Shown here: one piece after another, positions 1 through 64,000 of the stretch
How the letters are laid out: every line of letters begins with the position of its first letter
How positions within the stretch are numbered: position 1 is the stretch's first letter
DNA from: Halobacteria archaeon HArc-gm2
GTDB lineage: Archaea; Halobacteriota; Halobacteria; Halobacteriales; Haloarculaceae
Direction: 5' to 3'
DNA: 64,000 nucleotides
Assembly: GCA_025517465.1 (NCBI GenBank)
Contig: JAOPKE010000002.1
Span: 62,001-126,000, forward strand
Program-made: the position numbers and the translations under genes
The notes under the pieces: generated by a model
The model's database searches: none
What the model saw: only the letters and a program-made list of their open reading frames with translations
What the model was told of the DNA's origin: nothing

Positions 1-2
1 AC

Positions 3-959
3 TACGACATGGAGGGCCTCGCCGGCTGGGGGAGCAAGAAAGGGACCTGGGAACGCGCGATCAAGGCCGCCCAGACGCGACAGGGGATCGAGCCCGGCGA
101 GCCCGGAACCTACGAGAACGAGAGCGCGACGCTGCGGGACGCTATCTCCGTCCTGGAACAGATCGTGGAGGCACCTGACGCGTTCGAGACGGACGCGCTA
201 ACGGGCGACGAGGAGACTCGCGAGAAGCGTCGGGAACAGGCCCGGCAGATCATCGCCCACGACATCGAGCCGTTCCGCGCGAACGGCCGCTTCGAACACT
301 TCACCCGAACCTCCGACGTCGACCTCAAGCGTCACGACGTGGTCTACCTCGACTTCCAGCGCTACGAGTCCGACAAGCGCGCCGGCGGCCTGGAGATGCA
401 GATGCGCCTCTCGGACCTGTACGAGCAGGCCAAATCCTTCGAGGGCGAGACGTTCTTCGCCGTCGACGAGTTCAACTACATGCTTCGCAATCCCCGAGCC
501 AAGCAGTTCTTCAAGCAGACCCACCGGGCATCCCGGCACTGGGATCTGGCGGTCTGGCTCGCCACCCAGGAGATCAACGACCTCTTCGTCGAGAACGACG
601 ACGGGCTCGGGCTCACCGACTCCGCCCGCGTGATCTTCAACAACCAGGCCATGCAGCTCTACCACTACACGAAGGAGATGAACGACCGGTGGGGCGACGT
701 CCTCGACCTCTCGCAGCGCTCCCAGCACTTCGTCGACGACGCCCAGGTCGGCAAGAAGGAGGAAGGCTACTCCCAGGCGCTGCTCGTCGTCGACGAGGAC
801 GAGTACCCACTCAGGGTGGAGATGAGCGACCACATGAACCCCCGACAGTTCTCGATCTACCAGTACGACCCGACGAAGGCCGACCACAGCGACGACTTCC
901 GGGAGTTTCTCAGACAGTACGGTGATCGGGCCGACGTCTGCAACTGGAGGTGGGACTGA
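3..959 (+). CDS. VirB4-type conjugation ATPase, C-terminal part (5' end outside window)
   Basis: The reading frame is open back to the window edge, so the start is missing; the first visible Met (base 9) is internal. The visible 318 codons are the C-terminal half of a VirB4/TraC-like ATPase, which powers assembly of a type IV secretion or conjugation apparatus at the membrane. A Walker B-like strand (FFAVDEFNYML, about residues 150-160 of the visible part) is followed by WLATQEINDLF, the conserved sensor-type glutamine strand of this superfamily. The Walker A motif would be upstream of the window. The stop codon overlaps the next gene's ATG, and two more conjugation-type genes follow in the same direction. 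The family is fairly sure; exact subfamily is not. Confidence 0.75.
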   Translation, partial: YDMEGLAGWGSKKGTWERAIKAAQTRQGIEPGEPGTYENESATLRDAISVLEQIVEAPDAFETDALTGDEETREKRREQARQIIAHDIEPFRANGRFEHFTRTSDVDLKRHDVVYLDFQRYESDKRAGGLEMQMRLSDLYEQAKSFEGETFFAVDEFNYMLRNPRAKQFFKQTHRASRHWDLAVWLATQEINDLFVENDDGLGLTDSARVIFNNQAMQLYHYTKEMNDRWGDVLDLSQRSQHFVDDAQVGKKEEGYSQALLVVDEDEYPLRVEMSDHMNPRQFSIYQYDPTKADHSDDFREFLRQYGDRADVCNWRWD

Positions 960-2140
960 TGGGGCTGCGAAACGCCCTCTCTTTCGGTTCGTCGGGGAAC
1001 GACGGTCCCGGTACGCCGAACTCGATCGAAGTAGGTCAGGACCTCGTCGACGACCTCCGGGAGCGCGTCGAGGCGGCCGGTCCGGTCGTCCACCTGACCC
1101 CGTACAAGCGCGACCGCAATCACGACACCAGCCGGTCGTTCTTCCGGGGCGTCCACCGCGTTCGCCGTGGTGGGCCCAAACGGAGAGAGAACGTCTCCTC
1201 GCCGTTCACGTTCGAGATTCACTACGACGGCAGCGAGGGGACGATCGGCTTCCGCTACGTCGCCGACGAGGACGTCCTCCGGAGCGAGATTCGCCAGGAG
1301 ATCGAATCCTGCTACCACGATAGCGACGTGACCCGAAGTCCGCCCACGTTCGTCGACGTCGACGAAGGCGACTACGCCTCCGCGGCGTGGCTCACGCTAC
1401 GACATCCAGAGCCGCTCCGTCCGGTCAACAATCCGGGCCTCAACCCGAGTGACTTCCACCCCGACCCCTACGATTCGATCACGAGCAGAATGGTCGGCGA
1501 CGGGAGCCGGTCGGCCTCGGTCGTGACCCAGCTTGTGTTCAAGCCCGCAATCTCCCACGCTGACCAGGACTCGCTGAACTGGCACGACGGGGTCGACGAG
1601 GTCGCCAAGCGGATGAAAGAGCCCAACGAGGGGTTCCGGTGGCAAAGCATTCTCACGGTGGTCGCGAACACCTTCGTCGAGAAAGACCTGGACGTGAAAG
1701 CGACGCAGGAGGGGTACCTCTCCTCCGAGGACAAGGAGGCGGCGAACGTCATCGCGAACCAGCGCAACCGGAAAGGGTTCCACGTCATCATCCGCGTCGT
1801 CGCGATCGCCGACGAACCCGAGCTGGCCGAACGGCGAGTAGCGTCGACGTGCGAGAAGTACAGGAACTACTACAACTCCACCCACGGCCAGGGGTTCAAG
1901 CCGGTCTTCGACGTCGACGTCGGCGAGGTCCTCTCGAACGCCGCTCGTCGGAAGTGGATCGACCGGGAGATGCCCATGTCGCTCGACGAGGCCGTGGCGC
2001 TGGGCGCACCGCCGACGGATCTCAACACGCCCGCCGTCGAGTACACGCACCAGCGGTCCGACGAGGGCGTGCCAGCGTCCGTCGACGGGTTCGAAAAGTA
2101 CGACGAGACTGGCTACACCGACCGACAAGGAAACCCATGA
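959..2140 (+). CDS. Conjugation protein, probable N-terminal partner of the coupling ATPase
   Basis: This gives a 393-residue protein. I chose ATG at 959, which overlaps the upstream stop (TGATG) and has GGAGG just before it; GTG at 950 is the alternative. There is no ATP-binding motif or membrane segment. The middle (about residues 200-320) has the pattern WQSILTVVANTF ... KGFHVIIRVVAIAD, which resembles the domain that precedes the ATPase in many single-chain coupling proteins (I think of the DUF8128 type). Here that domain appears as a separate gene between the VirB4-like and VirD4-like ATPases, joined by 1- and 4-base overlaps. I infer that it works with the ATPase in substrate recruitment. 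The domain assignment is from memory. Confidence 0.55.
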   Translation: MGLRNALSFGSSGNDGPGTPNSIEVGQDLVDDLRERVEAAGPVVHLTPYKRDRNHDTSRSFFRGVHRVRRGGPKRRENVSSPFTFEIHYDGSEGTIGFRYVADEDVLRSEIRQEIESCYHDSDVTRSPPTFVDVDEGDYASAAWLTLRHPEPLRPVNNPGLNPSDFHPDPYDSITSRMVGDGSRSASVVTQLVFKPAISHADQDSLNWHDGVDEVAKRMKEPNEGFRWQSILTVVANTFVEKDLDVKATQEGYLSSEDKEAANVIANQRNRKGFHVIIRVVAIADEPELAERRVASTCEKYRNYYNSTHGQGFKPVFDVDVGEVLSNAARRKWIDREMPMSLDEAVALGAPPTDLNTPAVEYTHQRSDEGVPASVDGFEKYDETGYTDRQGNP

Positions 2141-5097
2141 GTGTGCCGAGAACGAGCGAGGAGCAGTTCCAAGATCCGGACTACGAGTGGCCCTACGACT
2201 TCCGCCCGGCGCCCGGACGCTCCGGTCGGGTGATGCGTGACGGCCACGAGTACAAGGTCTTCCGCGACCCCGAGGAGGAGACCGACGTCCCCGACCCGGA
2301 GGATGTCTTCGCCGGTGCGTGGCCGCGGGCCTGGATCGAGAATCACGCGAACGTCGACGACCAGCCGTTCTACGTCGGGATCGACGAGTACGCCGAACCG
2401 GTTCCGATCGAGCAGGAACAGATGTTCCGACACATCATCGGGCTCGGGCAGACCGGTGGCGGGAAGACCACCTTCCTCGAAACCGTGGGCGCCCAGCATA
2501 CCTGGTCAGGTAACGGGCTCTGCGTGGTCGATCCCGGCGGGGAGGCCGTCTTCAACATCATTCGCCAGGCGCCGGCGGACCGATTCGACGACGTCGTCCT
2601 CCTGGACGTCGGCGCCGACTACACCGACCGACACGTCGGCTTCAACCTGCTGGACACCTACCACGACCCGGGCGAACCCGGGTTCGACGTCGAAGTGGAG
2701 AACCGCGTCTCCGACATCCTCCCGCTACTGAACGCCGACGAGTACCAGCGCATGAAGGGCGTCGCCGCCCACGTTCTCCGGGGCCTGATCGAGGCGGATT
2801 ACACCCGCGAAGACAACGGCGAGTCGACGCGGTTCGGGGAGGCAGTCGTCGACCACTTCGGCGGTGACGAGGATACAGCGAGCGCCGACGAGAACTACAC
2901 GATCAACGATATGTACCACATCATCGGGAGCCAGTCCAACCGGGAGGCCTGGCACGAGATGGTGGTCGAGGAGGAACTCGTTCGCCTGGAGCCCTACGCC
3001 CGCATCCTCGCGGACATGGACGAGGGCGACAACAAGCTCGAACCCCTGATCCGACGACTCCGAAACTGGGTCGAGTCCGAGACCATCCGGCCCATCGTCT
3101 CCCAGCGGAAGACGACCATCTCCATCCCCGAGGTCGTCCGGGAAGGGAAGATACTGCTCATCAAGTGCGACAAGGCACCCGACGAGGTTCGCCAGATCGT
3201 CACGAGCGCGATATCCCGGATGATCTGGTCGGTCTGCATGGCTCGCCCGTCCTCCGAACAGCAGTTCCTGATGGAGGAGATGGGTGCGGAACTCCCGGAG
3301 GCCGTCGACGGCGACGAGGGGTACGAGCCGGAGCCGTTCTACCTGGTACTCGACGAGGTCCATTCGCTGCTGAGCAAGAACACGAAGATGGTCGACATGC
3401 TCGCCGAGGCCCGGAAGAAGAAACTCGGTCTGGTCCTGCTCACCCAGCAGCTGAACCAGCTTCCGAGTGGCCGCGCCGGCAACTTCGTCCAGGAGAAGAT
3501 CATCTCGAACACCGCGACGACCGTCGCCTTCCACCCCGGCGACGACGCGAAGGAGCAGAGCGCCGTCGCATCGGCGTTCCGCGATCGGTCGCCCAACGAC
3601 CTGCTCGTCGACCAGTTCCACGCAACCATGGCGATCACCGACGACCAGGGGAAGACGGCGCCGGGGTTCGTCGCCGAGATGGTCCCGCCCGTTCCACCGC
3701 GGCGCGGGCTCGACACGGTCGTCGAGATTCTGAAGCGCTCGCTCGACGAGTACGGCGTCGAGACGAAGTCCGCGGAGGAGGACCTCAAGACCGTCCCGGA
3801 TCGCTTCACGTCGGCCCTGGCGGGCCTCGACACACCCAACGATGGCGGTACCGTCCTCGAACTCACGGACGAACGAGCCGACCAGATCCTCGCCACGACC
3901 TTCGGTGTTCTCGTCGATCACGACTTCCCCAAGGGCGGTGCCCCTATCGACCCGGTGATCGAGCGGACCGAGCGACAGCTCTCGGTGAGCGGCCAGCACG
4001 TCGACACGCTGATCCAGAAGGCCAACGCCCAGGAGCTCGTCGACGTCACGCCCGACGGAGAACGTATCGAACTGACGCCCGACGGCCGCGAACAGCTGTG
4101 GGATTCGGGACAGTCGGGCAACGCCGGGAAGATCGGCCACCAGGCCCCCATGGAGTACATTGCACGCGGTCTCAGCACCCTCGGGTACCACGTCCGCGTT
4201 CCGCGCCAGACGGGCGACGAGATGCCCGACCTCGTGGCCGAGGTCCCGATCGAGACTGGCGGAGCGACGCTCGAAGAGGCCAAACAGAACCGGGAGCAGT
4301 TGCTCGACGACTACCCGGGAATCTTCGCGCTCAGTGGCGAGCAGGACGTCGCCGTCGAGTTCGAGAAGGCGACCCGTTCGGCGCCGGCGCAGATCGGCGA
4401 CAACCTGCGGAAGGGTGTCGAGAACGGCGACCACGTGCTATTCGTAGTGAACGCCGACGACGACGGCTTCGCCGACGGTGCACGCCAGATCTCGGACAAA
4501 CTCTCCGATCCGATGCTGACCTACACGAATGCCCGTACCCCGAACGACGCCGACCGTCGGTACCACCATTGCGACTACAAGTGCGCCGCGTCAGCGGATG
4601 GAGACAGCTACATCGCGCTCCCGGGAGACGTCACGTACCAGTGGGTAGACGACGGCGAGTCGGCAGTTGTGCTGCGCAACTCAGACGGAGACGAGTACGC
4701 GAGGTTCGATTCGATCGACGACTGGCTCGACCGCTCACCCGCCGATTTCCCGGTGACATACGAGGTCAGTGACGACGGCTACGTCGACGTCCGGGGAGAT
4801 GAGAACACGATTTCGAAGACCCAGTTCCGAGAGGAGTACACACCAGTCAGTTCGCCGCATCTACCGCGAGAGGAGTTTCAGGGCGAACTTCCGTCACCTG
4901 ACGCCTGGGATATCGCCGTGCTTCCCGACGATCCCGACCTCCCACTGCAGTACTACGATGCCGACGACGATACATGCTATCCACTCCCAGGCCTTACTAG
5001 CTCGGGTGCGTCAAAGGCCGATACCGAGGCCGATAGTTCGTTGGCGATAGTCGAAGAACCAGAGGACGATGACGATCTTTGGTCAAATCTGGTCTAG
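2137..5097 (+). CDS. VirD4/TraG-like coupling ATPase
   Basis: This 986-residue protein starts at ATG 2137, which overlaps the previous stop (ATGA); the frame is open further upstream but that part overlaps the preceding gene. Walker A (GQTGGGKTT) is near residue 110, Walker B (FYLVLDEVHSLL) near residue 400, and LVLLTQQLNQLP follows, as in coupling proteins that bring DNA to the conjugation pore. No clear N-terminal membrane anchor is visible, unlike many VirD4 proteins, so membrane attachment may come through the partner gene. The region after residue 560 has winged-helix-like segments and an acidic tail. It is the last gene of the conjugation operon in the window. Confidence 0.75.
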   Translation: MSVPRTSEEQFQDPDYEWPYDFRPAPGRSGRVMRDGHEYKVFRDPEEETDVPDPEDVFAGAWPRAWIENHANVDDQPFYVGIDEYAEPVPIEQEQMFRHIIGLGQTGGGKTTFLETVGAQHTWSGNGLCVVDPGGEAVFNIIRQAPADRFDDVVLLDVGADYTDRHVGFNLLDTYHDPGEPGFDVEVENRVSDILPLLNADEYQRMKGVAAHVLRGLIEADYTREDNGESTRFGEAVVDHFGGDEDTASADENYTINDMYHIIGSQSNREAWHEMVVEEELVRLEPYARILADMDEGDNKLEPLIRRLRNWVESETIRPIVSQRKTTISIPEVVREGKILLIKCDKAPDEVRQIVTSAISRMIWSVCMARPSSEQQFLMEEMGAELPEAVDGDEGYEPEPFYLVLDEVHSLLSKNTKMVDMLAEARKKKLGLVLLTQQLNQLPSGRAGNFVQEKIISNTATTVAFHPGDDAKEQSAVASAFRDRSPNDLLVDQFHATMAITDDQGKTAPGFVAEMVPPVPPRRGLDTVVEILKRSLDEYGVETKSAEEDLKTVPDRFTSALAGLDTPNDGGTVLELTDERADQILATTFGVLVDHDFPKGGAPIDPVIERTERQLSVSGQHVDTLIQKANAQELVDVTPDGERIELTPDGREQLWDSGQSGNAGKIGHQAPMEYIARGLSTLGYHVRVPRQTGDEMPDLVAEVPIETGGATLEEAKQNREQLLDDYPGIFALSGEQDVAVEFEKATRSAPAQIGDNLRKGVENGDHVLFVVNADDDGFADGARQISDKLSDPMLTYTNARTPNDADRRYHHCDYKCAASADGDSYIALPGDVTYQWVDDGESAVVLRNSDGDEYARFDSIDDWLDRSPADFPVTYEVSDDGYVDVRGDENTISKTQFREEYTPVSSPHLPREEFQGELPSPDAWDIAVLPDDPDLPLQYYDADDDTCYPLPGLTSSGASKADTEADSSLAIVEEPEDDDDLWSNLV

Positions 5098-5561
5098 AAC
5101 GCCGCTGACTCCACCGTGACATCGGTGCAGCCGTATTCGTTCGATATCGTCGACACGACCGCATCGTAGCGGATGTCCACTTCACCCGTTGTCGGAGACC
5201 CATTTTCCGTTTGAACCGTCACGGTGGCTGTTCTCGTCGTCCCCCCGCAGGCCGAATCGATGGCCTCCTCTTTCGTCTCTTCTGCCTGTCCCGGTTATCG
5301 GTAATAGCGAAGCGGAAACGATACAGTCTCGACTTCTTGTTCAGTTCCGGGAATCACCTGAATGGAAGGCTTCGGATACTCGTTACCGGGAATTTTCACG
5401 CCTAAGACATCGGATGGGTTTGATGGGGCAAGGACTCCCTCAGTTGCCCCGAAGAACGTGAATGTGATCGGGACGTCACCTGTGTTTGCGATCGTTGCTC
5501 GGAGGCGACCACCGAACGGCTCATACCTATCAGAAAAGTACCAGTATAGGGACAAGATCAA
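5094..5561 (-). pseudogene. Broken gene for a beta-rich protein, in-frame TAA and missing 5' end
   Basis: On the minus strand one frame runs from a TTG at 5561 to a TAG at 5094-5096 and is interrupted once, by TAA at 5295-5297. Both halves look like real haloarchaeal protein: the first has NTGDVPITFTFFGATEG and the second has CGGTTRTATVTVQTENGSP, suggesting one beta-sandwich protein of about 155 residues. An in-frame TGA lies immediately before the TTG, so the true start has been lost. Its 3' end overlaps the coupling-ATPase 3' end by 4 bases. I read it as a decayed gene cut at the junction with the AT-rich cargo. A sequencing error at the TAA cannot be excluded. Confidence 0.5.
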
Positions 5562-5754
5562 TCACGAACCGGTAAAAGCTATTCAGAAAGAAAGAGATGG
5601 GATGGCCCGTTTGTTGGATTCTCTTGTTGGCGAAGAAAACACTATAGCTGAAGATGGAGTATATATTGAAATTCATAAAGATGAGGTGGAAAATTTTCGT
5701 AAACTTGAGCGTGAGGTAATCTCACAACTTCCTGAGCGAGAGCATAACAAGTAA
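5521..5754 (+). pseudogene. Fragment or small gene at the cargo junction
   Basis: The last 70 or so codons before TAA 5752-5754 look coding (…DSLVGEENTIAEDGVYIE…, then a charged helical tail), but upstream the same frame runs into sequence that is antisense to the broken minus-strand gene, so the natural start is unclear. An in-frame ATG at 5602 would give a 50-residue protein. Base composition changes to A+T-rich here. Either a small gene starts at 5602 or a larger gene was cut at about 5.53 kb by the recombination that brought in the cargo. No family recognised. Confidence 0.35.
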
Positions 5755-5833
5755 AAGTCGATGCAATTGACACCCTCTAGATTACCTCTGCAAAACACAG
5801 AGTCCTTTAGGTATTCGAGCCACACGTTAATCC

Positions 5834-6226
5834 ATGTCGCAAGAGGAGAGTGAGGACAGATTCTGGCCAAAACGTGCAATTGTTATTGGGCTAGCTACCA
5901 TACTAACTCTTAGTTTCATATCGGTGATTCGGTCCATGACAAGTGGTACGATTTGTCCCCAGGGACCAGTCGGCTTGTATACATTCTTGGGTGGTGTTGT
6001 ATTCCTATCGGGAATTTATGTCCAAGAAAATAGATTTGTGTCAACAAGATCGGCAATTGCCTACCCAGCTTTGTACGGCGTTTTGACCGTTCTCATAATC
6101 GGATCCGCTTTTGAAGGTGTAATCATTCTCAGCTCAGTTCCGGCTGCCGACTTTTTCTTCGCGAGTTTAACGGCTGGCACTGTTGCTGCCGGGGTCGGCT
6201 ATTGGAGTTTTACCGAGTTTCTTTAA
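5834..6226 (+). CDS. Small membrane protein, four predicted helices
   Basis: The 130-residue product has a charged N-terminus (MSQEESEDRFWPKR) followed by hydrophobic segments at about residues 14-30, 45-62, 74-95 and 103-126. I do not recognise the family. A TATA-like element (CTTTAG, centred near 5808) lies 26 bases before the ATG, which supports a leaderless transcript starting at 5834. It is convergent with the adenylate-kinase-like gene, 31 bases away. The A+T-rich composition matches the cargo block. Confidence 0.6.
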   Translation: MSQEESEDRFWPKRAIVIGLATILTLSFISVIRSMTSGTICPQGPVGLYTFLGGVVFLSGIYVQENRFVSTRSAIAYPALYGVLTVLIIGSAFEGVIILSSVPAADFFFASLTAGTVAAGVGYWSFTEFL

Positions 6227-6257
6227 TCAAACAAAGCTCCGAAATGGACATTTACGA

Positions 6258-6890
6258 CTATCTTCTCTTTCCGATCTCTTGTTGTATGGAGTTGAAAACG
6301 GCCTCTACCTCCTGGTCAGCCTCTAACTCATTTAAAACCCCTTGTTTACGATATGATTCGACAACGGGGGCTGTCTTTGATTGATATTCCTCTATGCGTT
6401 TGCGGATTGATCCTGGCGAATCATCCGCTCTTTGCGAGAGATTACCTCCACAATCATGACAGTCCTCTAACTTTCCTTTTGATCGGGTTTTAGTATTATA
6501 AATGGCGCCGCACTCATCGCATACTATTCTATATTTCAATCGTTCGGTTAGTATGTCCTTTGATACCGATAGATAAAACACTCCATCAATTGAGGCCTCT
6601 TTTTCTACTATAGCTGCCTGTGAAGTATCACGAGGATACCCGTCTAGAATAAATCCTTCAGAGTCGGATATCTCCTGTGAGACCATTCGGTCAATTATTG
6701 GATTGGGAACCATTTCGCCCTGATCAATATACTCCTTTGGCTTCCCCCATTCAGTCACCATATCCTTATTTTCCCTAAGAAGCTTCCCAGTTTGAATATG
6801 TTTTATCTGATAATCATTCGAAAGTAGGCGAGACTGAGTACTTTTCCCTGCTCCTGGTGGGCCCATTAAGACGATTTGTAAATCTTCCAT
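6258..6890 (-). CDS. Adenylate-kinase-like nucleoside monophosphate kinase
   Basis: At 210 residues it has the length of a long-type adenylate kinase. The P-loop is GPPGAGKST (residues 9-17), the NMP-binding part has QTGKLLRE, and DGYPRD is the conserved Arg-containing motif. The LID carries a four-cysteine zinc site (CDECG ... CHDCG, about residues 123-148). Known family chemistry is phosphate transfer between ATP and AMP. It is the last gene of the six-gene minus-strand operon, 9 bases after the dUTPase-fold gene. An accessory kinase beside a PurZ-like enzyme could phosphorylate an unusual deoxypurine monophosphate; that is inference. Codon use is A+T-rich, unlike core haloarchaeal genes, so I take it as horizontally acquired rather than the housekeeping adk. 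Confidence 0.85.
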   Translation of the reverse strand: MEDLQIVLMGPPGAGKSTQSRLLSNDYQIKHIQTGKLLRENKDMVTEWGKPKEYIDQGEMVPNPIIDRMVSQEISDSEGFILDGYPRDTSQAAIVEKEASIDGVFYLSVSKDILTERLKYRIVCDECGAIYNTKTRSKGKLEDCHDCGGNLSQRADDSPGSIRKRIEEYQSKTAPVVESYRKQGVLNELEADQEVEAVFNSIQQEIGKRR

Positions 6891-6899
6891 AGCCGTGTA

Positions 6900-8024
6900 C
6901 TAGTCCAGGATTCTCATAATTGCGGCGAAAACGAGTGCCAGGATAGTAACAATTGCTAAGACTGCCAAGGATACCCCTCCAATGAAAATGCCAGTATCGA
7001 TCAGGGGCAGTTCGCCAGAGAAACTATTGCCTTGAGTAAAGAGCAAAGATAAAGTCGTAAAAAGAACAGCTAATATCGTCGCAATCGCACCAAACGATAA
7101 CCGAACGACACGCCCTAGCCGATCAACTTCACCCTCTATCTCTTCTATCTCGCCTTTAACTTCAGAAAACAGTGCGCTCTTAAGCTCTTCTGGATCGTAG
7201 TCTTGAAATACGATTTGATCCTTTTTCATCTCATATTTCATGGGCTTAGCATACTCCTCTTCCCCTTCATCAGGCTCCCAGTCCGTGGTTTTTTGAGGAT
7301 ATCCATCTTCTACCCACTCAGTCGTTTTTACAAAGTCAATCCTGGCTAATCTGTCTCCTTCGGACAATTTTACTGGATCATCTGAGAGATTGTAAATTGG
7401 GCAGAATAGATATCCAGAATAACCTGGATCGACCTGCGGCCCCCCAACCCAGAGCAATCCATCATATGCATGAGCAACCCTGATATTCCATCTTCCAATT
7501 AGGAAGTGAGGCATGTTGAGGCGTTCTTTAGTTTTTATTACAGCGACCTGAAATGGCGGAATTTCGAAGGATTCATTTTCTACTAATCTATTGCTTTCCC
7601 CTTCCACAGAATATTGATCACCAATACGAAGTGAATACGAGGCGGGCTTGAGATTCTTTTCTTTAAATGGCTTAATTAGCGAATGTTCCTTTGAGTAATA
7701 GTATATCTGATCTTTTAGCAAAACACCCCCATTCCGCCCATTATCAATATCATCGCCGTTATCTAGAGGATCTTTTGTTCGTCGATCATCCTCCAGTGAT
7801 TGAATTAAATTCCAGAGAGACTCACGCTCTTTATACGTGTTACTATAATCAAACCATCTCTCTATATCTTCTCGGTCTTTTTCATCTAAATCATCATCGG
7901 CGATTAGTGCACGACCAATTTGGTGAAGAAAATCGTCGTATCTCCCTTTCAGTGTCTTTTCCGCGATAGAGAGTTTCTTGCGCAATGAGTCTGGATCCCG
8001 CTCATCATCAGAGGAGCTTGCCAT
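6900..8024 (-). CDS. Membrane-anchored dUTPase/dCTP-deaminase-fold protein
   Basis: The 374-residue protein has three parts. Residues 1-90 are charged and helical. Residues about 120-270 have the dCTP-deaminase/dUTPase fold signature: KPASYSLRIG, then IGRWNIRVAHAYDGLLW and QVDPGYSGYLFCPIYNLSD. Two hydrophobic segments lie at about 308-330 and 345-370, after a likely coiled coil (EEIEGEVDRLGRVV). dCTP deaminases use a Glu in the strand after the DPG.SG turn; here that strand reads LFCPIYN, so the deaminase Glu seems absent, while the Asp of VDPGYSG, as in dUTPase motif III, is kept. It may bind or hydrolyse a dNTP, or sense it, at the membrane. It starts 2 bases after the PurZ-like gene stops. 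Confidence 0.65.
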   Translation of the reverse strand: MASSSDDERDPDSLRKKLSIAEKTLKGRYDDFLHQIGRALIADDDLDEKDREDIERWFDYSNTYKERESLWNLIQSLEDDRRTKDPLDNGDDIDNGRNGGVLLKDQIYYYSKEHSLIKPFKEKNLKPASYSLRIGDQYSVEGESNRLVENESFEIPPFQVAVIKTKERLNMPHFLIGRWNIRVAHAYDGLLWVGGPQVDPGYSGYLFCPIYNLSDDPVKLSEGDRLARIDFVKTTEWVEDGYPQKTTDWEPDEGEEEYAKPMKYEMKKDQIVFQDYDPEELKSALFSEVKGEIEEIEGEVDRLGRVVRLSFGAIATILAVLFTTLSLLFTQGNSFSGELPLIDTGIFIGGVSLAVLAIVTILALVFAAIMRILD

Positions 8025-8026
8025 TG

Positions 8027-9058
8027 CTACTCCCCCCTATCGATGAGATCTTCATCAAAGGGGCCAGTTCCAGCCATTGACACGGGAGTGTCTAAATTCG
8101 TCTCTAGATTTGCAATGAAATCCTGGGCCTCCGATGTGAGCCCAGGGAATGATTCAGCATCCAAATTATCGTAATCCAAGAAATCTGTTCCCATAAGCGC
8201 GATTTCAGAAGGGCTGTTCGCTTGAACAGCCTGCTCTACGATATCGAGATCGAACCGACCAACCCGACGAATACGCTCCGTGACAGAGGTCCTTTCTTCA
8301 ATTAGATGGGGGTAACCACTCTCATGTTGGATAGTCTCCCAATCAATCTCATTCGGCAATGGTCCAGAGTTCCCTGGAACCCGGATCGGGAACGTCCGTA
8401 ATACCATAATCACTTTCGACACTTCAAGCGGACTAATTCCAACCTCACCTACGAAACTGGCAGCCGTTGTATCACGACTCGTAGTATACGGGTAATTTGA
8501 AGAATGATATACAGATAATCCAAAACCTTGGGTTCCCTCAATGACAACGTCTTGTCCACTATCATGAGCTTGTTGAACTTGCTTAGCTACATCTCCGGTA
8601 TATGGATCTAAATCTGCGACCTCACTCGCTAATTGTACGTCGTCCGATCGAAGAGATCGTTTTGCAACTGCGACCCCAGTTCCAGAGCAAGTCGAACTAA
8701 TCCGTTCTCGGAGCTTTCGTTCCTTTTCTTCCTCTATGTATTCATCTTGAATGATAACCGCGTTATCATCGATCAGGAGCCTATTTGAATCGAGGTCAAA
8801 ATGCTCGATTTCCTCGAGTAAGATATCGAGATTGATCAGGCATCCTGCTGCGAGGTAAAGCTGTGTTCCGGGGTCGACGACTCCAGCTGGAATTTGTTGT
8901 AGAACATACTGATCACCATCAATAGTCACAGTGTGGCCGGAGTTAGGCCCCCCACATCGAACAGTAACATCGTAGTTCCGGTTACGGGTGAGATGGGCCG
9001 TAACTTTTCCCTTCCCTTCACTTCCGAATTGGCCACCAACGACGACAGCAATACTCAT
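8027..9058 (-). CDS. purZ-like: PurZ-like adenylosuccinate synthetase homologue (Ser at the catalytic Asp)
   Basis: At 343 residues it has the short archaeal/viral length (bacterial PurA is about 430). Visible family motifs are the P-loop-like GGQFGSEGKGK (residues 8-18), PNSGHT with the catalytic His at 42, SGTGVAVAKRS, EGTQGFGLSVYHSSNYP, and the Asp-binding loop RTSVTERIRRVGRFD. PurA joins IMP and aspartate using GTP, with an Asp (E. coli D13) in GDEGKGK as base. Here that position is Ser13. As I recall, phage PurZ, which acts on dGMP toward 2,6-diaminopurine nucleotides, has Ser in a QFGS.GKG motif. The start overlaps the upstream stop by 4 bases (ATGA). Family certain; PurZ-type substrate is inference. 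Confidence 0.8.
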   Translation of the reverse strand: MSIAVVVGGQFGSEGKGKVTAHLTRNRNYDVTVRCGGPNSGHTVTIDGDQYVLQQIPAGVVDPGTQLYLAAGCLINLDILLEEIEHFDLDSNRLLIDDNAVIIQDEYIEEEKERKLRERISSTCSGTGVAVAKRSLRSDDVQLASEVADLDPYTGDVAKQVQQAHDSGQDVVIEGTQGFGLSVYHSSNYPYTTSRDTTAASFVGEVGISPLEVSKVIMVLRTFPIRVPGNSGPLPNEIDWETIQHESGYPHLIEERTSVTERIRRVGRFDLDIVEQAVQANSPSEIALMGTDFLDYDNLDAESFPGLTSEAQDFIANLETNLDTPVSMAGTGPFDEDLIDRGE

Positions 9059-10692
9059 GGTTTTCCTTTCATTGTTTCAGCTTTCTTTTCATCCTCGATG
9101 AGTGGGACGACAATGCCGCTCTCTTCGGAGCGTCCTATATGTTCGTACTCGTCCGCTAAATAAAAGTGTCCAACTAAGGCTGACGTCAACGCGTCTAATT
9201 CGTCATTTGTGATTTTATTCTCAAACGCCGTGATTTCGATTCCTGTAGATAATAGCCCCTGTTCCAATTCCTCGAGACTAACCTGTTTTCGCGGGATTTG
9301 CAGCACGTCTTGTGCGGCACCGGGAAAACTCTCAATTGTCTCATACCCGTGCTCTTCGAATACGTTCGATAACCGCATTCCTCGAGCGGTAAGCCCCTGC
9401 ATGCTATCTATCAAACATGGATATGCATTGACTCCTCTTTGCTTTAATATCCGCTCAGCTTCGCGCATGATCCCGTGTTCACGGCATTCACAGCTATTTT
9501 CGACACAGCAACGTCCTTCTGGAAGGGTAAGCGGAGAGTCGATAGAGATCACCTCAGGGTCGGCCTCCAGGACCATTTGGATGATTTCATCGTCAGTCTT
9601 TGCGGTACTCAGGCTCGCATCGGTTCCCTCGAGCTTACAGAGTCCTGTGACGCTATTTTCCGACCCAGAGAGATCAATGCCCACTGAGATAGGTTCCCTT
9701 CCGTTCAAGTTGATAGCATCAATCAATGCGTCAATGTCTTGGGATGGCTGATTAATCCGATTATTTTCCACCGTTACAAGACGGCGTTCGCCATCATAGA
9801 CCTTGATAGCCTTTCCACCCGTCTCGACATTGATGCTTGGATGTTCAATACTGAGCTCGTTGCCAGTGGCAATCTCTTCAGGAATTGACCTCGAATGGTT
9901 CTCGGATATTTCATTCAGGGTCGTCTGGAAGACAGCATCCGTTATTTCTGACTGGAGCTCCTCTGCTTTCCGACGGTAGATCTCGATAAGCAGCTTAGCT
10001 AGATTCACAGCATCGTAGATATTGTATACCGCGAGTCGCCCGAAGGCCTTCTTATCCCCACGAAGAAACTGGCGCCAGAGGACGGGAGCTTCAGATCCTT
10101 GGAAATCACTGACAGCATTAGGCCTCTCGATATCGAGTTCGCTTTCTAATTCCTTGAGTGGTCCTGACATCCCGACACCTTTGCCAAGATAGAGTAGATC
10201 AAGATGTGCCGGAGGAATTGATATCTCTGGAAACTGCTCTTTAAGGAATACTTGATCGAATCGCTTTCCATTGAAAGTGACGAGTAGTTCGTGTTGTTCG
10301 ATAAGGTCTGGTAGTTCATCGAGATTATGATCCTTGACGAACAACTGTGCAGACCTTCCGTCAAATGTTCCTACAGTGGTTATCCGGTCGTAATACCATG
10401 ATAGTCCGGTAGTTTCGATATCCAGATATAACACCGAGTCTTGAAACTGTTCTAACAACCGCCAGTACTTGTTCTGGGGTAACTTCTCTGTGAAGTAGCT
10501 GGCATCGGCCTCTTCGACCGCTTCTTGCGCATCACTCAGGTATTTCTGAATAGCTGGGGCGGAGACTCGATTATGTGGGACTTCTTGAGTATGCTGTTCT
10601 AAGTCTTCCCAGGTCGTGATACCCTTCTGCCAAAGCTCTCGCTCGGTCTGCTCACCGATCCCCGGAATAAAGGTGAACGTGTTTTTTAGCAT
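9055..10692 (-). CDS. HhH / DEDD exonuclease / DUF429 fusion protein
   Basis: The 545-residue protein begins with a helix-hairpin-helix segment (IPGIGEQTERELWQKGI, residues 9-25), as in DNA-binding and helicase-associated proteins. Next is an RNase H-like 3'-5' exonuclease of the YprB type: LYLDIETTGL gives Asp91 and Glu93, followed by LVTFNGKRFD and a C-terminal YNIYDAVNL Asp. From about residue 330 a second RNase H-fold unit of the DUF429 type starts (SVGIDLSGSENSVTG), including a Cys-rich stretch (CCVENSCECREHG). The ATG sits inside the end of the preceding small gene, and its stop overlaps the PurZ-like start. I infer nucleic-acid processing; the substrate is unknown. Confidence 0.7.
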   Translation of the reverse strand: MLKNTFTFIPGIGEQTERELWQKGITTWEDLEQHTQEVPHNRVSAPAIQKYLSDAQEAVEEADASYFTEKLPQNKYWRLLEQFQDSVLYLDIETTGLSWYYDRITTVGTFDGRSAQLFVKDHNLDELPDLIEQHELLVTFNGKRFDQVFLKEQFPEISIPPAHLDLLYLGKGVGMSGPLKELESELDIERPNAVSDFQGSEAPVLWRQFLRGDKKAFGRLAVYNIYDAVNLAKLLIEIYRRKAEELQSEITDAVFQTTLNEISENHSRSIPEEIATGNELSIEHPSINVETGGKAIKVYDGERRLVTVENNRINQPSQDIDALIDAINLNGREPISVGIDLSGSENSVTGLCKLEGTDASLSTAKTDDEIIQMVLEADPEVISIDSPLTLPEGRCCVENSCECREHGIMREAERILKQRGVNAYPCLIDSMQGLTARGMRLSNVFEEHGYETIESFPGAAQDVLQIPRKQVSLEELEQGLLSTGIEITAFENKITNDELDALTSALVGHFYLADEYEHIGRSEESGIVVPLIEDEKKAETMKGKP

Positions 10693-10847
10693 CGGATTAG
10701 ATCACTCTCCATCTGGGGGTGGTCTACTGTAGAGGTAATTGGCTGGTCATTTAAACTAACTCCTTGCCCAATTACCGTGTATGCATTATACCATCCCCGC
10801 TCCGGTTCGGAAGATAACCCCATAATCACTGGTTGGTTAGCACTCAT
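10686..10847 (-). CDS. Small coupled gene, 53 residues, between HD and exonuclease genes
   Basis: The apparent 151-base gap between the HD gene and the exonuclease gene is filled by this ORF. Its ATG (10847-10845) overlaps the HD stop as ATGA, and its TAA (10688-10686) lies within the first codons of the exonuclease gene. Exact fit between two overlapping neighbours, and no internal stop over 53 codons, argue for a real gene. The product starts MSANQPVIMGLSSEPERGWY and contains TVIGQGVSLNDQ. No membrane segment, no cysteine pair (one C-terminal Cys) and no family I recognise. Confidence 0.65.
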   Translation of the reverse strand: MSANQPVIMGLSSEPERGWYNAYTVIGQGVSLNDQPITSTVDHPQMESDLIRC

Positions 10848-12121
10848 TTTTGGGGCCTGTGGTCCCCCGTCCGATTGTTCACGAATCCATTGGTTGTCTG
10901 GACATCCAATACAGTGCTAGTTGATTCTCTGACGTCCTGAACATGCTCTTCTGGGCAATATATTCCTAATCGCCATTGGTTCCGATTTGTAGATTCAAGA
11001 GCCCGTATGATTGATGAGGCATCGCGAAGCGGTCGCGGGTGCCCGTTTTCAATTACATGAGTCTCAGATTCTGGTATAGATGGCCGGTCAGGAATATCTA
11101 CAATCACGTTTGTTGAATCGAGACCAGCGTTTTCTGCGATCAAGTCTTCGTAAGACCGTTCTTCTTCCCGAGATGCATCTAGAACTTGCTCAGGCACAGA
11201 GTGGATCCCAACCCATACTGCTTGTTTGAATAGATCTCTATTATCCAGACGATTGATCAGGGATTGTGTGGCGGGCTCCTTTCGGAGTTTGACTGTTAGG
11301 TCATGGTCATCCATCCGACGTAGTTTCTGAGCTGAAAGTTGGTTTGTCTCCAGAAGCATTTCAGTAGCCCGCAACAACATTGCTTCGCAAATTCTGGCGG
11401 TAGGATGGTTATAGACAGTCGGGTTCATCAAAGCGCGGGCTGTTAGTAGATTTTCCGCCACCTCTTTATTCCCCTCCTTGATGGATAATTTCTTCTGGGC
11501 GAATGTGAGTGTGTGAATCAGGTGATCGTGGTCAATGTTTCCGTACGGAACACCTGCATGATGGGCATCACGGGCGAGATAATCCATCCGGTCTACATCT
11601 AGTTCTCCAGAAATCAGTTGCCCATACTTGCCTTTTCCGGACACTAGATCGGCGATATAGCCCGGATCGATATCAAAGTCTGAAAGGATGTCGTTTACGG
11701 GCCCCTCCTCCAGAAGATCTTCTACCTCTTCGTGTGTCTTTCCGAGATAGGACTCGAGAATTGGTTCAGTATTATGACTGAACGGACCATGACCAATATC
11801 ATGGAGAATAGCAGCTGCACGGATGCATTCACCTTCATGTGCACCAATATCTAATTTCTCAAGAGCTTGGTCCGCAAGATAATACACGCCCAGGCTATGC
11901 TCGAACCGTGTATGATTTGCTGATGGATAGACTAAAGAGGTGTTCCCCAACTGCTGAATCCCCCGGAGACGCTGGACTACAGGGGTATCTATGAGCTCTT
12001 CCGCGATTCCCTCCACATCGATATGCCCCTGGATAGCATCCTTTATCGTAATCATGAGGGAGTCTACCTGATATTTTGCCCTGATCCCTAATAAGTTCCC
12101 GCAAGATAGACGTGTAACCAT
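10844..12121 (-). CDS. HD-domain phosphohydrolase (SAMHD1/dGTPase-like)
   Basis: HD metal ligands are visible: RFEHSLG (His), AAILHDIGHGPFSH (His-Asp) and DVDRMDYLARD (Asp). QRLRGIQQLG and YPSANHTRFEHSLG are typical of SAMHD1-type dNTP triphosphohydrolases and their archaeal relatives. The first Met gives 425 residues and fits a leaderless start, since a TATA element lies about 24 bases upstream; by family comparison the domain begins at the in-frame ATG at 12055 (403 residues, MITIKDAIQGH). It is the first gene of the six-gene operon. dNTP hydrolysis is the usual family chemistry; removing a competing dNTP such as dATP would parallel DatZ in phages, which is inference. Confidence 0.75.
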   Translation of the reverse strand: MVTRLSCGNLLGIRAKYQVDSLMITIKDAIQGHIDVEGIAEELIDTPVVQRLRGIQQLGNTSLVYPSANHTRFEHSLGVYYLADQALEKLDIGAHEGECIRAAAILHDIGHGPFSHNTEPILESYLGKTHEEVEDLLEEGPVNDILSDFDIDPGYIADLVSGKGKYGQLISGELDVDRMDYLARDAHHAGVPYGNIDHDHLIHTLTFAQKKLSIKEGNKEVAENLLTARALMNPTVYNHPTARICEAMLLRATEMLLETNQLSAQKLRRMDDHDLTVKLRKEPATQSLINRLDNRDLFKQAVWVGIHSVPEQVLDASREEERSYEDLIAENAGLDSTNVIVDIPDRPSIPESETHVIENGHPRPLRDASSIIRALESTNRNQWRLGIYCPEEHVQDVRESTSTVLDVQTTNGFVNNRTGDHRPQK

Positions 12122-12140
12122 CCCAGACGGCTCATATGCT

Positions 12141-12150
12141 TGTATAAGGC
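12141..12150 (-). promoter_or_regulatory. TATA element of the six-gene nucleotide operon
   Basis: On the minus strand GCCTTATACA has its TATA core centred near 12145, about 24 bases before the ATG at 12121. That is the normal haloarchaeal distance for a leaderless transcript. No other strong TATA-like element lies closer. Position inferred by eye only. Confidence 0.4.
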
Positions 12151-12384
12151 GATGCTTAGGCGTTTTAGCTATTAATCAGCATATTTGTTATTCTGGGAGT
12201 ATTTGTTAACAAGTCAATGGCACTTGAGCATGCTATTGGCCATCAGCGTTCATTAGGTTTACCTGAGGAACAGTAGCTCTCGTTTTATCACTCCCCCCGA
12301 AAGAAATGCCCTGGATGTATTATAGGAACTTAACAATCAACTCGCAGAGAGAACCACAATCAATTGAAGTAAAAAGGACTGACT

Positions 12385-13740
12385 TTATATTAAGTGTTCT
12401 AATATGGTCGTAAGCTCCGATTCGAGCTCTCCAGCTTGTAGAATAGAAATCTCATTAGTCTCCTGGTTTCCTATCGAAGCGGTATCTTCCTCAAGATCCT
12501 GAATCACCAATAGACCGTTCCAGCCACTCCCAAAGTAGTCCTCCGTCTCGCGCTTTCCAAACACGAACTCGTCATTGACACGAAGGAAGGCCAGGTACTC
12601 GACGGTCTCTTTGATGCCTCGCCGAATAGTATCACTATTGGTGCTGTTCTTCACCTCGACAATCAGGTATTCGTGCTCCCCGTTTTCCTCGTCGATCACC
12701 TCCATTACGATGACGTCAGGCCTGCCAGTGTGATTCTCGAACGTCCTCTCCGTGAAGTACTCGTTTGCGACGCTTCGAGCGACTGTCTGTACCTTCTCCG
12801 TCCGAGAAAGGGCCCTCTCTGCCGCCTCGGGAACGTCGGAAACGAAGGATAGGTCCCGGTCTCGAGCAGAATTGTCGTGATACAGGACGATCTCTTTCTC
12901 TCCCTCGAGTCGGGCGATCTCTTGCCTGTCCGACGCAATCGTCTTGAACTTGAATTCTCCCTCTCGGAGGTCCTCCAGAGTGGAGACAAATCGAAAAAGC
13001 ACGAAGAGCTCGAAAAGCGCGTGGTCATCGTCGGGAGTGATAGCGGTCTCGTCGAGGAGGTCGCGAAGGGCCTCTTCCTCTCCGTCGAAGAGAGCGGCCC
13101 GAGTGCGTAGCAGCGAGGCGGCCTCTCGGTAGACCCGCTGCCGTGAGTTCTCGGCGGTCGTGAGCATCCGCTCCGTCGGCTCATAGACGTCCGGTTCCCT
13201 AATCCGTCGGACATGGACGTTCCGTTCGACGATCCGATTCAGATCGTCGATCAGGTCTTCGTTTCCTCTCCACGTCTCCCTGACCCACTCGTATTCGCCG
13301 CGAAGATAATCCTCGGCTTCGCGCAGCGTCTCGTGAATCACCGAGAGAAGCCGCTTCAGAACGACGTTCTCGGCGATGTCGTAGTCCTCGGACCGATTGT
13401 CGCAGACGAAGAGGGAGCCGTCGTCTGGATTTCGAGAATACCGCTCTTTTATCGTCGAATTCCAGTTGATGTGACCGTCGACCCTCCCGCGACGGGTCCT
13501 CGAGACCGTCTGGGTCTCCGTCCGAACGTTCCGGAGATGTGCGGGTAACTCGCGCACGAACTCGATGACGTCCTCGGTCAAGATGAAGTGCAGGTCGAGG
13601 AGAAGCTCGTAGTCCTCGAAGCGCTCGTCCAGCCCGTCGGGTTTGATCGACCGGGCAATCTCGTCCTCGGGGAACGCCCCGTGCATCACGTAGGTGAGCA
13701 CGTCCTGTGTCAGTTGGTCCAGGAGCTCTTCTCTATTCAT
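12385..13740 (-). CDS. McrC-like PD-(D/E)XK nuclease subunit
   Basis: The protein has 451 residues. The N-terminal two thirds are mostly helical, with the McrC-like pattern of a long charged domain. The C-terminal nuclease core has GRPDVIVMEVID and YLIVEVKNS (about residues 338-365), giving the D...E-x-K residues of PD-(D/E)XK enzymes. McrC is the endonuclease partner of the McrB GTPase in modification-dependent type IV restriction. The start lies 8 bases inside the end of the McrB-like gene, so the two are coupled. Its GC-rich 5' half differs from the A+T-rich neighbours, which hints at a mosaic origin. Confidence 0.75.
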   Translation of the reverse strand: MNREELLDQLTQDVLTYVMHGAFPEDEIARSIKPDGLDERFEDYELLLDLHFILTEDVIEFVRELPAHLRNVRTETQTVSRTRRGRVDGHINWNSTIKERYSRNPDDGSLFVCDNRSEDYDIAENVVLKRLLSVIHETLREAEDYLRGEYEWVRETWRGNEDLIDDLNRIVERNVHVRRIREPDVYEPTERMLTTAENSRQRVYREAASLLRTRAALFDGEEEALRDLLDETAITPDDDHALFELFVLFRFVSTLEDLREGEFKFKTIASDRQEIARLEGEKEIVLYHDNSARDRDLSFVSDVPEAAERALSRTEKVQTVARSVANEYFTERTFENHTGRPDVIVMEVIDEENGEHEYLIVEVKNSTNSDTIRRGIKETVEYLAFLRVNDEFVFGKRETEDYFGSGWNGLLVIQDLEEDTASIGNQETNEISILQAGELESELTTILEHLI

Positions 13741-16700
13741 CGTCGGAAATGGTCACTTGCAACATCTCGGCTGCCGCGTCCCCGAGACCACCGGCGTCAA
13801 TCTGCCGGACGTTCGAGATCTGGCGGATAATCTGCTCTCGCTTAGGGACGCCTTCTAGCTGGGGGAAGACGTAGCTGATGACGGCCCGCGTGAGACGGTC
13901 CTCGAGCGGGATTGCGTCGTTCTCGGCGACATACTCGACGATGTCCTTCACGATGGCCGGACCGATGGCCCGGTCCTCGACAGCTCCATTCATCTCCCGC
14001 CAGACGCGACCGATGGCGAGGAGTTCTGCCTGGTCGCGCTCCGCCACTGAGATATCCCATGCCTCCGCGTATTCGTGCATCAGGTCGCCCATCTCGTCGT
14101 CGCTGTCTGGGATGGAAGGAGCACCAACGCGAATGAACGCGAATCGGCGCATGAACGCGTAGCTCATCTCGTAGAGCGACGTCTTGTCGTAGGTGTTCAT
14201 CGTCGCAAAGATCCGCCAAGACTCGGGCACGACGTACTGATGGGGCTTCGGCCGTCGATCGGTCTCCGCCGCAGAGATGAGCTTGATCTCTTCGCCGTCT
14301 CTGGTGTACGGTAGCTGGACCGATTGACCAGAGAGGAGCGTGAATAGCTGTCCGAACGCCTTGTCGATGTCCGCGCGATTGAGTTCGTCGATGACGAGTG
14401 GTTCGTTCACCTGCCGGCCCGTCCGGCGCTCTTTGAGCCGGTTCAGCACTACCCCAGGCGTGAACGAGAGCTCGTCGCTCCCGCCCTCGGTCGACTCGGG
14501 CATGTAACCTCCAACGGTGTCGAAGGTAGACCAATCGGCTGTAGCCGTTGTGAGTTGAAAGTCTGAGTAGAGATACGGGTACTCCAACGCGAGGTGTGAA
14601 CAAACTCGCCGAGCGATTTCTGTCTTTCCAGTTCCGGGTGGACCCGTGAGAATGATGTGCTTCCCGGAGCGTAGTGCCGCTTCTATTTGCTGAACGATTT
14701 CGTCCTTTTGATCTCCGGGAAAATACAGACCGTCGAGCGGGTCCGTTGGTATGGAGCCCTCGAACTCCGCATGTGCATTGATCGTCCCTGTCGGCTTCAA
14801 CCGGTCTGCGACCGCATTGAGCAACGCCCGAGGGCGTTCATAGTCCGGAGACCCATCGTTGTCTCTGAAAACGCCGTGGGCCCCCTGTGCTGGGAAACTA
14901 ATTCCATTCGTCTCTTGGCAGATGGATTGGACCCGTTTGAACCCGAGGAGATTGGCAGTGAGGGCATCCATCTGTTCCTCGAGCTCGTCATTGGACATAT
15001 TGTCGACTCTCTTCGACGTGTTTAGGCGGTCGAGGTTGCTGGTGAGATATAGCTCATCGAATCCGGCCAAATACAGAAATGGATCCTCTTGGGTCTCGTC
15101 GGTCCACCAGCGGCCGTCTTTCATCGATTTCTCCCCGATTATCCCGACGCCGAAGATACCGTGCGGCTGGTCGCTGATCGCCTCGGTTGCAGCCTCTGAA
15201 CGGGTGTGGAGGAACGCAATAGTCCCTGATTCGATTGATTCCCACACGCTTCTTGTATCCGACTCGAATGAGACAGTGCCGTATTGGACTGCTGTCAGCC
15301 AATACTCCGGTGGGGCAGTGAACTTTCGGATGGGTTGGTCTGAATTCTCAAGAATCTCGACCAGTGCATGATCTCTCGTCTTGGTTGTCGCTCGTTCTCC
15401 CTCTTGAACAGTTTCCGTGTAGGTCTCCCGGAGAATACTGTTAAGTTGCGGCTGACTCAGGAATCCGTTCGGAACGTCCGCTTCTTCTTGGAGAACCCGA
15501 AAACTTCCCAGGAAGAGAGTTTTCGCCGTAGAGAAATCATCAAATGATCCGACCCCGAGTTCCTCCGCTTTCGTCTCGAGTGTCGGTTCGGCAGATTCGT
15601 AGAATTCCCGAATTTGGTCGTATTTCGCAGCCGTTTCGGCAGTTACCTGGTCGGACGGTTTGTACCCGGCGAGTGCTGTCGACCAGTCGGCGATAATCGC
15701 CTCGCCGAGGCGGTCGTTAAGCCAGGCCGTGTCCCGTGGGACCCGGTCCAGTCGATTCCGGATGTCTTCTATCGCGTCATCAAGCGAGTCGTACTCGTCC
15801 CTAGCTTCGATACCGGGACTTACGAGATCCCGTATCGGATACCCCTTCTCTTCCAGTTCCGATTCTAACTCCTCTGATTCCGCGCTGATGACGGCCAGAA
15901 GTTCCGGAGGGCACCGCGTGAAGTACCCCCCTTGCACGAGGGCGAGGTTCTTATCGAAGAAGATGTTACTGTACTCCTCCCGAACCTCTCGAAGCCGGGA
16001 CTCGTATGCTCGGTTATTGAGCACCTCGTCGTAGATATCGATGGGCTCTTCTAACTCTCGATAGCCGGTCAGCCAGCGGCGGTATCCCGCTTGGTCGTCC
16101 GTCCAGCCGAACTCCGGGAGTCCCTCGAAGTCGGTGTCGAGTTCGGACTCGATTGTGGAGATGCCCACAATCTGACCTTTGTCCTGGAGGAGATGGAGGA
16201 CTATGTCGCCGGGATCAGCCTCCCGCATCTGTGCGTATCGGTCGTGTCCCTGCTTGTCCTGTGTCGGCGAGTAAATCGCATTGCCAAGCTGCAGCTCGCC
16301 TTCTTTCTTGTAGGTCCGACCCTCGATTTCGGTCTTCTCGATCCAGACTCGTGGCTCGGCATCAGGACTATTTGATTGAGTACCTGTCCCATTGCCGGAA
16401 CCCATTTCATCGAGTTTCGCTTGGATACGTTCCTCGTCGATATCATCCAACGACAGTGATTCAGTAGCATAGGCAAACAATGCATCCCAGTCGTCTGGAA
16501 ATCTGGCTAACTCGCCTTCATATGCCCCATCACCGGTGATAGTGATTTTCTGGTCCCCTTTCGAGTACGTTTCTTGGAGGATGATTTCACCGGGAATGAA
16601 TAGGAAGTGGTCTCGAGACTCATCGAATTCCCCCTTGGATTCAATATCCAGTTGGATACTGCACACCCGTTGCTCGGGATCCTCTTCGAGCCGCTCTTGT

Positions 16701-16918
16701 TCGCGGTCGAACCGCTGCCACATTTGCTCTTCGCCGCTTTCAGTCCGATAGCTACGGCTCGAAGCGGCGGAAATTCGAACTTTGCCCGCTACCGGATCTT
16801 CCTGTCCTAGTAGAAAATGAAAGATTCGACCGTCGATGTCGGTATTGACGGGGATACCGCGCTCACTTGCTTGTTGCTCAAGGATAGCCAACCAGTCTTC
16901 TATCGCGTCACGAGGCAT
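13733..16918 (-). CDS. McrB-like AAA+ ATPase with EVE-like reader regions
   Basis: In this 1061-residue protein the AAA+ core lies at about 735-930: Walker A LTGPPGTGKTEIARR (near 755), Walker B EPLVIDELNRAD (near 838), and MNTYDKTSLYEMSYAFMRRF as sensor and arginine finger region. Upstream are two regions with EVE/PUA-like signatures, GDIVLHLLQDKGQIVGISTI (about 240-260) and IAFLHTRSEAATEAI ... HGIFGVGIIGEKSM (about 560-610). EVE domains in McrB relatives read modified bases. I infer a type IV restriction motor that recognises modified DNA and drives the McrC-like nuclease. The nucleotide used (GTP or ATP) cannot be told from sequence. Confidence 0.8.
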   Translation of the reverse strand: MPRDAIEDWLAILEQQASERGIPVNTDIDGRIFHFLLGQEDPVAGKVRISAASSRSYRTESGEEQMWQRFDREQERLEEDPEQRVCSIQLDIESKGEFDESRDHFLFIPGEIILQETYSKGDQKITITGDGAYEGELARFPDDWDALFAYATESLSLDDIDEERIQAKLDEMGSGNGTGTQSNSPDAEPRVWIEKTEIEGRTYKKEGELQLGNAIYSPTQDKQGHDRYAQMREADPGDIVLHLLQDKGQIVGISTIESELDTDFEGLPEFGWTDDQAGYRRWLTGYRELEEPIDIYDEVLNNRAYESRLREVREEYSNIFFDKNLALVQGGYFTRCPPELLAVISAESEELESELEEKGYPIRDLVSPGIEARDEYDSLDDAIEDIRNRLDRVPRDTAWLNDRLGEAIIADWSTALAGYKPSDQVTAETAAKYDQIREFYESAEPTLETKAEELGVGSFDDFSTAKTLFLGSFRVLQEEADVPNGFLSQPQLNSILRETYTETVQEGERATTKTRDHALVEILENSDQPIRKFTAPPEYWLTAVQYGTVSFESDTRSVWESIESGTIAFLHTRSEAATEAISDQPHGIFGVGIIGEKSMKDGRWWTDETQEDPFLYLAGFDELYLTSNLDRLNTSKRVDNMSNDELEEQMDALTANLLGFKRVQSICQETNGISFPAQGAHGVFRDNDGSPDYERPRALLNAVADRLKPTGTINAHAEFEGSIPTDPLDGLYFPGDQKDEIVQQIEAALRSGKHIILTGPPGTGKTEIARRVCSHLALEYPYLYSDFQLTTATADWSTFDTVGGYMPESTEGGSDELSFTPGVVLNRLKERRTGRQVNEPLVIDELNRADIDKAFGQLFTLLSGQSVQLPYTRDGEEIKLISAAETDRRPKPHQYVVPESWRIFATMNTYDKTSLYEMSYAFMRRFAFIRVGAPSIPDSDDEMGDLMHEYAEAWDISVAERDQAELLAIGRVWREMNGAVEDRAIGPAIVKDIVEYVAENDAIPLEDRLTRAVISYVFPQLEGVPKREQIIRQISNVRQIDAGGLGDAAAEMLQVTISDDE

Positions 16919-17021
16919 TGTAGGTCTAAAATAAAGGTTTGAGAGGGCGCTTAGTGTTTACGCCCCTTGAATTTCTCTGTGGTCAGAATAAACTGTCCGC
17001 AGAGGCAAAGAGCAGGGGAAA

Positions 17022-17984
17022 TCAGGACGAAGTGGTACTTGGGATATTCAGCATCTGCTCTAACATACTTTGCCCTGATTCATTCAATGCTACCGTCTCA
17101 AAGACAGTCTCAACAGGCAAATATGTAACTCCGTCCGGCAGCTCCTGAGGTTCTGAACCGTTTGGAGCAAACATCAGAACGCCCGTTGATTCCCCTGAGT
17201 ACTGCATTAGGGTTTCCAATTTTTCATTGACTTTACCTTCGTCGCCCATAGTCACTTGTCCCCAAATTCTGTTCTCGTCGGAAACGCCGGTAATATCTAC
17301 GTCCGCAGTTTGACCTCCAACGGTAGCCAGGCTGCGATAGTTATCATCGACGGTTCTAAGAAATTCCTCACATACAACTTCTATTTCGTCGGGAGTCAAC
17401 GAGCTTACTTTGAATGGTTTATTTGAATCATTAATAATTGCTCGAAGATGGGGTTCTCCATTTTCCCAGTTACTAATTGACCAAAATGGTGGGCGTACTG
17501 AACTCTCAAATATCACCGGGTAATCTTCAATGGAAACAAGCCTCACATCCGAAAGTTGGAGCGCTTTCAAAACCCTGGCATTATTGGGAATTTGGTATTC
17601 TGGGATGCTCTCGCCAGGTTCAATTTCTCTTTCGTCTACCAACACCTCCTCCTGAAAGAGGAGTACTTTGACAGGAGAATCGGGTTCTACTACCCCTACT
17701 AACATTTCCGTTTTCGTTATTCGTCGGTATGATGCTCCCACGACTCTCCCTTCCTCCGCAAAATCGTTCAGTTTGGAAATCTCAGTTGAGCCACGACCAT
17801 CATAATCTTCCGAATCAGCGCTTAGAAGATCTTTCCAATGAATGGCGATTTGGCGATTGTCCCAAAGATGCTGAGAGTAGGGTTTTGTAATTCCTCCTTT
17901 GTGACGAGCGAATCCGGTTTCATAGTCTTCGTACATATACCTCAAAAATTCGACCATACCGGCTCTTAGTAATGCTGGTTTCAT
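17022..17984 (-). CDS. Putative third component of the McrBC-like locus
   Basis: The 320-residue protein is in the same direction as, and 103 bases upstream of, the McrB-like gene. The C-terminal third (about 205-300) looks like a restriction-endonuclease-type fold: TADVDITGVSDENRIWGQVT followed by a helix and GVLMFAPNGSEPQELPDGV. The usual acidic-x-Lys motif is seen as GQVTMG, so the Lys is missing and catalysis is doubtful. The N-terminal 190 residues are of unknown type. A role in target recognition or as an extra effector is inference from position. I do not recognise a named family. Confidence 0.5.
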   Translation of the reverse strand: MKPALLRAGMVEFLRYMYEDYETGFARHKGGITKPYSQHLWDNRQIAIHWKDLLSADSEDYDGRGSTEISKLNDFAEEGRVVGASYRRITKTEMLVGVVEPDSPVKVLLFQEEVLVDEREIEPGESIPEYQIPNNARVLKALQLSDVRLVSIEDYPVIFESSVRPPFWSISNWENGEPHLRAIINDSNKPFKVSSLTPDEIEVVCEEFLRTVDDNYRSLATVGGQTADVDITGVSDENRIWGQVTMGDEGKVNEKLETLMQYSGESTGVLMFAPNGSEPQELPDGVTYLPVETVFETVALNESGQSMLEQMLNIPSTTSS

Positions 17985-18146
17985 CCAACCCGGATTCTTC
18001 TAAGTGTGTCAATCCGTCTGAGTGTATTTTGTACCTATGATATGAAAGACTCCGTACTTTAAACCATGAGGATCCTATTATTCAGGATTAGTCAGTTTGC
18101 ATGAATTAAATTTGTCAGTACATATGCACCAAAATCCACCCCCGTA

Positions 18147-18157
18147 TCTTTATTTAC
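18147..18157 (+). promoter_or_regulatory. TATA-like element before the 18.2 kb ORFs
   Basis: TCTTTATTTAC (18147-18157) lies about 21 to 26 bases before the ATG at 18173 and would drive plus-strand transcription of the zinc-ribbon-like ORF and the following membrane protein. The preceding 140 bases (18000-18140) are A+T-rich and contain no gene that I can see. Confidence 0.35.
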
Positions 18158-18172
18158 CCGCAGTGATTTCGA

Positions 18173-18394
18173 ATGAGCGGAATCCCGGACGGCAGCGGGG
18201 CGCGTTCAGGGATGCATGGGTCCGACCAGTCTGAGATGCCGCTATGTGGCGGCTGTAAATCGAGAATCGGTACCTACAGAACGTCAGGGGCCAGGAATCC
18301 GGAGAGTTGGAAACCGTACGTACCGCGTATGGATCCGGTGGGGACTGAGGGCGTTCACGTACCATTATCATTGTGGGGCGTGGTGTCTCGATAA
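18173..18394 (+). pseudogene. Possible frameshifted zinc-ribbon gene
   Basis: The 73-codon frame starting at 18173 has MPLCGGCKSRIG, a plausible first zinc knuckle, and ends exactly at the ATG of the next gene. However, the second half of a zinc ribbon (YHYHCGAWCLDKC) appears in a different frame that overlaps the same DNA (stop near 18404). This suggests one frameshift inside a small zinc-ribbon gene. If the annotated frame is intact, it has only one Cys pair. Low confidence either way. Confidence 0.3.
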
Positions 18395-18787
18395 ATGTCA
18401 GTGATTCCGCGGGAGTGGGGTGAGCCGGATTCTCGGCCAGGCTTCTACTACGACCTCTTCTGGATAGGGCTGGCGGTCGTCGTACTCGGTGCGCTCGCGT
18501 ACTGGGGGCCGTTCTCGATCACCGTCTCGATTACGCCACTACGACTTGCCGGTGCGACAATCCTCGGTGTGGTTCTCGGCATTGCTGTAACGTACGGCTC
18601 GTTCGTGAACGAGCGGTTCCAACAACTCTGGGCAGATTTTCGCATCCGGTTCGCCGGTCTCTTCGTACTCATTATGGTAGGCCAACTCGGACTTGCTGTC
18701 GCCCCCACGTGGACGGTACTCACAATGCTAGCGACATTTCTTACACTCATTCCACTTCGCGTCGCCGTCTACCTCCGTACCCGGTGA
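18395..18787 (+). CDS. Small membrane protein, four predicted helices
   Basis: The 130-residue product has an N-terminal soluble stretch (MSVIPREWGEPDSRPG), then hydrophobic segments at about 20-38, 47-66, 86-102 and 105-122, ending YLRTR. The ATG directly abuts the stop of the preceding ORF. No family recognised. Nothing links it to the flanking McrBC or channel genes except position in the cargo. Confidence 0.55.
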   Translation: MSVIPREWGEPDSRPGFYYDLFWIGLAVVVLGALAYWGPFSITVSITPLRLAGATILGVVLGIAVTYGSFVNERFQQLWADFRIRFAGLFVLIMVGQLGLAVAPTWTVLTMLATFLTLIPLRVAVYLRTR

Positions 18788-18958
18788 GTACCACAGCTAA
18801 TCGCCTGTAGTTCCTTTATAGACAGCAAGGCGGCGAAAACAGGCCTTGTACAGATCCGGAAAAGACATTCTGAACGATGACAATTACCCGTATAGATTGG
18901 TGGCTGATGTTTGTTGGCCAGATTCATTACCGGGCGGAACAGTCCTCGAACTATTCAA

Positions 18959-20443
18959 ATGGACTGGGAATCACTCTGGGGGAATCTTCCATGGTCAGAC
19001 CGGCGACGCGCTCCCGAGACCAGGTTAATTGAGCCTCCTGATGACTTAGATTACCGAGACTCAAAGTATAACCCCAGAGCTTCGGAGAATCGATGCCAAC
19101 ACACTATCGACAATGACGATCTTCCCGAGGATCTAGGTGGATACTGTTGCTATCGCCCTGTATGGGAAGATCAAGATAAGTGCATTTGGCATGCAATACA
19201 GCCAAAGAAACCAATCGAGGAAATTAGAGCAGCTCTGAGGTTTGAATCTTGGCTTCCTGAGAAGTATACTCACTTGTCGTTCCGCTCTCGTCTAGACGAA
19301 ACGCAACTTGACAATTTTCGAGTAGAGGATGGAGAATCGGTAAACATCTCCAATTGTACAATGGCAAACAGTGACTTTTCCTTCGCTGAGGTTTCACCAC
19401 TGATTTTTCAGAACGTAATATTATCTGGCTCAACCTTTGAGAACGCGAATCTCGAATTCTGCCATTTCCAAAGTTGTATTCTACACGACGTAGACTTTCA
19501 GGCTGCCCAACTCCACAATGCCCATTGTCATTCAAGCGACTTCCAAGATGCTGACTTGATGTCTGCTTCATTGAATGGTTCAAATCTCTATAATACAAAT
19601 CTCAGATTTGCGGATCTCCGGTTTGCGGAGTTGCTGGACGGCGTCTACCTCCATGATGCAGATTGCACCGGTACAAACTTTGAAGAAGCCCAACTTGAGG
19701 GAATCGACCTCCGAGATACTGATTTGGCCGATGCACGGTTTCACGAAACCCTTGCTCGTTCGGTCCGTCTTTCAGAGGCAACTAAGTTCGGAGAAAAGAG
19801 TATCTACGAGCGGGAGTCGGACGAATTAGCGGCGAAGAGAGACACCGAAGATGGAGGGTCTGAAAGTCCAATTAGTGTGATCCAGGACGTAAGACAAGCC
19901 ACTCATCGATTTCGCGAACGGTACTATTGGGACGGAGATAATTCTGAAAAACTCACGAAATCAATTCGAGTCTATCGTCTCTACCAGCGGCTTCTTCGGG
20001 AAAACTCTCTTCCCGACGACATCAGGCATTTCCGTATTAGAGAGCGGCATGCTCGTCGAAAACTTGCATTGGCCGAGAACCGATACCTATCCTGGCTCAA
20101 CCTAAGTATCCAAAGATGGACGTCATTGTATGGCGAAAGCCCTTGGCACGTAATCGCCACGTCTCTTATCGTAATTTTTCTCGGCGCAATCTTGTATCCG
20201 TTATTTGGAGTAAGAGAGGTGGCTTCTGAAACTATTCACTCCTATGGAGGAGTCTCAGTCGGCGAAATCCCGATTGTTTTTGCAAAGTCCATCTACTTCA
20301 GCACCTCAACCTTCACAACACTCGGATACGGTGACGTCCAACCAACTGGCTGGGGGCAAGCAGTGGCCACCGTTGAATCGTTTATCGGAGCAATACTGAT
20401 CGCCCTTCTCGTGTTTGTGTTCTCACGGCAAGCGACTTGGTAG
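18959..20443 (+). CDS. Pentapeptide-repeat protein fused to a two-helix potassium channel
   Basis: I chose ATG 18959 (494 residues); the frame is open to 18911. Residues about 20-70 hold Cys and His that may form a metal site (CYRPVWEDQDKCIWH). Residues about 115-270 are pentapeptide repeats with A(D/N)L-type steps, for example FQDADLMSASLNGSNLYNTN, forming a right-handed beta helix. After a charged linker there are two hydrophobic helices (about 395-415 and 465-488) flanking a pore with TLGYGD, the K+ selectivity filter. The same pairing is known from pentapeptide-repeat ion-channel proteins. In a defence-rich cargo it may act as a membrane effector; that is inference. Confidence 0.75.
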   Translation: MDWESLWGNLPWSDRRRAPETRLIEPPDDLDYRDSKYNPRASENRCQHTIDNDDLPEDLGGYCCYRPVWEDQDKCIWHAIQPKKPIEEIRAALRFESWLPEKYTHLSFRSRLDETQLDNFRVEDGESVNISNCTMANSDFSFAEVSPLIFQNVILSGSTFENANLEFCHFQSCILHDVDFQAAQLHNAHCHSSDFQDADLMSASLNGSNLYNTNLRFADLRFAELLDGVYLHDADCTGTNFEEAQLEGIDLRDTDLADARFHETLARSVRLSEATKFGEKSIYERESDELAAKRDTEDGGSESPISVIQDVRQATHRFRERYYWDGDNSEKLTKSIRVYRLYQRLLRENSLPDDIRHFRIRERHARRKLALAENRYLSWLNLSIQRWTSLYGESPWHVIATSLIVIFLGAILYPLFGVREVASETIHSYGGVSVGEIPIVFAKSIYFSTSTFTTLGYGDVQPTGWGQAVATVESFIGAILIALLVFVFSRQATW

Positions 20444-21211
20444 CTGCATATCCCACGTTAATGGGTAGGGCCTGTGCACGTAGGCACGGGCGCAACGCGC
20501 CTCACAAACCCGAACGACCGTACATGCGGTCGCTGAGTCTATAAGCGTCCACGCCGGCGATTGCCGCGCACCCACCCACACGCCCCAACTTCGCTCGGGC
20601 ACTCGCGTACACTCAACCGAACCTCAACGACTCGCCGGATTGAGCGACCAGAAAATATGAGGGGGTAATCGCAGGACGACACGGGGGTGAGAGTCGGCGA
20701 TTCATACACGACTGTCGGGAAAACAGATAGACGACGGTCGGATGGCTCTCTCCTCGCGCATGAGTATGACGCGTAGATATAGTATAGTATTCATAGCAAA
20801 CCCCCGGGAACGCGGGCCGCGCCCGCCCGTACCCGGCCGAGCATGGTCGTACACGGTCGTTCAGGGGGTAGCTTCCGGGCGAAACGCCGATTTATTGCTC
20901 AACCGACGCCGCAACCCCTTCCGTTGACGTCACGAACCCCGGCCAACCACGTGAAGCGAGATGCGGGGCGGGGGTCGCAATTTTCGCGCGCCCCCTGCGG
21001 GGCTGTACGGTGTATTTTGATGATGTGGCCTTAGCCACACCCCTAATACGGAATGCAACCCCCCGGGTTGGGTTCCAAAGCGCGAGACTCACGACTCCTG
21101 GAGCTGACCGCGACGGTCGCGACGTCGATCGGTGCTCGCGCGACGAGAAAGCGGCGAATATGTCGGTGTTTTCGAGGTGCTGCACAGTGATGCCTCTATC
21201 CAGGCCCGGCG
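20444..21211. other. 768-base non-coding stretch with short inverted repeats
   Basis: I see no convincing gene. Two perfect short hairpins stand out: CGACCG-N6-CGGTCG at about 20514-20531 and TGTGGC-CTTA-GCCACA at about 21025-21040. An A+T-rich island (GATATAGTATAGTATTC, about 20776-20792) could be a promoter or origin unwinding site, and GC-rich palindromic runs surround it. In a mobile element such a stretch could hold an origin of transfer or of replication, but nothing decisive is visible. Confidence 0.35.
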
Positions 21212-22840
21212 CTACCCGGTGTTCAGGAATCGCCAGGCCTGGCCCACGCTGCCGTCAGAGAACCGAACTCGCGCCTGCCGGAATCGCTCTTCCGGCATCC
21301 CGGCATCTTTCCAGACGCGGAACCCCTCGCAAATCGCCTTCGACGCGTTCGCGACGTCGGCGCCGTCGAAGCGGAGGGTCATCTGCGCATCGCGAGTGTC
21401 TGAGACGTCGACGCCATGGCGAGCGGCCCAGGCGATGAACGAACTCATCGTCTCCTCGAGTCCGCGTTCCACGGCTTCGACTGCCTTCGCCGTCGTCTCT
21501 GCGGCCCGCTGGACGCTCTCACGTGCTTCGCTGACGGCCGCGTGAACCATCTCGGCCACGTAGTCCGACCGGAGGGAGACGTCGGCGTACTCCTGCTCTA
21601 CGAGATCGCCCATGTCCCGGAGCGCCCGGCGAACACTCTCGACGTGGCGGTCGTTCTGGAAGGCGATGTCCTTCGGCGCGACCTGCCCACCGTCGGTGAT
21701 CAGTGTCTCCAGCGTCTCCCACTGCACCGGGGAGAGCCCGTCGGCCAGGTGCCGAACGACGACGCTCTCCTGAGTCTGCTCGACGCGAGTCAGGTCCAGC
21801 CCGATCGGGTCCGGTCCGGTCTCGTCGACCTCCGGCTCGAAGTAGGCGTCTTCGACGAACGGCCCACTACCCCCTCCAGACGGCGCGACGTCCAAGCCGG
21901 CATCGGCCAGCACCGAGAGAACGGTCTGGTCCAGCTCCCGCCGGAGCTGATCCAGGTCACTCCAGCGCACTGTCTCGTCGCGCTCCAGCAGCGACACCTG
22001 GAGGGACGCGCCGACCTTCGGGTGCGCCAGCGGGTGGTCGTCGGAGACGGACAGTGCTTCCCGAGCGTAGTAGTGCTTCACCTCTTTCGGCAGCCCGTGG
22101 TCGGGGAACGCCTCGCGGATACGCCGGCTATCCAGCGTCGCGGTGTGATAGTACCCTGGCAGGGTCCTGCCCCTTTCGTCGTCGTCGTTCTGGACGACCT
22201 TGCGGTACCCACGGCGGTCGCTCTCCAGCAAGTGCCCCATCGCCGCTATCGGTCCGTCGCGGGCGTGCACGGGACCGCTGTCGTCTCTGTGGACACGGAC
22301 GTACCGCTCGGCGTCCTGGATGTTGCTGAACTCGTGGGGTTCCTCGAAGTACTTCCCGGCGACGCCGATCTCGATAGCTGCCCGTCGCAACAGTTCGGGA
22401 TACCGGTCGAACGCGATGTTCGAGCCCTTGATCCGGACGTTCACGCCCTCGTCGAAGCCGTCGGGAACGGGAATCTCGACCCGCGATCCGTCGTCACGCT
22501 CCCCCTGCATCCCCGGCCAACGCGGCGCGACGTGGGCGGTGAAGTCCTGCTGACCGACGTCGTCCTCGTCGGGGTGACGGAGTACCTTCAGTCGGTACTC
22601 CCGCATCTCGTTCAGTCGCCACTCCGTCCCCTCCGGCGTCCGGTCGCCGGGGTGGACGATGTTGCTCGACTGGTAGCTCAGACGAACACGCCAACGTTCG
22701 CCCCGGTCGAGGAACTCCCCACTCCGTGACCCCTCACCGGCCTTGACCTGACTGTCCATAGCGAAGTACGGCGCGAGCCCGTAGCTATCGAACAGCAGAT
22801 TGGCCGTGAGTTCGTGAGGGGCCAGCCCTATCGTTCGCAT
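21212..22840 (-). CDS. Conserved haloarchaeal mobile-element protein (DUF7845-like)
   Basis: The 542-residue protein starts MRTIGLAPHELTANLLFDSYG. From memory, this resembles the DUF7845 family that recurs in haloarchaeal integrated elements. A winged-helix-like segment (LSPVQWETLETLITDGGQVAPKD, split here by eye, about 360-420) is followed by a helical region rich in Ala and Glu. It is the last gene of the overlapping module 23910-21212, its start overlapping the preceding gene's end by 13 bases. A role in replication, transfer or control is possible; no catalytic motif is visible. Confidence 0.55.
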   Translation of the reverse strand: MRTIGLAPHELTANLLFDSYGLAPYFAMDSQVKAGEGSRSGEFLDRGERWRVRLSYQSSNIVHPGDRTPEGTEWRLNEMREYRLKVLRHPDEDDVGQQDFTAHVAPRWPGMQGERDDGSRVEIPVPDGFDEGVNVRIKGSNIAFDRYPELLRRAAIEIGVAGKYFEEPHEFSNIQDAERYVRVHRDDSGPVHARDGPIAAMGHLLESDRRGYRKVVQNDDDERGRTLPGYYHTATLDSRRIREAFPDHGLPKEVKHYYAREALSVSDDHPLAHPKVGASLQVSLLERDETVRWSDLDQLRRELDQTVLSVLADAGLDVAPSGGGSGPFVEDAYFEPEVDETGPDPIGLDLTRVEQTQESVVVRHLADGLSPVQWETLETLITDGGQVAPKDIAFQNDRHVESVRRALRDMGDLVEQEYADVSLRSDYVAEMVHAAVSEARESVQRAAETTAKAVEAVERGLEETMSSFIAWAARHGVDVSDTRDAQMTLRFDGADVANASKAICEGFRVWKDAGMPEERFRQARVRFSDGSVGQAWRFLNTG

Positions 22841-23280
22841 CGTCCTCCGTCGGTCGCGACCGCCTCACCTGGTCCGAATCGGCGGGGTCGCGAGTACACT
22901 GCACGGTCTCCCGGTTCGTCGACGTCGGGCCGGTCCGGCCAGCTCGTCTCGACTGGTCCCAGGTTCCGGGGTTCGTCACGGGCTTCGAGGCGGTCCGGTC
23001 GCTCGCCAATCTCGTCCAAGACTGCCTCGCGCTCGTCGAGCGCGTCGATGATCCCAGACCGTGGACCACCGCTCTCGCCACGACCAAGCCGGCGCTCCAC
23101 GGCCTTCCAGGCCCGGAGAACCGCGACGCGGTCGATGCTCTCGATGCGGGTTTTGACGAACCGCTCGCGGTCGCGGTTGCCGAGGATCGGCCAGTCGAGC
23201 CACCGCGCCGGATCCTCGCCGAGTCGTTCGCCCAGGTCGGGGAACCGCTCGCGGTCGCGAGAGCCACCGCCCTGCATCAT
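22828..23280 (-). CDS. Small mobile-element protein, 150 residues
   Basis: The N-terminal 70 residues look well ordered (PDLGERLGEDPARWLDWPIL then RVAVLRAWKAVERRLGR); the C-terminal half is charged and probably disordered. It overlaps both neighbours: the upstream 50-residue gene by 4 bases and the DUF7845-like gene by 13. No family recognised. The chain of overlaps argues that it is a true gene of the element's backbone. Confidence 0.55.
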   Translation of the reverse strand: MMQGGGSRDRERFPDLGERLGEDPARWLDWPILGNRDRERFVKTRIESIDRVAVLRAWKAVERRLGRGESGGPRSGIIDALDEREAVLDEIGERPDRLEARDEPRNLGPVETSWPDRPDVDEPGDRAVYSRPRRFGPGEAVATDGGRCER

Positions 23281-23429
23281 GCATCACCCGCGTTCGCCAG
23301 CATCTCGTCGACGGCCTCCTTGACCTCGGCCTGGACCTGGGCGAGTGTCTGTCCCCGTGCCCAGTCGAAGGTCACTGGCTCGCCCTGGTCGGCGTTGTAG
23401 AGCCGCGACGCACGGACGAACCCGATCAC
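23277..23429 (-). CDS. Very small mobile-element protein, 50 residues
   Basis: This begins with GTG at 23429, overlapping the stop of the HTH gene (GTGA), and ends with TGA (23279-23277), overlapping the next ATG. The product includes VIGFVRASRLYNADQGEPVT and an amphipathic helix AQVQAEVKEAVDEMLA. The exact fit between two genes with 4-base overlaps at both ends supports it, even though it is very short. Function unknown. Confidence 0.65.
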   Translation of the reverse strand: MIGFVRASRLYNADQGEPVTFDWARGQTLAQVQAEVKEAVDEMLANAGDA

Positions 23430-23629
23430 GATGCCTCACCTCCGAGTCGGTTGCGAGCGCGACGCAACAGGTTGCCCACCGTCCCCGGGGCACGGCCAGT
23501 CTTCCGGGCGTACTCGCGAACCCCGTAGCCGTCTCGTTCGACGGCCTGGTAGACTTCGCGCTGTGCGTCCGAGAGAGCCGACAGGTCCGGTTCGAACTCG
23601 GTGATTTGGACCTGCTGCATCACTTCCAC
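23426..23629 (-). CDS. Sigma-70 region 4-like helix-turn-helix protein
   Basis: In 67 residues the pattern LSDAQREVYQAVERDGYGVR then EYARKTGRAPGTVGNLLRRA matches the sigma-factor region 4 / LuxR-like helix-turn-helix. Such tiny regulators are common in haloarchaeal mobile elements. Its start lies 10 bases inside the preceding zinc-finger gene. It probably regulates the element's own module; the target is unknown. Confidence 0.7.
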   Translation of the reverse strand: MEVMQQVQITEFEPDLSALSDAQREVYQAVERDGYGVREYARKTGRAPGTVGNLLRRARNRLGGEAS

Positions 23630-23910
23630 TCACCCCCGTCGGTCCGCGAATCGACCCGATTCCCGCGATTTCGGTTCGGCTGATCCGCTGGGTCGGGGAG
23701 GTCGATCTCTTTCCCGGCGGCGCTTCCCCGGTAGAGCCGACCCATCGAGTCACAGGCGGGACAGCGGTGAACCGTGTCGTCCTGGTCGCCGTAGACTCGC
23801 CTGAAGTCTCGTGAGACGTGCGCGCCACAGTGCTGACACTGGGACGCATCGCTACTAGAGAACTTGACAGGTCGGTCACTCAAGGTGTCCCACCCCTGTT
23901 GGGACCCCAA
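23620..23910 (-). CDS. Zinc-finger protein (DUF7563-like)
   Basis: The 96-residue product has CQHCG ... CPACD (about residues 25-52), a four-cysteine zinc site, and VSRDFRRVYGDQDDTVHRCP between them, which matches haloarchaeal DUF7563 proteins as I remember them. The start is uncertain: TTG at 23910 is the longest choice, and another in-frame TTG lies ten codons later. It is the first gene of the module; a possible TATA element (GGTTATTCTT, about 23950) is upstream. Its 3' end overlaps the HTH gene by 10 bases. Confidence 0.6.
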   Translation of the reverse strand: MGSQQGWDTLSDRPVKFSSSDASQCQHCGAHVSRDFRRVYGDQDDTVHRCPACDSMGRLYRGSAAGKEIDLPDPADQPNRNRGNRVDSRTDGGEWK

Positions 23911-24074
23911 CAGTTTCCTTCGACGAACCGCAGGACTGCACGGGGGTGGAAGAATAACCGTTAGTAATTCGGATCGAAACCGACTTTCTTACCCGATATT
24001 CACGACTGCAAATTGTGTTGTCACTGGCCCGAGCGGCTGCTAATCGGGGTGTTCGACAAGACGGAACAACAGGA

Positions 24075-24146
24075 TGGACTCGTCGGGATTTGAACCCGAG
24101 GCCTCTTCCTTGCGAAGGAAGCGATCTACCACTGATCTACGAGCCC
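24075..24146 (-). tRNA. tRNA-Ala (anticodon CGC)
   Basis: Read on the minus strand, a 72-base cloverleaf begins GGGCTCG and ends CGAGTCC plus discriminator A. The seven-base acceptor stem pairs with one G-U. The anticodon arm is CTTCC-TTCGCAA-GGAAG, giving anticodon CGC (Ala). The T arm has GGTTCAAATCC. No CCA is encoded. Its 3' end faces the mobile element, so it is the likely integration target. Confidence 0.93.
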
Positions 24147-24287
24147 GCGTGAGCCACTCGAACGCGGACGTGAATAAGTCCTGCGCGTGAGAGTGGCGTT
24201 CGAGAGCCACTCACACACCCGGTGGCGTGTGGTCGGCCGCGCTTCGAACGCAACGTCGGTGGGTTCTTTCGAACCCGGTCTCTCAGT

Positions 24288-24599
24288 TCAGTCCTCCAGG
24301 ACGATCTCGATCGAGACGTCGTTGGGGACCTGGATCCGCATCAGCTGGCGCAGGGCGCGTTCGTCGGCGTCGATGTCGATGAGACGCTTGTGGACGCGCA
24401 TCTCCCAGTGCTCCCACGTCGCGGTCCCCTCGCCGTCGGGGGACTTGCGGGTGGGCACTTCGAGCGTCTTGGTCGGCAGCGGCACCGGCCCGGAGAGCTC
24501 GACGCCCGTCTTGTTGGCGATCTCGCTGACGTCGTCGGTGATGTCGTCGAGGTCCTCGGGGTTGGTGCCCGCCAGACGGACGCGTGCTTGCTGGGGCAT
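24288..24599 (-). CDS. rpsJ: Ribosomal protein uS10
   Basis: The 103-residue product ([52 protein letters not shown]) is archaeal uS10, a small-subunit ribosomal protein of the 30S head. Its ATG overlaps the aEF1A stop (TAATG), the usual archaeal gene pair. Length and sequence are ordinary for the family. The tRNA-Ala gene lies 140 bases downstream. Confidence 0.97.
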
Positions 24600-25864
24600 T
24601 ATCGCTCGTCGACGGACAGGACCTTGCCGGCTGCGATGGTCTGGCCCATGTCACGGATGGCGAAGCTTCCGAGTTCCGGAATCTCGCCCGACGGCTCGAT
24701 GCTGAGCGGCTTTTGCGGTCGGATCGTGACGACCGCGGCGTCGCCGTTCTGGATGAAGTCGGGGTTCTCCTCGGCGACCTCGCCGGAGGAGGGGTCGATC
24801 TTCTGGTCGATGGACTCGACCGTACAGGCGACCTGTGCGGTGTGGGCGTGGAAGACCGGCGTGTAGCCCGCGGTGATGACCGAGGGGTGCTGCATCACGA
24901 CGATCTGGGCCTGGAAGGTGTCGGCGACCGTCGGCGGGTCGTCGGCGGGGCCACAGACGTCACCGCGGCGGATGTCGTCCTTGCCGATGCCACGGACGTT
25001 GAATCCGACGTTGTCGCCGGGGCCGGCCTCGGGCACCTCTTCGTGGTGCATCTCGATGGTCTTGACCTCGCCACCGACGTCCGAAGGCTGGAAGGAGACG
25101 TTGTCGCCCACGTTGAGCATCCCCGTCTCGACTCGACCGACCGGGACCGTCCCGATGCCGTCGATGGTGTAGACGTCCTGGATGGGGAGGCGCAGCGGCG
25201 CGTCCGTCGGCGGCTCCGGCTCGGGCAGCTCGTTGAGGGCCTCGAGCAGGATCTTGCCGTCGTACCAGGGGGTGTTGTCCGACTCCTCGGCGATGTTGTC
25301 GCCCTCGAAGGCGGAGATCGGGATGAAGCTGGCGTTCTCGGTGTCGAAGCGGACCTGGTTGAGCAGGTCCTTGACTTCCTCGACGACCTCGTTGTAGCTG
25401 GACTCCTCGTAGTCGACGAGGTCCATCTTGTTGACGCCGACGATGAGTTCGCCGATGCCCAGGGTGCGGGCCAGGAATACGTGCTCCTGGGTCTGGGGCG
25501 CGACGCCGTCGTCGGCCGCGACGACGAGCACGGCGTTGTCCGCCTGGCTCGCGCCGGTGATCATGTTCTTGACGAAGTCGCGGTGGCCAGGACAGTCGAC
25601 GATGGTGAACTCGTACTCGTCGGTGGTGAACTCCTGGTGGGCGATGTCGATAGTGACACCGCGCTCTCGCTCTTCGGCGAGGTTGTCCATGACGTAGGCG
25701 AACTCGAAGCCGCCCTTGCCCTTCTCCTCGGCTTCTTCCTTGTGCTGTTCGATGACGTGCTCGGGGACGGACCCTGTCTCGTACAGGAGCCGGCCGACGA
25801 GCGTACTCTTTCCGTGGTCGACGTGGCCGATGATGGCCAGGTTCTGGTGTCGGGTATCGCTCAT
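24599..25864 (-). CDS. tuf: Translation elongation factor aEF1A
   Basis: The 421-residue GTPase carries aminoacyl-tRNA to the ribosome. G motifs are GHVDHGKST (G1), DIAHQEF with the preceding Thr (G2), DCPGHRD (G3) and NKMD (G4), followed by the two beta-barrel domains. It has normal length for archaeal EF-1 alpha. It heads an operon with rpsJ. The ATG at 25864 fits a leaderless transcript from a TATA-like element 26 bases upstream. Confidence 0.97.
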
Positions 25865-25885
25865 TGGTTATCTCACGCGCAGAGG

Positions 25886-25921
25886 CGCTATACCGGAATC
25901 TTTACGCGGTGGTTCATAAAA
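25886..25921 (-). promoter_or_regulatory. Promoter region of aEF1A operon, two TATA-like elements
   Basis: On the minus strand GGTATAGC is centred near 25890, 26 bases before the ATG, and would give a leaderless mRNA. A second element, GTTTTATGA (about 25914-25922), would give a leader of about 27 bases. Both are plausible; two promoters would suit a highly expressed gene. Confidence 0.45.
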
Positions 25922-26031
25922 CGATTTCGAAGTCGCCCGTAGGCCATCCCGGCGCCTTCTTGCGATCTGGCACGGAGTGACACGGATCGGGTACCGATCC
26001 CGCGCGCTCGGTCCGACCCGGCCCGATCGGG

Positions 26032-26661
26032 TCAGCGCTCGTCGGTCGGACGCACGATGGCGACCGTGTAGAGGCCACCGAGAACGGACGTTCGCGTCTC
26101 GACGTCGAGACCAGCCCCGTCGAGCAGCGGTTCGAGCCGTCGGTTCAGGTCGGAGAACAGGACGCGTGCGACCGGATTGAGGGCGCGCCGGGGGAGCGAC
26201 GGGTCGGCGTCCGCCGACAGAAACTTGTCGAACACCGACACCCGGCCACCGGGTGCGAGGACGCGCGCGACCTCGGCCACAACCCGACGCGGTTCGGGAA
26301 CCACTGCGAGGACGAGGTGGAGAACCTCTGCGTCGAAGGAGTCGTCCGCGAAGGGGAGCGACCGGGCGTCGGCGACCCGCGCGTCGACGTCGATCCCCAG
26401 TTCCGCCGCCCGCTCCTCGGTTCGCCGCACCATCGCGGGCGTGACGTCTATCGCGGCGACCTCGACGCCGTCAGGAAGGTACGCGAGATCCGCGCCCGTG
26501 CCACAGCCGACGAGCAGTAGCCGGTCCCCCGGTTCGGGGCCGAGGGCGTCGAGTGCCCGCTCGCGCCCCCGTTCGAGCGGTTTCGCCACCAGGTCGTACA
26601 CGGGTGCGTACACGCGGTATCGAGTCCGGTTCCACCAGTCCGGCTCTTCGTTCCCGCCCAT
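26032..26661 (-). CDS. Class I SAM-dependent methyltransferase
   Basis: The 209-residue protein has the Rossmann motif I LLLVGCGTGADLAYL (about 48-62), motif II VEVAAIDVTPAM, and motif IV-like FDAEVLHLVLAVV then VLAPGGRVSVFDK. This is the UbiE/Mg-protoporphyrin-like group of small methyltransferases that act on lipids or small molecules. The substrate cannot be told. It is transcribed alone on the minus strand, 83 bases downstream of homoserine dehydrogenase. Confidence 0.8.
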   Translation of the reverse strand: MGGNEEPDWWNRTRYRVYAPVYDLVAKPLERGRERALDALGPEPGDRLLLVGCGTGADLAYLPDGVEVAAIDVTPAMVRRTEERAAELGIDVDARVADARSLPFADDSFDAEVLHLVLAVVPEPRRVVAEVARVLAPGGRVSVFDKFLSADADPSLPRRALNPVARVLFSDLNRRLEPLLDGAGLDVETRTSVLGGLYTVAIVRPTDER

Positions 26662-26744
26662 CTACGAGTTCCGTCGGCGTCGACGGGCGTAGCTCTTCGG
26701 GACGAAACGCAGCGAAAAGAGACGTGGCCGGCGCGTGAAGTGAA

Positions 26745-27698
26745 CTACTCCGGCAGGCGGCCGACGTCGGCCAGGACCGCCGTGGCCGTCTCCGGGCCGC
26801 CGGCACCCCGACCCGACACGTTGAGCCGGCCGGCGTGTTCGGTCTCCAGCTGGACGATGTTCCGGGTGCCAGACACTGCGAGCGCGGCGTTCTCCGGGAC
26901 GAGTCGCGGGCCGACGCGCACGGCCCCGTTCTCGGCGACTTCGCCGATGAGGCGCACGGTTCGGCCGTCCTCCTTCGCCAGGTCGATGGCGCTCCCGGGC
27001 ACGTCGACGATGCCGTCGACTTCGGCGTCCTCGAGGCTGTACTCGCGCTCGCCCTGGGCGAGGACGTTGGCGACGATGACGCACTTCAGCGCGGCGTCGG
27101 TGCCGTCGACGTCGAACGTCGGGTCGGCTTCCGCCACACCGAGATCCTGGGCCTCGGCGAGCACGTGCTCGTAGCCCAGGCCGTCCGCGCCCATCCGCGA
27201 GAGGATGAAGTTCGCGGTCCCGTTGAGGACGCCGCGGGCCGCGGTGATGTGGTCCGGGCCGAAGTCGTCGATGGTCGAGAGCACCGGCATGGCGCCGCCG
27301 ACGGTGGCCTCGAACAGCACCTTCCCGTCGCTGTCTGCCTCCAGTTCCCGGAGGTCGCCGTAGCGCTCGGCCACGGGTCCCTTGTTCGCCAGGACGGCGT
27401 GACGGTCCCGTTCGAGCGCGGTCCGGACGTGGTCGAAGCCGGGCTGGGCGTCGCCCAGCGTCGTCGGCGTCGCCTCGACGAGGACGTCGTACTCGCCGTC
27501 GAGGACGTCACTCGGATCCCCGCTCCCGATGACATCTTCCGTCGATTTCGAGGCGATGGCCGCGTCGACGTCGATGCCGTCGGCGTCGGCGGCCGCACTT
27601 CCGGAGTCGGCCAGGCCGGTCACCGTGTGGCCGTACTCGCCGGCCAGTTCCGCCACGGAGGTGCCGACCGCGCCGGCACCGAGGATGGCGACCTTCAC
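26745..27698 (-). CDS. hom: Homoserine dehydrogenase
   Basis: The 317-residue enzyme reduces aspartate semialdehyde to homoserine for threonine and methionine synthesis. The Rossmann start is ILGAGAVGTSVAEL; VLANKGPVAE contains the catalytic Lys region; FEATVGGAMPVLSTI and GVLNGTANFIL are the family signatures; EAQDLGVAEADPTFDVDG holds the substrate acids. The C-terminal ACT domain of long forms is absent; instead an ACT protein is encoded just upstream with a 4-base overlap, so regulation by amino acid binding may be supplied in trans. Confidence 0.93.
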   Translation of the reverse strand: MKVAILGAGAVGTSVAELAGEYGHTVTGLADSGSAAADADGIDVDAAIASKSTEDVIGSGDPSDVLDGEYDVLVEATPTTLGDAQPGFDHVRTALERDRHAVLANKGPVAERYGDLRELEADSDGKVLFEATVGGAMPVLSTIDDFGPDHITAARGVLNGTANFILSRMGADGLGYEHVLAEAQDLGVAEADPTFDVDGTDAALKCVIVANVLAQGEREYSLEDAEVDGIVDVPGSAIDLAKEDGRTVRLIGEVAENGAVRVGPRLVPENAALAVSGTRNIVQLETEHAGRLNVSGRGAGGPETATAVLADVGRLPE

Positions 27699-28228
27699 GC
27701 GTCACCACCTGCCGTGAGCGGCTCGACGACACAGAGGTCCTTCTGGGCCGCGATGTCCCGGATGGCCGCGAGCGTGTCCTCGGCCGCGTCGGCTTCGGTG
27801 GCCAGTCGCAGGCGCGCACTGGAAACGTCGTCGGTCCCCTCGGGCGCGGACAGCGACAGGTCCGTGACTGTGGCGTTGCCGGACTGGTGGATCTGGGACA
27901 GCGTGTCCGACAGGTCGGTCTCGACCAGGTGGCCCGACAGCACGACCGTCAGTGCCTCGCCGTAGCGGTCCGCGCCGGCCTGGATGATGGTGAAATCCTC
28001 GGCTTTCAGCGCCTCGACGATGGTCTCGAAGCGCTCGGGCGTCGCCTCGAGGTCCACCTCCACGGGGATGTGCCCGCGCGGGGTGAGGTTGCCCCGCTCG
28101 TGGAAGATAGAGAGGAGGTTGCCCCCGTTGTCCGCGATGGGGTGGAGCGCCCGCAACAGCTCGCCCGGCTCGTCGACCAGTTCGAGCCGTATCGTGTACG
28201 CGTTCACCTCGTCGGACGAGTCGCTCAT
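27695..28228 (-). CDS. ACT-domain amino-acid-binding protein
   Basis: The 177-residue product starts at ATG 28228 (MSDSSDEVNAYTIRLELVDE); the longer frame is less likely. Two ACT-like units are visible: TIRLELVDEPGELLRALHPI with NGGNLLSIFHER, and a second from about residue 85 (LTVVLSGHLVETDLSDTLSQ). ACT domains bind amino acids and control enzymes of their synthesis. Its stop overlaps the hom start by 4 bases, and its own start overlaps the stop of a 12-codon upstream ORF. It most likely regulates homoserine dehydrogenase by feedback. Confidence 0.85.
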   Translation of the reverse strand: MSDSSDEVNAYTIRLELVDEPGELLRALHPIADNGGNLLSIFHERGNLTPRGHIPVEVDLEATPERFETIVEALKAEDFTIIQAGADRYGEALTVVLSGHLVETDLSDTLSQIHQSGNATVTDLSLSAPEGTDDVSSARLRLATEADAAEDTLAAIRDIAAQKDLCVVEPLTAGGDA

Positions 28229-28292
28229 CGACCGCTCACCTCCCGCCGCGTGCGTTCGCTCATTGTGGCGAACCACTGGTTCGGACTATAAG
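28225..28292 (-). promoter_or_regulatory. Promoter and 12-codon leaderless upstream ORF of the ACT-hom operon
   Basis: CTTATAG on the minus strand (28286-28292) is centred 26 bases before an ATG at 28263. That ATG opens a 12-codon ORF (MSERTRREVSGR) whose TGA (28227-28225) overlaps the ATG of the ACT gene as ATGA. Thus transcription would start at the mini-ORF's own ATG, and ribosomes finishing it could restart at the ACT gene. Either a real leader peptide or a chance arrangement in GC-rich DNA. Confidence 0.45.
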
Positions 28293-28446
28293 AATCCTCC
28301 ACTTCCGCTGCAGGCTCCAGGCGCCCGCGGTCGGCCGGAACCGTCCGCCGTCCGGCCTCGAGCGGCGCGACAGCACTCGTCGGGATCGAACGCCAGCGGT
28401 GACCCGAGCCACAACCGTGAAGTCCCGCCGCCCAAATCGTTTCCCG

Positions 28447-30549
28447 ATGACCTGCGGACCCACTCGCCCGGTCGCCGCCGTCCTTCTCGTTCTCCTCGTC
28501 GCGGGGTCGGCCGCCGGAGCGACCGTGACGGGCCCACTCCCCGGCGAGTCGGGCCCGGGCCCCGCGACTGGCGTCCACTTCGCCGCGGCGTCCGCCGCCG
28601 AGGTCCCCGTGCTTGGCGACGCCGCGCCGGCGACCGACGGGAGCACCATCTACCTGGACCAGACGCTCCACCGCCTCCCGGATCGCCCCGGCGAGTACGA
28701 GGCCGACAACCGGTATCGGCTCCCCGACCACGCCGTGAAACTCGAAGTGACGGCCCCGGAGAGGGCGACCGGGTTCCGGACCGACGGGTTCACCGACGAA
28801 GGCGACGGCGTCTACGCCTGGGACGGCGAGACCGAGGACCCCCGGCTCCGCTTCCGGATGCCGGCGAACAGGACCGTGGACCGCGACGACCCGCTCTCCG
28901 GCCCCGGGAGCTACCTCTTCGTGGACACGGGCGAGTGGGGAATCGTCCAGCGGCCGGCGCTGGGCCACGCGTGGGGCTGGCGCGGCTCGCCATCGGTCAC
29001 GTTCGACCGGTCGCTCTCCGCGAGTCCCGGCGCCGCCGGCTCGGACGTCGCCTACCTGGGCGAGTACGCGGAATACGAGCACACGGCCCACGGGCAGCGC
29101 TTCAGGCTCGTCGTCCCGGCCGAGGCCGACCTGGCCGAGAACCGCTCGGCCGTCTTCGGGACGCTCGCGAACGCATCGGACGGGCTCCGGGTCGGCGACC
29201 GCGACGACGAGGTGTTCCTGATCGCCGCGCCGACGACCGACGTCCGGTGGGGCGCACGAGGCGTCCAGACCGGCGACGCCGACGCGTGGGTCCGCGACGT
29301 CGAACGGGTCGACGACGTCGAGAACGTCTGGGTCCACGAGTACGTCCACACGCGCCAGGCCTACGAGACGACGGGGCAGGTCCGCTGGTTCACCGAGGCC
29401 GCTGCGAGCTACTACGCGGCCCTGCACGCGTTCGAACAGGAGCGAGTCAGCTTCCGGACCTTCCAGGGCCGGCTCGAACGGGGGACGGACGCTCGCCACG
29501 AGTCCGCCGTCCTCGCCGACACCGGCACCTGGCGGTACAACCCCGACTACTACGTCGGTCCGCTCGTCCTCGGCGACCTCGACCGGCGAACGCGCACGGC
29601 TAGCGACAGCGAGCGCGCGCTCCACACCGTCTTCGCCCGGCTGAACGACGCCGACGGGACCGTCGACGCCGGGCAGTTCTACGAGTACGTGGCCGACACG
29701 GGGGGCACGGACGACGCCGACCTCACGCGGCGCTACGCGGAGACGACCGAGCGGCCGACGGTCTGGAACGTCTCCACCCACCAGGCGGTCTTCGGTCCCG
29801 TCCCGGCCCAGATCGAGTACGAGATCGCCACGACCGACGACGGGGAGGACGCCGTCCGCGCGAACGGTCCCTACCGGAATCGCACGCTCCGGACCCCCTA
29901 CGTCCTCGTGCCCGGCGAGCAACTGTCGGTCGACGTGTACGTCGAGAACAGCGGCGGCACGGCCGGCGACTACGACGTCCGTCTCCGTGACGGCGAGACG
30001 ACGCTGGACCGCCGAACCGGACGGATCGCGGCCGGCAACGCGACCACCGTCACCGTCAACCACTCCTTCGACGAGCCCGGGACCCACGAACTCCGGGTCG
30101 GCGGCGAGCGGCTCTCGGTGAACGTCTGGGAGCCTGCTGCGGCCGAGGTGACCGGCCTCCGAACCGACAGCGGAGAAGCGGTCCGCCCCGGCGAGTCGGT
30201 GACCGTGGCGGTGACGGTGCGCAACGACGCCGGCTGGCCGGGCGAGCGCGACGTCCGCGTGACGGCCGCGGACACCACCGAGAGCGCCGGGGGCGGTGAG
30301 AAGTGGACCGTGGCCGAGCGAACTGTCAGGCTCGACGCCGAGAGCGAGCGAACCGTGACTGCCACTGTCACCTTCGACGAGCCCGGAACCTACCGGCTGG
30401 GGGTGGCCGACGGCAACGTCACGTCGCAGACGGTGACGGTCGCCGCCGAGCGCGGACCCGATCCGAATACGGGCCCGCTGCCCGTCACGCTCGTCGTCGT
30501 GGCCGTCCTGGTCGCGGTGCTCGTCGCGGCGCTGCTGGCGAAGCGGTGA
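28447..30549 (+). CDS. Secreted, membrane-anchored gluzincin-like metalloprotease
   Basis: I chose ATG 28447, which opens a signal peptide (PVAAVLLVLLVAGSAAGA); product 700 residues. The zinc motif HEYVH (in WVHEYVHTRQAYETTG) and a downstream WFTEAAASYYAA Glu give the HExxH-E arrangement of gluzincins. The C-terminal half has two CARDB-like beta domains (for example FDEPGTHELRVGGE) and ends in a single hydrophobic segment plus KR, a membrane anchor. The substrate is probably extracellular. A paralogue lies at 56291-58432 with the same layout. Confidence 0.75.
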   Translation: MTCGPTRPVAAVLLVLLVAGSAAGATVTGPLPGESGPGPATGVHFAAASAAEVPVLGDAAPATDGSTIYLDQTLHRLPDRPGEYEADNRYRLPDHAVKLEVTAPERATGFRTDGFTDEGDGVYAWDGETEDPRLRFRMPANRTVDRDDPLSGPGSYLFVDTGEWGIVQRPALGHAWGWRGSPSVTFDRSLSASPGAAGSDVAYLGEYAEYEHTAHGQRFRLVVPAEADLAENRSAVFGTLANASDGLRVGDRDDEVFLIAAPTTDVRWGARGVQTGDADAWVRDVERVDDVENVWVHEYVHTRQAYETTGQVRWFTEAAASYYAALHAFEQERVSFRTFQGRLERGTDARHESAVLADTGTWRYNPDYYVGPLVLGDLDRRTRTASDSERALHTVFARLNDADGTVDAGQFYEYVADTGGTDDADLTRRYAETTERPTVWNVSTHQAVFGPVPAQIEYEIATTDDGEDAVRANGPYRNRTLRTPYVLVPGEQLSVDVYVENSGGTAGDYDVRLRDGETTLDRRTGRIAAGNATTVTVNHSFDEPGTHELRVGGERLSVNVWEPAAAEVTGLRTDSGEAVRPGESVTVAVTVRNDAGWPGERDVRVTAADTTESAGGGEKWTVAERTVRLDAESERTVTATVTFDEPGTYRLGVADGNVTSQTVTVAAERGPDPNTGPLPVTLVVVAVLVAVLVAALLAKR

Positions 30550-30641
30550 ACGATCCAACTCCCGAAGAAATGGGTGAGGAAGGGCTGTCGCCTATTTCAC
30601 GACGACAGCTATCGGAAGAAATAGAATGCCCGGGACAATAG
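30546..30641 (+). CDS. Possible 31-residue ORF overlapping the protease stop
   Basis: GTG at 30546 overlaps the stop of the protease gene (GTGA), and the frame runs to TAG at 30641, seven bases before the ATG of the next gene. The product is acidic and short (LSPISRRQLSEEIE). Overlap at one end and tight spacing at the other make it possible, but it may be a decayed remnant or chance. Confidence 0.25.
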   Translation: MNDPTPEEMGEEGLSPISRRQLSEEIECPGQ

Positions 30642-30648
30642 CCGGTTT

Positions 30649-30846
30649 ATGTTCGATTTTCTGTGGTATTTGTTGCCCGTGATAGTCGTCGCAGAGTTGG
30701 TCCTCGCGTTTGGATTCTGGAACTGGATGAATGAGAGCGAGAAAGTGCCAGAAACGGGTCTTCTGGCCTTCGTGTCACGCTTCGTCCTCACTGCAGTCAT
30801 CGTTCTGGGGACACTCTCGGTTTACGTCGCCGTGGCGGGGGCGTAA
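30649..30846 (+). CDS. Small membrane protein, two helices
   Basis: The 65-residue product has two clear hydrophobic segments: LWYLLPVIVVAELVLAFGFW (about 5-24) and FVLTAVIVLGTLSVYVAVAG (about 45-64), with a polar loop NWMNESEKVPE between. No family recognised. It lies after the protease gene in the same direction, about 100 bases away. Confidence 0.6.
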   Translation: MFDFLWYLLPVIVVAELVLAFGFWNWMNESEKVPETGLLAFVSRFVLTAVIVLGTLSVYVAVAGA

Positions 30847-30946
30847 CCGAGCGTAACGGACATCTCGCTACTGACGCGAAGCGTGGGGAACCGCAGAAAT
30901 CGGAACCGCAGAAATCAAAAAGCGTGATCAGGTGGCTACGTGGGGA

Positions 30947-33184
<2,238 letters not shown>

Positions 33185-33357
33185 CTACCGCGTATCGTCC
33201 TACGGGCGAGCGGTGGTCGCCCGTCCAGGACGACGTGTACAGAACCGATACTGGTATTTTCGATGAAATAAAGTATTTATTCCGGCAGTGCAGTGTGAAT
33301 TTATGGGGCAGATGGGCTGGGGAGTCGAACCGGTTCGGGGACGGACAGGTGAGAGAG

Positions 33358-35136
33358 ATGACGCGTGAGGGCCGGGAACGGGACGGGCTTCGTACCGCGC
33401 TGGGTCGGCGTTCGTTTCTCAACCACGTTGGCGTCGGTGCCCTGGGGGTGGGTGTCGGCGTCGGCATCGACGGCTTCGGTCGCGGGCGGGCGGGGCAAGA
33501 ATCGGACTCGCTGCCGTGGACGGCGACGTTCGAACAGGCCGACGGGACCACCGACCACGACGGGGAGTCGGCCTGGCACGTCGAATCAGCCGACAGCCAC
33601 CCAGCGTTCGCCGTCCAGTCGGGAGCGCTCACCGCAGCGGAGACGGCGGGGGACGCACGGTGGCTGTCCGAACCAATCGACGTCTCGGGTGCCGATACGG
33701 TGGACGTGGCTGTCGAGTTGCGGGGAAGCGGTCCACTCCGGGGCGGCCCAGCACCGGTCGTCGGCGCCGACCCGCCGACGGATCCAGACGCCGATGGGAT
33801 ATACGAAGACGTCACCGGCGACGGCCGGGTGGACGACGAGGACGTGCGGGCGCTGTCCGACCGTGTCGGCAACGAGAGCGTGACCGACGACGCTGCCGCC
33901 TTCGACGGCAACTGTAACGGTCGCGTCGACTACGACGACGTCGTCCGGCTGGTGAGGGCCGCGGACGGGACGGCCGATAGCGCTACCGATGGCGACTGCG
34001 GCCGGCCCGCGGACGAACTGACAGTCTCCTGCGTACTCGACGGCGCCGAGACGGTCGTCGCGACGTTCTCAGACGACGCGCCTGCCGAGGGCGAGACGGT
34101 CTCTGCGACCGGGCTCTCCGGCGACACCCTGCGCGTCGTCGTCACCGCGCGCACGGCCGACCCGGCGACGGCCTTCCACGTCGACGCCGTGGAGGTGACC
34201 GCGACGGGTGACGATGGGAGTCAGGAAAACGGCGGGCAGGAGGACGGGAACGAGGACGACGGGGACGGGGGAACCGATGGAGCGGCCGACCCGACGCTGT
34301 TCTACGAGGACTTCGAGACCGGGTCGATGGCCGACGAGGCGACGCTCGCGCTGGAGTCGAACCGCTCGGGCTTCGTCTGGCATGGCAACAACCGGACGGC
34401 CGTCGTCGAGGACGAGTGGCCCGACGGCGGCCGCGTCGTCTGGCACAACGAGCCAAGAGACGAGTTCGTCGAGGGGGCGGACTACCGGACCCGCGACGGC
34501 ACTCGGTCGCTACGGTTCCGGTATCCACCCGAAAAGAGCTGGGCCGAACAGCGGTTCGCGATGAACCAGAACGGGACGGGCTACGACGAGGTCTGGATCG
34601 GCTACTGGATCCGCGTCCCCCACAACTTCTCGCACGCGAGCGGCAGCGGCAGTCCCAGCAACAACAAGTGGCTCGCCGTCTGGATGGACGGCTACTCCCA
34701 GCACGGCACCGGGTCGACGGCCGTGTTCAACACTTGGTCGTCGTTCGACCACGAGGTAGGCGCAGCGCGGGCGACGATCTCGGCCTCGAACGCCGGCGGC
34801 GCCGGCCACCACCGCGGCATGGACGATTTCATCCTCCCGTCGCGAGACCGGGGCCGGTGGATGTACACCGTCCACCGGCTGGTGACGAGTTCGGAGCGGG
34901 GCGCCGCCGACGGGACCGCCCACTGGTGGCGCCGGTGGGAGGACGATGACGAGTTCGAACTCGTGGCCAAGGTGACCGACTACGTCTTCGACCCCCCGTC
35001 TGAGACAGACAAACCCCAGGGGTGGAACAAGGGGTACCTCATGGGCTGGACGAACCCGAACTACGCCGAAGAGACGGAGTTCCTCGTCGACGAGTTCGCC
35101 CTGTCGACGGAACCGCTGGTCGACGACCTCCCCTGA
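33358..35136 (+). CDS. Tat-exported dockerin-containing protein with a lyase-like jelly-roll domain
   Basis: I chose ATG 33358 (592 residues), which places the twin-arginine signal LGRRSFLNHVGVGALGVGVG at residues 15-35. A dockerin-like pair of calcium loops follows (DVTGDGRVDDEDVRALSDRV and FDGNCNGRVDYDDVVRLV, about 145-190). After an acidic linker, residues about 315-590 form a beta-rich domain (DFETGSMADEATLALESNRS; DEVWIGYWIRVPHNF; NNKWLAVWMDGY; DDFILPSRDRGRW) that resembles polysaccharide-lyase/concanavalin-type folds. I infer a secreted carbohydrate-active or binding protein. Dockerins without a visible cohesin are common in archaea. Confidence 0.65.
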   Translation: MTREGRERDGLRTALGRRSFLNHVGVGALGVGVGVGIDGFGRGRAGQESDSLPWTATFEQADGTTDHDGESAWHVESADSHPAFAVQSGALTAAETAGDARWLSEPIDVSGADTVDVAVELRGSGPLRGGPAPVVGADPPTDPDADGIYEDVTGDGRVDDEDVRALSDRVGNESVTDDAAAFDGNCNGRVDYDDVVRLVRAADGTADSATDGDCGRPADELTVSCVLDGAETVVATFSDDAPAEGETVSATGLSGDTLRVVVTARTADPATAFHVDAVEVTATGDDGSQENGGQEDGNEDDGDGGTDGAADPTLFYEDFETGSMADEATLALESNRSGFVWHGNNRTAVVEDEWPDGGRVVWHNEPRDEFVEGADYRTRDGTRSLRFRYPPEKSWAEQRFAMNQNGTGYDEVWIGYWIRVPHNFSHASGSGSPSNNKWLAVWMDGYSQHGTGSTAVFNTWSSFDHEVGAARATISASNAGGAGHHRGMDDFILPSRDRGRWMYTVHRLVTSSERGAADGTAHWWRRWEDDDEFELVAKVTDYVFDPPSETDKPQGWNKGYLMGWTNPNYAEETEFLVDEFALSTEPLVDDLP

Positions 35137-35352
35137 GTACGGGGTTCGCTCTCGGGTTCTCCGAGCGGACCGCGCCGCCCACCACGCGTCTCGAATCCGG
35201 AACCGGCGAACGCACCGTAGCACCGGAGGCGACGGACCGGTGTCGACGTAGTCGGCGACGGGGCGGAACTCCACCTCGGCTACCGCCCGGATTTTCGCCG
35301 GTCTGCGGGGCAGTCACCTCGTTCGTCGTTGCCGGCAACTGGTGGAAATATT

Positions 35353-35390
35353 CGTTATAGGCACCGATGAGACGATGTTTCTCGTGTGAG
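35353..35390. promoter_or_regulatory. Shared 38-base motif, copy 1
   Basis: This 38-base segment matches 38857-38894 at 35 of 38 positions. It includes a TATA-like box read on the minus strand and, at its right end, the near palindrome TTCTCGTGTGAGAA (35379-35392). It sits about 20-50 bases upstream of the likely TATA element (CGCTTACGC, about 35405-35412) of the FilR1-type regulator, which starts leaderless at 35435. A probable operator. Confidence 0.5.
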
Positions 35391-35434
35391 AAAATCCCCG
35401 AAACGCTTACGCACGGGTACCGCGTGCCCTCGCT

Positions 35435-36220
35435 ATGAGTCTGCGCGAGGACGACGTTCGCCAATCGCTCAAGCGCGCTCCGTTGCTCTCGGCGGCCCGC
35501 GACCGCGCGGTCGATCGGTCGACGCTCACCGACGAACTCGACATTTCCCGGGCGACGGCGTACCGCTGGACCAGCGCGCTGGCCGACGACGACTTGCTGG
35601 AGCGGACCCGGAACGGGTACCGGACGACGCCGGCCGGGGCGGCCGTCTCCGACGCCGCCGATCGGTTCGAGCGGACGCTCTCGGCCATCGACCGCCTGCG
35701 GCCGCTGGTCGAGCACGTTTCCGCCCCCGAGTTCACGCGCAACGTCGACCGATTCGCCGACGCGACGCTCGCCGTCGCGACGCCGCAGAACCCGAACGAA
35801 CCGCTCGAGCTGTGGCTCGATCACTTCTCGTCGTTCGACAGCTCTCGTGGGATGATAGTCGCCGGCTGTCCGCCCGAAATCACCAGGCTCGGCATCGAGC
35901 ACGTCGAGTCCGGCGCCGACTTCGAAGTCATCTGTACGCCACAGGCGTTCGCTGCCGATCAGAGCGGGGACAGCGAGTCGGCCAACGCGATCGTCACCGC
36001 TGCGTCGACCTCGCTCTACACTCATCCCGAGGTGCCGTTCTCGATGGCGATCGTCGACGAGACAGTGCTGGTCGTCGGATTCGACGCCGAGACGTCCCTT
36101 CCGGTAGCTGCCGCAGCGACCGACGACGCGGACGCTCACGAGTGGGCCGAAGACCTCTATCGGCGGTACAAGCGCGAGGGGGAACCGCTGAACGCGCTAG
36201 ACGCGAGCCCCGTCGCCTGA
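35435..36220 (+). CDS. FilR1-type winged-helix transcription regulator
   Basis: The 261-residue protein begins with a winged helix (DRSTLTDELDISRATAYRWT then ALADDDLLERTRNGYRTTPAG, about 25-70), then a larger C-terminal domain with DSSRGMIVAGCPPEITRLGI and EVPFSMAIVDETVLVVGFD, matching the FilR1 (methanogenesis regulatory) domain found in many haloarchaeal regulators. The ligand is unknown. The shared operator-like motif upstream of its own gene and of the GLUG surface-protein gene suggests autoregulation and control of that surface protein. Confidence 0.8.
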   Translation: MSLREDDVRQSLKRAPLLSAARDRAVDRSTLTDELDISRATAYRWTSALADDDLLERTRNGYRTTPAGAAVSDAADRFERTLSAIDRLRPLVEHVSAPEFTRNVDRFADATLAVATPQNPNEPLELWLDHFSSFDSSRGMIVAGCPPEITRLGIEHVESGADFEVICTPQAFAADQSGDSESANAIVTAASTSLYTHPEVPFSMAIVDETVLVVGFDAETSLPVAAAATDDADAHEWAEDLYRRYKREGEPLNALDASPVA

Positions 36221-36298
36221 GCGGTCCGGATCGACGTCGGCGGCTACACCAGCCGGACCAACCGACGGTCCGAATCACGTCCGGGACTGCAGTTCTCG

Positions 36299-38833
36299 TT
36301 ACGGCTCGCTTCGTCGAGACAGCAGGGCCAGAGAGCACAGCGCGGCGAGCGTTGCGGTGACCCCGAATCCCGGGCCGGCACCGTTCGTGGGACCGCTACC
36401 GGTCTGGGACGATCGGTGAGTCGTCTCGACGTCGGTCGGTTCGCGAGTCTGCGTTTCGGCCGATGACTCCCTGTCCCCGTCGATTGCCTCCCCGGAGGAG
36501 GTCGTCGATGTGGCCCCGGATGAGTCCGCTGGCGCGACGTCGATCGCGTTCCAGTAGGGGCCCACCCACACCCGGTAGGTGCCCGCCTGGCCGAAGCGAT
36601 GGCTCAGCGTCACCGTCCGGTTCTCGCCGGGGTCGAGCGTTACCCGCTCCGTCGCCACGTCCTCGCCGTCCACCGAGAGCGCGACCGTTCGCTGGCCGGG
36701 CGCGTCGCCCGCGTTTTCGAGTGTCGCCGTGAGTTCAACCGGGTCGCCCTCGGTGACCGACATCGCCGAGACCGTCACGTCGACGATCGAGATCGCGGCG
36801 CTCGGCTTCGGATCGCTATCGGAGGAGCCGCCGACGGGTCTGGCGCTCCGCAGGGCGTTCGAGGCTACCGCCTGACTCCCGCCGTTGCCGAGCGCGTCGG
36901 TGGCGCTGACCGTGACCGACCGGTCCTCGCGGGTCGCGGCGGCGCCGACGGCGAACGTCGCGCTGTACTCGTCGTCCGCCGTCGTCGAGTTCGGACCGTC
37001 GTCGCTGAGCGTGACCGTGCCGGCGTCGAAGGCGCTCGCGTCGGCGGTCACAGTGGAAACCGCGTTCGCGTCCGTCACGGTCGCCGTGACCCGGACGGTA
37101 TCGCCGGCCGCGACGGCGCCGTCCCCGTCGGTGTCGTCTGAAATTCCGACGGCGCTCACGCTCGGGGCAGTGGTGTCGATGGCGTATCGTTCGTCGATTT
37201 CCGGTTCAGTCGTGGACAGTGCGTCGCCGTCCGCGTCCGTGACGTCTCCACCGCTGGCGAGGGCCAGCCCGAGCGAGCCATCGCCCGAGACCGAGCCGAC
37301 CGTGACGGTGATCGTCGACCCGCTTTCGCTACTGACGGCCTCGACCGTGCCCGATGCGGTGCCGCTCGTCGTGAAGTCGTCGGCCGAGACGCTCTCGACC
37401 GGTTCGGAAAACGCGACGTGGAAGTCGACGCTGGCGGCGTTCGTCTCCTCGCTGGTCGGACTGTCCCGGGTGATCGACTCGACCAGCGGCGCTTCGATTC
37501 CCTGCGCTCGCAATTGCTCTCTGCGGTCGAGCGAACGGAGTATCGGATAGCCGTCTGCGGTCGCGTCCGAGTCACTGTTCTCGACTGTCTCCCACGTACC
37601 CGTGAAGTCGAGGCCAGGCATGTTCGTCTCCGCACTCGCGCCCTGCATCTCGGGCGCAGGCGCAGTGTCGGCCGTCGCTCCGAAGCCGCTGACGTCGGTC
37701 ACGGTTATCGGGTCCCATCCATCCCCCGTACTCACACTCTCCTCGTTCGTCGTTCCCACGTCCCAGTAAGCCTGCTCCACGGTAGTAGGTTCGACAGCGG
37801 AGCCACCGACGAGGCCACCGATCCCCTGCGACTCGTCGTCGACACTGAGGGCACCAATGGCGTACGAACGCCGAACTATCCCTCCAGGGTCCGCCTGGAA
37901 CGACCCGAGTACTCCACCGGCGTACCAGCTCGCAGTAACCGTGCCAGTGGCGTAGGAATCCGCTATCGTTCCCGTGGAGACGCCGACCAGCCCGCCAGCG
38001 GATGTGCTCCCTCCACCTCCGTCGACGGCTCTTGCAGCGAAGGAGCGAGTGACCGCCCCCTGGTTGAAACCGACCAGTCCGCCGAACCAGTCGCTTCCAC
38101 GAGTCGGTCCTCCAATCGCGTAGGAGCGACGAACCGTTCCATCGTTACGGCCGACCAGGCCGCCGACCCGCTCGGTCCCGGCAACCTCACCAGTGGCGTG
38201 GGAGTCCTCGACAGTCCCATCGTTGTACCCGGCGAGCTGTCCGGTCCTTCTCGCGCCGGTGACGGACCCGCCCTCGAGGCCAACCGCCGTGATCGTTCCA
38301 CCCGGGCCGACCTCGCTGAACAGACCGACGGAGTACGTTCCCCCTCGGTCGATGGTGAGCCCGGTGATCGCGTAGCCGTTGCCGTCGAAGGTCCCAGTGA
38401 ACTCGTTGGTCTTGTCCCCTATCGGGTCGAACCCGCTGGCGCCGTTCCAGCGTGCGGTCTCGCTCGCGTCGATATCGGTGGTCTGGACGTAGTTATCCCC
38501 CAGGCCCTTCGTCTCGATACACTGGAGTTTGTCTACGCTATCGACCTCGTAGTACGGCTCGCCAGAGACAGTCTGTGTGCTCCAACTCAGAGCGGTGCAG
38601 TCCGACTCCGTCGGCGCGTTGGCGGCCGCCGTTCCCGGCACCGCCGCGACGCCCGCGAGCAGCGCGAGGACGAGTAACGTCGAACAAACCACCGCACGTG
38701 CCCCGGTCTGACTCCGGCCGGCACGTCTCGGTTCGCGCCGCACCTCTCCCACCCCAGGCCTTCGGACAGTCGAATCCACACGCATCCTCGGCCGGTCGTC
38801 ACCCGTCGCGACCGAACCGCTCCTGGCTACCAT
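36299..38833 (-). CDS. GLUG-repeat surface protein with PGF-CTERM anchor
   Basis: I chose ATG 38833 because a TATA element lies 26-28 bases upstream (844 residues). A hydrophobic signal (VVCSTLLVLALLAGVAAVPG) is followed by GLUG repeats (YSVGLFSEVGPGGTI; RVGGLVGRNDGTVRRSYAIG; WFGGLVGFNQGAVTRSFAAR) at about 130-350. Then come bacterial-Ig/CARDB-like domains (ITRDSPTSEETNAASVDFHV; LTATLENAGDAPGQRTVALS). The end PGFGVTATLAALCSLALLSR is a PGF-CTERM sorting signal processed by archaeosortase A. Likely an adhesin-type S-layer-associated protein. Confidence 0.75.
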   Translation of the reverse strand: MVARSGSVATGDDRPRMRVDSTVRRPGVGEVRREPRRAGRSQTGARAVVCSTLLVLALLAGVAAVPGTAAANAPTESDCTALSWSTQTVSGEPYYEVDSVDKLQCIETKGLGDNYVQTTDIDASETARWNGASGFDPIGDKTNEFTGTFDGNGYAITGLTIDRGGTYSVGLFSEVGPGGTITAVGLEGGSVTGARRTGQLAGYNDGTVEDSHATGEVAGTERVGGLVGRNDGTVRRSYAIGGPTRGSDWFGGLVGFNQGAVTRSFAARAVDGGGGSTSAGGLVGVSTGTIADSYATGTVTASWYAGGVLGSFQADPGGIVRRSYAIGALSVDDESQGIGGLVGGSAVEPTTVEQAYWDVGTTNEESVSTGDGWDPITVTDVSGFGATADTAPAPEMQGASAETNMPGLDFTGTWETVENSDSDATADGYPILRSLDRREQLRAQGIEAPLVESITRDSPTSEETNAASVDFHVAFSEPVESVSADDFTTSGTASGTVEAVSSESGSTITVTVGSVSGDGSLGLALASGGDVTDADGDALSTTEPEIDERYAIDTTAPSVSAVGISDDTDGDGAVAAGDTVRVTATVTDANAVSTVTADASAFDAGTVTLSDDGPNSTTADDEYSATFAVGAAATREDRSVTVSATDALGNGGSQAVASNALRSARPVGGSSDSDPKPSAAISIVDVTVSAMSVTEGDPVELTATLENAGDAPGQRTVALSVDGEDVATERVTLDPGENRTVTLSHRFGQAGTYRVWVGPYWNAIDVAPADSSGATSTTSSGEAIDGDRESSAETQTREPTDVETTHRSSQTGSGPTNGAGPGFGVTATLAALCSLALLSRRSEP

Positions 38834-38856
38834 TAGCGATATCTCGGAGAAAACAC

Positions 38857-38894
38857 CGTTATACGCACCGATGAGACGATGTTTCACGCGTGAG
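38857..38894 (-). promoter_or_regulatory. Shared 38-base motif, copy 2, at the GLUG-gene promoter
   Basis: It matches copy 1 at 35 of 38 positions. On the minus strand it contains CGTATAACG, a TATA box centred near 38861 and 26-28 bases before the chosen ATG (38833). Upstream of the box is the perfect palindrome TCACGCGTGA (38884-38893). The box and palindrome sit where an archaeal activator or repressor would act. Confidence 0.55.
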
Positions 38895-39054
38895 ACGGCC
38901 GGCCCGAACGGGCCGGCGAGGCGACGCCACGCCCCCTCGTCCATCGGCGACGACGGACCGCTCACTCGGTCGAAGGTAGCGCGCGTCGTCGATCGGGGCG
39001 TATACTGTCGCTCTGGTAACTGTTTTCCCGCGCCAGGCGAAATGACTGCAGTAC

Positions 39055-39414
39055 ATGATTAAACTCGATCATATTACCTTCGCCTGTACCGATCCGGATC
39101 GCCTGGCCGAATTCTGGGGACAGGTCCTCGACGGTGAGCGGCGGGACCTTCCACCATCGGTCGATGCAGTGTTGCTCGAACGAGACGGAGATGGACCCGA
39201 CTTACTGTTCAAGCCCATGCCGAGAGGGTGTGAACGCGATCTCCCCATCCACCTCGACCTCGGGACGGACGACCGCGAGACGGCCGTCGACGAACTCCGT
39301 GAACTCGGCGCGTCGGTGCGAGCAACGAAGACCGAGACGTTCGACGGCCACACGAACACCTGGGCGGTGATGGAGGATCCGGCAGGGAACGGCTTCTGCG
39401 TCACCGACTACTGA
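39055..39414 (+). CDS. VOC (glyoxalase-fold) family protein
   Basis: The 119-residue protein has the paired beta-alpha-beta-beta-beta units of the vicinal-oxygen-chelate fold: LDHITFACTDPDRLAEFWGQ at the start and VMEDPAGNGFCVTDY at the end. His6 and a C-terminal Glu/Asp could bind metal. Substrate not inferable; these proteins act as lyases, dioxygenases or resistance proteins. It is convergent with aEF2, with hairpin terminators between. Confidence 0.8.
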   Translation: MIKLDHITFACTDPDRLAEFWGQVLDGERRDLPPSVDAVLLERDGDGPDLLFKPMPRGCERDLPIHLDLGTDDRETAVDELRELGASVRATKTETFDGHTNTWAVMEDPAGNGFCVTDY

Positions 39415-39450
39415 GATGCTGCTCGTCGCGGGAGAATTATAGTGAAGCAT

Positions 39451-39592
39451 ACCGCGCGAGCAACGCGAGCGCGGTTTCACCGGACGCGAGCGAACGAAGT
39501 GAGCGAAGCGTCCGGGTCTTTTTCCCCGACGTTTTTCGAGGAGCCTCCCCCGCAGCGAACGGAGTGAGCGAGGAGAGGCGACGAAGAAAAAG
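39451..39592. terminator. Convergent terminator region with haloarchaeal palindromes
   Basis: Three inverted repeats lie between the VOC and aEF2 genes: ACCGCGC ... GCGCGGT (39451-39475); CGGACGC ... GCGTCCG around GAGCGAACGAAGTGAGCG (39481-39514), followed by a T run at 39517-39523; and CTC ... GAG around GCGAACGGAGTGAGC (about 39545-39577). On the minus strand a T run follows the aEF2 stop (39585-39592). GCGAACGNAGTGAGC-type palindromes recur across haloarchaeal genomes. Confidence 0.55.
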
Positions 39593-39598
39593 GTCGTC

Positions 39599-41785
39599 TT
39601 AGAAGTAGTCGATGGCGGGGTGAAGCTCCTGCTTCATCCCCTTGCGCTCGCGGATCTCGGAGATCTTGTCGGGCTGGAGGTTGTCGGCCATGACCTGGAA
39701 GCCGGCGTTCTCGGTGTTCCAGGAGGCACGACCCTCGGTCGCAGAGCGGATGTCGCTGGAGAAGCCGATCATCTCGTCGACCGGTGCGATTCCCTCGACG
39801 ACCATCAGGTCGCCTTCCTGGTACATGTCGTCGACGCGGCCACGGCGACCCTGGATCTCGCCGCTGGCGGCGCCCATGTGGTCGTTGGGGACGTCGATAC
39901 GGACGTCCTGAATCGGTTCGAGGAGTCGGATCTCTGCGTCGATGAGCGCGTTGTGGACGGCCTCGCGCATCGCGGGGATGACCTGTGCCGGACCGCGGTG
40001 GATGGCGTCCTCGTGGAGACGGGCGTCGTGGAGACGCAGGAGCGCGCCCTGGACGGGCTCGGCGGCGAGCGGGCCGTCGTCGAGTGCGTCCTCGAGGCCC
40101 TCGATGAGAAGCTCCATCGTCTCGTTGAGGTGCTGGATACCCTTCGTCTGGTCGACGAGGACGTTGGTCCCGTGGATGTGCTCGATGTCCTGGGAGGTGT
40201 CCTTGTCCATGCCGGCCTCCTGGAGCGCTTCACGGCGCTCGAGTTCGGGCATGTCCATGGAAGCCTCGCCTTTCTTGATCGTGTCGACGATCTCGTCGTC
40301 CATCGGCTCGATGCTGATGTAGAACCGGTTGTGGCGGTTCGGCGAGATGCCCTCGACCTCGCGGGAGGCCTGCTGGGGCGCCTCGCGGTAGACGACGATG
40401 GGCTCACCGGTGTTGATCGGGATGCCCTGGTTGCGCTCGATGCGCTGGCCGATCACTTCGAGGTGGAGTTCACCCTGGCCGGAGATGAGGTGCTCGCCGG
40501 TGTCCTCGTTGATCTCGATCTGGATGGTCGGGTCCTCCTTGGCGACCTGCTGGAGCGTCTCGATGAGCTTCGGCAGGTCGTCCATGTTCTGTGCCTCGAC
40601 GGACTTCGTGATGACGGGCTCCGAGATGTGCTCGATGGACTCGAAGGGGGTCATCTCGACGGAGGAGACCGTGGAGCCGGCGATGGCGTCCTTGAGGCCG
40701 GTGACGGCGGCGATGTTGCCGGCGGGAACGCGGTCCACTTCCTCGCGCTCGCCACCCATGTAGATGCCGACGCTCTGGACGCGGTTGGTGCCGACGGTGC
40801 CGGAGACGTACAGGTCCTGGCCCTTCTCCAGCGTGCCGGAGAAGACGCGGCCCGCGGCGATCTCACCTGCGTGGGGGTCGACGCCGATGTCGGTGACCAT
40901 CAGAACGACTTCGCCGTCCTCGTCGACGAGACGCATCGTATCGGCGAGTTCGGAGTCGGCGTCGCCACGCCAGATGCGCGGGATACGCATGGGCTGGGCG
41001 TCGATGGGGTTCGGGAAGTGCTCACAGACCATGTCGAGCACGACGTCCGAGAGCGGCGTCCGCTCGTGGAGCTCCTGGCGCTTGTCGGCGCGTTCGAGTT
41101 CCATGATGTCGCCGAAGTCCATCCCGGTGCGCTGCATCGAGGGCATCGAGACGCCCCACTTGTACAGCGCGGAACCGAAGCCGACGGTGCCGCCTTCGAC
41201 GGAGACGGTCCAGTCCTCGATGTCGTCCATCTCCTCGGTCATGCCGCGGATGAGCTCGTTGACGTCGTCGATGACGTTGAGCAGGCGCCGCTGCATCTCC
41301 TCGGGGCCCTCCTGGAGCTCGGAGATGAGGCGGTCGACCTTGTTGATGAACAGCGTCGGTTTGACGCCCTCGCGGAGCGCCTGTCGCAGGACGGTCTCGG
41401 TCTGGGGCATGGCGCCCTCGACGGCGTCGACCACCACGAGCGCACCGTCGACGGCGCGCATCGCGCGGGTGACGTCGCCACCGAAGTCGACGTGGCCTGG
41501 CGTGTCGATGAGGTTGATGAGGTGGTTCTCGTCCTCGTACTCGTGGGTCATCGAGACGTTGGCCGCGTCGATGGTGATACCGCGTTCCTGCTCGTCTTCC
41601 TCGGTGTCCATCGCGAGTTGCTCCCCGGCGGTCTCGTCGGAGATCATGCCCGCACCGGCCAGGAGGTTGTCAGTCAGCGTCGTCTTCCCGTGGTCGACGT
41701 GAGCCGCGATGGCGATGTTCCGGATGTGCTCCGGGTTGTCCATCAGCGTCTCACATTCTTCAACGATCTTTTTTCGTCGGCCCAT
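39599..41785 (-). CDS. fusA: Translation elongation factor aEF2
   Basis: The start is ATG 41785 ([15 protein letters not shown]); the longer open frame runs into repeats and is rejected. The 728-residue GTPase drives translocation on the ribosome. G motifs: [21 protein letters not shown] and INKVDRL. The diphthamide loop is [20 protein letters not shown], with the modified His in HRGPAQ. It has the normal archaeal length. A weak TATA-like CTTTTG lies about 28 bases upstream, next to the first 79-base repeat. Confidence 0.97.
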
Positions 41786-41821
41786 TATACGGCAGGCTAT
41801 CAGTAGCAGGGGCAAAAGGGT

Positions 41822-42036
41822 GCTGTTTCCGCGTGGGCGTGCTACTTGTACACGCCCACGTGGAAGCTCGTTGGAGCCGACCGGTAGGGAAGGCTCCAAC
41901 GGTGTTTCCGCGTGAGTGCGACAATGTGGAGCACGAACGCGGAAGCTCGTCAGGGAGCGAACGTCGTGAGCGGACTGACGGTGTTTCGATTTGCGTGCGA
42001 CAATGTGGAGCACGCACATCGAAAGGAGAAGCAGCG
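41822..42036. repeat. Three tandem 79-base repeats that form hairpins
   Basis: Units begin at 41822, 41901 and 41980, a period of exactly 79 bases; the third is truncated at the tnpB element's left end. Each starts G-(G/C)-TGTTTC and contains a long stem. Units 2 and 3 share GTGCGACAATGTGGAGCAC (41916-41934 and 41995-42013). The stems differ between units but still pair: TTCCGCGTGGGCGTG with CACGCCCACGTGGAA in unit 1, TTCCGCGTGAGTGC with GCACGAACGCGGAA in unit 2, TTTCGATTTGCGTGC with GCACGCACATCGAAA in unit 3. Function unknown. Confidence 0.75.
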
Positions 42037-42171
42037 TTACGGACAGTCAAGGAGAAAGCCCTGTGCTTTAGCGCGGGGATGAATCCACCACTGCCTTTCG
42101 CAGACCACTGTCGATAGCACGTCCTGATATTCCAATAGTTTCTTGGGATAGTACACTTAATTACAATTGTA

Positions 42172-43461
<1,290 letters not shown>

Positions 43462-43465
<4 letters not shown>

Positions 43466-43722
43466 TCGGGACGAAGCTGGTCGAGCGGCAGGCACGTGCC
43501 GTCGTCGGCCCGGGGAACCTCACTCGCCAGCTTCGACTCGTCGTCGGGGTCGACGTCGAGGACGTCCTGAACGCGCACGTTGGGCTGGCTGCTCCGGACG
43601 CCGATGAGCGTCAGCGAGAGGTGCCCGTCGGTCCGGCCGCCGGCCACTGTCACCGCCTCCACGTCGTCGTCGTCCAGTGAGACCGTCGTCCACCCGTCTG
43701 GCTTCCGCACCCGGAGGTCCAT
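43462..43722 (-). CDS. Small haloarchaeal protein, 3' end at the element's right end
   Basis: The 86-residue product (MDLRVRKPDGWTTVSLDDDD; VTVAGGRTDGHLSLTLIGVR) looks like a normal GC-rich chromosomal gene. Its stop (TGA 43464-43462) is made by the terminal bases of the tnpB element, so the insertion probably removed its natural C-terminus or landed in its last codons. No family recognised. Confidence 0.55.
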
Positions 43723-43818
43723 ACAGGTGGTCTCCCGTCGTGAGTGAAGATTCCATCGGCCGGGCGGTGCGGTCGGATCTGGTACGTTCGGATCGTCCGC
43801 AGTTCGCCACGTCGGCGC

Positions 43819-44229
43819 TCAGGAGATCACGTCGACCGTCAGCGGGTAGTCGTACACCTCGTCGTTGCTCGCCCGGACCACGGCGATACCGGTGAGGACC
43901 AGCCAGGCGATGCCGACGATGGGGAAGACGACCAGTCCGAGGCCGACGAAGATGGACAGCGCGGCGACGGTCAACAGCACCGTCCACGTGATCTGGAAGT
44001 TGATCGCCTCCTTCCCGTTCTCGTCGACGAACTGTCCTTCGTCTTTCTTGATCGCCCACACGAGCAGGGGCCCGAAGACGTTCGCGAGGGGGAAGGCCAG
44101 TCCGACGAACCCCATCGCGTGGACGATAATCGCCCACGTCCGTTCGTCGTCGCTCACCTCGGACTCGACGTGTGCTCCCCCGTGACTCTCGTCGACGGAG
44201 ACAGACTCGTCACTGGGTTCCGTTGCCAT
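43819..44229 (-). CDS. DUF4870-type membrane protein
   Basis: I chose ATG 44229 (136 residues), with a TATA-like TTTATGA about 29 bases upstream. After an acidic N-terminus (VDESHGGAHVESEVSDDE), segments at about 30-50, 75-105 and 108-125 are hydrophobic, and the motif FGPLLVWAIKKDEGQFVDEN then GKEAINFQITW is the DUF4870 signature. Function of the family is not established. Confidence 0.8.
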   Translation of the reverse strand: MATEPSDESVSVDESHGGAHVESEVSDDERTWAIIVHAMGFVGLAFPLANVFGPLLVWAIKKDEGQFVDENGKEAINFQITWTVLLTVAALSIFVGLGLVVFPIVGIAWLVLTGIAVVRASNDEVYDYPLTVDVIS

Positions 44230-44310
44230 AGTGGATACGTGCATTCGGGCAATCATAAACCCGGGGCTACCGACCGCCCGTTCCGGACAACACGCCATTT
44301 AATTAATCTG

Positions 44311-44460
44311 TTTTATTATTACAGTTTGTCCACGTAGCCTAACAAGTTAGCGTGCTCGACTATGCACAGTCGGTGAGCCTTCACCGACGTCGGGTGCAGT
44401 CCCGTCAGCCAACCACCACCTGCCCCCGACGTTCCAGTCGCCGGGGTCGCCCCGGCTGGA
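44311..44460 (+). ncRNA. Candidate structured RNA downstream of a TATA element
   Basis: TTTTATTATT (44311-44320) is a good TATA element; transcription would begin near 44341. Hairpins then follow: CTAAC-AA-GTTAG (44339-44350), CGACT-ATGCAC-AGTCG (44357-44372), CGGTGA-GCCT-TCACCG (44371-44386), CGGG-TGCAGT-CCCG (44391-44404) and CCAG-tcg-CCGGGG-tcg-CCCCGG-CTGG (44435-44459). There is no ORF and no plus-strand gene downstream. A weak resemblance to B12-box riboswitch sequence was not convincing. Confidence 0.35.
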
Positions 44461-44609
44461 GATATTTGGGTGCTATCCGCCGCTCGACGTCGGTCGCGAA
44501 CGCCGTCGACTCGTCCGACGAGAGCGACTGTGGAAGCGGTCGACGGGGGAACGAGCGCGTCCGGGTCGACGTGAGTCTGCGTCGTCCGTGGTCCGGTCGA
44601 CTGTCCCTC

Positions 44610-45380
44610 CTAAACGTGGTCTCTCGGCAGCAAGTCCTCGAATGCCTGGGCGGCGAGCCAGTCGGCGAGGTGGGCCAGCTGCTCCGTCGCGGCATCGAAC
44701 AGCTGTTCGCCTTTCTCGGCGGTCGCGTCCGTCTGGTCGCCCAGGACGCCGTTGTCCGTGTTGTCGGCCGCGTCGTAGAACGTCCGGGAGCCGTGTCGCA
44801 TCATCTCGGCGTCGTCCACGCTCGTCATGCCACCGTCCCGCGCGTCGGCCAGTCGGTCCTCGTGGACCAGCGCCGAGTCGAGGTACTGGATCATCGCCGT
44901 CTCCTTGGGGCCGCCGTGTGGCCCGTTCTGTTCGAACAGGTCGTCGACGAGGTCCGGGATGCTCTCGTCCCACATCCACTCGATGCCGTAGGCCACCTCC
45001 TCCTGGCGGAGGCGCGCCCCGACCTCCCGGAGGTGGGGGACGTTCCCGCCGTGTGCGTTCACGTAGATGACGCGGTCGATGCCGTGATACGTGAGATTTC
45101 GGGTGAGCGAGGCCACGTACTCGCGGAACACCGATGGCTCGACCCACATCGTGCCGTGGAACTGCCGGTGGTGACCGCTGACGCCGACGTTTATGGTGGG
45201 CGTACAGAGATAGCCCGTCCGTTCGGCGACCTCTCGGGCGAAGGCTTCCGCGATGAGGTGGTCCGTGGCCTCGGGCAAGTGCGGCCCGTGCTGTTCCGTC
45301 GAGCCGAGCGGGATCAGCGCCAGCGACTCGGTTTCGAAGTAGTCCTCGAGGTCAGGCCATGCGACGTCTCCGAGGTACAT
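44610..45380 (-). CDS. Creatininase-family amidohydrolase (ArfB-like)
   Basis: I chose ATG 45380 (MYLGDVAWPDLEDYF); ATG four codons earlier is possible. The 256-residue protein has LIPLGSTEQHGPHLPEATDH with metal-binding Glu, His and Asp, VGVSGHHRQFHGTMWVEP, and YVNAHGGNVPHLRE, all family signatures. Archaeal members include the deformylase of riboflavin and F420 precursor synthesis (ArfB, MJ0116), so that is one possible role; other members hydrolyse creatinine or mycofactocin. Metal enzyme, cytoplasmic. Confidence 0.85.
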   Translation of the reverse strand: MYLGDVAWPDLEDYFETESLALIPLGSTEQHGPHLPEATDHLIAEAFAREVAERTGYLCTPTINVGVSGHHRQFHGTMWVEPSVFREYVASLTRNLTYHGIDRVIYVNAHGGNVPHLREVGARLRQEEVAYGIEWMWDESIPDLVDDLFEQNGPHGGPKETAMIQYLDSALVHEDRLADARDGGMTSVDDAEMMRHGSRTFYDAADNTDNGVLGDQTDATAEKGEQLFDAATEQLAHLADWLAAQAFEDLLPRDHV

Positions 45381-45508
45381 CCTACCAGACACTGACGACC
45401 GGCCAGCCCATACGTTCCCCGGTCAGACACGGTGCTGGCCGTCTCCGGGCCCGCAATCGCACTCGAACGGGTCCGGCCCCGTCTGTCAGGTGGCCCCCAC
45501 CGCTCGAA

Positions 45509-45847
45509 TCACGCTTCTGCCGCGCCCCGCTCTTCGAGGAGCGCGGTGAGGAGGTGCAAGAGCCCTTCCAGTCGCGAGCGTTCGAGTTCCCACCACGACG
45601 TCGAGTGGTGATACTCGGCGACGACGGATCGCATCGCCTCGAGCTCCGCCGTCGTGACGCTGGTCTCGCCGGCGTCGAGCGTCTCGAACGCGTCGAACAC
45701 CGCCACCGGTGGCGGGTCGATTCCGGTCGGATCGTCCGCTCTCGCTTCCCGCTCGAGGCGGTCCAGAAGCACGTGGTGGAGCGTCCAGCGGGACTCCCGG
45801 TCCAGGGAAAGCCGTATTGTGGCAGGGTCGTGGGCGTTGTCTGGCAT
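45509..45847 (-). CDS. Conserved haloarchaeal protein (DUF7853-like)
   Basis: I chose ATG 45847 (112 residues, MPDNAHDPATIRLSLDRESR). It is helical, with LHHVLLDRLEREAR and STSWWELERSRLEGLLHLLT, a pattern I associate with the haloarchaeal DUF7853 family; the name is from memory. The longer open frame upstream is rejected because it reads through DNA that looks coding on the other strand. Function unknown. Confidence 0.6.
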   Translation of the reverse strand: MPDNAHDPATIRLSLDRESRWTLHHVLLDRLEREARADDPTGIDPPPVAVFDAFETLDAGETSVTTAELEAMRSVVAEYHHSTSWWELERSRLEGLLHLLTALLEERGAAEA

Positions 45848-45892
45848 GGCGGCGACTGTACAGCCGAGTTTGGTATTGGTGCTTGTTAACTC

Positions 45893-46117
45893 TTGCCATG
45901 GGCTACGACGACCGCCAATTCTCCCCGGGTAGAGTACGTCCGTGCGCTCGTCGACGGCTTTGACGGGGAGCCGATACTGTTCAGCCACTCCTGCGGCGCG
46001 CTCACGGCCATCCAGGCTGCGAGAGACGGCGAGACGGCGATCCTCCCCGATGGTTTCCAGGCGGAGGCCGACCTCGCCGACCGGATGGACGCGGGTGATC
46101 GCCACACGTCAGCCGAC
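45893..46117 (+). pseudogene. Possible remnant of an alpha/beta-hydrolase-like gene
   Basis: In the frame opening at 45893 the peptide EYVRALVDGFDGEPILFSHS then CGALTAIQAARDGETAIL looks like real protein, with SHSCG resembling a nucleophile elbow. The natural ATG may be at 45898 in another frame (MGYDDRQFSPG), which would need one frameshift. The frame then runs into the RecQ gene's 3' end. I read it as a truncated, frameshifted relic; it could be chance. Confidence 0.25.
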
Positions 46118-48265
46118 CTACCACCGGTTCCGTTCGGCGAGTGCGAAGGGATAGACCGGGCCACTCCCGGCGTCACGGAGCACGAGCGACGCTTCCGTCG
46201 ACGACCAGCGCGACCCGACGGTCTCGTCGACCAGCAACACGGGGCCGGATCGAACGGATTCAGTCACCGCGAACGCATCCTCCACGTTCCAGCGCTGCTG
46301 GTAGGAGTTTGCCAGCTCGTGCTGCGGGCGCATCTCACGGACCCGCTCGACCGCTCTGAGATAGTCCAGCCCGAGTTCGCGAGCGATCCGCCGGGCGAGG
46401 TCGTCGACTCGCTTTTTGTCGGTCGGTGACGGAACGGCGGTGACCCAGGTCGGCGCCGGTGACGGGTTCCACTCCGTATCGACGTGGTGGACCGCGGCGT
46501 CGATCAGTTCCTCGTCGTACCGGTCGCCGTCGTCCTGCGCTCGACGCACCAGTTCGCCGTAGCCCGGATCGCCGTACACCGACAGGACGCGCCCCGGTTC
46601 GGGTTTGCGGTCCTCGGCGATTTTCGACCGACCGTCCTCGTCTGGCATGTAGTATCGCGGGGATATCTCGTCCCACGATTCGGCCCGGTAGTGGTCGACG
46701 GCAGCACTCACGAGTTCCTCGTCGTCGACGGACTCCGGACGGAACGGCCCGGAACAGTTGGCACAGTGGCCACAGTCCGCGTCGAGTGACCCGTCGAGTT
46801 CGTCGTCGATGAACCGCGTCAGACAGTCGTCCGTCCGGGTGAACGCCTGGATGCGCGCCAGCTCCTCCCGGCGGTGCTCGGTGACCGACTCGATGCGCTC
46901 GTGGTCGTACGCCCAGTCGGCGGACGTCCGCGTGAACCCGTCGTCGACGCGGATTATCGCGTTGTCCACTCGCAGGATATCGAGACACTGGGAGACGGCC
47001 TTCCACGAGAGGTTCGTCTGCTTCAGAATCTCGTACTTGTACAATGGTTCGTCGCTGTCCCCCAGCGTCGAGAGGACCGTCTCGAAGTCTTCGGGTTCGG
47101 GAAACGCCTGTTCGATGAAGTACTCCGCGACCCGGTCGTCCTCCTCGCCGGAGAGCAGTATGGCAAACGCCTCGTCCAGGCCGCGACCGGCACGGCCGAC
47201 TTCCTGGTAGTACCGGATGAGGTTCGGCGGTCGCTGGAAGTGGATCACCCAGCCCAGGTCGGGTTTGTTGAACCCCATCCCCAGGGCGTTCGTCGCGACA
47301 AGCCCGTCCACGTCGTTGTTCATTAGTCGGTGTTCCAGTTCACGACGACGGTCTCCGTCCATCCCACCGTGGTACGGTTCGACGTCGAGGCCGCGAGCGG
47401 TCAACCACTCGGCGACCGTCTCGACCTCGTCGGTCGTCAGGCAGTAGACGATGCCAGACGACGGCAGGTCCGGGACGTTCTCGGCGAGCCAGGCCAGCCG
47501 ACGTGACCGCGACCCGACCTCGATGGTCTGGAGCCGCAGGGAGTCCCGGACGAGGTCGCCGCGGACGGCCCGGAGGTCGGGAACCTGGTCCGTGACGTCG
47601 TCGACCACGCGGTCGTTGGCGGTCGCCGTCGTCGCCGCGACGGGGATGTGGTCAGGGAGTTCCTGGAGGATCCGCTTGATACGGCGGTAATCCGGCCGAA
47701 AGTCGTGGCCCCAATCGGAGATGCAGTGGGCCTCGTCGACGACGAGCATGCCGAACTCCTCGTCCATCGCCACCAGGACGTCCTCCTGGAACTCAGCGTT
47801 CGCCAGGCGTTCCGGCGAGATCAACAGGATGTCACACTCACCGTCGACGACGGCTTCCATCGTCTCGGTCCACTCGTCCGTGTTGTTCGAGTTGATCGTC
47901 CGGGCTCCGAGTCCGAGCTGTGCTTCGGCGTCCTGGATCTGGTTGTGCATCAGCGCGAGCAGCGGGCTGACGATGAGCGTCGGACCCGCTCCCCGCTCGC
48001 GGAGCAGTTTCGTCGCGATGAAGTAGACGGTGCTCTTGCCCCAGCCAGTTCGCTGGACGAGCAACAGTCGCTCCTCGTCGACGACCAGGCTCTCGATCGC
48101 TTCCAGTTGATCGGGCCGGAACGCCGCTTCCGGTCCGATGCTCCGTTCGAGCAGCGTCTGGGCGCGCTCCCGGATCCCGTCCCTCGAGTTGAGTGCCACA
48201 GGCGTGTTCACAGCGTAATCGTACAAAAACGCTCGCCGGAGGTGGACGGAGGGACAGGTCGTCAT
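46118..48265 (-). CDS. RecQ-like helicase fused to a phosphoribosyltransferase-like domain
   Basis: The 715-residue protein has superfamily 2 motifs: QRTGWGKSTVYF (Walker A, about 70-81), LVVDEAHCISDWGHDFRPDY (DEAH, RecQ-type), ATTATANDRV, GIVYCLTTDEVE, and QEVGRAGRGLDEA (motif VI). A Cys cluster (DADCGHCANCSGP, about 500-512) corresponds to the RecQ zinc site. The C-terminus, GPVLLVDETVGSRWSSTEAS, matches the PRPP-binding strand of phosphoribosyltransferases. Such RecQ-PRTase fusions are known in bacteria. DNA repair or defence are both possible. Confidence 0.8.
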   Translation of the reverse strand: MTTCPSVHLRRAFLYDYAVNTPVALNSRDGIRERAQTLLERSIGPEAAFRPDQLEAIESLVVDEERLLLVQRTGWGKSTVYFIATKLLRERGAGPTLIVSPLLALMHNQIQDAEAQLGLGARTINSNNTDEWTETMEAVVDGECDILLISPERLANAEFQEDVLVAMDEEFGMLVVDEAHCISDWGHDFRPDYRRIKRILQELPDHIPVAATTATANDRVVDDVTDQVPDLRAVRGDLVRDSLRLQTIEVGSRSRRLAWLAENVPDLPSSGIVYCLTTDEVETVAEWLTARGLDVEPYHGGMDGDRRRELEHRLMNNDVDGLVATNALGMGFNKPDLGWVIHFQRPPNLIRYYQEVGRAGRGLDEAFAILLSGEEDDRVAEYFIEQAFPEPEDFETVLSTLGDSDEPLYKYEILKQTNLSWKAVSQCLDILRVDNAIIRVDDGFTRTSADWAYDHERIESVTEHRREELARIQAFTRTDDCLTRFIDDELDGSLDADCGHCANCSGPFRPESVDDEELVSAAVDHYRAESWDEISPRYYMPDEDGRSKIAEDRKPEPGRVLSVYGDPGYGELVRRAQDDGDRYDEELIDAAVHHVDTEWNPSPAPTWVTAVPSPTDKKRVDDLARRIARELGLDYLRAVERVREMRPQHELANSYQQRWNVEDAFAVTESVRSGPVLLVDETVGSRWSSTEASLVLRDAGSGPVYPFALAERNRW

Positions 48266-48313
48266 TTGATCCTAGAGACAGAAGCGCAAGGAAGGGACTA
48301 CTCACCCTTCGTG

Positions 48314-48802
48314 TTATAGCAGCTCGATCCTTTCCCGGATTTCCACTGGCGTAAAGGCATTCATCTCGTCGAGGTAGTCGTCGACAGCATCGACCGTGTG
48401 GAATTCCGTTATCTCGCCGAGTCGTTGCTCGGCTGCGTCATCGAACGTAGCCAGTTGATCGGGGCGGTACTGGTGAGGGTCTACGTAGAAGACGAACAGA
48501 ACGTTGTAGTACTTGTCGCCGTGGGGAATTCCCATCACCAAGCGGCAGAAGATTCGCTGGTCACCACCGACGCGGATCACCTGGAGTTCGTCACAGCCTG
48601 CGACGGTTTCGTAGATATAGTGTTGTGGGGTGTCGCTATCGAGGAGTTCGTGTAGCCGTTTCAGTACAGCGGCCTGACGAGTTTTGTCCCCGATGTCCGA
48701 GAGGCTCTCCGTGAATGTCTCGGCGAGAATCGCAACGTTCTCTTCGTCGGATAGTTCGACGACGCTCACGCTAACGGTGGTTGCACAACGAACCTTTGAC
48801 AT
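48314..48802 (-). CDS. Toxin-like protein (RelE/HigB-type candidate), start altered by an insertion
   Basis: The product is up to 162 residues. The C-terminal two thirds (LKRLHELLDSDTPQHYIYET; ELQVIRVGGDQRIFCRLVMG; KYYNVLFVFYVDPHQYRPDQ) look like a RelE/HigB-type beta-sheet protein. The first ATG (48802-48800) belongs to the right end of the tnpB element; the native start is probably GTG 48769 (SVVELSDEEN). Just beyond the element lies a 46-residue antitoxin-like gene in the same direction, so I think the two were one operon. Toxin function is inference. Confidence 0.5.
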   Translation of the reverse strand: MSKVRCATTVSVSVVELSDEENVAILAETFTESLSDIGDKTRQAAVLKRLHELLDSDTPQHYIYETVAGCDELQVIRVGGDQRIFCRLVMGIPHGDKYYNVLFVFYVDPHQYRPDQLATFDDAAEQRLGEITEFHTVDAVDDYLDEMNAFTPVEIRERIELL

Positions 48803-48895
48803 CCCCCTCCGCCTGAAGACAGAGGAATCCCGACTGCCGTTGGGATATTACGGTTCACAACCCACCTGTTCGCTCGGTGCGAAACGCCCCGAGGT
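48796..48895 (-). ncRNA. Omega RNA region of the second tnpB element
   Basis: By analogy to IS200/IS605 elements, the last bases of tnpB and the right end, including the hairpin at about 48809-48829, form the guide RNA scaffold. The guide would come from the DNA just past 48796, which here is the 5' end of the toxin-like gene. The RNA's 5' end is not defined by sequence. Confidence 0.5.
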
Positions 48896-50116
48896 TTGAT
48901 TGAACAGGTGGACTGCTGGCCGTGCCAAACGACCGTTACTCATATCCTCCGTCGGAGGATTCTGAGTTATCTTTCTGCGAATGTTCACCGCACCGTTCAC
49001 GTCCGCGTTCATCGTCACACCGCACGACTCACAGACGTACAGGCCACGCTCCACACGATTCGCGCCTCGCTTCCGACCACAGCACGAACACGTCTTGCTC
49101 GTGACCCGCTCGCTCTTTCGGTCCACGAGGATTCCGTGTTCTTCGGCCTTGTATTCGAGCAGGTTCGTGAACCGGTCGAACTCCCAGCCGTGGAGTTTCT
49201 TGTTCCCATGCTTGCCCCAGTTTCGAGCGTCTCCGTTCTCCTCCTCGCGAATTTTGCTCAGGTCGCCGATTGCGATGCGACCAACCTCGTGGTCGATGCA
49301 TTGCTCAACGATGTGTGTGGCGAGCGCGTGCAGGAAGTGGTCTTTCCGCCGAGACAACTTCTGCCGGGCGCGGAGCGCACGCTTCGATGGCCCGTTCTTG
49401 CCCTCGGTGTCGTACTCGTTGCGGGTGAAGTAGTGCTTGTCCTGTTTCAGCACGTTCCCCGGGTATAACTCGGCGTCACCGTCGTCGTAAGCGATTGCGA
49501 GGTAGTTCTTGATGCCGAGATCGATGCCAGCCGTGTTGTCGCCGGGGGCGTCCTCGACAGGAATCTCGATCTTGCAGACGAGGTGGAGTTCCCAGCGTTC
49601 GCCGTTCCACACGGCTCTGACTTGCTGGATGTTCTCCACGGTCACGTCCGGTCGTGTCTCGTACTCGCAGAGGATGAAATCCGAACGGTGGGTTTTGAGA
49701 TTGAAGCCCTTGCTGAGACGGAGCCGGTCGTTCGTGGCGTCGTGCTTGATGCCATTCTGCTTCCACGTCACGGTGGAGCGCGGATGGTTGTCGCCTCGCT
49801 TTCGGTAGCCGGGTGGATTCGCGTCTGTGTCGCCGTTCTTGCGCTTTTTGAACCAGCCGTTGAACGCCTCAGCGAGTTCTTCGAGAACGCGCTGACTTGA
49901 CTGCGAATGGAGGTCACTGTAGCGTTCGTGGTCTTTTAATTCGCGCTTGATGTCGGCTTCGGACGGAATCTCACCCGTGTCGTCCCACTCTTGTTGGGAG
50001 TGGTATCGGGCGACGTTCCACAGTTTCGACGCGGAGTGCCCGCAGTCATCGAGGTCGTCACTCACTTGAGACTGGTTGACGATTTCCGCTCGATAGGTGC
50101 GAGTTGTCTCCAGCAC
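48848..50116 (-). CDS. tnpB: TnpB-family protein with altered RuvC-II site
   Basis: The 422-residue protein has the N-terminal helix-turn-helix region (SASKLWNVARYHSQQEW), RuvC-I Asp in TAGIDLGIKN, the zinc finger CSCCGRKRG ... CESCG, and RuvC-III Asp in TMNADVNGAVNIRR. At RuvC-II the usual Glu (as in VIRMEDL of the first element) is replaced: RIAIGDLSKI. Either an alternative residue supplies the acid or the nuclease is weakened. It is otherwise full length and uninterrupted. Confidence 0.85.
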   Translation of the reverse strand: MLETTRTYRAEIVNQSQVSDDLDDCGHSASKLWNVARYHSQQEWDDTGEIPSEADIKRELKDHERYSDLHSQSSQRVLEELAEAFNGWFKKRKNGDTDANPPGYRKRGDNHPRSTVTWKQNGIKHDATNDRLRLSKGFNLKTHRSDFILCEYETRPDVTVENIQQVRAVWNGERWELHLVCKIEIPVEDAPGDNTAGIDLGIKNYLAIAYDDGDAELYPGNVLKQDKHYFTRNEYDTEGKNGPSKRALRARQKLSRRKDHFLHALATHIVEQCIDHEVGRIAIGDLSKIREEENGDARNWGKHGNKKLHGWEFDRFTNLLEYKAEEHGILVDRKSERVTSKTCSCCGRKRGANRVERGLYVCESCGVTMNADVNGAVNIRRKITQNPPTEDMSNGRLARPAVHLFNQTSGRFAPSEQVGCEP

Positions 50117-50288
50117 CGGACTGTGCTCATAATAAATTATGGGAAATGGTGTATTAAAACTAACGGCCGGGCGTTGAATATCTTGCCGTGCCGTCGAACG
50201 TAGAAGGCGTCAAAGTTGTCGGATTCATCCCACGCCTAAAGGCGCGGGGTATTCTCCTTGCTCTTTATAAAATCCCTTCCGAACTTCG

Positions 50289-50429
50289 CTACAGGTCGAG
50301 TGCCTCGTCGAGGTCGTCCCCGTCGGCGGTCCGGCCCTCGGCGATATCCTCGATCCCTTCGAGGACGCCTGCCGGGACCGTTGGATCCTCCTCAGATTCG
50401 TTCTCGTCGGAACGGGAGGTCGAAGCCAT
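50289..50429 (-). CDS. Small antitoxin-like protein, 46 residues
   Basis: I chose ATG 50429 (MASTSRSDENESEEDP); the stop TAG is at 50291-50289. The end PAGVLEGIEDIAEGRTADGD then DLDEAL resembles short haloarchaeal antitoxins of RelE-type pairs. It lies upstream, in the same direction, of the toxin-like gene, the two now separated by the tnpB element. Assignment is from pattern and context. Confidence 0.5.
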   Translation of the reverse strand: MASTSRSDENESEEDPTVPAGVLEGIEDIAEGRTADGDDLDEALDL

Positions 50430-50609
50430 GAGTGATTGTACGTTACCGATGCTACTGGTTAAACCTTTTCCGCACCCGTCCGGACGCAGTGTTGTCGTGG
50501 TCGCAACCAACAGCGATCGAGTACTCTACTTCGACCCCTTTGTCCTCGATACTGCCGCTTTCATCGCCGTCGATCCCAGACACTTCTCTTGTCAGGAATC
50601 GTCGGCGAC

Positions 50610-50765
50610 TTGTCTCTGACGACGACGACGAAACGTTGCCACTACGAACTCGAACACTACGTCTGTGAGGCATCGTCGTACGCGCCGGAGGGAACGCGTG
50701 AACGGTGGAACCAGGATGGAAGCCAGATTGCACCCGATCCATTCGATGACTGGGGGATCACCTGA
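50610..50765 (+). CDS. Possible small protein or gene remnant
   Basis: A 51-codon frame from TTG 50610 to TGA 50765 encodes a plausible peptide (KRCHYELEHYVCEASSYAPE; DPFDDWGIT), with Cys and His in zinc-like spacing. No ATG or GTG start is visible and upstream sequence is not clearly coding, so it may be the remaining 3' end of a lost gene. Confidence 0.3.
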   Translation: MSLTTTTKRCHYELEHYVCEASSYAPEGTRERWNQDGSQIAPDPFDDWGIT

Positions 50766-50876
50766 AGGGATTATCCCGTTCGGCCACCGAGAGCTCCGTA
50801 TGAAACGGCGCGACTATCCGACGAGCCGATCCGGGAGCGGTGGTCCGAGAGGCCGGAACCGAGCGGGGACAGTGGC

Positions 50877-51530
50877 GTGACCGGCGAACCCCTCCCGGTC
50901 GAACACCTCTCGCCGGTCGCGACGCTCGTCGACGAGGTGCTCGCGAGCGTCGGCTACGAGATGGCGGTGGCCACGGACGCCATCGACGACGCCGCCCCTG
51001 GCTACGGCGGTCTGTTCGACCCCGCGACGGACCGGGACGAGTTACGTCGCGCGCTCGAAGGCCTGCTGACGTCAGACCTCACCCGGCCGCCTGTCCAGGA
51101 GGTGACGGGCGACGCCTTCGTCCTCTACGTCGATGGGAGTTCGCGCGGCAACCCCGGTCCCGCGGGCGCGGGCGCCGTCATCATGGACGCCGACGAGGAC
51201 CCGCTCGCCCGTCTCGGCCGGCCCGTCGGCGCCCGAACGGGGAACAACACCGCCGAGTACGTCGCCCTCCAGCTCGGGCTCGCCGAACTGCTGGCCCGTT
51301 ACGAACCACGGACGCTGGAGGTCCGCATCGACTCGATGACGGTCGTCCGGGACGTCTGGGGCGGCGACGACCCGACGGAGCCGGGCGTCGAGGCGTACAG
51401 CGACGCGGTCGCGGCGGCGCTGTCGAACGTTCCGGACCACCGCTACACGCACCTGGCCGACAGCGACCCGAACCCCGCCGACGCGCTGGCGACGGTGGGC
51501 GCCGATATCGCGGCGATGGGCCCTGGATAG
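50877..51530 (+). CDS. rnhA: Ribonuclease HI, archaeal type
   Basis: The 217-residue protein starts at GTG 50877. After an N-terminal extension of about 75 residues, the RNase H fold has LYVDGSSRGNPGPAGAGAVI (Asp), NNTAEYVALQLGL (Glu), VRIDSMTVVRDVWG (Asp) and a final Asp in ADSDPNPADALA. These four acids bind the two metals that cut RNA in RNA:DNA hybrids. Haloarchaea commonly have such RNase HI proteins. Confidence 0.9.
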   Translation: MTGEPLPVEHLSPVATLVDEVLASVGYEMAVATDAIDDAAPGYGGLFDPATDRDELRRALEGLLTSDLTRPPVQEVTGDAFVLYVDGSSRGNPGPAGAGAVIMDADEDPLARLGRPVGARTGNNTAEYVALQLGLAELLARYEPRTLEVRIDSMTVVRDVWGGDDPTEPGVEAYSDAVAAALSNVPDHRYTHLADSDPNPADALATVGADIAAMGPG

Positions 51531-51664
51531 GAGACCACTCACGAAACGAGTGGTACCAAATCGGAACGGGACCCACAACGATTAGCAGTGAACACGGCAG
51601 GGACGAGATACACCCTAATATTTGAGGGTGTACTGACTTCATCCCACAGACATCATTATCAATT

Positions 51665-51901
51665 ATGAATGTGATGTCGGAGGTAATCGAAGCTGTCGCA
51701 GATTCGAAGGGGGTGGATCCAATGGAACTGCCACCGCTGAACGAGTCGATAGATCCGGACGCCCTCGAGGCCCTCTGGGACCGGGACGCGGCGAACGGTG
51801 TCGTGATATTCGAGTACGCAGACACGAGAATTCGGGTCTTCTCCGAAGGTGCAATTATGATTAGTGAGTCGGTGGGGGAGGTATTCACTGGCAATCCGTA
51901 G
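51665..51901 (+). CDS. HalOD1-domain protein
   Basis: The 78-residue protein (start 51665, or 51674 at MSEVIEAVADSKGVDPMELP) matches the HalOD1 output domain: PPLNESIDPDALEALWDRDA then VVIFEYADTRIRVFSEG. These small domains follow sensor or receiver modules or stand alone in haloarchaea; their output is not well defined. Confidence 0.85.
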   Translation: MNVMSEVIEAVADSKGVDPMELPPLNESIDPDALEALWDRDAANGVVIFEYADTRIRVFSEGAIMISESVGEVFTGNP

Positions 51902-52092
51902 TCGTTCGAGACTCCGCCGGCATTGGCATCGGCATCGGCAGCGCTCGTTGCTATCCGACATGCGGTCGGTATCTCCTCGCCTGAAGTCGGAGGAGACCAA
52001 CGTCAGCTCGTACGGTCTGCGCCCGCGACGGGTGTACTTCTCGATTGCTTCAGCAGTAGCATTAATGACAGCCTCGTCTCACCATCATCCAT

Positions 52093-52641
52093 ATGAAACG
52101 TCGAAAAGCGCTTTCGGTACTTCTCGGTGGCGGCGCGGCAGCCACTCTCGGTGGCGTCGCGGTGTTCAAGCCGGATCTGATTACAGGGCCGCCACGAACG
52201 CAAGGTGACCCGATTTCACTCGGCGAGCGCCACCAGATGGAGAACGTGATCGAGTACCATTCGTCGAACCACACTGTAACGCACCTCGGTCCGGGTAGCC
52301 ACCCACGAATCGAGACGAATTCGTTTCGTAAGTGGGCGAAAATGCAGAGCGAGACGATCGCCAAAAATGCCGTTCTGGAAGCGACGAAATCACGATTCGA
52401 TGGGGACCTTACCGGAATAAATATGATTTCGTCGAGGCATTACCTGGAGGAGGCGATCTGTATTTTCTATATCGTGAATGCCGGTCAATTGCAAGATATG
52501 GAAGCCCCGAACGTCCCGTTCGAGGCGATTCTAGAACGGGCGCCGAAGAAGGTTGATCTCACCCTCGTGCTGGAGGGGAACGAGTACGAAGCGGAATACC
52601 CCGTCGTCGCCAGGCGACATACGGTCGATCTAATTATGTGA
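52093..52641 (+). CDS. Secreted protein with Tat-like signal, copy 1
   Basis: The 182-residue protein begins MKRRKALSVLLGGGAAATLG, a twin-arginine-like signal, then VAVFKPDLITGPPRTQGDP. The mature domain has ISLGERHQMENVIEYHSSNH and MEAPNVPFEAILERAP. It is a close paralogue of 52813-53367. No lipobox Cys is present. No family recognised. Confidence 0.6.
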   Translation: MKRRKALSVLLGGGAAATLGGVAVFKPDLITGPPRTQGDPISLGERHQMENVIEYHSSNHTVTHLGPGSHPRIETNSFRKWAKMQSETIAKNAVLEATKSRFDGDLTGINMISSRHYLEEAICIFYIVNAGQLQDMEAPNVPFEAILERAPKKVDLTLVLEGNEYEAEYPVVARRHTVDLIM

Positions 52642-52812
52642 GCCGTCACCCAGACAGTCGCTGCAGTCGACGTCAACTCTGGTCGCCGTCTCGCTCCCCG
52701 AGTTTTCGTGCCACTGTGGCTGCAGTGGATTCTTTCTTTGAACGTGAGGAGATCATATAATCTACAATTCTAATACAACAACAATATCCAATCGGGGGCT
52801 ATTATCGCCGAT

Positions 52813-53367
52813 ATGAAACGGCGAAAATTACTTCCGCTAATTGGCGGTGGCGGAGTGCTCGCTACTCTCGGTGGCGTCGCGGTGTTCGAGCCGGATTTGA
52901 TCACGGGGCCGCCACGAGCGCAGGGTGACCCGATTTCACTCGGCGAGCGCCACGATCCAGGGAACGTGACCGAGTATCATCCCTCGAATCAGTCAGTGAC
53001 GTACCGACTCCAGGGAACCGAGAATCTCACCGAAACGATCTCGTTTTCCGAATGGGCGAAAACGCAGAGCGAGACGATCGCTGCCAACGCTGTATTACAG
53101 GCGATACACTCTCGTTTCGACGACGAAGTCACCGGTATTTCAATGCACAGTTCGAGACAGTACCTGGAGAAAGCTCTCCGTGTACTGTATATTCTCAATG
53201 GCGATGGAATGCCAGATATGGAAGCGCCAAACGTTCCGTTCGAGGCGATTCTAGAACGGGCGCCGTCGACGGTCGACCTCACGGTCGTCTTGGAGGGGAA
53301 CGAATACGCAGCCGACTATCCAGTCGTCGCCGAGCGAGTCACGCTCGATCCGGTCGACCTCAACTGA
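52813..53367 (+). CDS. Secreted protein with Tat-like signal, copy 2
   Basis: The 184-residue paralogue of the preceding gene has the same signal plan (MKRRKLLPLIGGGGVLATLG) and long shared stretches, for example TQGDPISLGERH versus AQGDPISLGERH and MEAPNVPFEAILERAP. About 170 bases separate the copies, so this is a tandem duplication. Its 3' end overlaps the 3' end of mutS by 8 bases (convergent). Function unknown. Confidence 0.6.
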   Translation: MKRRKLLPLIGGGGVLATLGGVAVFEPDLITGPPRAQGDPISLGERHDPGNVTEYHPSNQSVTYRLQGTENLTETISFSEWAKTQSETIAANAVLQAIHSRFDDEVTGISMHSSRQYLEKALRVLYILNGDGMPDMEAPNVPFEAILERAPSTVDLTVVLEGNEYAADYPVVAERVTLDPVDLN

Positions 53368-56104
53368 CGTCGCCGTCGCTCTCTCCGAGTTTTGCCTGCC
53401 ACTCCTGGACCTTCGCCATCAACTCGACCGGCGGCGTCTCGTTGACGTCGACGTCGTCGAGTTCGTGGAGGATAGCCTCCGTCTCGGGGTCGAGCGGCTG
53501 ACCGTCCGAGTCGCTCGCTGGCGCTTCCTTTTGGCTCCCGTCGGTCGCGATCTGCTGGCCGGAGCTATTCGACTCCCCGGCGCTCAATTCGCCAGACCCG
53601 AGGTCGAATACCACTTGCGTCGACTCCATGCCGTCGGTCCGCTCGCCGCCCTGGACCTCAATGGCTTTCTCCTCGCGGAGCCTGTCGAGGACGTCCCGCG
53701 AGCGGTCGACGACCGGTTCGGGGACGCCGGCCAGATCCGCGACGTGGACGCCGTACGAGCGATTCGTCGGGCCGTCGCGCACCGTTCTGAGGAACGTCAC
53801 CTCGCCGTCGGACTCGTCGGCGGCGACGTGGACGTTCTCGACCTTCGGGAGCTTCTCGCCCAGCGACGTGAGTTCGTGGTAGTGGGTCGCGAAGAGGGTC
53901 TTTGACTTGATCTGGTTCGCGAGATACTCCGTCGCCGCCCAGGCGATGGAGATGCCGTCGTACGTCGCCGTCCCGCGGCCCACCTCGTCCAGAATCACGA
54001 GCGAGTCGTCGGTGGCGGAGTGGAGGATGTTCGAGAGCTCCTGCATCTCGACCATAAAGGTGGAACGGCCCTGGGCGAGTTCGTCCAGCGCGCCGACGCG
54101 GGTGTAGATGCCGTCCACGAGCCCGACGCGCGCCGAGCGCGCGGGGACGAAACTGCCGACCTGGGCGAGGAGCGTGATGAGGGCGGCCTGCCGCATGTAG
54201 GTGGACTTCCCGGACATGTTCGGGCCGGTGACGACCAGGAACTGCCGCTCCTCGTCCAGGCGGAGGTCGTTGGGGACGAACTCCGTCGTCTGCTCGACCA
54301 CGGGGTGCCGGCCACCCTGGACGTCGAGTTCCCGGCCGTCGGAGAGGTCGGGACGCGTCCAGTCGTTGCGGACGGCGTGGGTCGCCAGCGATGCGATGGC
54401 GTCGAGTTCCGCGAGCGCCCGGCCGACGTCCTGGAGCAACTCTGCGCGGGCGGCGACACGCTCCCGGAGTTCCTCGAACAGTTCGTACTCCATGTCGTGG
54501 CGGCGTTCCTCCAGGCGGAGCACCTCGCGCTCGCGCTCCTGAAGTTCTGGAATCGTATAGCGCTCGGAGTTCTTCAGCGTCTTGATGGCGTCGTAGGCCT
54601 CGGGCACCTGGTCGGTTTCGGACTTCCCGACCTGGATGTAGTAGCCGTCGGTCTTGTTGCGGTCGACGGAGAGGTGGGTGATCCCTGTCTTTCGCTTCTC
54701 GCGCTCCGGCAACGTGTCGATCCACTCCAGGGCCGCCTCGTGGCTCGCGACGAGGTCGTCCAGGTCGTCGTCGTAGCCCGTCCGGAAGAGCCCGCCCTGG
54801 GTGACGGTTCCCGGCGGCTCCTCGACGAGGGCCTCGTCGATTTCGCTCGCCAGGTCGGCGACGGCCTCGCGGTCGAGTCGCGAGAGCACGTCGACGAGCG
54901 GCGACTCCGCGAGGCGGTCGGTGCGCTCGACCAGGTCGGTGACGGCGTCCAGCAGCGCGAGCGTCTCGCCGACCGACCGGAGATCGCGGGCGTCGGCGCT
55001 GCCCGAGACGGCCTTCGAGGCCAGCCGTTCCAGGTCGTACACCGGGTCCAGCGTCTCGCGCAGCTCTTCGCGGGCCATCGCCGCCTCGGCGAGTGCCGCG
55101 ACGGACTGCTGCCTGCGAGCGAGTTCGCCCCGGTCGCGGCGGGGGCGCTGGATCCACTGTCGGAGGAGTCGCGCGCCGGCGGAGGTGACGGTGTGGTCGA
55201 GCGTGTCGAACAGCGAGCCGTCGCCCTCGCCCTGCATCGTCTCGGTGAGTTCGAGGTTGCGCTGCGTCGTCGCGTCCAGGTCGACGTGGTCCGTCGCGCC
55301 GTAGGCCTGGAGCCGCGTCACCGACGCCAGCGTCCCGACGCCGGTGTCCTCGACGTAGGAGAGGACGGCGCCCGCCGCCCTGATGGCGGCGTCCTTCCCC
55401 TCGACGCCGACGCTCTCCAGGGTCTCCGACCCGAAGTGGTCGCGCACGCGGTGGCGCGAGCGGGCCGGGGCGAACGACTCGGCAGAGTGCAGCGTCAACG
55501 ACGCGTCGGTGCGCTCGCGGACCCGGTCGAGGAAGTCGTCGTCGGCGCGTAACTCGGGCCCGGGCAACACCTCCGCGGGGTCGAACTTGTACAGCTCCGT
55601 CTGGGCAGTCGCGGCCGCGTCTTCCCCGTCCAGTTCGGTGACGTGGAACTGGCCGGTCGTCACGTCGGCGAACGCGAGGCCGTAGGAATCGCCAGTGGTC
55701 CCGTCACTCCGTCGCGCGCCGCCGCCCTCCTCTCGGACGACGGCAGCGAGGTACTGGGCGGCGTCGTCGGTCGTCTCCAGGAGGGTACCCGGCGTGACGA
55801 CGCGGGTTATCTCCCTGGCGTGGCCGTCCTCGGTCTCGTGCTGGTCGGCGACGGCGACCCGGTAGCCCCGTTCGACCAGCGCGGAGACGTACGGCGTGAG
55901 TTCGGTGAGGGGGACGCCGGCCATCGGATAGGACGAGCCGTGCGAGGACTTCTGGGAGACGGTGAGGTCGAGTTCGTCCGCGACGAGTTCGGCGTCGTCG
56001 GCGAAGAACTCGTAGAAGTCCCCGCACTGCATCGCCAGCACGTCCGCGTCGGTGCTCTCCTTCAGCGCGAGGAACTCCCCGACGATGCCCGTCGCCTCTG
56101 TCAT
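53360..56104 (-). CDS. mutS: DNA mismatch repair protein MutS
   Basis: I chose ATG 56104, with a TATA-like CCTATG 26 bases upstream; the longer frame is rejected. The 914-residue protein has the mismatch-binding QCGDFYEFFADDAE with the Phe-x-Glu wedge (DFYEF), connector and lever domains, Walker A VTGPNMSGKSTYMRQ, Walker B LVILDEVGRGTATYDG and FATHYHELTSLGEKL. It recognises mispaired bases. MutL is not in the window. Confidence 0.96.
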   Translation of the reverse strand: MTEATGIVGEFLALKESTDADVLAMQCGDFYEFFADDAELVADELDLTVSQKSSHGSSYPMAGVPLTELTPYVSALVERGYRVAVADQHETEDGHAREITRVVTPGTLLETTDDAAQYLAAVVREEGGGARRSDGTTGDSYGLAFADVTTGQFHVTELDGEDAAATAQTELYKFDPAEVLPGPELRADDDFLDRVRERTDASLTLHSAESFAPARSRHRVRDHFGSETLESVGVEGKDAAIRAAGAVLSYVEDTGVGTLASVTRLQAYGATDHVDLDATTQRNLELTETMQGEGDGSLFDTLDHTVTSAGARLLRQWIQRPRRDRGELARRQQSVAALAEAAMAREELRETLDPVYDLERLASKAVSGSADARDLRSVGETLALLDAVTDLVERTDRLAESPLVDVLSRLDREAVADLASEIDEALVEEPPGTVTQGGLFRTGYDDDLDDLVASHEAALEWIDTLPEREKRKTGITHLSVDRNKTDGYYIQVGKSETDQVPEAYDAIKTLKNSERYTIPELQEREREVLRLEERRHDMEYELFEELRERVAARAELLQDVGRALAELDAIASLATHAVRNDWTRPDLSDGRELDVQGGRHPVVEQTTEFVPNDLRLDEERQFLVVTGPNMSGKSTYMRQAALITLLAQVGSFVPARSARVGLVDGIYTRVGALDELAQGRSTFMVEMQELSNILHSATDDSLVILDEVGRGTATYDGISIAWAATEYLANQIKSKTLFATHYHELTSLGEKLPKVENVHVAADESDGEVTFLRTVRDGPTNRSYGVHVADLAGVPEPVVDRSRDVLDRLREEKAIEVQGGERTDGMESTQVVFDLGSGELSAGESNSSGQQIATDGSQKEAPASDSDGQPLDPETEAILHELDDVDVNETPPVELMAKVQEWQAKLGESDGDVS

Positions 56105-56290
56105 ACCCACCCGTGCGTGCGTGGGCGGCATAGGGGTTGTGGGTCCGCCTCGGCGGTGACGGGCGGTGCGGAGGCGTGCGCGTCGCTCGAATCGTCCCGG
56201 ACCCGTTTTCGGAGCGAATCCCCGGAATCGGCCGTCTCGCGCGGAAAACACGGATCAGGTATTTCACCTCCCAGTTGCTAACGGATCCCA

Positions 56291-58432
56291 ATGCGCCTGG
56301 CGCGTCGCGCCGTGCTCGCTGTGGTCTTTGCGTCGGTCCTGTTGACCGGCGCGGTCGCTCCGGCCGTGGCGAGCGGCGACGTCGCGCCGCGCCAGGGCAG
56401 CTCCGGCCCGGCCCAGATCGGCTTCCAGAGCGACGACGGAACGACTATCAACGCGACCCAGGAGTTCGCGCTGACGCCGTCGACCCCCGGCGAGGTGGCG
56501 GTGGAGCTGGAGTATACCATCTCCAGCGGCGTGGTCTCGCTCCACACCGAGCTCCCCGACGACGCCGAAGTGACCGACACGGACGGCTTCGTCCGTGACG
56601 GCTGGCGCGAGTACCGCTGGGACGAGACGACGAGCACCCCCTCGATCACGTATACGATCCCGGTCAACGAGTCGCTGAACGAGACGGGGCCCGTTGGGGC
56701 CGACGGAGACCTGGTCGCCGTCGACGCGGGCGAGTGGGCCCTGTTCCAGCGCCCGCCCGTCACGACCGACTGGACCCGCTACTCGTCGGCCGGCCCCGTC
56801 GCGTACGACCGGACGTCGACGACCGCGGGTCCCGGCGCGGCGGGGGAGTGGCTGGTCTACCTCGGCGAACACGAGACCTACGAGCGGAACGCCAGCGACC
56901 AGCGGTTCAGGCTCGTCGTCCCCGCGAACGCGAGCATGCGCGACGCTCCCCCGTCGGTGCTCGACTCGCTGGCCGACGCCTCGGACGCGTTGCGCGTCGG
57001 TGACCGCGACGACGAAGTGTTCGTCGTCGCCGCCCCGACCGACGGCGTCCAGTGGGGCGTCCGCGGCTACCAGACGGGCGAATCCGACCTCTGGGTCCGC
57101 GACGTCGAACCGGTCGACAGCGCCGAGAACCCGTGGGTCCACGAGTACGTCCACACCCGTCAGGACTTCGCGCTCGACCCGGAGATGCGCTGGTTCCGTG
57201 AGGCCTCGGCCAGTTACTACGCGGCGCTGTTGACCTACGAACAGGGTCGGGTCCCCTACGACGCGTTCAGCCAGCGGATCGGCGCCGGTGCGAACAGTTC
57301 CTACGCCGACGCCGTCCTCGCCAACCAGTCGACGTGGCAGTCGGCTCCCGACTACGACAAGGGCGCGCTCGTCGCCGGGCAGCTGGACCGGCAGATCCGC
57401 AACACGCGCGACCAGGAACGGACGCTCCAGACGGTCGTCCAGGCGATGAACGCCGATATGGGCCCGATTTCGCTGTCAGACTTCCTGGGCGCCCTCGGTG
57501 AACACGGCGACGACGAGATCGTCGACGCGGCCACCCGGTACGCCGAGAAGCCCGCGAACGTCACGATGTGGGACCAGCCCGCACACGTCATGGCCTTCGG
57601 CGACCCACCCGCTCGCATCGGCTTCCAGCTCCCCGGCGACGGCAACGACGCGACGTACAGGGTCGACGGGCGCTACCGGAACGCGACCATCGAGGCGACT
57701 GACGGTCCGGTGGTCGTCGTGCCGGGCGAACGGCTCCGGGTCGGGACCGTCGTCGAGAACGCTGGCGGGCGAGCGGGGAACTTCACCGCCCGGCTGGCAG
57801 TGAACGGGAGCGTCGTCGACCAGGCCAACGGCTCGGTCGCGCCCAACGAGACGGCCGTGCTGGGCCTGAACCACACCTTCGACGAGCCCGGGACGTACGA
57901 ACTCGCGGTCGGGGGCGACGAGCGGACCGTCGAGGTCAGCGAGCCTGCCGAGGGCCAGGTCACCGACGTCACGGCGACGTCACGGGAGGTCATGAAAGGC
58001 GAATCCGTCCAGATGAGCGCCCGGGTCCAGAACGACGCTCCCATCCCCGGCGAGACCTCGGTCGTGTTCCGCCGGGACGACGGCCTGGCCGTCGCGGAGA
58101 CGGTCCGCCTGGCCCCCGAGTCCGCCGGCTGGGTCAACGCGAGCGTCCCGATGTCGCGGACCGGGGCCACGACCGTGCGCGTCGACGGCGCCGGGGAGGT
58201 GACGGTCGCCGTTCGCGCGCCGCCGGTCCAGACGACGGTCGACGGGAACAGGACGGACGGGACAACGGACCCGCCCACTACGGTGACGACCGTCACGCAG
58301 ACCCAGCCGGCGACGGCGACCCCGACCGACACGCCCGGCTCGACCGGTTTCGGGCTCGGTGCCGAGGCGCTCGCCGTCACGCTGACAGTGGCGCTCGCCG
58401 CGACGCTGGCGGTGCTCCGCGAACGCCGCTGA
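56291..58432 (+). CDS. Secreted, membrane-anchored gluzincin-like metalloprotease, paralogue
   Basis: The 713-residue protein has a signal (RRAVLAVVFASVLLTGAVAP), the same HEYVH zinc motif (WVHEYVHTRQDFALDPEMRW) and downstream FREASASYYAALL Glu as 28447-30549, and the same CARDB-like second half (FDEPGTYELAVGGDE). The C-terminus, a Thr/Pro-rich linker then STGFGLGAEALAVTLTVALA and RERR, resembles a degenerate PGF-CTERM anchor, whereas the paralogue has a plain helix. It is divergent from mutS. Confidence 0.75.
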   Translation: MRLARRAVLAVVFASVLLTGAVAPAVASGDVAPRQGSSGPAQIGFQSDDGTTINATQEFALTPSTPGEVAVELEYTISSGVVSLHTELPDDAEVTDTDGFVRDGWREYRWDETTSTPSITYTIPVNESLNETGPVGADGDLVAVDAGEWALFQRPPVTTDWTRYSSAGPVAYDRTSTTAGPGAAGEWLVYLGEHETYERNASDQRFRLVVPANASMRDAPPSVLDSLADASDALRVGDRDDEVFVVAAPTDGVQWGVRGYQTGESDLWVRDVEPVDSAENPWVHEYVHTRQDFALDPEMRWFREASASYYAALLTYEQGRVPYDAFSQRIGAGANSSYADAVLANQSTWQSAPDYDKGALVAGQLDRQIRNTRDQERTLQTVVQAMNADMGPISLSDFLGALGEHGDDEIVDAATRYAEKPANVTMWDQPAHVMAFGDPPARIGFQLPGDGNDATYRVDGRYRNATIEATDGPVVVVPGERLRVGTVVENAGGRAGNFTARLAVNGSVVDQANGSVAPNETAVLGLNHTFDEPGTYELAVGGDERTVEVSEPAEGQVTDVTATSREVMKGESVQMSARVQNDAPIPGETSVVFRRDDGLAVAETVRLAPESAGWVNASVPMSRTGATTVRVDGAGEVTVAVRAPPVQTTVDGNRTDGTTDPPTTVTTVTQTQPATATPTDTPGSTGFGLGAEALAVTLTVALAATLAVLRERR

Positions 58433-58455
58433 GCGCTCGCTCGGACGGGCTCTTC

Positions 58456-59808
58456 TCAGTCCGCGTCCTCGGCCGCCTCGAGCAGCCGCTCCGTCCGGTC
58501 GACGAGCGTCCCGGCGTCCGGAGCGAGCAGGGCGACGCCCGCCTCGCCTCGCGTCGGATCCACGACGGCGACGGGCGGGACGTCGTCGTCAGCCGCGGCC
58601 TCGTTGACCCGGCGTGCGAGCGGTCGGTCGTTCCCGTCGGCGTCGCTGGCGTCAGCCGATAGCTCGACGACTGGACCGTCGAACTCGGCGAGCGCCCGGT
58701 CGAGCGCCGGGGAGCGACGGCACTCGAGCGCGAACCGGGTCGTCGGGGCCACCTCGCGGACGGCCAGGACAAGGGACGCGAGCCGACCGCCGGCTCCGAA
58801 GCGGACGCCGCGGTTGGCTCGCAGTCCGTCCCGCGTTCGACCGATGCCGCCCTCGACGGCCGCGACGTCCCGGGGCGATTCGGCGTAGGGCGTCGCGCCG
58901 GCGACGTTCGTCCCGTCGGCCGGTACCAGTACTTTCGGCGCCCGGTCGACCAGCAGGCCGACGACGCGCTCGACGGCCTCGACGGTCTCGCCGCGGGCCG
59001 CTTCGTTTCGAGCTTCGACGAGGTGGTGGACCGACCCGGGGCCCTCGCCGACGTCGACGCCGTAGCGGACCGCAGAGGCCAGCAGGGAGACGCCGTCGCC
59101 CACGGCGCTCGGCAGGTCGTCGCCGTGGGCCAGTCGCGTCGCCACGGCGCTGGAGAGCGTACAGCCCGAGCCGTGGGTCGCGGCGGTGTCGACCCGGTCG
59201 TGGCGGAAGCTGTGGGTCGTCTCCTCGGTGACGAGCACGTCGACGACGTCGTCGCCGGGGACGTGGCCGCCCTTGACGAGCGCGGCGTCGGCGCCCATCT
59301 CGACCAGCACGTCACCGGCCTCCCGGGCGGCGTCGACGTCGGTCACGTCCACACCGGTCAGCACTGCGGCCTCGTCGGCGTTGGGCGTCACGAGTGTCGC
59401 CGCGGCGACGAGGTCCTCGTAGGCAGATTCGGCCGCGGGTTCGAGCAGTCGGTCGCCCGACGCGGCGACCATCACCGGGTCGACGACGAGGTTCGGCAAT
59501 CGGTCGGCGTCGTCGACGACGGTCTCGACCACCTCGCGCCGGCCGAGCATCCCGGTCTTCACCGCGGCGACGTCGAAGTCCGAGAGGACGGCGTCGATCT
59601 GGGCCTCGATCTCGGCGATCGGGAGTCCGTGAGTCCCCTGGACGCCGCGCGTGTTCTGGGCCGTGACGCTCGTGATGGCGCTCGTCCCGAACGCGCCGCC
59701 GGCCTCGATGGTCTTCAGGTCCGCCTGTATCCCCGCGCCGCCGCCCGAGTCGCTCCCCGCTATCGTGAGAACGACCGGCGGGCGGACGGGTGCGGATCGT
59801 CGCGTCAT
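58456..59808 (-). CDS. thiDN: Bifunctional HMP/HMP-P kinase and thiamine-phosphate synthase (ThiDN)
   Basis: I chose ATG 59808 (450 residues). The N-terminal ThiD part (about 10-265) has [30 protein letters not shown], and [11 protein letters not shown] for phosphate and ATP binding. The C-terminal ThiN domain (about 275-450; [40 protein letters not shown]) joins HMP-PP and thiazole phosphate in archaea lacking ThiE. A longer frame upstream is rejected because it would antisense the next gene's promoter. Confidence 0.93.
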
Positions 59809-59981
59809 AGTGATCCTCAGGAACCACTGGGTGGTAAGCGGTGGTGGTTCGGCTCGGCGCCGCGCGGTCGTGAGCGCCCGCTCGCAGACCTGCCGCGCAG
59901 TCGGACGAACGCGCGCCGACACCGCTGCCGTCCGAGGGTTTACCCGCTCGAAGCCCCTAGAACTGGTGCGACCCTCCCACA

Positions 59982-60140
59982 ATGAGTGACGACGAAAACA
60001 CGGACGACGCCCGGTACGGGTTCTTCAGGACGGACGAGGGAGACACGGTCCTATACGACCGGCACAATCCCGAAGCGTGGATCCAGTCGACGTTCTCGGT
60101 AGCGGTCGGCGCGACCGCCGGGGCCGAGACGAGCGCCTGA
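59982..60140 (+). CDS. Small haloarchaeal protein (DUF7331-like)
   Basis: ATG 59982 to TGA 60140 gives 52 residues: [20 protein letters not shown] then [17 protein letters not shown]. This matches, from memory, a widespread small haloarchaeal family (DUF7331). It is too short for simple ORF screens but has an acidic, conserved look and stands in an otherwise empty divergent gap. Function unknown. Confidence 0.75.
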
Positions 60141-60221
60141 CCAGGCGAGCGCGAGGCAGAAACGGAACTGACGCCGTGGCCACGGAGTTCGCCGATATCG
60201 TTCGCTGCGAATAGCTGCTGG

Positions 60222-61190
60222 TCATCCCAGCGCGATGACCGTCACGCCGACGACGGCCAGCCCGGCGGCGACGAGTCGGATCCGGAAATGCTCCTCGCCC
60301 AGCAGGAGCCCGCCCAGGACGACTGCGACGACGGCCTGCGTGTTGACGATCGGTGAGGCGACGCTGGCCGGGAGCGCGCCGAAGGCGTACATAGCGACGT
60401 GGTTCGCCGTCGCGAGTAGCAGCCCAGTCGCGGCGAACTTCGGGAGGTCCCCGCGCACGTCGACGCGGACGGGCTCCGCCGTTGCGGCGGTGCCACCGTC
60501 GGTCACCGTCGAGGATCGGTCGAGCGCCGCCGACGGCCAGTTCCGGGCCGCGATGGGGGCGAGCGAGGCCGTCAGCGTGGCGAACAGGACGACGACGAAC
60601 GTCTGTGGCGGGACAGCGAGTTCCTGCATCAGCGTCCGCTTGCCGACGTCGACGACCGCGAAGGAGGCCGCGGAGGCCAGCGCGAACTGCGCCGGCCGGG
60701 CCGATACGGCGCGCTGCAGCGGTTCGAGCAGTTCGCCGGGGCGGTAGTTCGCCACGTAGATGGCGATCGTCGCGACGACGACCCCGACCACCTGGAGCGC
60801 CGAGAGGTACTGGTCGAGCAGGAGGACCTCCAGCGGCAGGACGAACACCGGGATGACCTTGCTGATGGGAGCGACGTAGGAGACGGCGCCGACCGCGATG
60901 GCCCGGAAGAAGGTGAGATTCCCCACTAGCGTGAACCCGACCGTGGTAGCGAGGACGAGGACGCCGGTTCGACCGAAGCCGGCCGGGAAGAAGCTTCCGT
61001 CGACGGTCACCAGCGCGACCGGGACGTACCAGACGAGCGCGAAGGCGAACGCGAGGAAGACGTACACAGTCGCCGGGTACGCGCTGAAGTACCGCTTGAT
61101 CACGAAGAGGTAGCTCCCGAACAGGAACGCCGAGACGACGGCGAACAGGAGGCCCAGAGACACGACCGAACGTCTGCGATCGAACCTCAA
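60222..61190 (-). CDS. EamA/DMT-family transporter
   Basis: The 322-residue protein has about ten hydrophobic helices and two EamA-like halves, for example SLGLLFAVVSAFLFGSYLFV at the start and NHVAMYAFGALPASVASPIV then AVVAVVLGGLLLGEE near the end. Members export or import metabolites. Substrate unknown. It is divergent from the GH3 gene, with 287 bases between. Confidence 0.85.
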   Translation of the reverse strand: MRFDRRRSVVSLGLLFAVVSAFLFGSYLFVIKRYFSAYPATVYVFLAFAFALVWYVPVALVTVDGSFFPAGFGRTGVLVLATTVGFTLVGNLTFFRAIAVGAVSYVAPISKVIPVFVLPLEVLLLDQYLSALQVVGVVVATIAIYVANYRPGELLEPLQRAVSARPAQFALASAASFAVVDVGKRTLMQELAVPPQTFVVVLFATLTASLAPIAARNWPSAALDRSSTVTDGGTAATAEPVRVDVRGDLPKFAATGLLLATANHVAMYAFGALPASVASPIVNTQAVVAVVLGGLLLGEEHFRIRLVAAGLAVVGVTVIALG

Positions 61191-61445
61191 GAGCGTCCCG
61201 TTTGGGGGGCTGTGCGCGGAACGGTGACAATCGACACTGTACGCCGGACGCGGCGAACCGGGCCACGGGAGCGCGTTCCGAGAGCGCGTGGCGGGTGCGC
61301 GCGAGAAGCTGGCGACCAGGTGGCGAGCGACTGCGACCGATTTTGTTCAGCTATAACGAACGATCGCGCCGGATATCGGAACGTTCGAGCGCGTCTGTTC
61401 GGTTCCGTGGAACGAAAAGTGGTAGTCGACTGAGAAATCGCCGAA

Positions 61446-61457
61446 GGGTTTAGCACC
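61446..61457 (+). promoter_or_regulatory. TATA-like element of the GH3 gene
   Basis: GGGTTTAGCACC has its TTTAG core centred near 61451, 27 bases before the GTG start at 61478, so the mRNA is probably leaderless. This supports the GTG start. Confidence 0.45.
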
Positions 61458-61477
61458 TCAACCACGACGGGTCGGGT

Positions 61478-63838
61478 GTGACAGCGACGGACAACCCACC
61501 CTATCGCGACGCATCGCTGCCCGTCGAGCGGCGGGTCGACGACCTCCTCGACCGGATGACGCTCGAGGAGAAGGTCGCCCAGCTGACCGCCGTGCCGGCC
61601 CGGTACATGGCGCTGGACGAGAGCGCTGCCGAGACCGCCGTCCACCTGCTTGACGAGGACGGGAACATCAACCGCGACAACGCCCGCGAACTGATCGGGG
61701 ACGGCGTGGGCCACTTCACTCGCCTCGGTGGCGGCGGCAGCCTCGAACCCGAGCGCGCCGCCGAAGTGACCAACGAACTCCAGGAGATGGTCCAGGAGGA
61801 GACTCGCCTGGGTATCCCGGCAGTCCCCCACGAGGAGTGTCTCAGCGGCTACATGGGCCCCGACGGCACCACCTACCCGCAGGGCATCGGCCTGGCGAGC
61901 ACGTGGAACCCGGACCTGGTCGAGGAGATGACCACCCGCATCCGCGAGCAGTTGCAGGCCATCGGCACCGTCCACGCGCTCTCGCCGGTCCTCGACGTCG
62001 GCCGCGACCCCCGCTGGGGCCGTACCGAGGAGACCTTCGGCGAGGACGAGTATCTCGTCGCCGAGATGGCCAGCGCGTACGTCCGCGGACTCCAGGGCGA
62101 GGACCCCACCGAGGGCATCTCCGCGACGGTCAAGCACTTCGCCGGCCACGCCGTCGGCGAGGGCGCCAAGAACCGCTCGTCGGTCCAGATCGGCGAGCGC
62201 GAACTCCGCGAGGTCCACCTCTTCCCGTTCGAGGCGGCCATCCGCGAGACCGGCGCCGAGTCGGTGATGAACGCCTACCACGACATCGACGGCGTCCCCT
62301 GCGCGAAGGACCGCTCGCTCCTGACGGGCATCCTGCGCGAGGAGTGGGGCTTCGACGGCACCGTCGTCTCGGACTACTTCAGCGTCCGCTACCTCGACGA
62401 CGAGCACGGCGTCGCCGCCGACCACTACGAGGCCGGTATCCAGGCCCTCGAGGCCGGCATGGACGTCGAACTCCCACAGGTCGCCGCCTACGACAAGCTG
62501 GTCGACGCCGTCGAGAACGGCGACCTGGCCGAGGAGACGGTCGACGTCGCCGCCCGGCGCGTCCTCCGCCAGAAGGTCGAGAAGGGGGTCATCGACGACC
62601 CCTTCGTCGACGTCGATTCGGTCTCCGAGGAGTTCGGCCCCGACGCCGACCGCGACTACGCCCGCAAGCTCGGTCGCGAGTCCGTCACGCTCCTGAAGAA
62701 CGCCGACGACCTGCTCCCGCTCGTGGGCGAGGAGTCCGTCGCCGTCGTCGGCCCGAAGGCCGACTCTCCGGAGGGCCAACTGGGAGACTACGCTTACGCG
62801 GCCCACTACCCCGAGCGCGACGCGAATCGCGAGGTCGTGACGCCGCTCGACGCGCTCGAAGAGCGCCTGGGCGACCAGGTCACCTACGCCGAGGGCTGTA
62901 CGACGACCGGCCCCGCGACGGAGGGCTTCGAGGACGCCGTCGCCGCGGCGGAGGATTCGGACGTCGCCGTCGCCTTCGTCGGCACCCGCTCGGCCATCGC
63001 CTTCAGCGACCCCGAGGCCGACATGGTCGAACAGCCCGACGTCCCGACCAGCGGCGAGGGCGCGGACGTCACCGACCTCCAGCTCCCCGGCGTCCAGCAG
63101 GAACTCGTCGAGGAACTCCACGACACGGACACGCCACTCGTCGTCGTCCAGGTCACCGGCAAACCCCACGCCATCGAGTGGATCGACGACAACGTCCCCG
63201 CAATCGTCCAGGCCTGGCTCCCCGGCGAGGAGGGCGGCCACGGCATCGCCGACGTCCTCCTGGGCGACCACAACCCGAGCGGTCGACTCCCGCTCTCGGT
63301 GCCCAAGAACGTCGGTCAGCTCCCGGTTTACTACAGCCGCAAGCCCAACAGCCGGAACGAGAACCACGTCTACACGGACGAGGACCCGCTCTACCCGTTC
63401 GGCCACGGGCTGAGCTACACCGACTTCGAGTACGGCGAGGTTTCACTCTCCGAGACCGAGGTCGGCCCCGCCGACACCGTCACCGCCAGCGTCACCGTCG
63501 AGAACACCGGTGACGTGGCCGGCCACGAGGTCGTCCAGCTCTACACCCACCAGGACAACCCGAGCCTGGCCCGCCCGGTCCAGAAACTCCGCGGCTTCGA
63601 GCGCGTCCACCTCGAACCCGGCGAGTCCGCGACCGTGAGCATCACGCTCTCGACGACGCAACTCGCCTTCCACGACACGGACATGGATCTCGTCGTCGAA
63701 CCCGACACCTACGAGGTCCGCGTCGGCGGTTCCGCCGCCGACATCCAGTCGACCGCGACCTTCGACGTCGTCGGCGAGCGCTACGAGGTCCCCACCAGCG
63801 GCCGTGCGTACTTCAGCGAGTCCAGCGTCGAGGAATAG
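61478..63838 (+). CDS. Glycoside hydrolase family 3 (beta-glucosidase or xylosidase type)
   Basis: Starting at GTG 61478, the 786-residue enzyme has the GH3 barrel (RMTLEEKVAQLTAVPARYMA; GIGLASTWNPDLVEEM; LDVGRDPRWGRTEETFGEDE; STVKHFAGH-type ATVKHFAGHAVGEG) with the nucleophile Asp in TVVSDYFSVRYL (about 300). A second alpha/beta domain (SVAVVGPKADSPEGQLGDYA; AWLPGEEGGHGIADVLLGDH) and a C-terminal fibronectin-like domain (TVENTGDVAGHEVVQLYTHQ) follow. No signal peptide, so it acts in the cytoplasm on oligosaccharides. Precise specificity is open. Confidence 0.93.
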   Translation: MTATDNPPYRDASLPVERRVDDLLDRMTLEEKVAQLTAVPARYMALDESAAETAVHLLDEDGNINRDNARELIGDGVGHFTRLGGGGSLEPERAAEVTNELQEMVQEETRLGIPAVPHEECLSGYMGPDGTTYPQGIGLASTWNPDLVEEMTTRIREQLQAIGTVHALSPVLDVGRDPRWGRTEETFGEDEYLVAEMASAYVRGLQGEDPTEGISATVKHFAGHAVGEGAKNRSSVQIGERELREVHLFPFEAAIRETGAESVMNAYHDIDGVPCAKDRSLLTGILREEWGFDGTVVSDYFSVRYLDDEHGVAADHYEAGIQALEAGMDVELPQVAAYDKLVDAVENGDLAEETVDVAARRVLRQKVEKGVIDDPFVDVDSVSEEFGPDADRDYARKLGRESVTLLKNADDLLPLVGEESVAVVGPKADSPEGQLGDYAYAAHYPERDANREVVTPLDALEERLGDQVTYAEGCTTTGPATEGFEDAVAAAEDSDVAVAFVGTRSAIAFSDPEADMVEQPDVPTSGEGADVTDLQLPGVQQELVEELHDTDTPLVVVQVTGKPHAIEWIDDNVPAIVQAWLPGEEGGHGIADVLLGDHNPSGRLPLSVPKNVGQLPVYYSRKPNSRNENHVYTDEDPLYPFGHGLSYTDFEYGEVSLSETEVGPADTVTASVTVENTGDVAGHEVVQLYTHQDNPSLARPVQKLRGFERVHLEPGESATVSITLSTTQLAFHDTDMDLVVEPDTYEVRVGGSAADIQSTATFDVVGERYEVPTSGRAYFSESSVEE

Positions 63839-64000
63839 CGACCATCACACGGTTGATTTCTTTCTTTGCGAGACGAACAGCGACAGCCACCGCTCGATAA
63901 CGACTTCGGCAACCACCGTGGGTGGGGCATCGAAAGGGGCCGACCGCTCGTCGAGCGAGAACCACCAAGCACGGCCGCAGGCCGCGCGCAGGTGCGTTCG

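Follow-up and report, generated by a model that had tools for sequence, protein, structure and literature searches.

What would an archaeon do with a relative of PurZ? PurZ has so far been studied as a phage tool for making base Z DNA, and the publications covered here gave no context for its cellular relatives. The question was raised by an operon in the window, the stretch of 64,000 nt from Halobacteria archaeon HArc-gm2. All six open reading frames of the initial annotation were recovered on the minus strand with unchanged coordinates. Its domain assignments for the HD, HhH-DEDD-DUF429, PurZ-like, DCD-TM and Adk proteins were upheld by Pfam and NCBIfam matches. The packing was as tight as had been claimed, each junction overlapping or leaving a gap of at most 9 bases. 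In the order of transcription, the HD gene (12121–10844) overlaps a 53-aa ORF (10847–10686) by 4 bases, and this ORF overlaps the nuclease gene (10692–9055) by 7 bases. The nuclease gene overlaps the PurZ-like gene (9058–8027) by 4 bases. Gaps of 2 and 9 bases follow, before the DCD-TM gene (8024–6900) and the Adk gene (6890–6258), respectively.

The GC content fell from about 65% to 43–48% along this stretch, which fits an acquired island. Two neighbors on the minus strand lie outside the module: an McrC-like candidate (12385–13740), identified by a weak PD-(D/E)XK match, and an McrB-like AAA_5 ATPase with a long N-terminal region (13733–16918), identified by a domain match.

The synthetase is a member of the adenylosuccinate synthetase family, with the motif GQFGSEGKGK and a loop insertion, PIRVPGNSGP. 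It had been called PurZ-like, and the residues and the tree placed it with PurZ, not PurA. The window protein has Ser13 where PurA has the catalytic Asp13. Every module locus had S or G at position 13, and all PurA-type rows that covered the position had D. The loop reads PIRV-x-GNSGP, as in phage PurZ, versus TRVG--EGP in the PurA rows; the insertion follows an Arg-Val that faces ribose C2' (PMC8342488). In the tree, the PurZ group was split from PurA at SH-aLRT 100, and removal of the trait columns left PurA still separate, again with a support of 100. The module PurZ proteins fell in the same superclade as phage PurZ. The window protein scored below the NCBIfam cut-offs for both PurZ (NF038379; 245 versus 300 bits) and archaeal PurA (330 versus 368 bits). 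Archaeal sequences of the PurZ group with Ser or Gly have already been recorded (PMC12884076). Judged from residues and tree, dGMP would be the substrate of the module PurZ. PurB was thought to be supplied by the host, and the host genome indeed contained a match to TIGR00928 above the cut-off.

With the window PurZ-like protein as the search seed, 53 comparable loci were found in bacteria and archaea. The DCD-TM gene was present in 50 of them, and a truncated inverted copy in a 51st. The remaining two both end at a contig edge; all 51 loci with enough downstream sequence carry the gene. The HhH-exonuclease-DUF429 gene was found in 46 of the 53. Nuclease, PurZ and DCD-TM recurred together in about a dozen phyla, and their association exceeds chance. 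Among 74 viral PurZ loci, on the other hand, there was a single weak match to DCD-TM (Fisher p 1.7e-30 against the 50/53 cellular loci, the loci not being independent). PurZ distances co-varied with DCD distances (r 0.69) and with nuclease distances (r 0.77). Such co-variation over distant phyla indicated that the genes are mostly transferred together.

The conserved core is exonuclease-DUF429, kinase, PurZ and DCD-TM. The exonuclease and the membrane dUTPase-fold protein, which the initial annotation had taken for additions, instead belong to this core (46/53 and 50/53 loci). In fused forms, an AAA_18 kinase was attached to the C-terminus of the nuclease or to the N-terminus of PurZ. A PurB-family lyase is encoded after the dNK kinase in loci L011 and L013, and probably also next door in L015. 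Two-gene loci (such as L009, L031 and L035) had neither nuclease nor kinase, and these steps would have to be carried out by other proteins.

A kinase had been proposed as a member of the set, and most comparable loci have one, separate or fused. The window gene is of the adenylate kinase family, with a lid, and stands where other loci have a dNK or a fused AAA_18 kinase. A profile built from the kinase of the other loci did not match the window Adk, so the two are analogous and not closely related. The HD-domain protein (425 aa; HD and HD_assoc_2 domains) resembles SAMHD1-type dNTPases, and the 53-aa ORF had no database match or assigned function. The surroundings of the other PurZ loci contained no relative of the HD protein or of the 53-aa peptide. 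They are therefore local additions and not part of the core, and the HD dNTPase, previously counted as a member of the pathway, was found in this locus alone. YfbR-like HD genes were seen near several other PurZ loci.

A search for the same gene order among haloarchaea had been suggested. It did recur, but outside the haloarchaea; within Halobacteria it was found in 1 of 391 genomes, that of the window itself. The distribution is thus very patchy, and the module was found on plasmids and in islands. Restriction-modification genes and integrases lie near some loci; these were counted without a control set and are not taken as proof. PADLOC-DB 2.0 gave weak partial matches only (PDC-S44 to DUF429, dCTPase to the kinase part, VakA and dGTPase), and no match for PurZ or DCD-TM. 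The literature covered on PurZ with DUF429, defence or dZTP signalling, which did not include Tong et al. 2023 (archaeal PurZ), did not contain the module, which is widespread and apparently undescribed.

The DCD domain of the window DCD-TM protein spans residues 109–233, followed by predicted membrane helices at about 311–330 and 351–370. The catalytic S111, R115 and E138 of dCTP deaminase are replaced by V, Y and P, respectively. E138 was Pro in all 50 module DCD proteins, and S111 and R115 were replaced in every one. The pocket residues, on the other hand, were kept (D128 in 48/50, N141 in 50/50). The host's own Dcd retains S, R and E. One or two C-terminal hydrophobic helices were predicted in 46 of the 50. 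The predicted structure consisted of a DCD core and two long C-terminal helices, at a pTM of just 0.57 (the modeling set left out two rows, one of them from a plasmid record). It aligned with the best DCD-fold matches at VIA-align Z scores of 18–20 (rmsd 1.6–2.1 over 135–144 residues), and with Dcd at a Z of about 20. The module DCD-TM is apparently a catalytically dead, membrane-anchored nucleotide-binding protein. Most plasmid DCD relatives (Rhizobium, Priestia, Acuticoccus) are shorter, have no PurZ and form a separate family; of the plasmid-borne ones, only those of Sinorhizobium belong to the module. The DCD profile also matched proteins of other archaea weakly (E 1e-12 to 1e-26), but these were set aside, as PurZ was not adjacent.

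The linkage of the genes, the PurZ-type residues, the loss of the deaminase residues with the pocket kept and the predicted helices form the basis on which we infer an alarm. That the cellular (not the phage) PurZ module signals invading or damaged DNA is, in our judgment, an even call. dGMP would be liberated by the exonuclease or by nucleases active in an infected cell. PurZ would join it with aspartate to give N6-succino-2-amino-dAMP (dSMP), which PurB, from the host or from the gene next door (L011, L013 and probably L015), would convert to dZMP. The Adk, dNK or AAA_18 kinase would then carry dZMP towards dZTP. The DCD pseudoenzyme, a trimer by homology, would bind the Z nucleotide; dZTP as the specific ligand is a guess. 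The helices of DCD-TM would then harm the membrane or bring about an arrest of the cell. In the window locus, the HD dNTPase would reduce the dNTPs or hold the signal off at rest.

Sensing by DCD-TM fits the anatomy of the module better than poisoning of invading replication. In the latter case, dGMP would be turned into dZTP while HD hydrolyzes dNTPs, leaving virus replication starved or mis-fed, and DCD-TM would merely regulate or anchor. Lowering the dNTP supply is an established means of resisting viruses (dGTPases and Clover; PMC12265719), and an HD dNTPase relative is present in the window locus and YfbR-like ones near several others. However, HD genes are not conserved across the module loci, and a membrane protein would be unneeded, yet it is the best conserved partner of PurZ. 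We consider this poisoning rather unlikely.

A role outside conflict, in which the exonuclease is coupled to ordinary recycling of purine deoxynucleotides in salvage or repair, is more doubtful. The soluble parts are all nucleotide or DNA enzymes. In the nuclease, the N-terminal HhH match was weak and DUF429 (E 0.048) fell under the Pfam cut-off. Despite this score, its acidic motifs were invariant in 28 homologues, in which the invariant acidic residues are D91, E93, D146 and D227, together with D340, D385, D497 and D500. The closest solved relative of the DEDD exonuclease (RNase_H_2) is MrfB, which is a repair enzyme. Against a salvage role, the module is very patchy and is found on plasmids and in islands, and a PurZ with Ser or Gly at position 13 has no known use in salvage.

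Alternatively, DCD-TM might be an active membrane-bound dNTP hydrolase that supplies dGMP to PurZ, like the DutZ of phages. In phage PurZ0 sets, dATP and dGTP are hydrolyzed by an enzyme of the dUTPase fold (PMC12884076; phage Christian locus), and the closest solved relative of the module DCD, 8y1w, is a dUTPase that lacks the Glu. That dUTPase, however, retains Ser and Arg in motif II, whereas every module protein lacks both as well as the Glu, and such an activity is quite improbable.

The operon had also been proposed to make a base analogue for the DNA of the element itself. The host genome gave no match to family-A DNA polymerase (PF00476, the DpoZ type). S-2L reportedly has a PrimPol in place of this polymerase. 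Most PurZ phages carry the family-A enzyme (PMC12884076). The nuclease gene was absent beside all 74 viral PurZ loci, and a DCD-profile scan of the viral contigs gave one weak match. Together these results make a Z-genome role for the operon unlikely. Incorporation of 2-aminoadenine from dZTP into element or host DNA, with dATP eliminated by HD and unmodified DNA attacked by the nuclease, would account for the joint presence of a kinase, an HD dNTPase and a synthetase of PurZ type, a combination also seen in the Z-genome sets of phages (PMC8342488, PMC12884076), but we hold it to be highly improbable, given the missing polymerase, an HD of SAMHD1-like type confined to this locus, and a conserved partner that is a membrane pseudoenzyme nearly absent at viral PurZ.

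The module shares with the phage PurZ/PurZ0 pathway (S-2L, phiVC8, SH-Ab 15497 and Arthrobacter phages) the synthetase family, a Ser where PurA has Asp13, and the loop insertion at R-V. Unlike it, the module has no DpoZ, and its partners are exonuclease-DUF429, kinase and DCD-TM instead of DatZ, MazZ and DutZ. In Kongming, dITP is the immune messenger. The common logic with the proposed alarm would be an abnormal purine deoxynucleotide derived from a dNMP of DNA, raised by a kinase and sensed by an effector. The module differs in having a synthetase for KomA, a kinase of its own, and a DCD-fold membrane receptor for KomB and the NAD-depleting KomC. No match to deaminase, HAM1-like or SIR2 families was found among the six window proteins in a family-level search (Pfam, NCBIfam, PADLOC) at the thresholds applied. 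With the antiviral dCTP deaminase and dGTPase systems and Clover, the module has in common the DCD fold, the HD dNTPase fold and the nucleotide pool as the battlefield. Its DCD, in contrast to the antiviral deaminases, is anchored in the membrane and has lost the residues for deamination, and no Clover-type nucleotidyltransferase was seen in the six window genes.

In a sister PurZ clade, a fused kinase-PurZ is paired with DUF7002, which has a DarT-like fold (about 13% identity). The likeness is to DarT of the DarTG toxin-antitoxin, and DUF7002 is not in the window. A widespread bacterial and archaeal immune family, in which a cellular PurZ makes a 2-aminopurine deoxynucleotide messenger for interchangeable effectors (DCD pseudoenzyme or DarT-like ADP-ribosyltransferase), is a tentative proposal, plausible rather than probable.

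The module gives cellular PurZ a context: a near-constant partner in an apparently dead membrane DCD, and usually a kinase and a nuclease as well. The reason for which cells retain an enzyme of Z-nucleotide synthesis thus becomes open to testing. Several viral PurZ genes are nested in the cellular clade without a DCD partner, and this suggests a cellular origin of phage Z-genomes, or an arms-race link to them. The module could extend nucleotide-based immunity by one new messenger. If the proposed immune family is real, phage Z-genomes would use an enzyme that has relatives in host defence.

The six ORFs on the minus strand at 6258–12121 were confirmed as a close-packed operon: adjacent genes overlapped by 4, 7 and 4 bases at three junctions and were separated by 2 and 9 bases at the other two. 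The operon lay in a stretch of 43–48% GC, and the GC content of the surrounding replicon was mostly 60–73%. The initial annotation had placed the operon beside an McrBC-like locus in a mobile element. An McrBC-like pair indeed adjoined it (12385–16918), and just beyond the operon, beside the island, lay a TraG/TrwB-like coupling ATPase signature (1639–5097). This suggested an element of the conjugation type, and the operon region was likely acquired via a mobile element. The same low-GC island encoded a pentapeptide-repeat protein carrying an ion-channel domain at its C-terminus (18911–20443). At 48805–48972 of the window, Rfam RF02656 (sot0042, sense overlapping transcript) matched at 93 bits.

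The synthetase (P0003) scored 330 bits against the archaeal adenylosuccinate synthetase model and 245 bits against the PurZ model, below the curated cut-offs of 368 and 300, respectively. The active site was more telling of its identity than these scores. The motif GQFGSEGKGK has Ser at the position of the catalytic Asp13 of PurA, and an insertion that phage PurZ shares and PurA lacks is present in the loop PIRV-x-GNSGP. Selectivity for guanine and deoxyribose has been tied to this Ser and to the loop insertion (PMC8342488). The normal PurA of the host was on a different contig.

In the tree built without trait columns, PurA stood apart from all other sequences. A second tree also included 80 viral sequences; here the PurZ group had two parts, a cellular module clade, and phage PurZ/PurZ0 with a fused cellular clade. 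The window protein lay in the module clade beside Lokiarchaeota, Peptococcaceae, Clostridia, Chloroflexota and Methanosarcinales rows (support 99). Support for the whole clade was moderate (77 in the first tree, 87 in the second), and the second placed two Chloroflexota rows outside it and 14 viral rows inside.

Scanning 84,980 genomes with PurZ as the seed yielded 67 loci: 53 of the window type, five of the fused or DUF7002 type and nine PurA-like (Asp13 in eight; the N-terminus of the ninth not aligned). A DCD-fold gene was found near PurZ in 50 of the 53, mostly overlapping or a few bases downstream; of the remaining three, two stopped at PurZ, and L036 had a truncated inverted copy. A nuclease like the exonuclease–DUF429 protein (P0004) was present in 46, usually directly upstream. 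At L030 a PHP domain replaced its RNase_H_2 part, which preserves the pattern of nuclease and DUF429 pairing; L033 resembled L030 by length and alignment only. Some form of kinase was present in 44 of 54 loci (the 53 and L009): a deoxynucleoside kinase in 15, elsewhere an AAA_18 kinase fused to the nuclease C-terminus or, in Acidobacteriota, a separate AAA_18-kind gene between nuclease and PurZ. At L011 and L013 the kinase was followed by an adenylosuccinate-lyase-family gene. No relatives of the HD protein (P0006) or the Adk-like kinase (P0001) were found at the 53 loci. PurZ distances co-varied with those of DCD-TM and of the nuclease, without correction for host phylogeny. At 12 loci PurZ had a member of a recurrent family of about 250 aa (MQNRYVGDVGDFGKYGLLR) nearby, and the nuclease was missing from several of these loci (members at L028 10146–10916, L017 9956–10759 and L035 10087–10794); one tested member had no Pfam match.

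The DCD-TM model matched dCTP deaminases and dUTPases (VIA-align Z 18–20) and had C-terminal helices of 48 and 30 residues. Residues were assigned in E. coli numbering by reference to the actual Dcd proteins of E. coli and of the host, and the counts omit two plasmid proteins without PurZ. E138 was changed to Pro in 50 of 50 module proteins, S111 to Ile or Val wherever covered, and R115 to His, Tyr or Phe. These three are the catalytic residues of the family. D128 and N141, residues of the nucleoside pocket, were retained in 48 and in all 50, respectively. The Glu is also missing from 8y1w, a closely related dUTPase, which retains the Ser and Arg; the loss of all three in the module proteins therefore suggested that DCD-TM binds its ligand without acting as an enzyme. 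By hydropathy, 46 of the 50 had one or more predicted membrane helices at the C-terminus. Shorter DCD-fold proteins occurred on alphaproteobacterial plasmids (L005 9962–10696, L006 10058–10702, L008 5167–5862), with PurZ absent and uracil-DNA glycosylase genes nearby; at least that of L005 had a predicted C-terminal membrane helix, and HTH, ImmA/IrrE and C1 peptidase genes lay near those of L005 and L008.

In a sister clade, PurZ with an N-terminal AAA_18 kinase fusion was followed by DUF7002 (L078, L080, L081, L082, L047, L056, L060 and L068, from Rhizobium and Agrobacterium plasmids, Cellulomonas, Thermoplasmata and others). The fused kinase was present in seven of these loci, and no kinase was found at L068. 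The rhizobial plasmids had a YfbR-like HD gene nearby. The best match of the DUF7002 model was DarT1 (Foldseek E 2e-4; VIA Z 10.5, rmsd 3.6, 163 residues), and the predicted fold is that of a DarT-like ADP-ribosyltransferase. A fixed nucleotide-making core with swappable partners is a typical layout of defence systems, which the PurZ modules may by analogy share.

The parallel with the phage Z-genome pathway proposed in the initial annotation held only in part, and a Z-genome role is unlikely. PurB, expected from the host, was matched in the host genome, and a family-A polymerase had no match there. Of 80 IMG/VR PurZ contigs, 74 had at least 1.2 kb downstream; among these 74, PurZ had a nuclease beside it in none and a DCD match, a weak one, in one. 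Only one viral contig was of the fused type, with DUF7002. The 14 viral PurZ genes inside the module clade (L099–L105, L107–L111, L113, L114) were without DCD-TM and nuclease, as if viruses had taken the enzyme without the effector; that of L099, on a 188-kb viral contig, was 55% identical to the window protein. On a Rhizobium leguminosarum plasmid (L079, 6375–12628), an Asp13 PurA-like gene lay between FolE and PurB, beside QueC, QueE and IMP dehydrogenase, in what looks like a 7-deazapurine pathway.

Gene content, residue changes, linkage and the co-variation of distances were observed directly; substrate, product, sensing and membrane damage are inferred. The module would form an alarm based on an abnormal nucleotide. 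The closest published logic is that of Kongming; in Clover, HD dNTPases are under nucleotide control (PMC12265719). Cellular PurZ as such is already on record, since four sequences of the PurZ group from archaea, with Ser or Gly, are noted in PMC12884076. The literature searched contained no paper linking PurZ with DUF429 or with a DCD membrane protein, and PADLOC-DB 2.0 no model matching PurZ or DCD-TM. The module would belong to nucleotide-based immunity and, if its function is confirmed, would be a new system.

Follow-up and report, generated by a model that had tools for sequence, protein, structure and literature searches.

The protein encoded at positions 8,027 to 9,058 of the window (the whole stretch of 64,000 nucleotides analysed here) belongs to the same clade as phage PurZ, and its gene lies in an operon that is conserved in cellular genomes. 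To date, the synthesis of 2-aminoadenine (Z) has been viewed as a means by which phages evade restriction, and its enzyme PurZ has been assigned to phages, with a vague archaeal origin. Here this enzyme proves to be common in cellular genomes from at least 25 phyla, where it is found within a conserved multi-gene unit; if Z nucleotides are made, cells also produce the precursor of a fifth base, most likely for immunity. Phage PurZ would then have an identifiable source, and a modified nucleotide would have a new use. Taken as a whole, the reading of the operon as a cell-encoded PurZ pathway for a Z nucleotide, acting against viruses together with a membrane effector, appears to us somewhat probable. 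Among its parts, the predicted Z-nucleotide chemistry is well supported by sequence comparison, a defence role is likely, and the step by which a signal would reach an effector is a guess made by analogy with other defence systems that nucleotides trigger.

The PurZ-like protein and its relatives

The open reading frame is on the minus strand, starts with ATG and encodes 343 amino acids, with GGQFGSEGKGK at residues 8–18; Ser13, the retained His42 and the length are as given in the preliminary description of this DNA. The plus-strand frame at the same positions is riddled with stops and was rejected as a gene. The protein matches the Pfam family PF00709 (Adenylsucc_synt) with 187 bits and the phage PurZ family PHROG_1211 with a higher score (261 bits). 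By sequence, its top match in the PDB is the short archaeal PurA (2D7U/5K7X type, 211 bits), and further matches are the Arthrobacter-type PurZ0 7VF6 (164) and the PurZ of phiVC8 (6FKO/6FM1, 123). It stays under the cut-off of the NCBIfam PurZ model NF038379 (245 of 300 bits) and also under those of all PurA models (330 of 368 bits for NF003295). The full-length housekeeping PurA of the same genome is encoded elsewhere, on contig 1 (512 bits).

The substrate-contacting residues found only in PurZ are Ser23, Thr273 and Gln308 (S-2L numbering), in addition to an insertion after Val241 (PMC8342488). The first two are retained in the window protein as Ser13 and Thr257, at positions occupied by Asp and Gly in 20 of 20 PurA, and the insertion is present as NSG (in VPGNSGPLP) and absent from the same 20 sequences. 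At the site of the third residue (Gln308/Asn297, linked to ATP as donor) the window protein carries Asp292, in common with all PurA sampled and with three of three PurZ0; this mark divides PurZ from PurZ0, not PurZ from PurA. In E. coli PurA the corresponding function is known, Asp333 reading the guanine of GTP, and the presence of Asp292 thus suggests that GTP is the phosphate donor of the window enzyme. The Arg of PurA that contacts the 2′-OH (E. coli R303) is not lost, Arg262 being aligned there; this position is Lys in phiVC8 and PurZ0 and is varied in the cellular relatives. Because Arg262 keeps the PurA-type contact, the sequence leaves the choice between dGMP and GMP unsettled. That the enzyme probably prefers a 2-amino purine is a sound inference.

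Relatives were collected from GTDB genomes with a four-sequence alignment as query, which returned 371 relatives in cellular genomes, and 80 loci were kept. These 80, plasmid loci included, come from 25 named phyla of bacteria and archaea, and the highest identity to the window protein among them is 63%, in Lokiarchaeota (L042). Two search patterns were used, one of which omits residue 13; in the loci carrying the latter, residue 13 is Ser or Gly and never Asp. By contrast, archaeal short PurA has GGF[FW]GDEGKG, with Asp13, in 30 of 30 sampled sequences, and all long PurA have Asp13 as well. In an IQ-TREE analysis of 66 rows, the 46 Ser/Gly13 rows (cellular, viral, and phage PurZ and PurZ0) form one group with support of 100/100, present in 200 of 200 bootstrap trees, and a tree of 101 rows agrees. 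Within it, the window protein falls in a subclade with Lokiarchaeota, Peptococcaceae, Clostridia, WOR-3 and one viral contig (support 99/98 in the 66-row tree), while archaeal Asp13 PurA falls outside and archaeal short PurA is the next sister group. The proposal of a PurZ-type enzyme is therefore supported by the 100/100 group, Ser13 and Thr257, and the PurZ insertion, and in trees including phage PurZ and PurZ0 the protein is not placed inside ordinary archaeal PurA. In the tree, the proteins nearest to it are not archaeal PurA but this large family of cellular homologues. The suggestion in the preliminary description that a PurZ-type enzyme in a haloarchaeal integrated element would be new has to be qualified: PMC12884076 (NAR 2026) already notes archaeal homologues that carry Ser or Gly at this site and branch off at the base of phage PurZ, so that their existence is not new. 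The four archaeal sequences described there very probably belong to the same cellular family, and the passages concerning them give neither an operon nor a function.

Phage PurZ0 (Arthrobacter Wayne and Christian, Gordonia Ghobes) is 39–43% identical to the window protein and has in common with it GGQFGSE[GA]KG, the NSG insertion, Thr at the 257 site and Asp at the 292 site. The PurZ of phiVC8 and S-2L belongs to the same clade and keeps Ser23 and Thr273, but identity drops to 27–32%, the ATP-linked N/Q308 is Asp in the window protein, and the partners DatZ and MazZ do not accompany the window gene. Archaeal short PurA of the Pyrococcus horikoshii type (2D7U/5K7X, NF003295) matches the window protein in length and domain set, but differs from it by Asp13, by Gly at the Thr257 site, by the lack of the insertion and by its position outside the Ser/Gly13 clade; the window protein has neither the Asp13 of archaeal short PurA nor a place among Asp13 PurA. 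An ordinary PurA paralogue acting on IMP, kept as a spare or regulatory copy, would fit with the common Pfam family and with the sister position of archaeal short PurA; it is nevertheless hardly credible, given the missing catalytic Asp13, the PurZ insertion with Thr257, and the separate PurA of the same genome. A separate PurA is likewise present in 18 of 20 genomes that carry the module (17 full length and, in Methanophagales, one short Asp13 PurA). A haloarchaeal variant of PurA was rejected as well: among 391 Halobacteria genomes only that of the window has the gene, the other matches being long PurA.

Two homologues deserve a separate mention. A 188-kb IMG/VR contig (L122:9995–11068) carries a PurZ that nests beside the window clade, with neither the nuclease fusion nor the membrane protein described below; IMG/VR gave no matches to a single-protein query and did give matches to the alignment. 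The Methanophagales homologue L044:1749–2834, with Gly13, contains an in-frame TAA and may be broken or mis-assembled.

Operon layout and recurrence

In the window, the PurZ homologue is one of four genes in the same direction, transcribed from 10,692 to 6,258:
9055..10692, minus strand, nuclease fusion of 545 aa: HHH, DEDDy 3′-5′ exonuclease (RNase_H_2) and DUF429 (RuvC-like)
8027..9058, minus strand, homologue of succino-2-aminoadenylate synthetase in the PurZ clade, 343 aa, Ser13 (from Pfam, PHROG_1211, trees and residues)
6900..8024, minus strand, dUTPase/dCTP-deaminase-fold protein of 374 aa with two C-terminal membrane helices (DCD-TM)
6258..6890, minus strand, NMP kinase of the adenylate-kinase family with lid, 210 aa, filling the kinase slot of the operon

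The start of the PurZ gene overlaps the end of the nuclease gene by 4 bp, and gaps of 2 bp and 9 bp separate it from the 374-aa gene and the latter from the kinase gene. The ORFs around the relatives were searched by phmmer with the proteins of the window operon. Nuclease fusion, PurZ and DCD-TM run in one direction in 35 of the 57 relatives with enough flank; of the same 57, 46 have DCD-TM near PurZ and 40 have the nuclease there, and the intergenic gaps are mostly –58 to +39 bp. As the loci were chosen by PurZ alone, the co-occurrence of the partners is independent evidence. The PurZ gene is not a stray provirus gene but a member of a conserved operon, which the earlier reading missed, and this operon has spread horizontally. 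In the open literature (bioRxiv and most subscription journals lie outside this scope) no paper on a cellular PurZ operon or a PurZ-based defence was found.

In the nuclease fusion, the exonuclease residues D91, E93, D146, Y223 and D227 and many acidic residues of DUF429 are invariant in 30 homologues, and the AlphaFold model (pLDDT 89) has structural matches to NrnC/diDNase-type exonucleases and to RuvC. In relatives from several anaerobes a PolX-type PHP domain with HHH takes the place of the exonuclease; the two are unrelated routes to a similar trimming of DNA. Among 194 Halobacteria genomes, the whole fusion is covered only by the protein of the window. Its N-terminal HHH and RNase_H_2 part (about 250 residues) is matched in 194 of 194, apparently by a ubiquitous exonuclease-like protein.

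The kinase is a paralogue of the Adk of the same genome (contig 14). A P-loop kinase was recognized in 49 of 65 loci, either fused to the nuclease, free, or on the N-terminus of PurZ, and a deoxynucleoside kinase of the dNK family is next in line at 27 loci. An adenylosuccinate lyase gene follows the operon in Lokiarchaeota and Methanophagales; the Lokiarchaeota copy looks dedicated, because a separate housekeeping PurB that scores better exists in that genome. This anatomy strongly suggests the half of the pathway that would lead from exonuclease through PurZ and lyase to kinase.

The membrane protein is replaced in part of the family. A family of AAA+ ATPases of 590–870 aa stands in the position of DCD-TM downstream of PurZ in six loci (L054, L057, L058, L064, L074 and L097), mostly from Planctomycetota, Verrucomicrobiota and Acidobacteriota, and DUF7002 stands in for it in some other relatives; the putative membrane effector is consequently not universal. 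A second type of module, in which a kinase-PurZ fusion is accompanied by DUF7002, was observed at L035, L036, L038–L041, L099, L120 and L121, and its rhizobial plasmid form adds a YfbR-like HD protein and a protein of about 450 aa with no assigned function. A further family of about 257 aa, which starts with MQNR[YF][FV]GD[VI]GDFGKYGLLR and contains FLDPDNG, lies beside PurZ in 21 loci (e.g., L049:11956–12759 and L066:12144–12914), often where the kinase is not recognized, and matches no Pfam family over the cut-off.

Genomic surroundings

Between 6 and 20 kb the G+C content of the window is 43–56%, in a genome that is otherwise mostly above 60%. Upstream of the operon this segment contains:
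10844..12121, minus strand, HD and HD_assoc_2 protein of 425 aa, SAMHD1/dGTPase-like, 151 bp upstream of the nuclease gene
12385..16918, minus strand, pair of McrC-like and McrB-like (AAA_5) genes, McrB assigned from profiles and McrC from position only

The McrB-like protein has AAA_5 near its C-terminus (754–926) and a long N-terminal part to which no Pfam family was assigned. Neither the SAMHD1-like HD gene nor the McrBC-like genes are conserved near the relatives, and both were rejected as members of the module; the HD gene may encode an additional dNTPase that works with the module, or may belong to defence on its own. At the other side, positions 1–5,100 hold an ORF resembling a P-loop ATPase with VirB4/HerA-type motifs (GQTGGGKTT), directly after which the G+C content drops from 65% to 43%; the ORF suggests an integrated conjugative-type element. 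Duplicated tRNA-Ala ends that could serve as attachment sites were searched for in the window, and none was found.

The low-GC island, the clade common with phage PurZ, and the nesting of some IMG/VR contigs near the window (L122) could also indicate that the element in the window, or the virus from which it came, makes 2-aminoadenine DNA as Z-phages do. We consider this very improbable. The PurZ0 genes of phages adjoin a DpoZ polymerase and DutZ/DmtZ, whereas the window gene adjoins a nuclease fusion, a membrane DCD protein and a kinase in a cell, and no DpoZ-type polymerase is present in the window module or recurs as a neighbour family of the cellular homologues. The nuclease fusion was not found among the 2.9 million viral contigs of IMG/VR, which gave two weak matches, both to the exonuclease only, so that a viral origin by way of the nuclease was rejected; the operon, moreover, resides in cellular genomes of 25 phyla.

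A role in defence is indicated by the neighbourhood of the relatives. Those on plasmids are next to AbiEii, SIR2, UvrD/PD-(D/E)XK and other defence-type genes. In 14 genomes, with 114 proteins per set, 59 PADLOC families were recovered at E ≤ 1e-15 around the module (restriction-modification, IetA, SspH, DRT and CapP among them) against 16 around the housekeeping purA of the same genomes, figures that serve for contrast rather than as a test statistic, since families and not proteins were counted. The core genes themselves gave only weak local matches with PADLOC 2023 (PDC-S44 with the DUF429 part, VakA with the kinase and dGTPase with the HD protein). Kinase, lyase and synthetase are also a metabolic set, as would be expected for nucleotide salvage, repair or a natural product such as a diaminopurine nucleoside, and a distant Asp13 relative lies in a deazapurine-type cluster of Rhizobium leguminosarum. 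To this alternative we assign a low probability, given that the distribution is defence-rich, patchy and mobile, that no transporter or tailoring enzyme recurs, and that the nuclease and the membrane partner are conserved. The R. leguminosarum plasmid cluster (L037:11375–19721) encodes FolE, a short PurA with Asp13, PurB, QueE, QueC, IMP dehydrogenase, nitrile hydratase alpha and a phosphoribosyltransferase, and looks like a deazapurine nucleoside pathway; it was set aside as a relative, its short PurA being on a different branch.

Proposed pathway and possible role of DCD-TM

According to the antiviral reading, dNMPs would be set free upon infection, both by the exonuclease and by the degradation of DNA that the virus brings about. 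PurZ, as a GTP- or ATP-driven ligase, would attach aspartate at the C6 position of dGMP, or possibly of GMP, with succino-2-aminoadenylate as the product. This would be converted to 2-aminoadenine (Z) monophosphate by adenylosuccinate lyase, either that of the host or the dedicated copy of some relatives, and the operon kinase would raise the monophosphate to the di- or triphosphate. The Z nucleotide, which is absent from normal cells, would then be bound by the dUTPase-like domain of DCD-TM, whose membrane part would damage the membrane and halt the infection. Of the elements of this scheme, the clade, the active-site residues, the conserved operon with its kinase and occasional lyase, and the defence-rich surroundings are observations, while substrate, product, trigger and effector role are proposals. 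The specific version of a widespread prokaryotic antiviral system, in which PurZ would make an infection signal for the membrane effector out of dGMP set free by the nuclease, and phage PurZ would derive from, or have been exchanged with, a cellular immune enzyme, is tentative. Phages have Z-nucleotide gene sets of which the operon is a variant; should the signalling reading hold, it would be something categorically new.

The main rival concerns DCD-TM itself, since in PurZ0 phages the hydrolysis of dATP and dGTP is carried out by DutZ, an enzyme that resembles dUTPase (PMC12884076). In DCD-TM, the DCD-like domain might likewise cleave dNTPs as a pyrophosphatase instead of serving as a receptor; the dUTPase-like and HD enzymes would then hydrolyse dNTPs, supplying dGMP and removing dATP, PurZ and the kinase would fill the pool with dZTP, and viral DNA synthesis would stall, or the DNA would be mis-made and cut by the nuclease. 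Such a poisoning of the pool is rather unlikely in our estimation, although several observations fit with it. The core of DCD-TM is confidently predicted (pLDDT mostly 93–98), it is closest in fold to the Thermococcus dUTPase 8Y1W (TM 0.83 on the target) and it keeps the VDPG motif, common to the dCTP deaminase/dUTPase family (8Y1W, 4XJC); YfbR-like HD proteins lie by the rhizobial PurZ, and the SAMHD1-like HD gene lies in the window. On the other hand, the catalytic deaminase Glu of 4XJC is replaced by an invariant Pro209, so that DCD-TM should not deaminate, and the RSS..R phosphate motif is lost in the profile alignment. DCD-TM also differs from that family by its extra membrane helices; a membrane helix is predicted in 60 of 63 DCD homologues, a feature unexplained for a soluble enzyme of the nucleotide pool.
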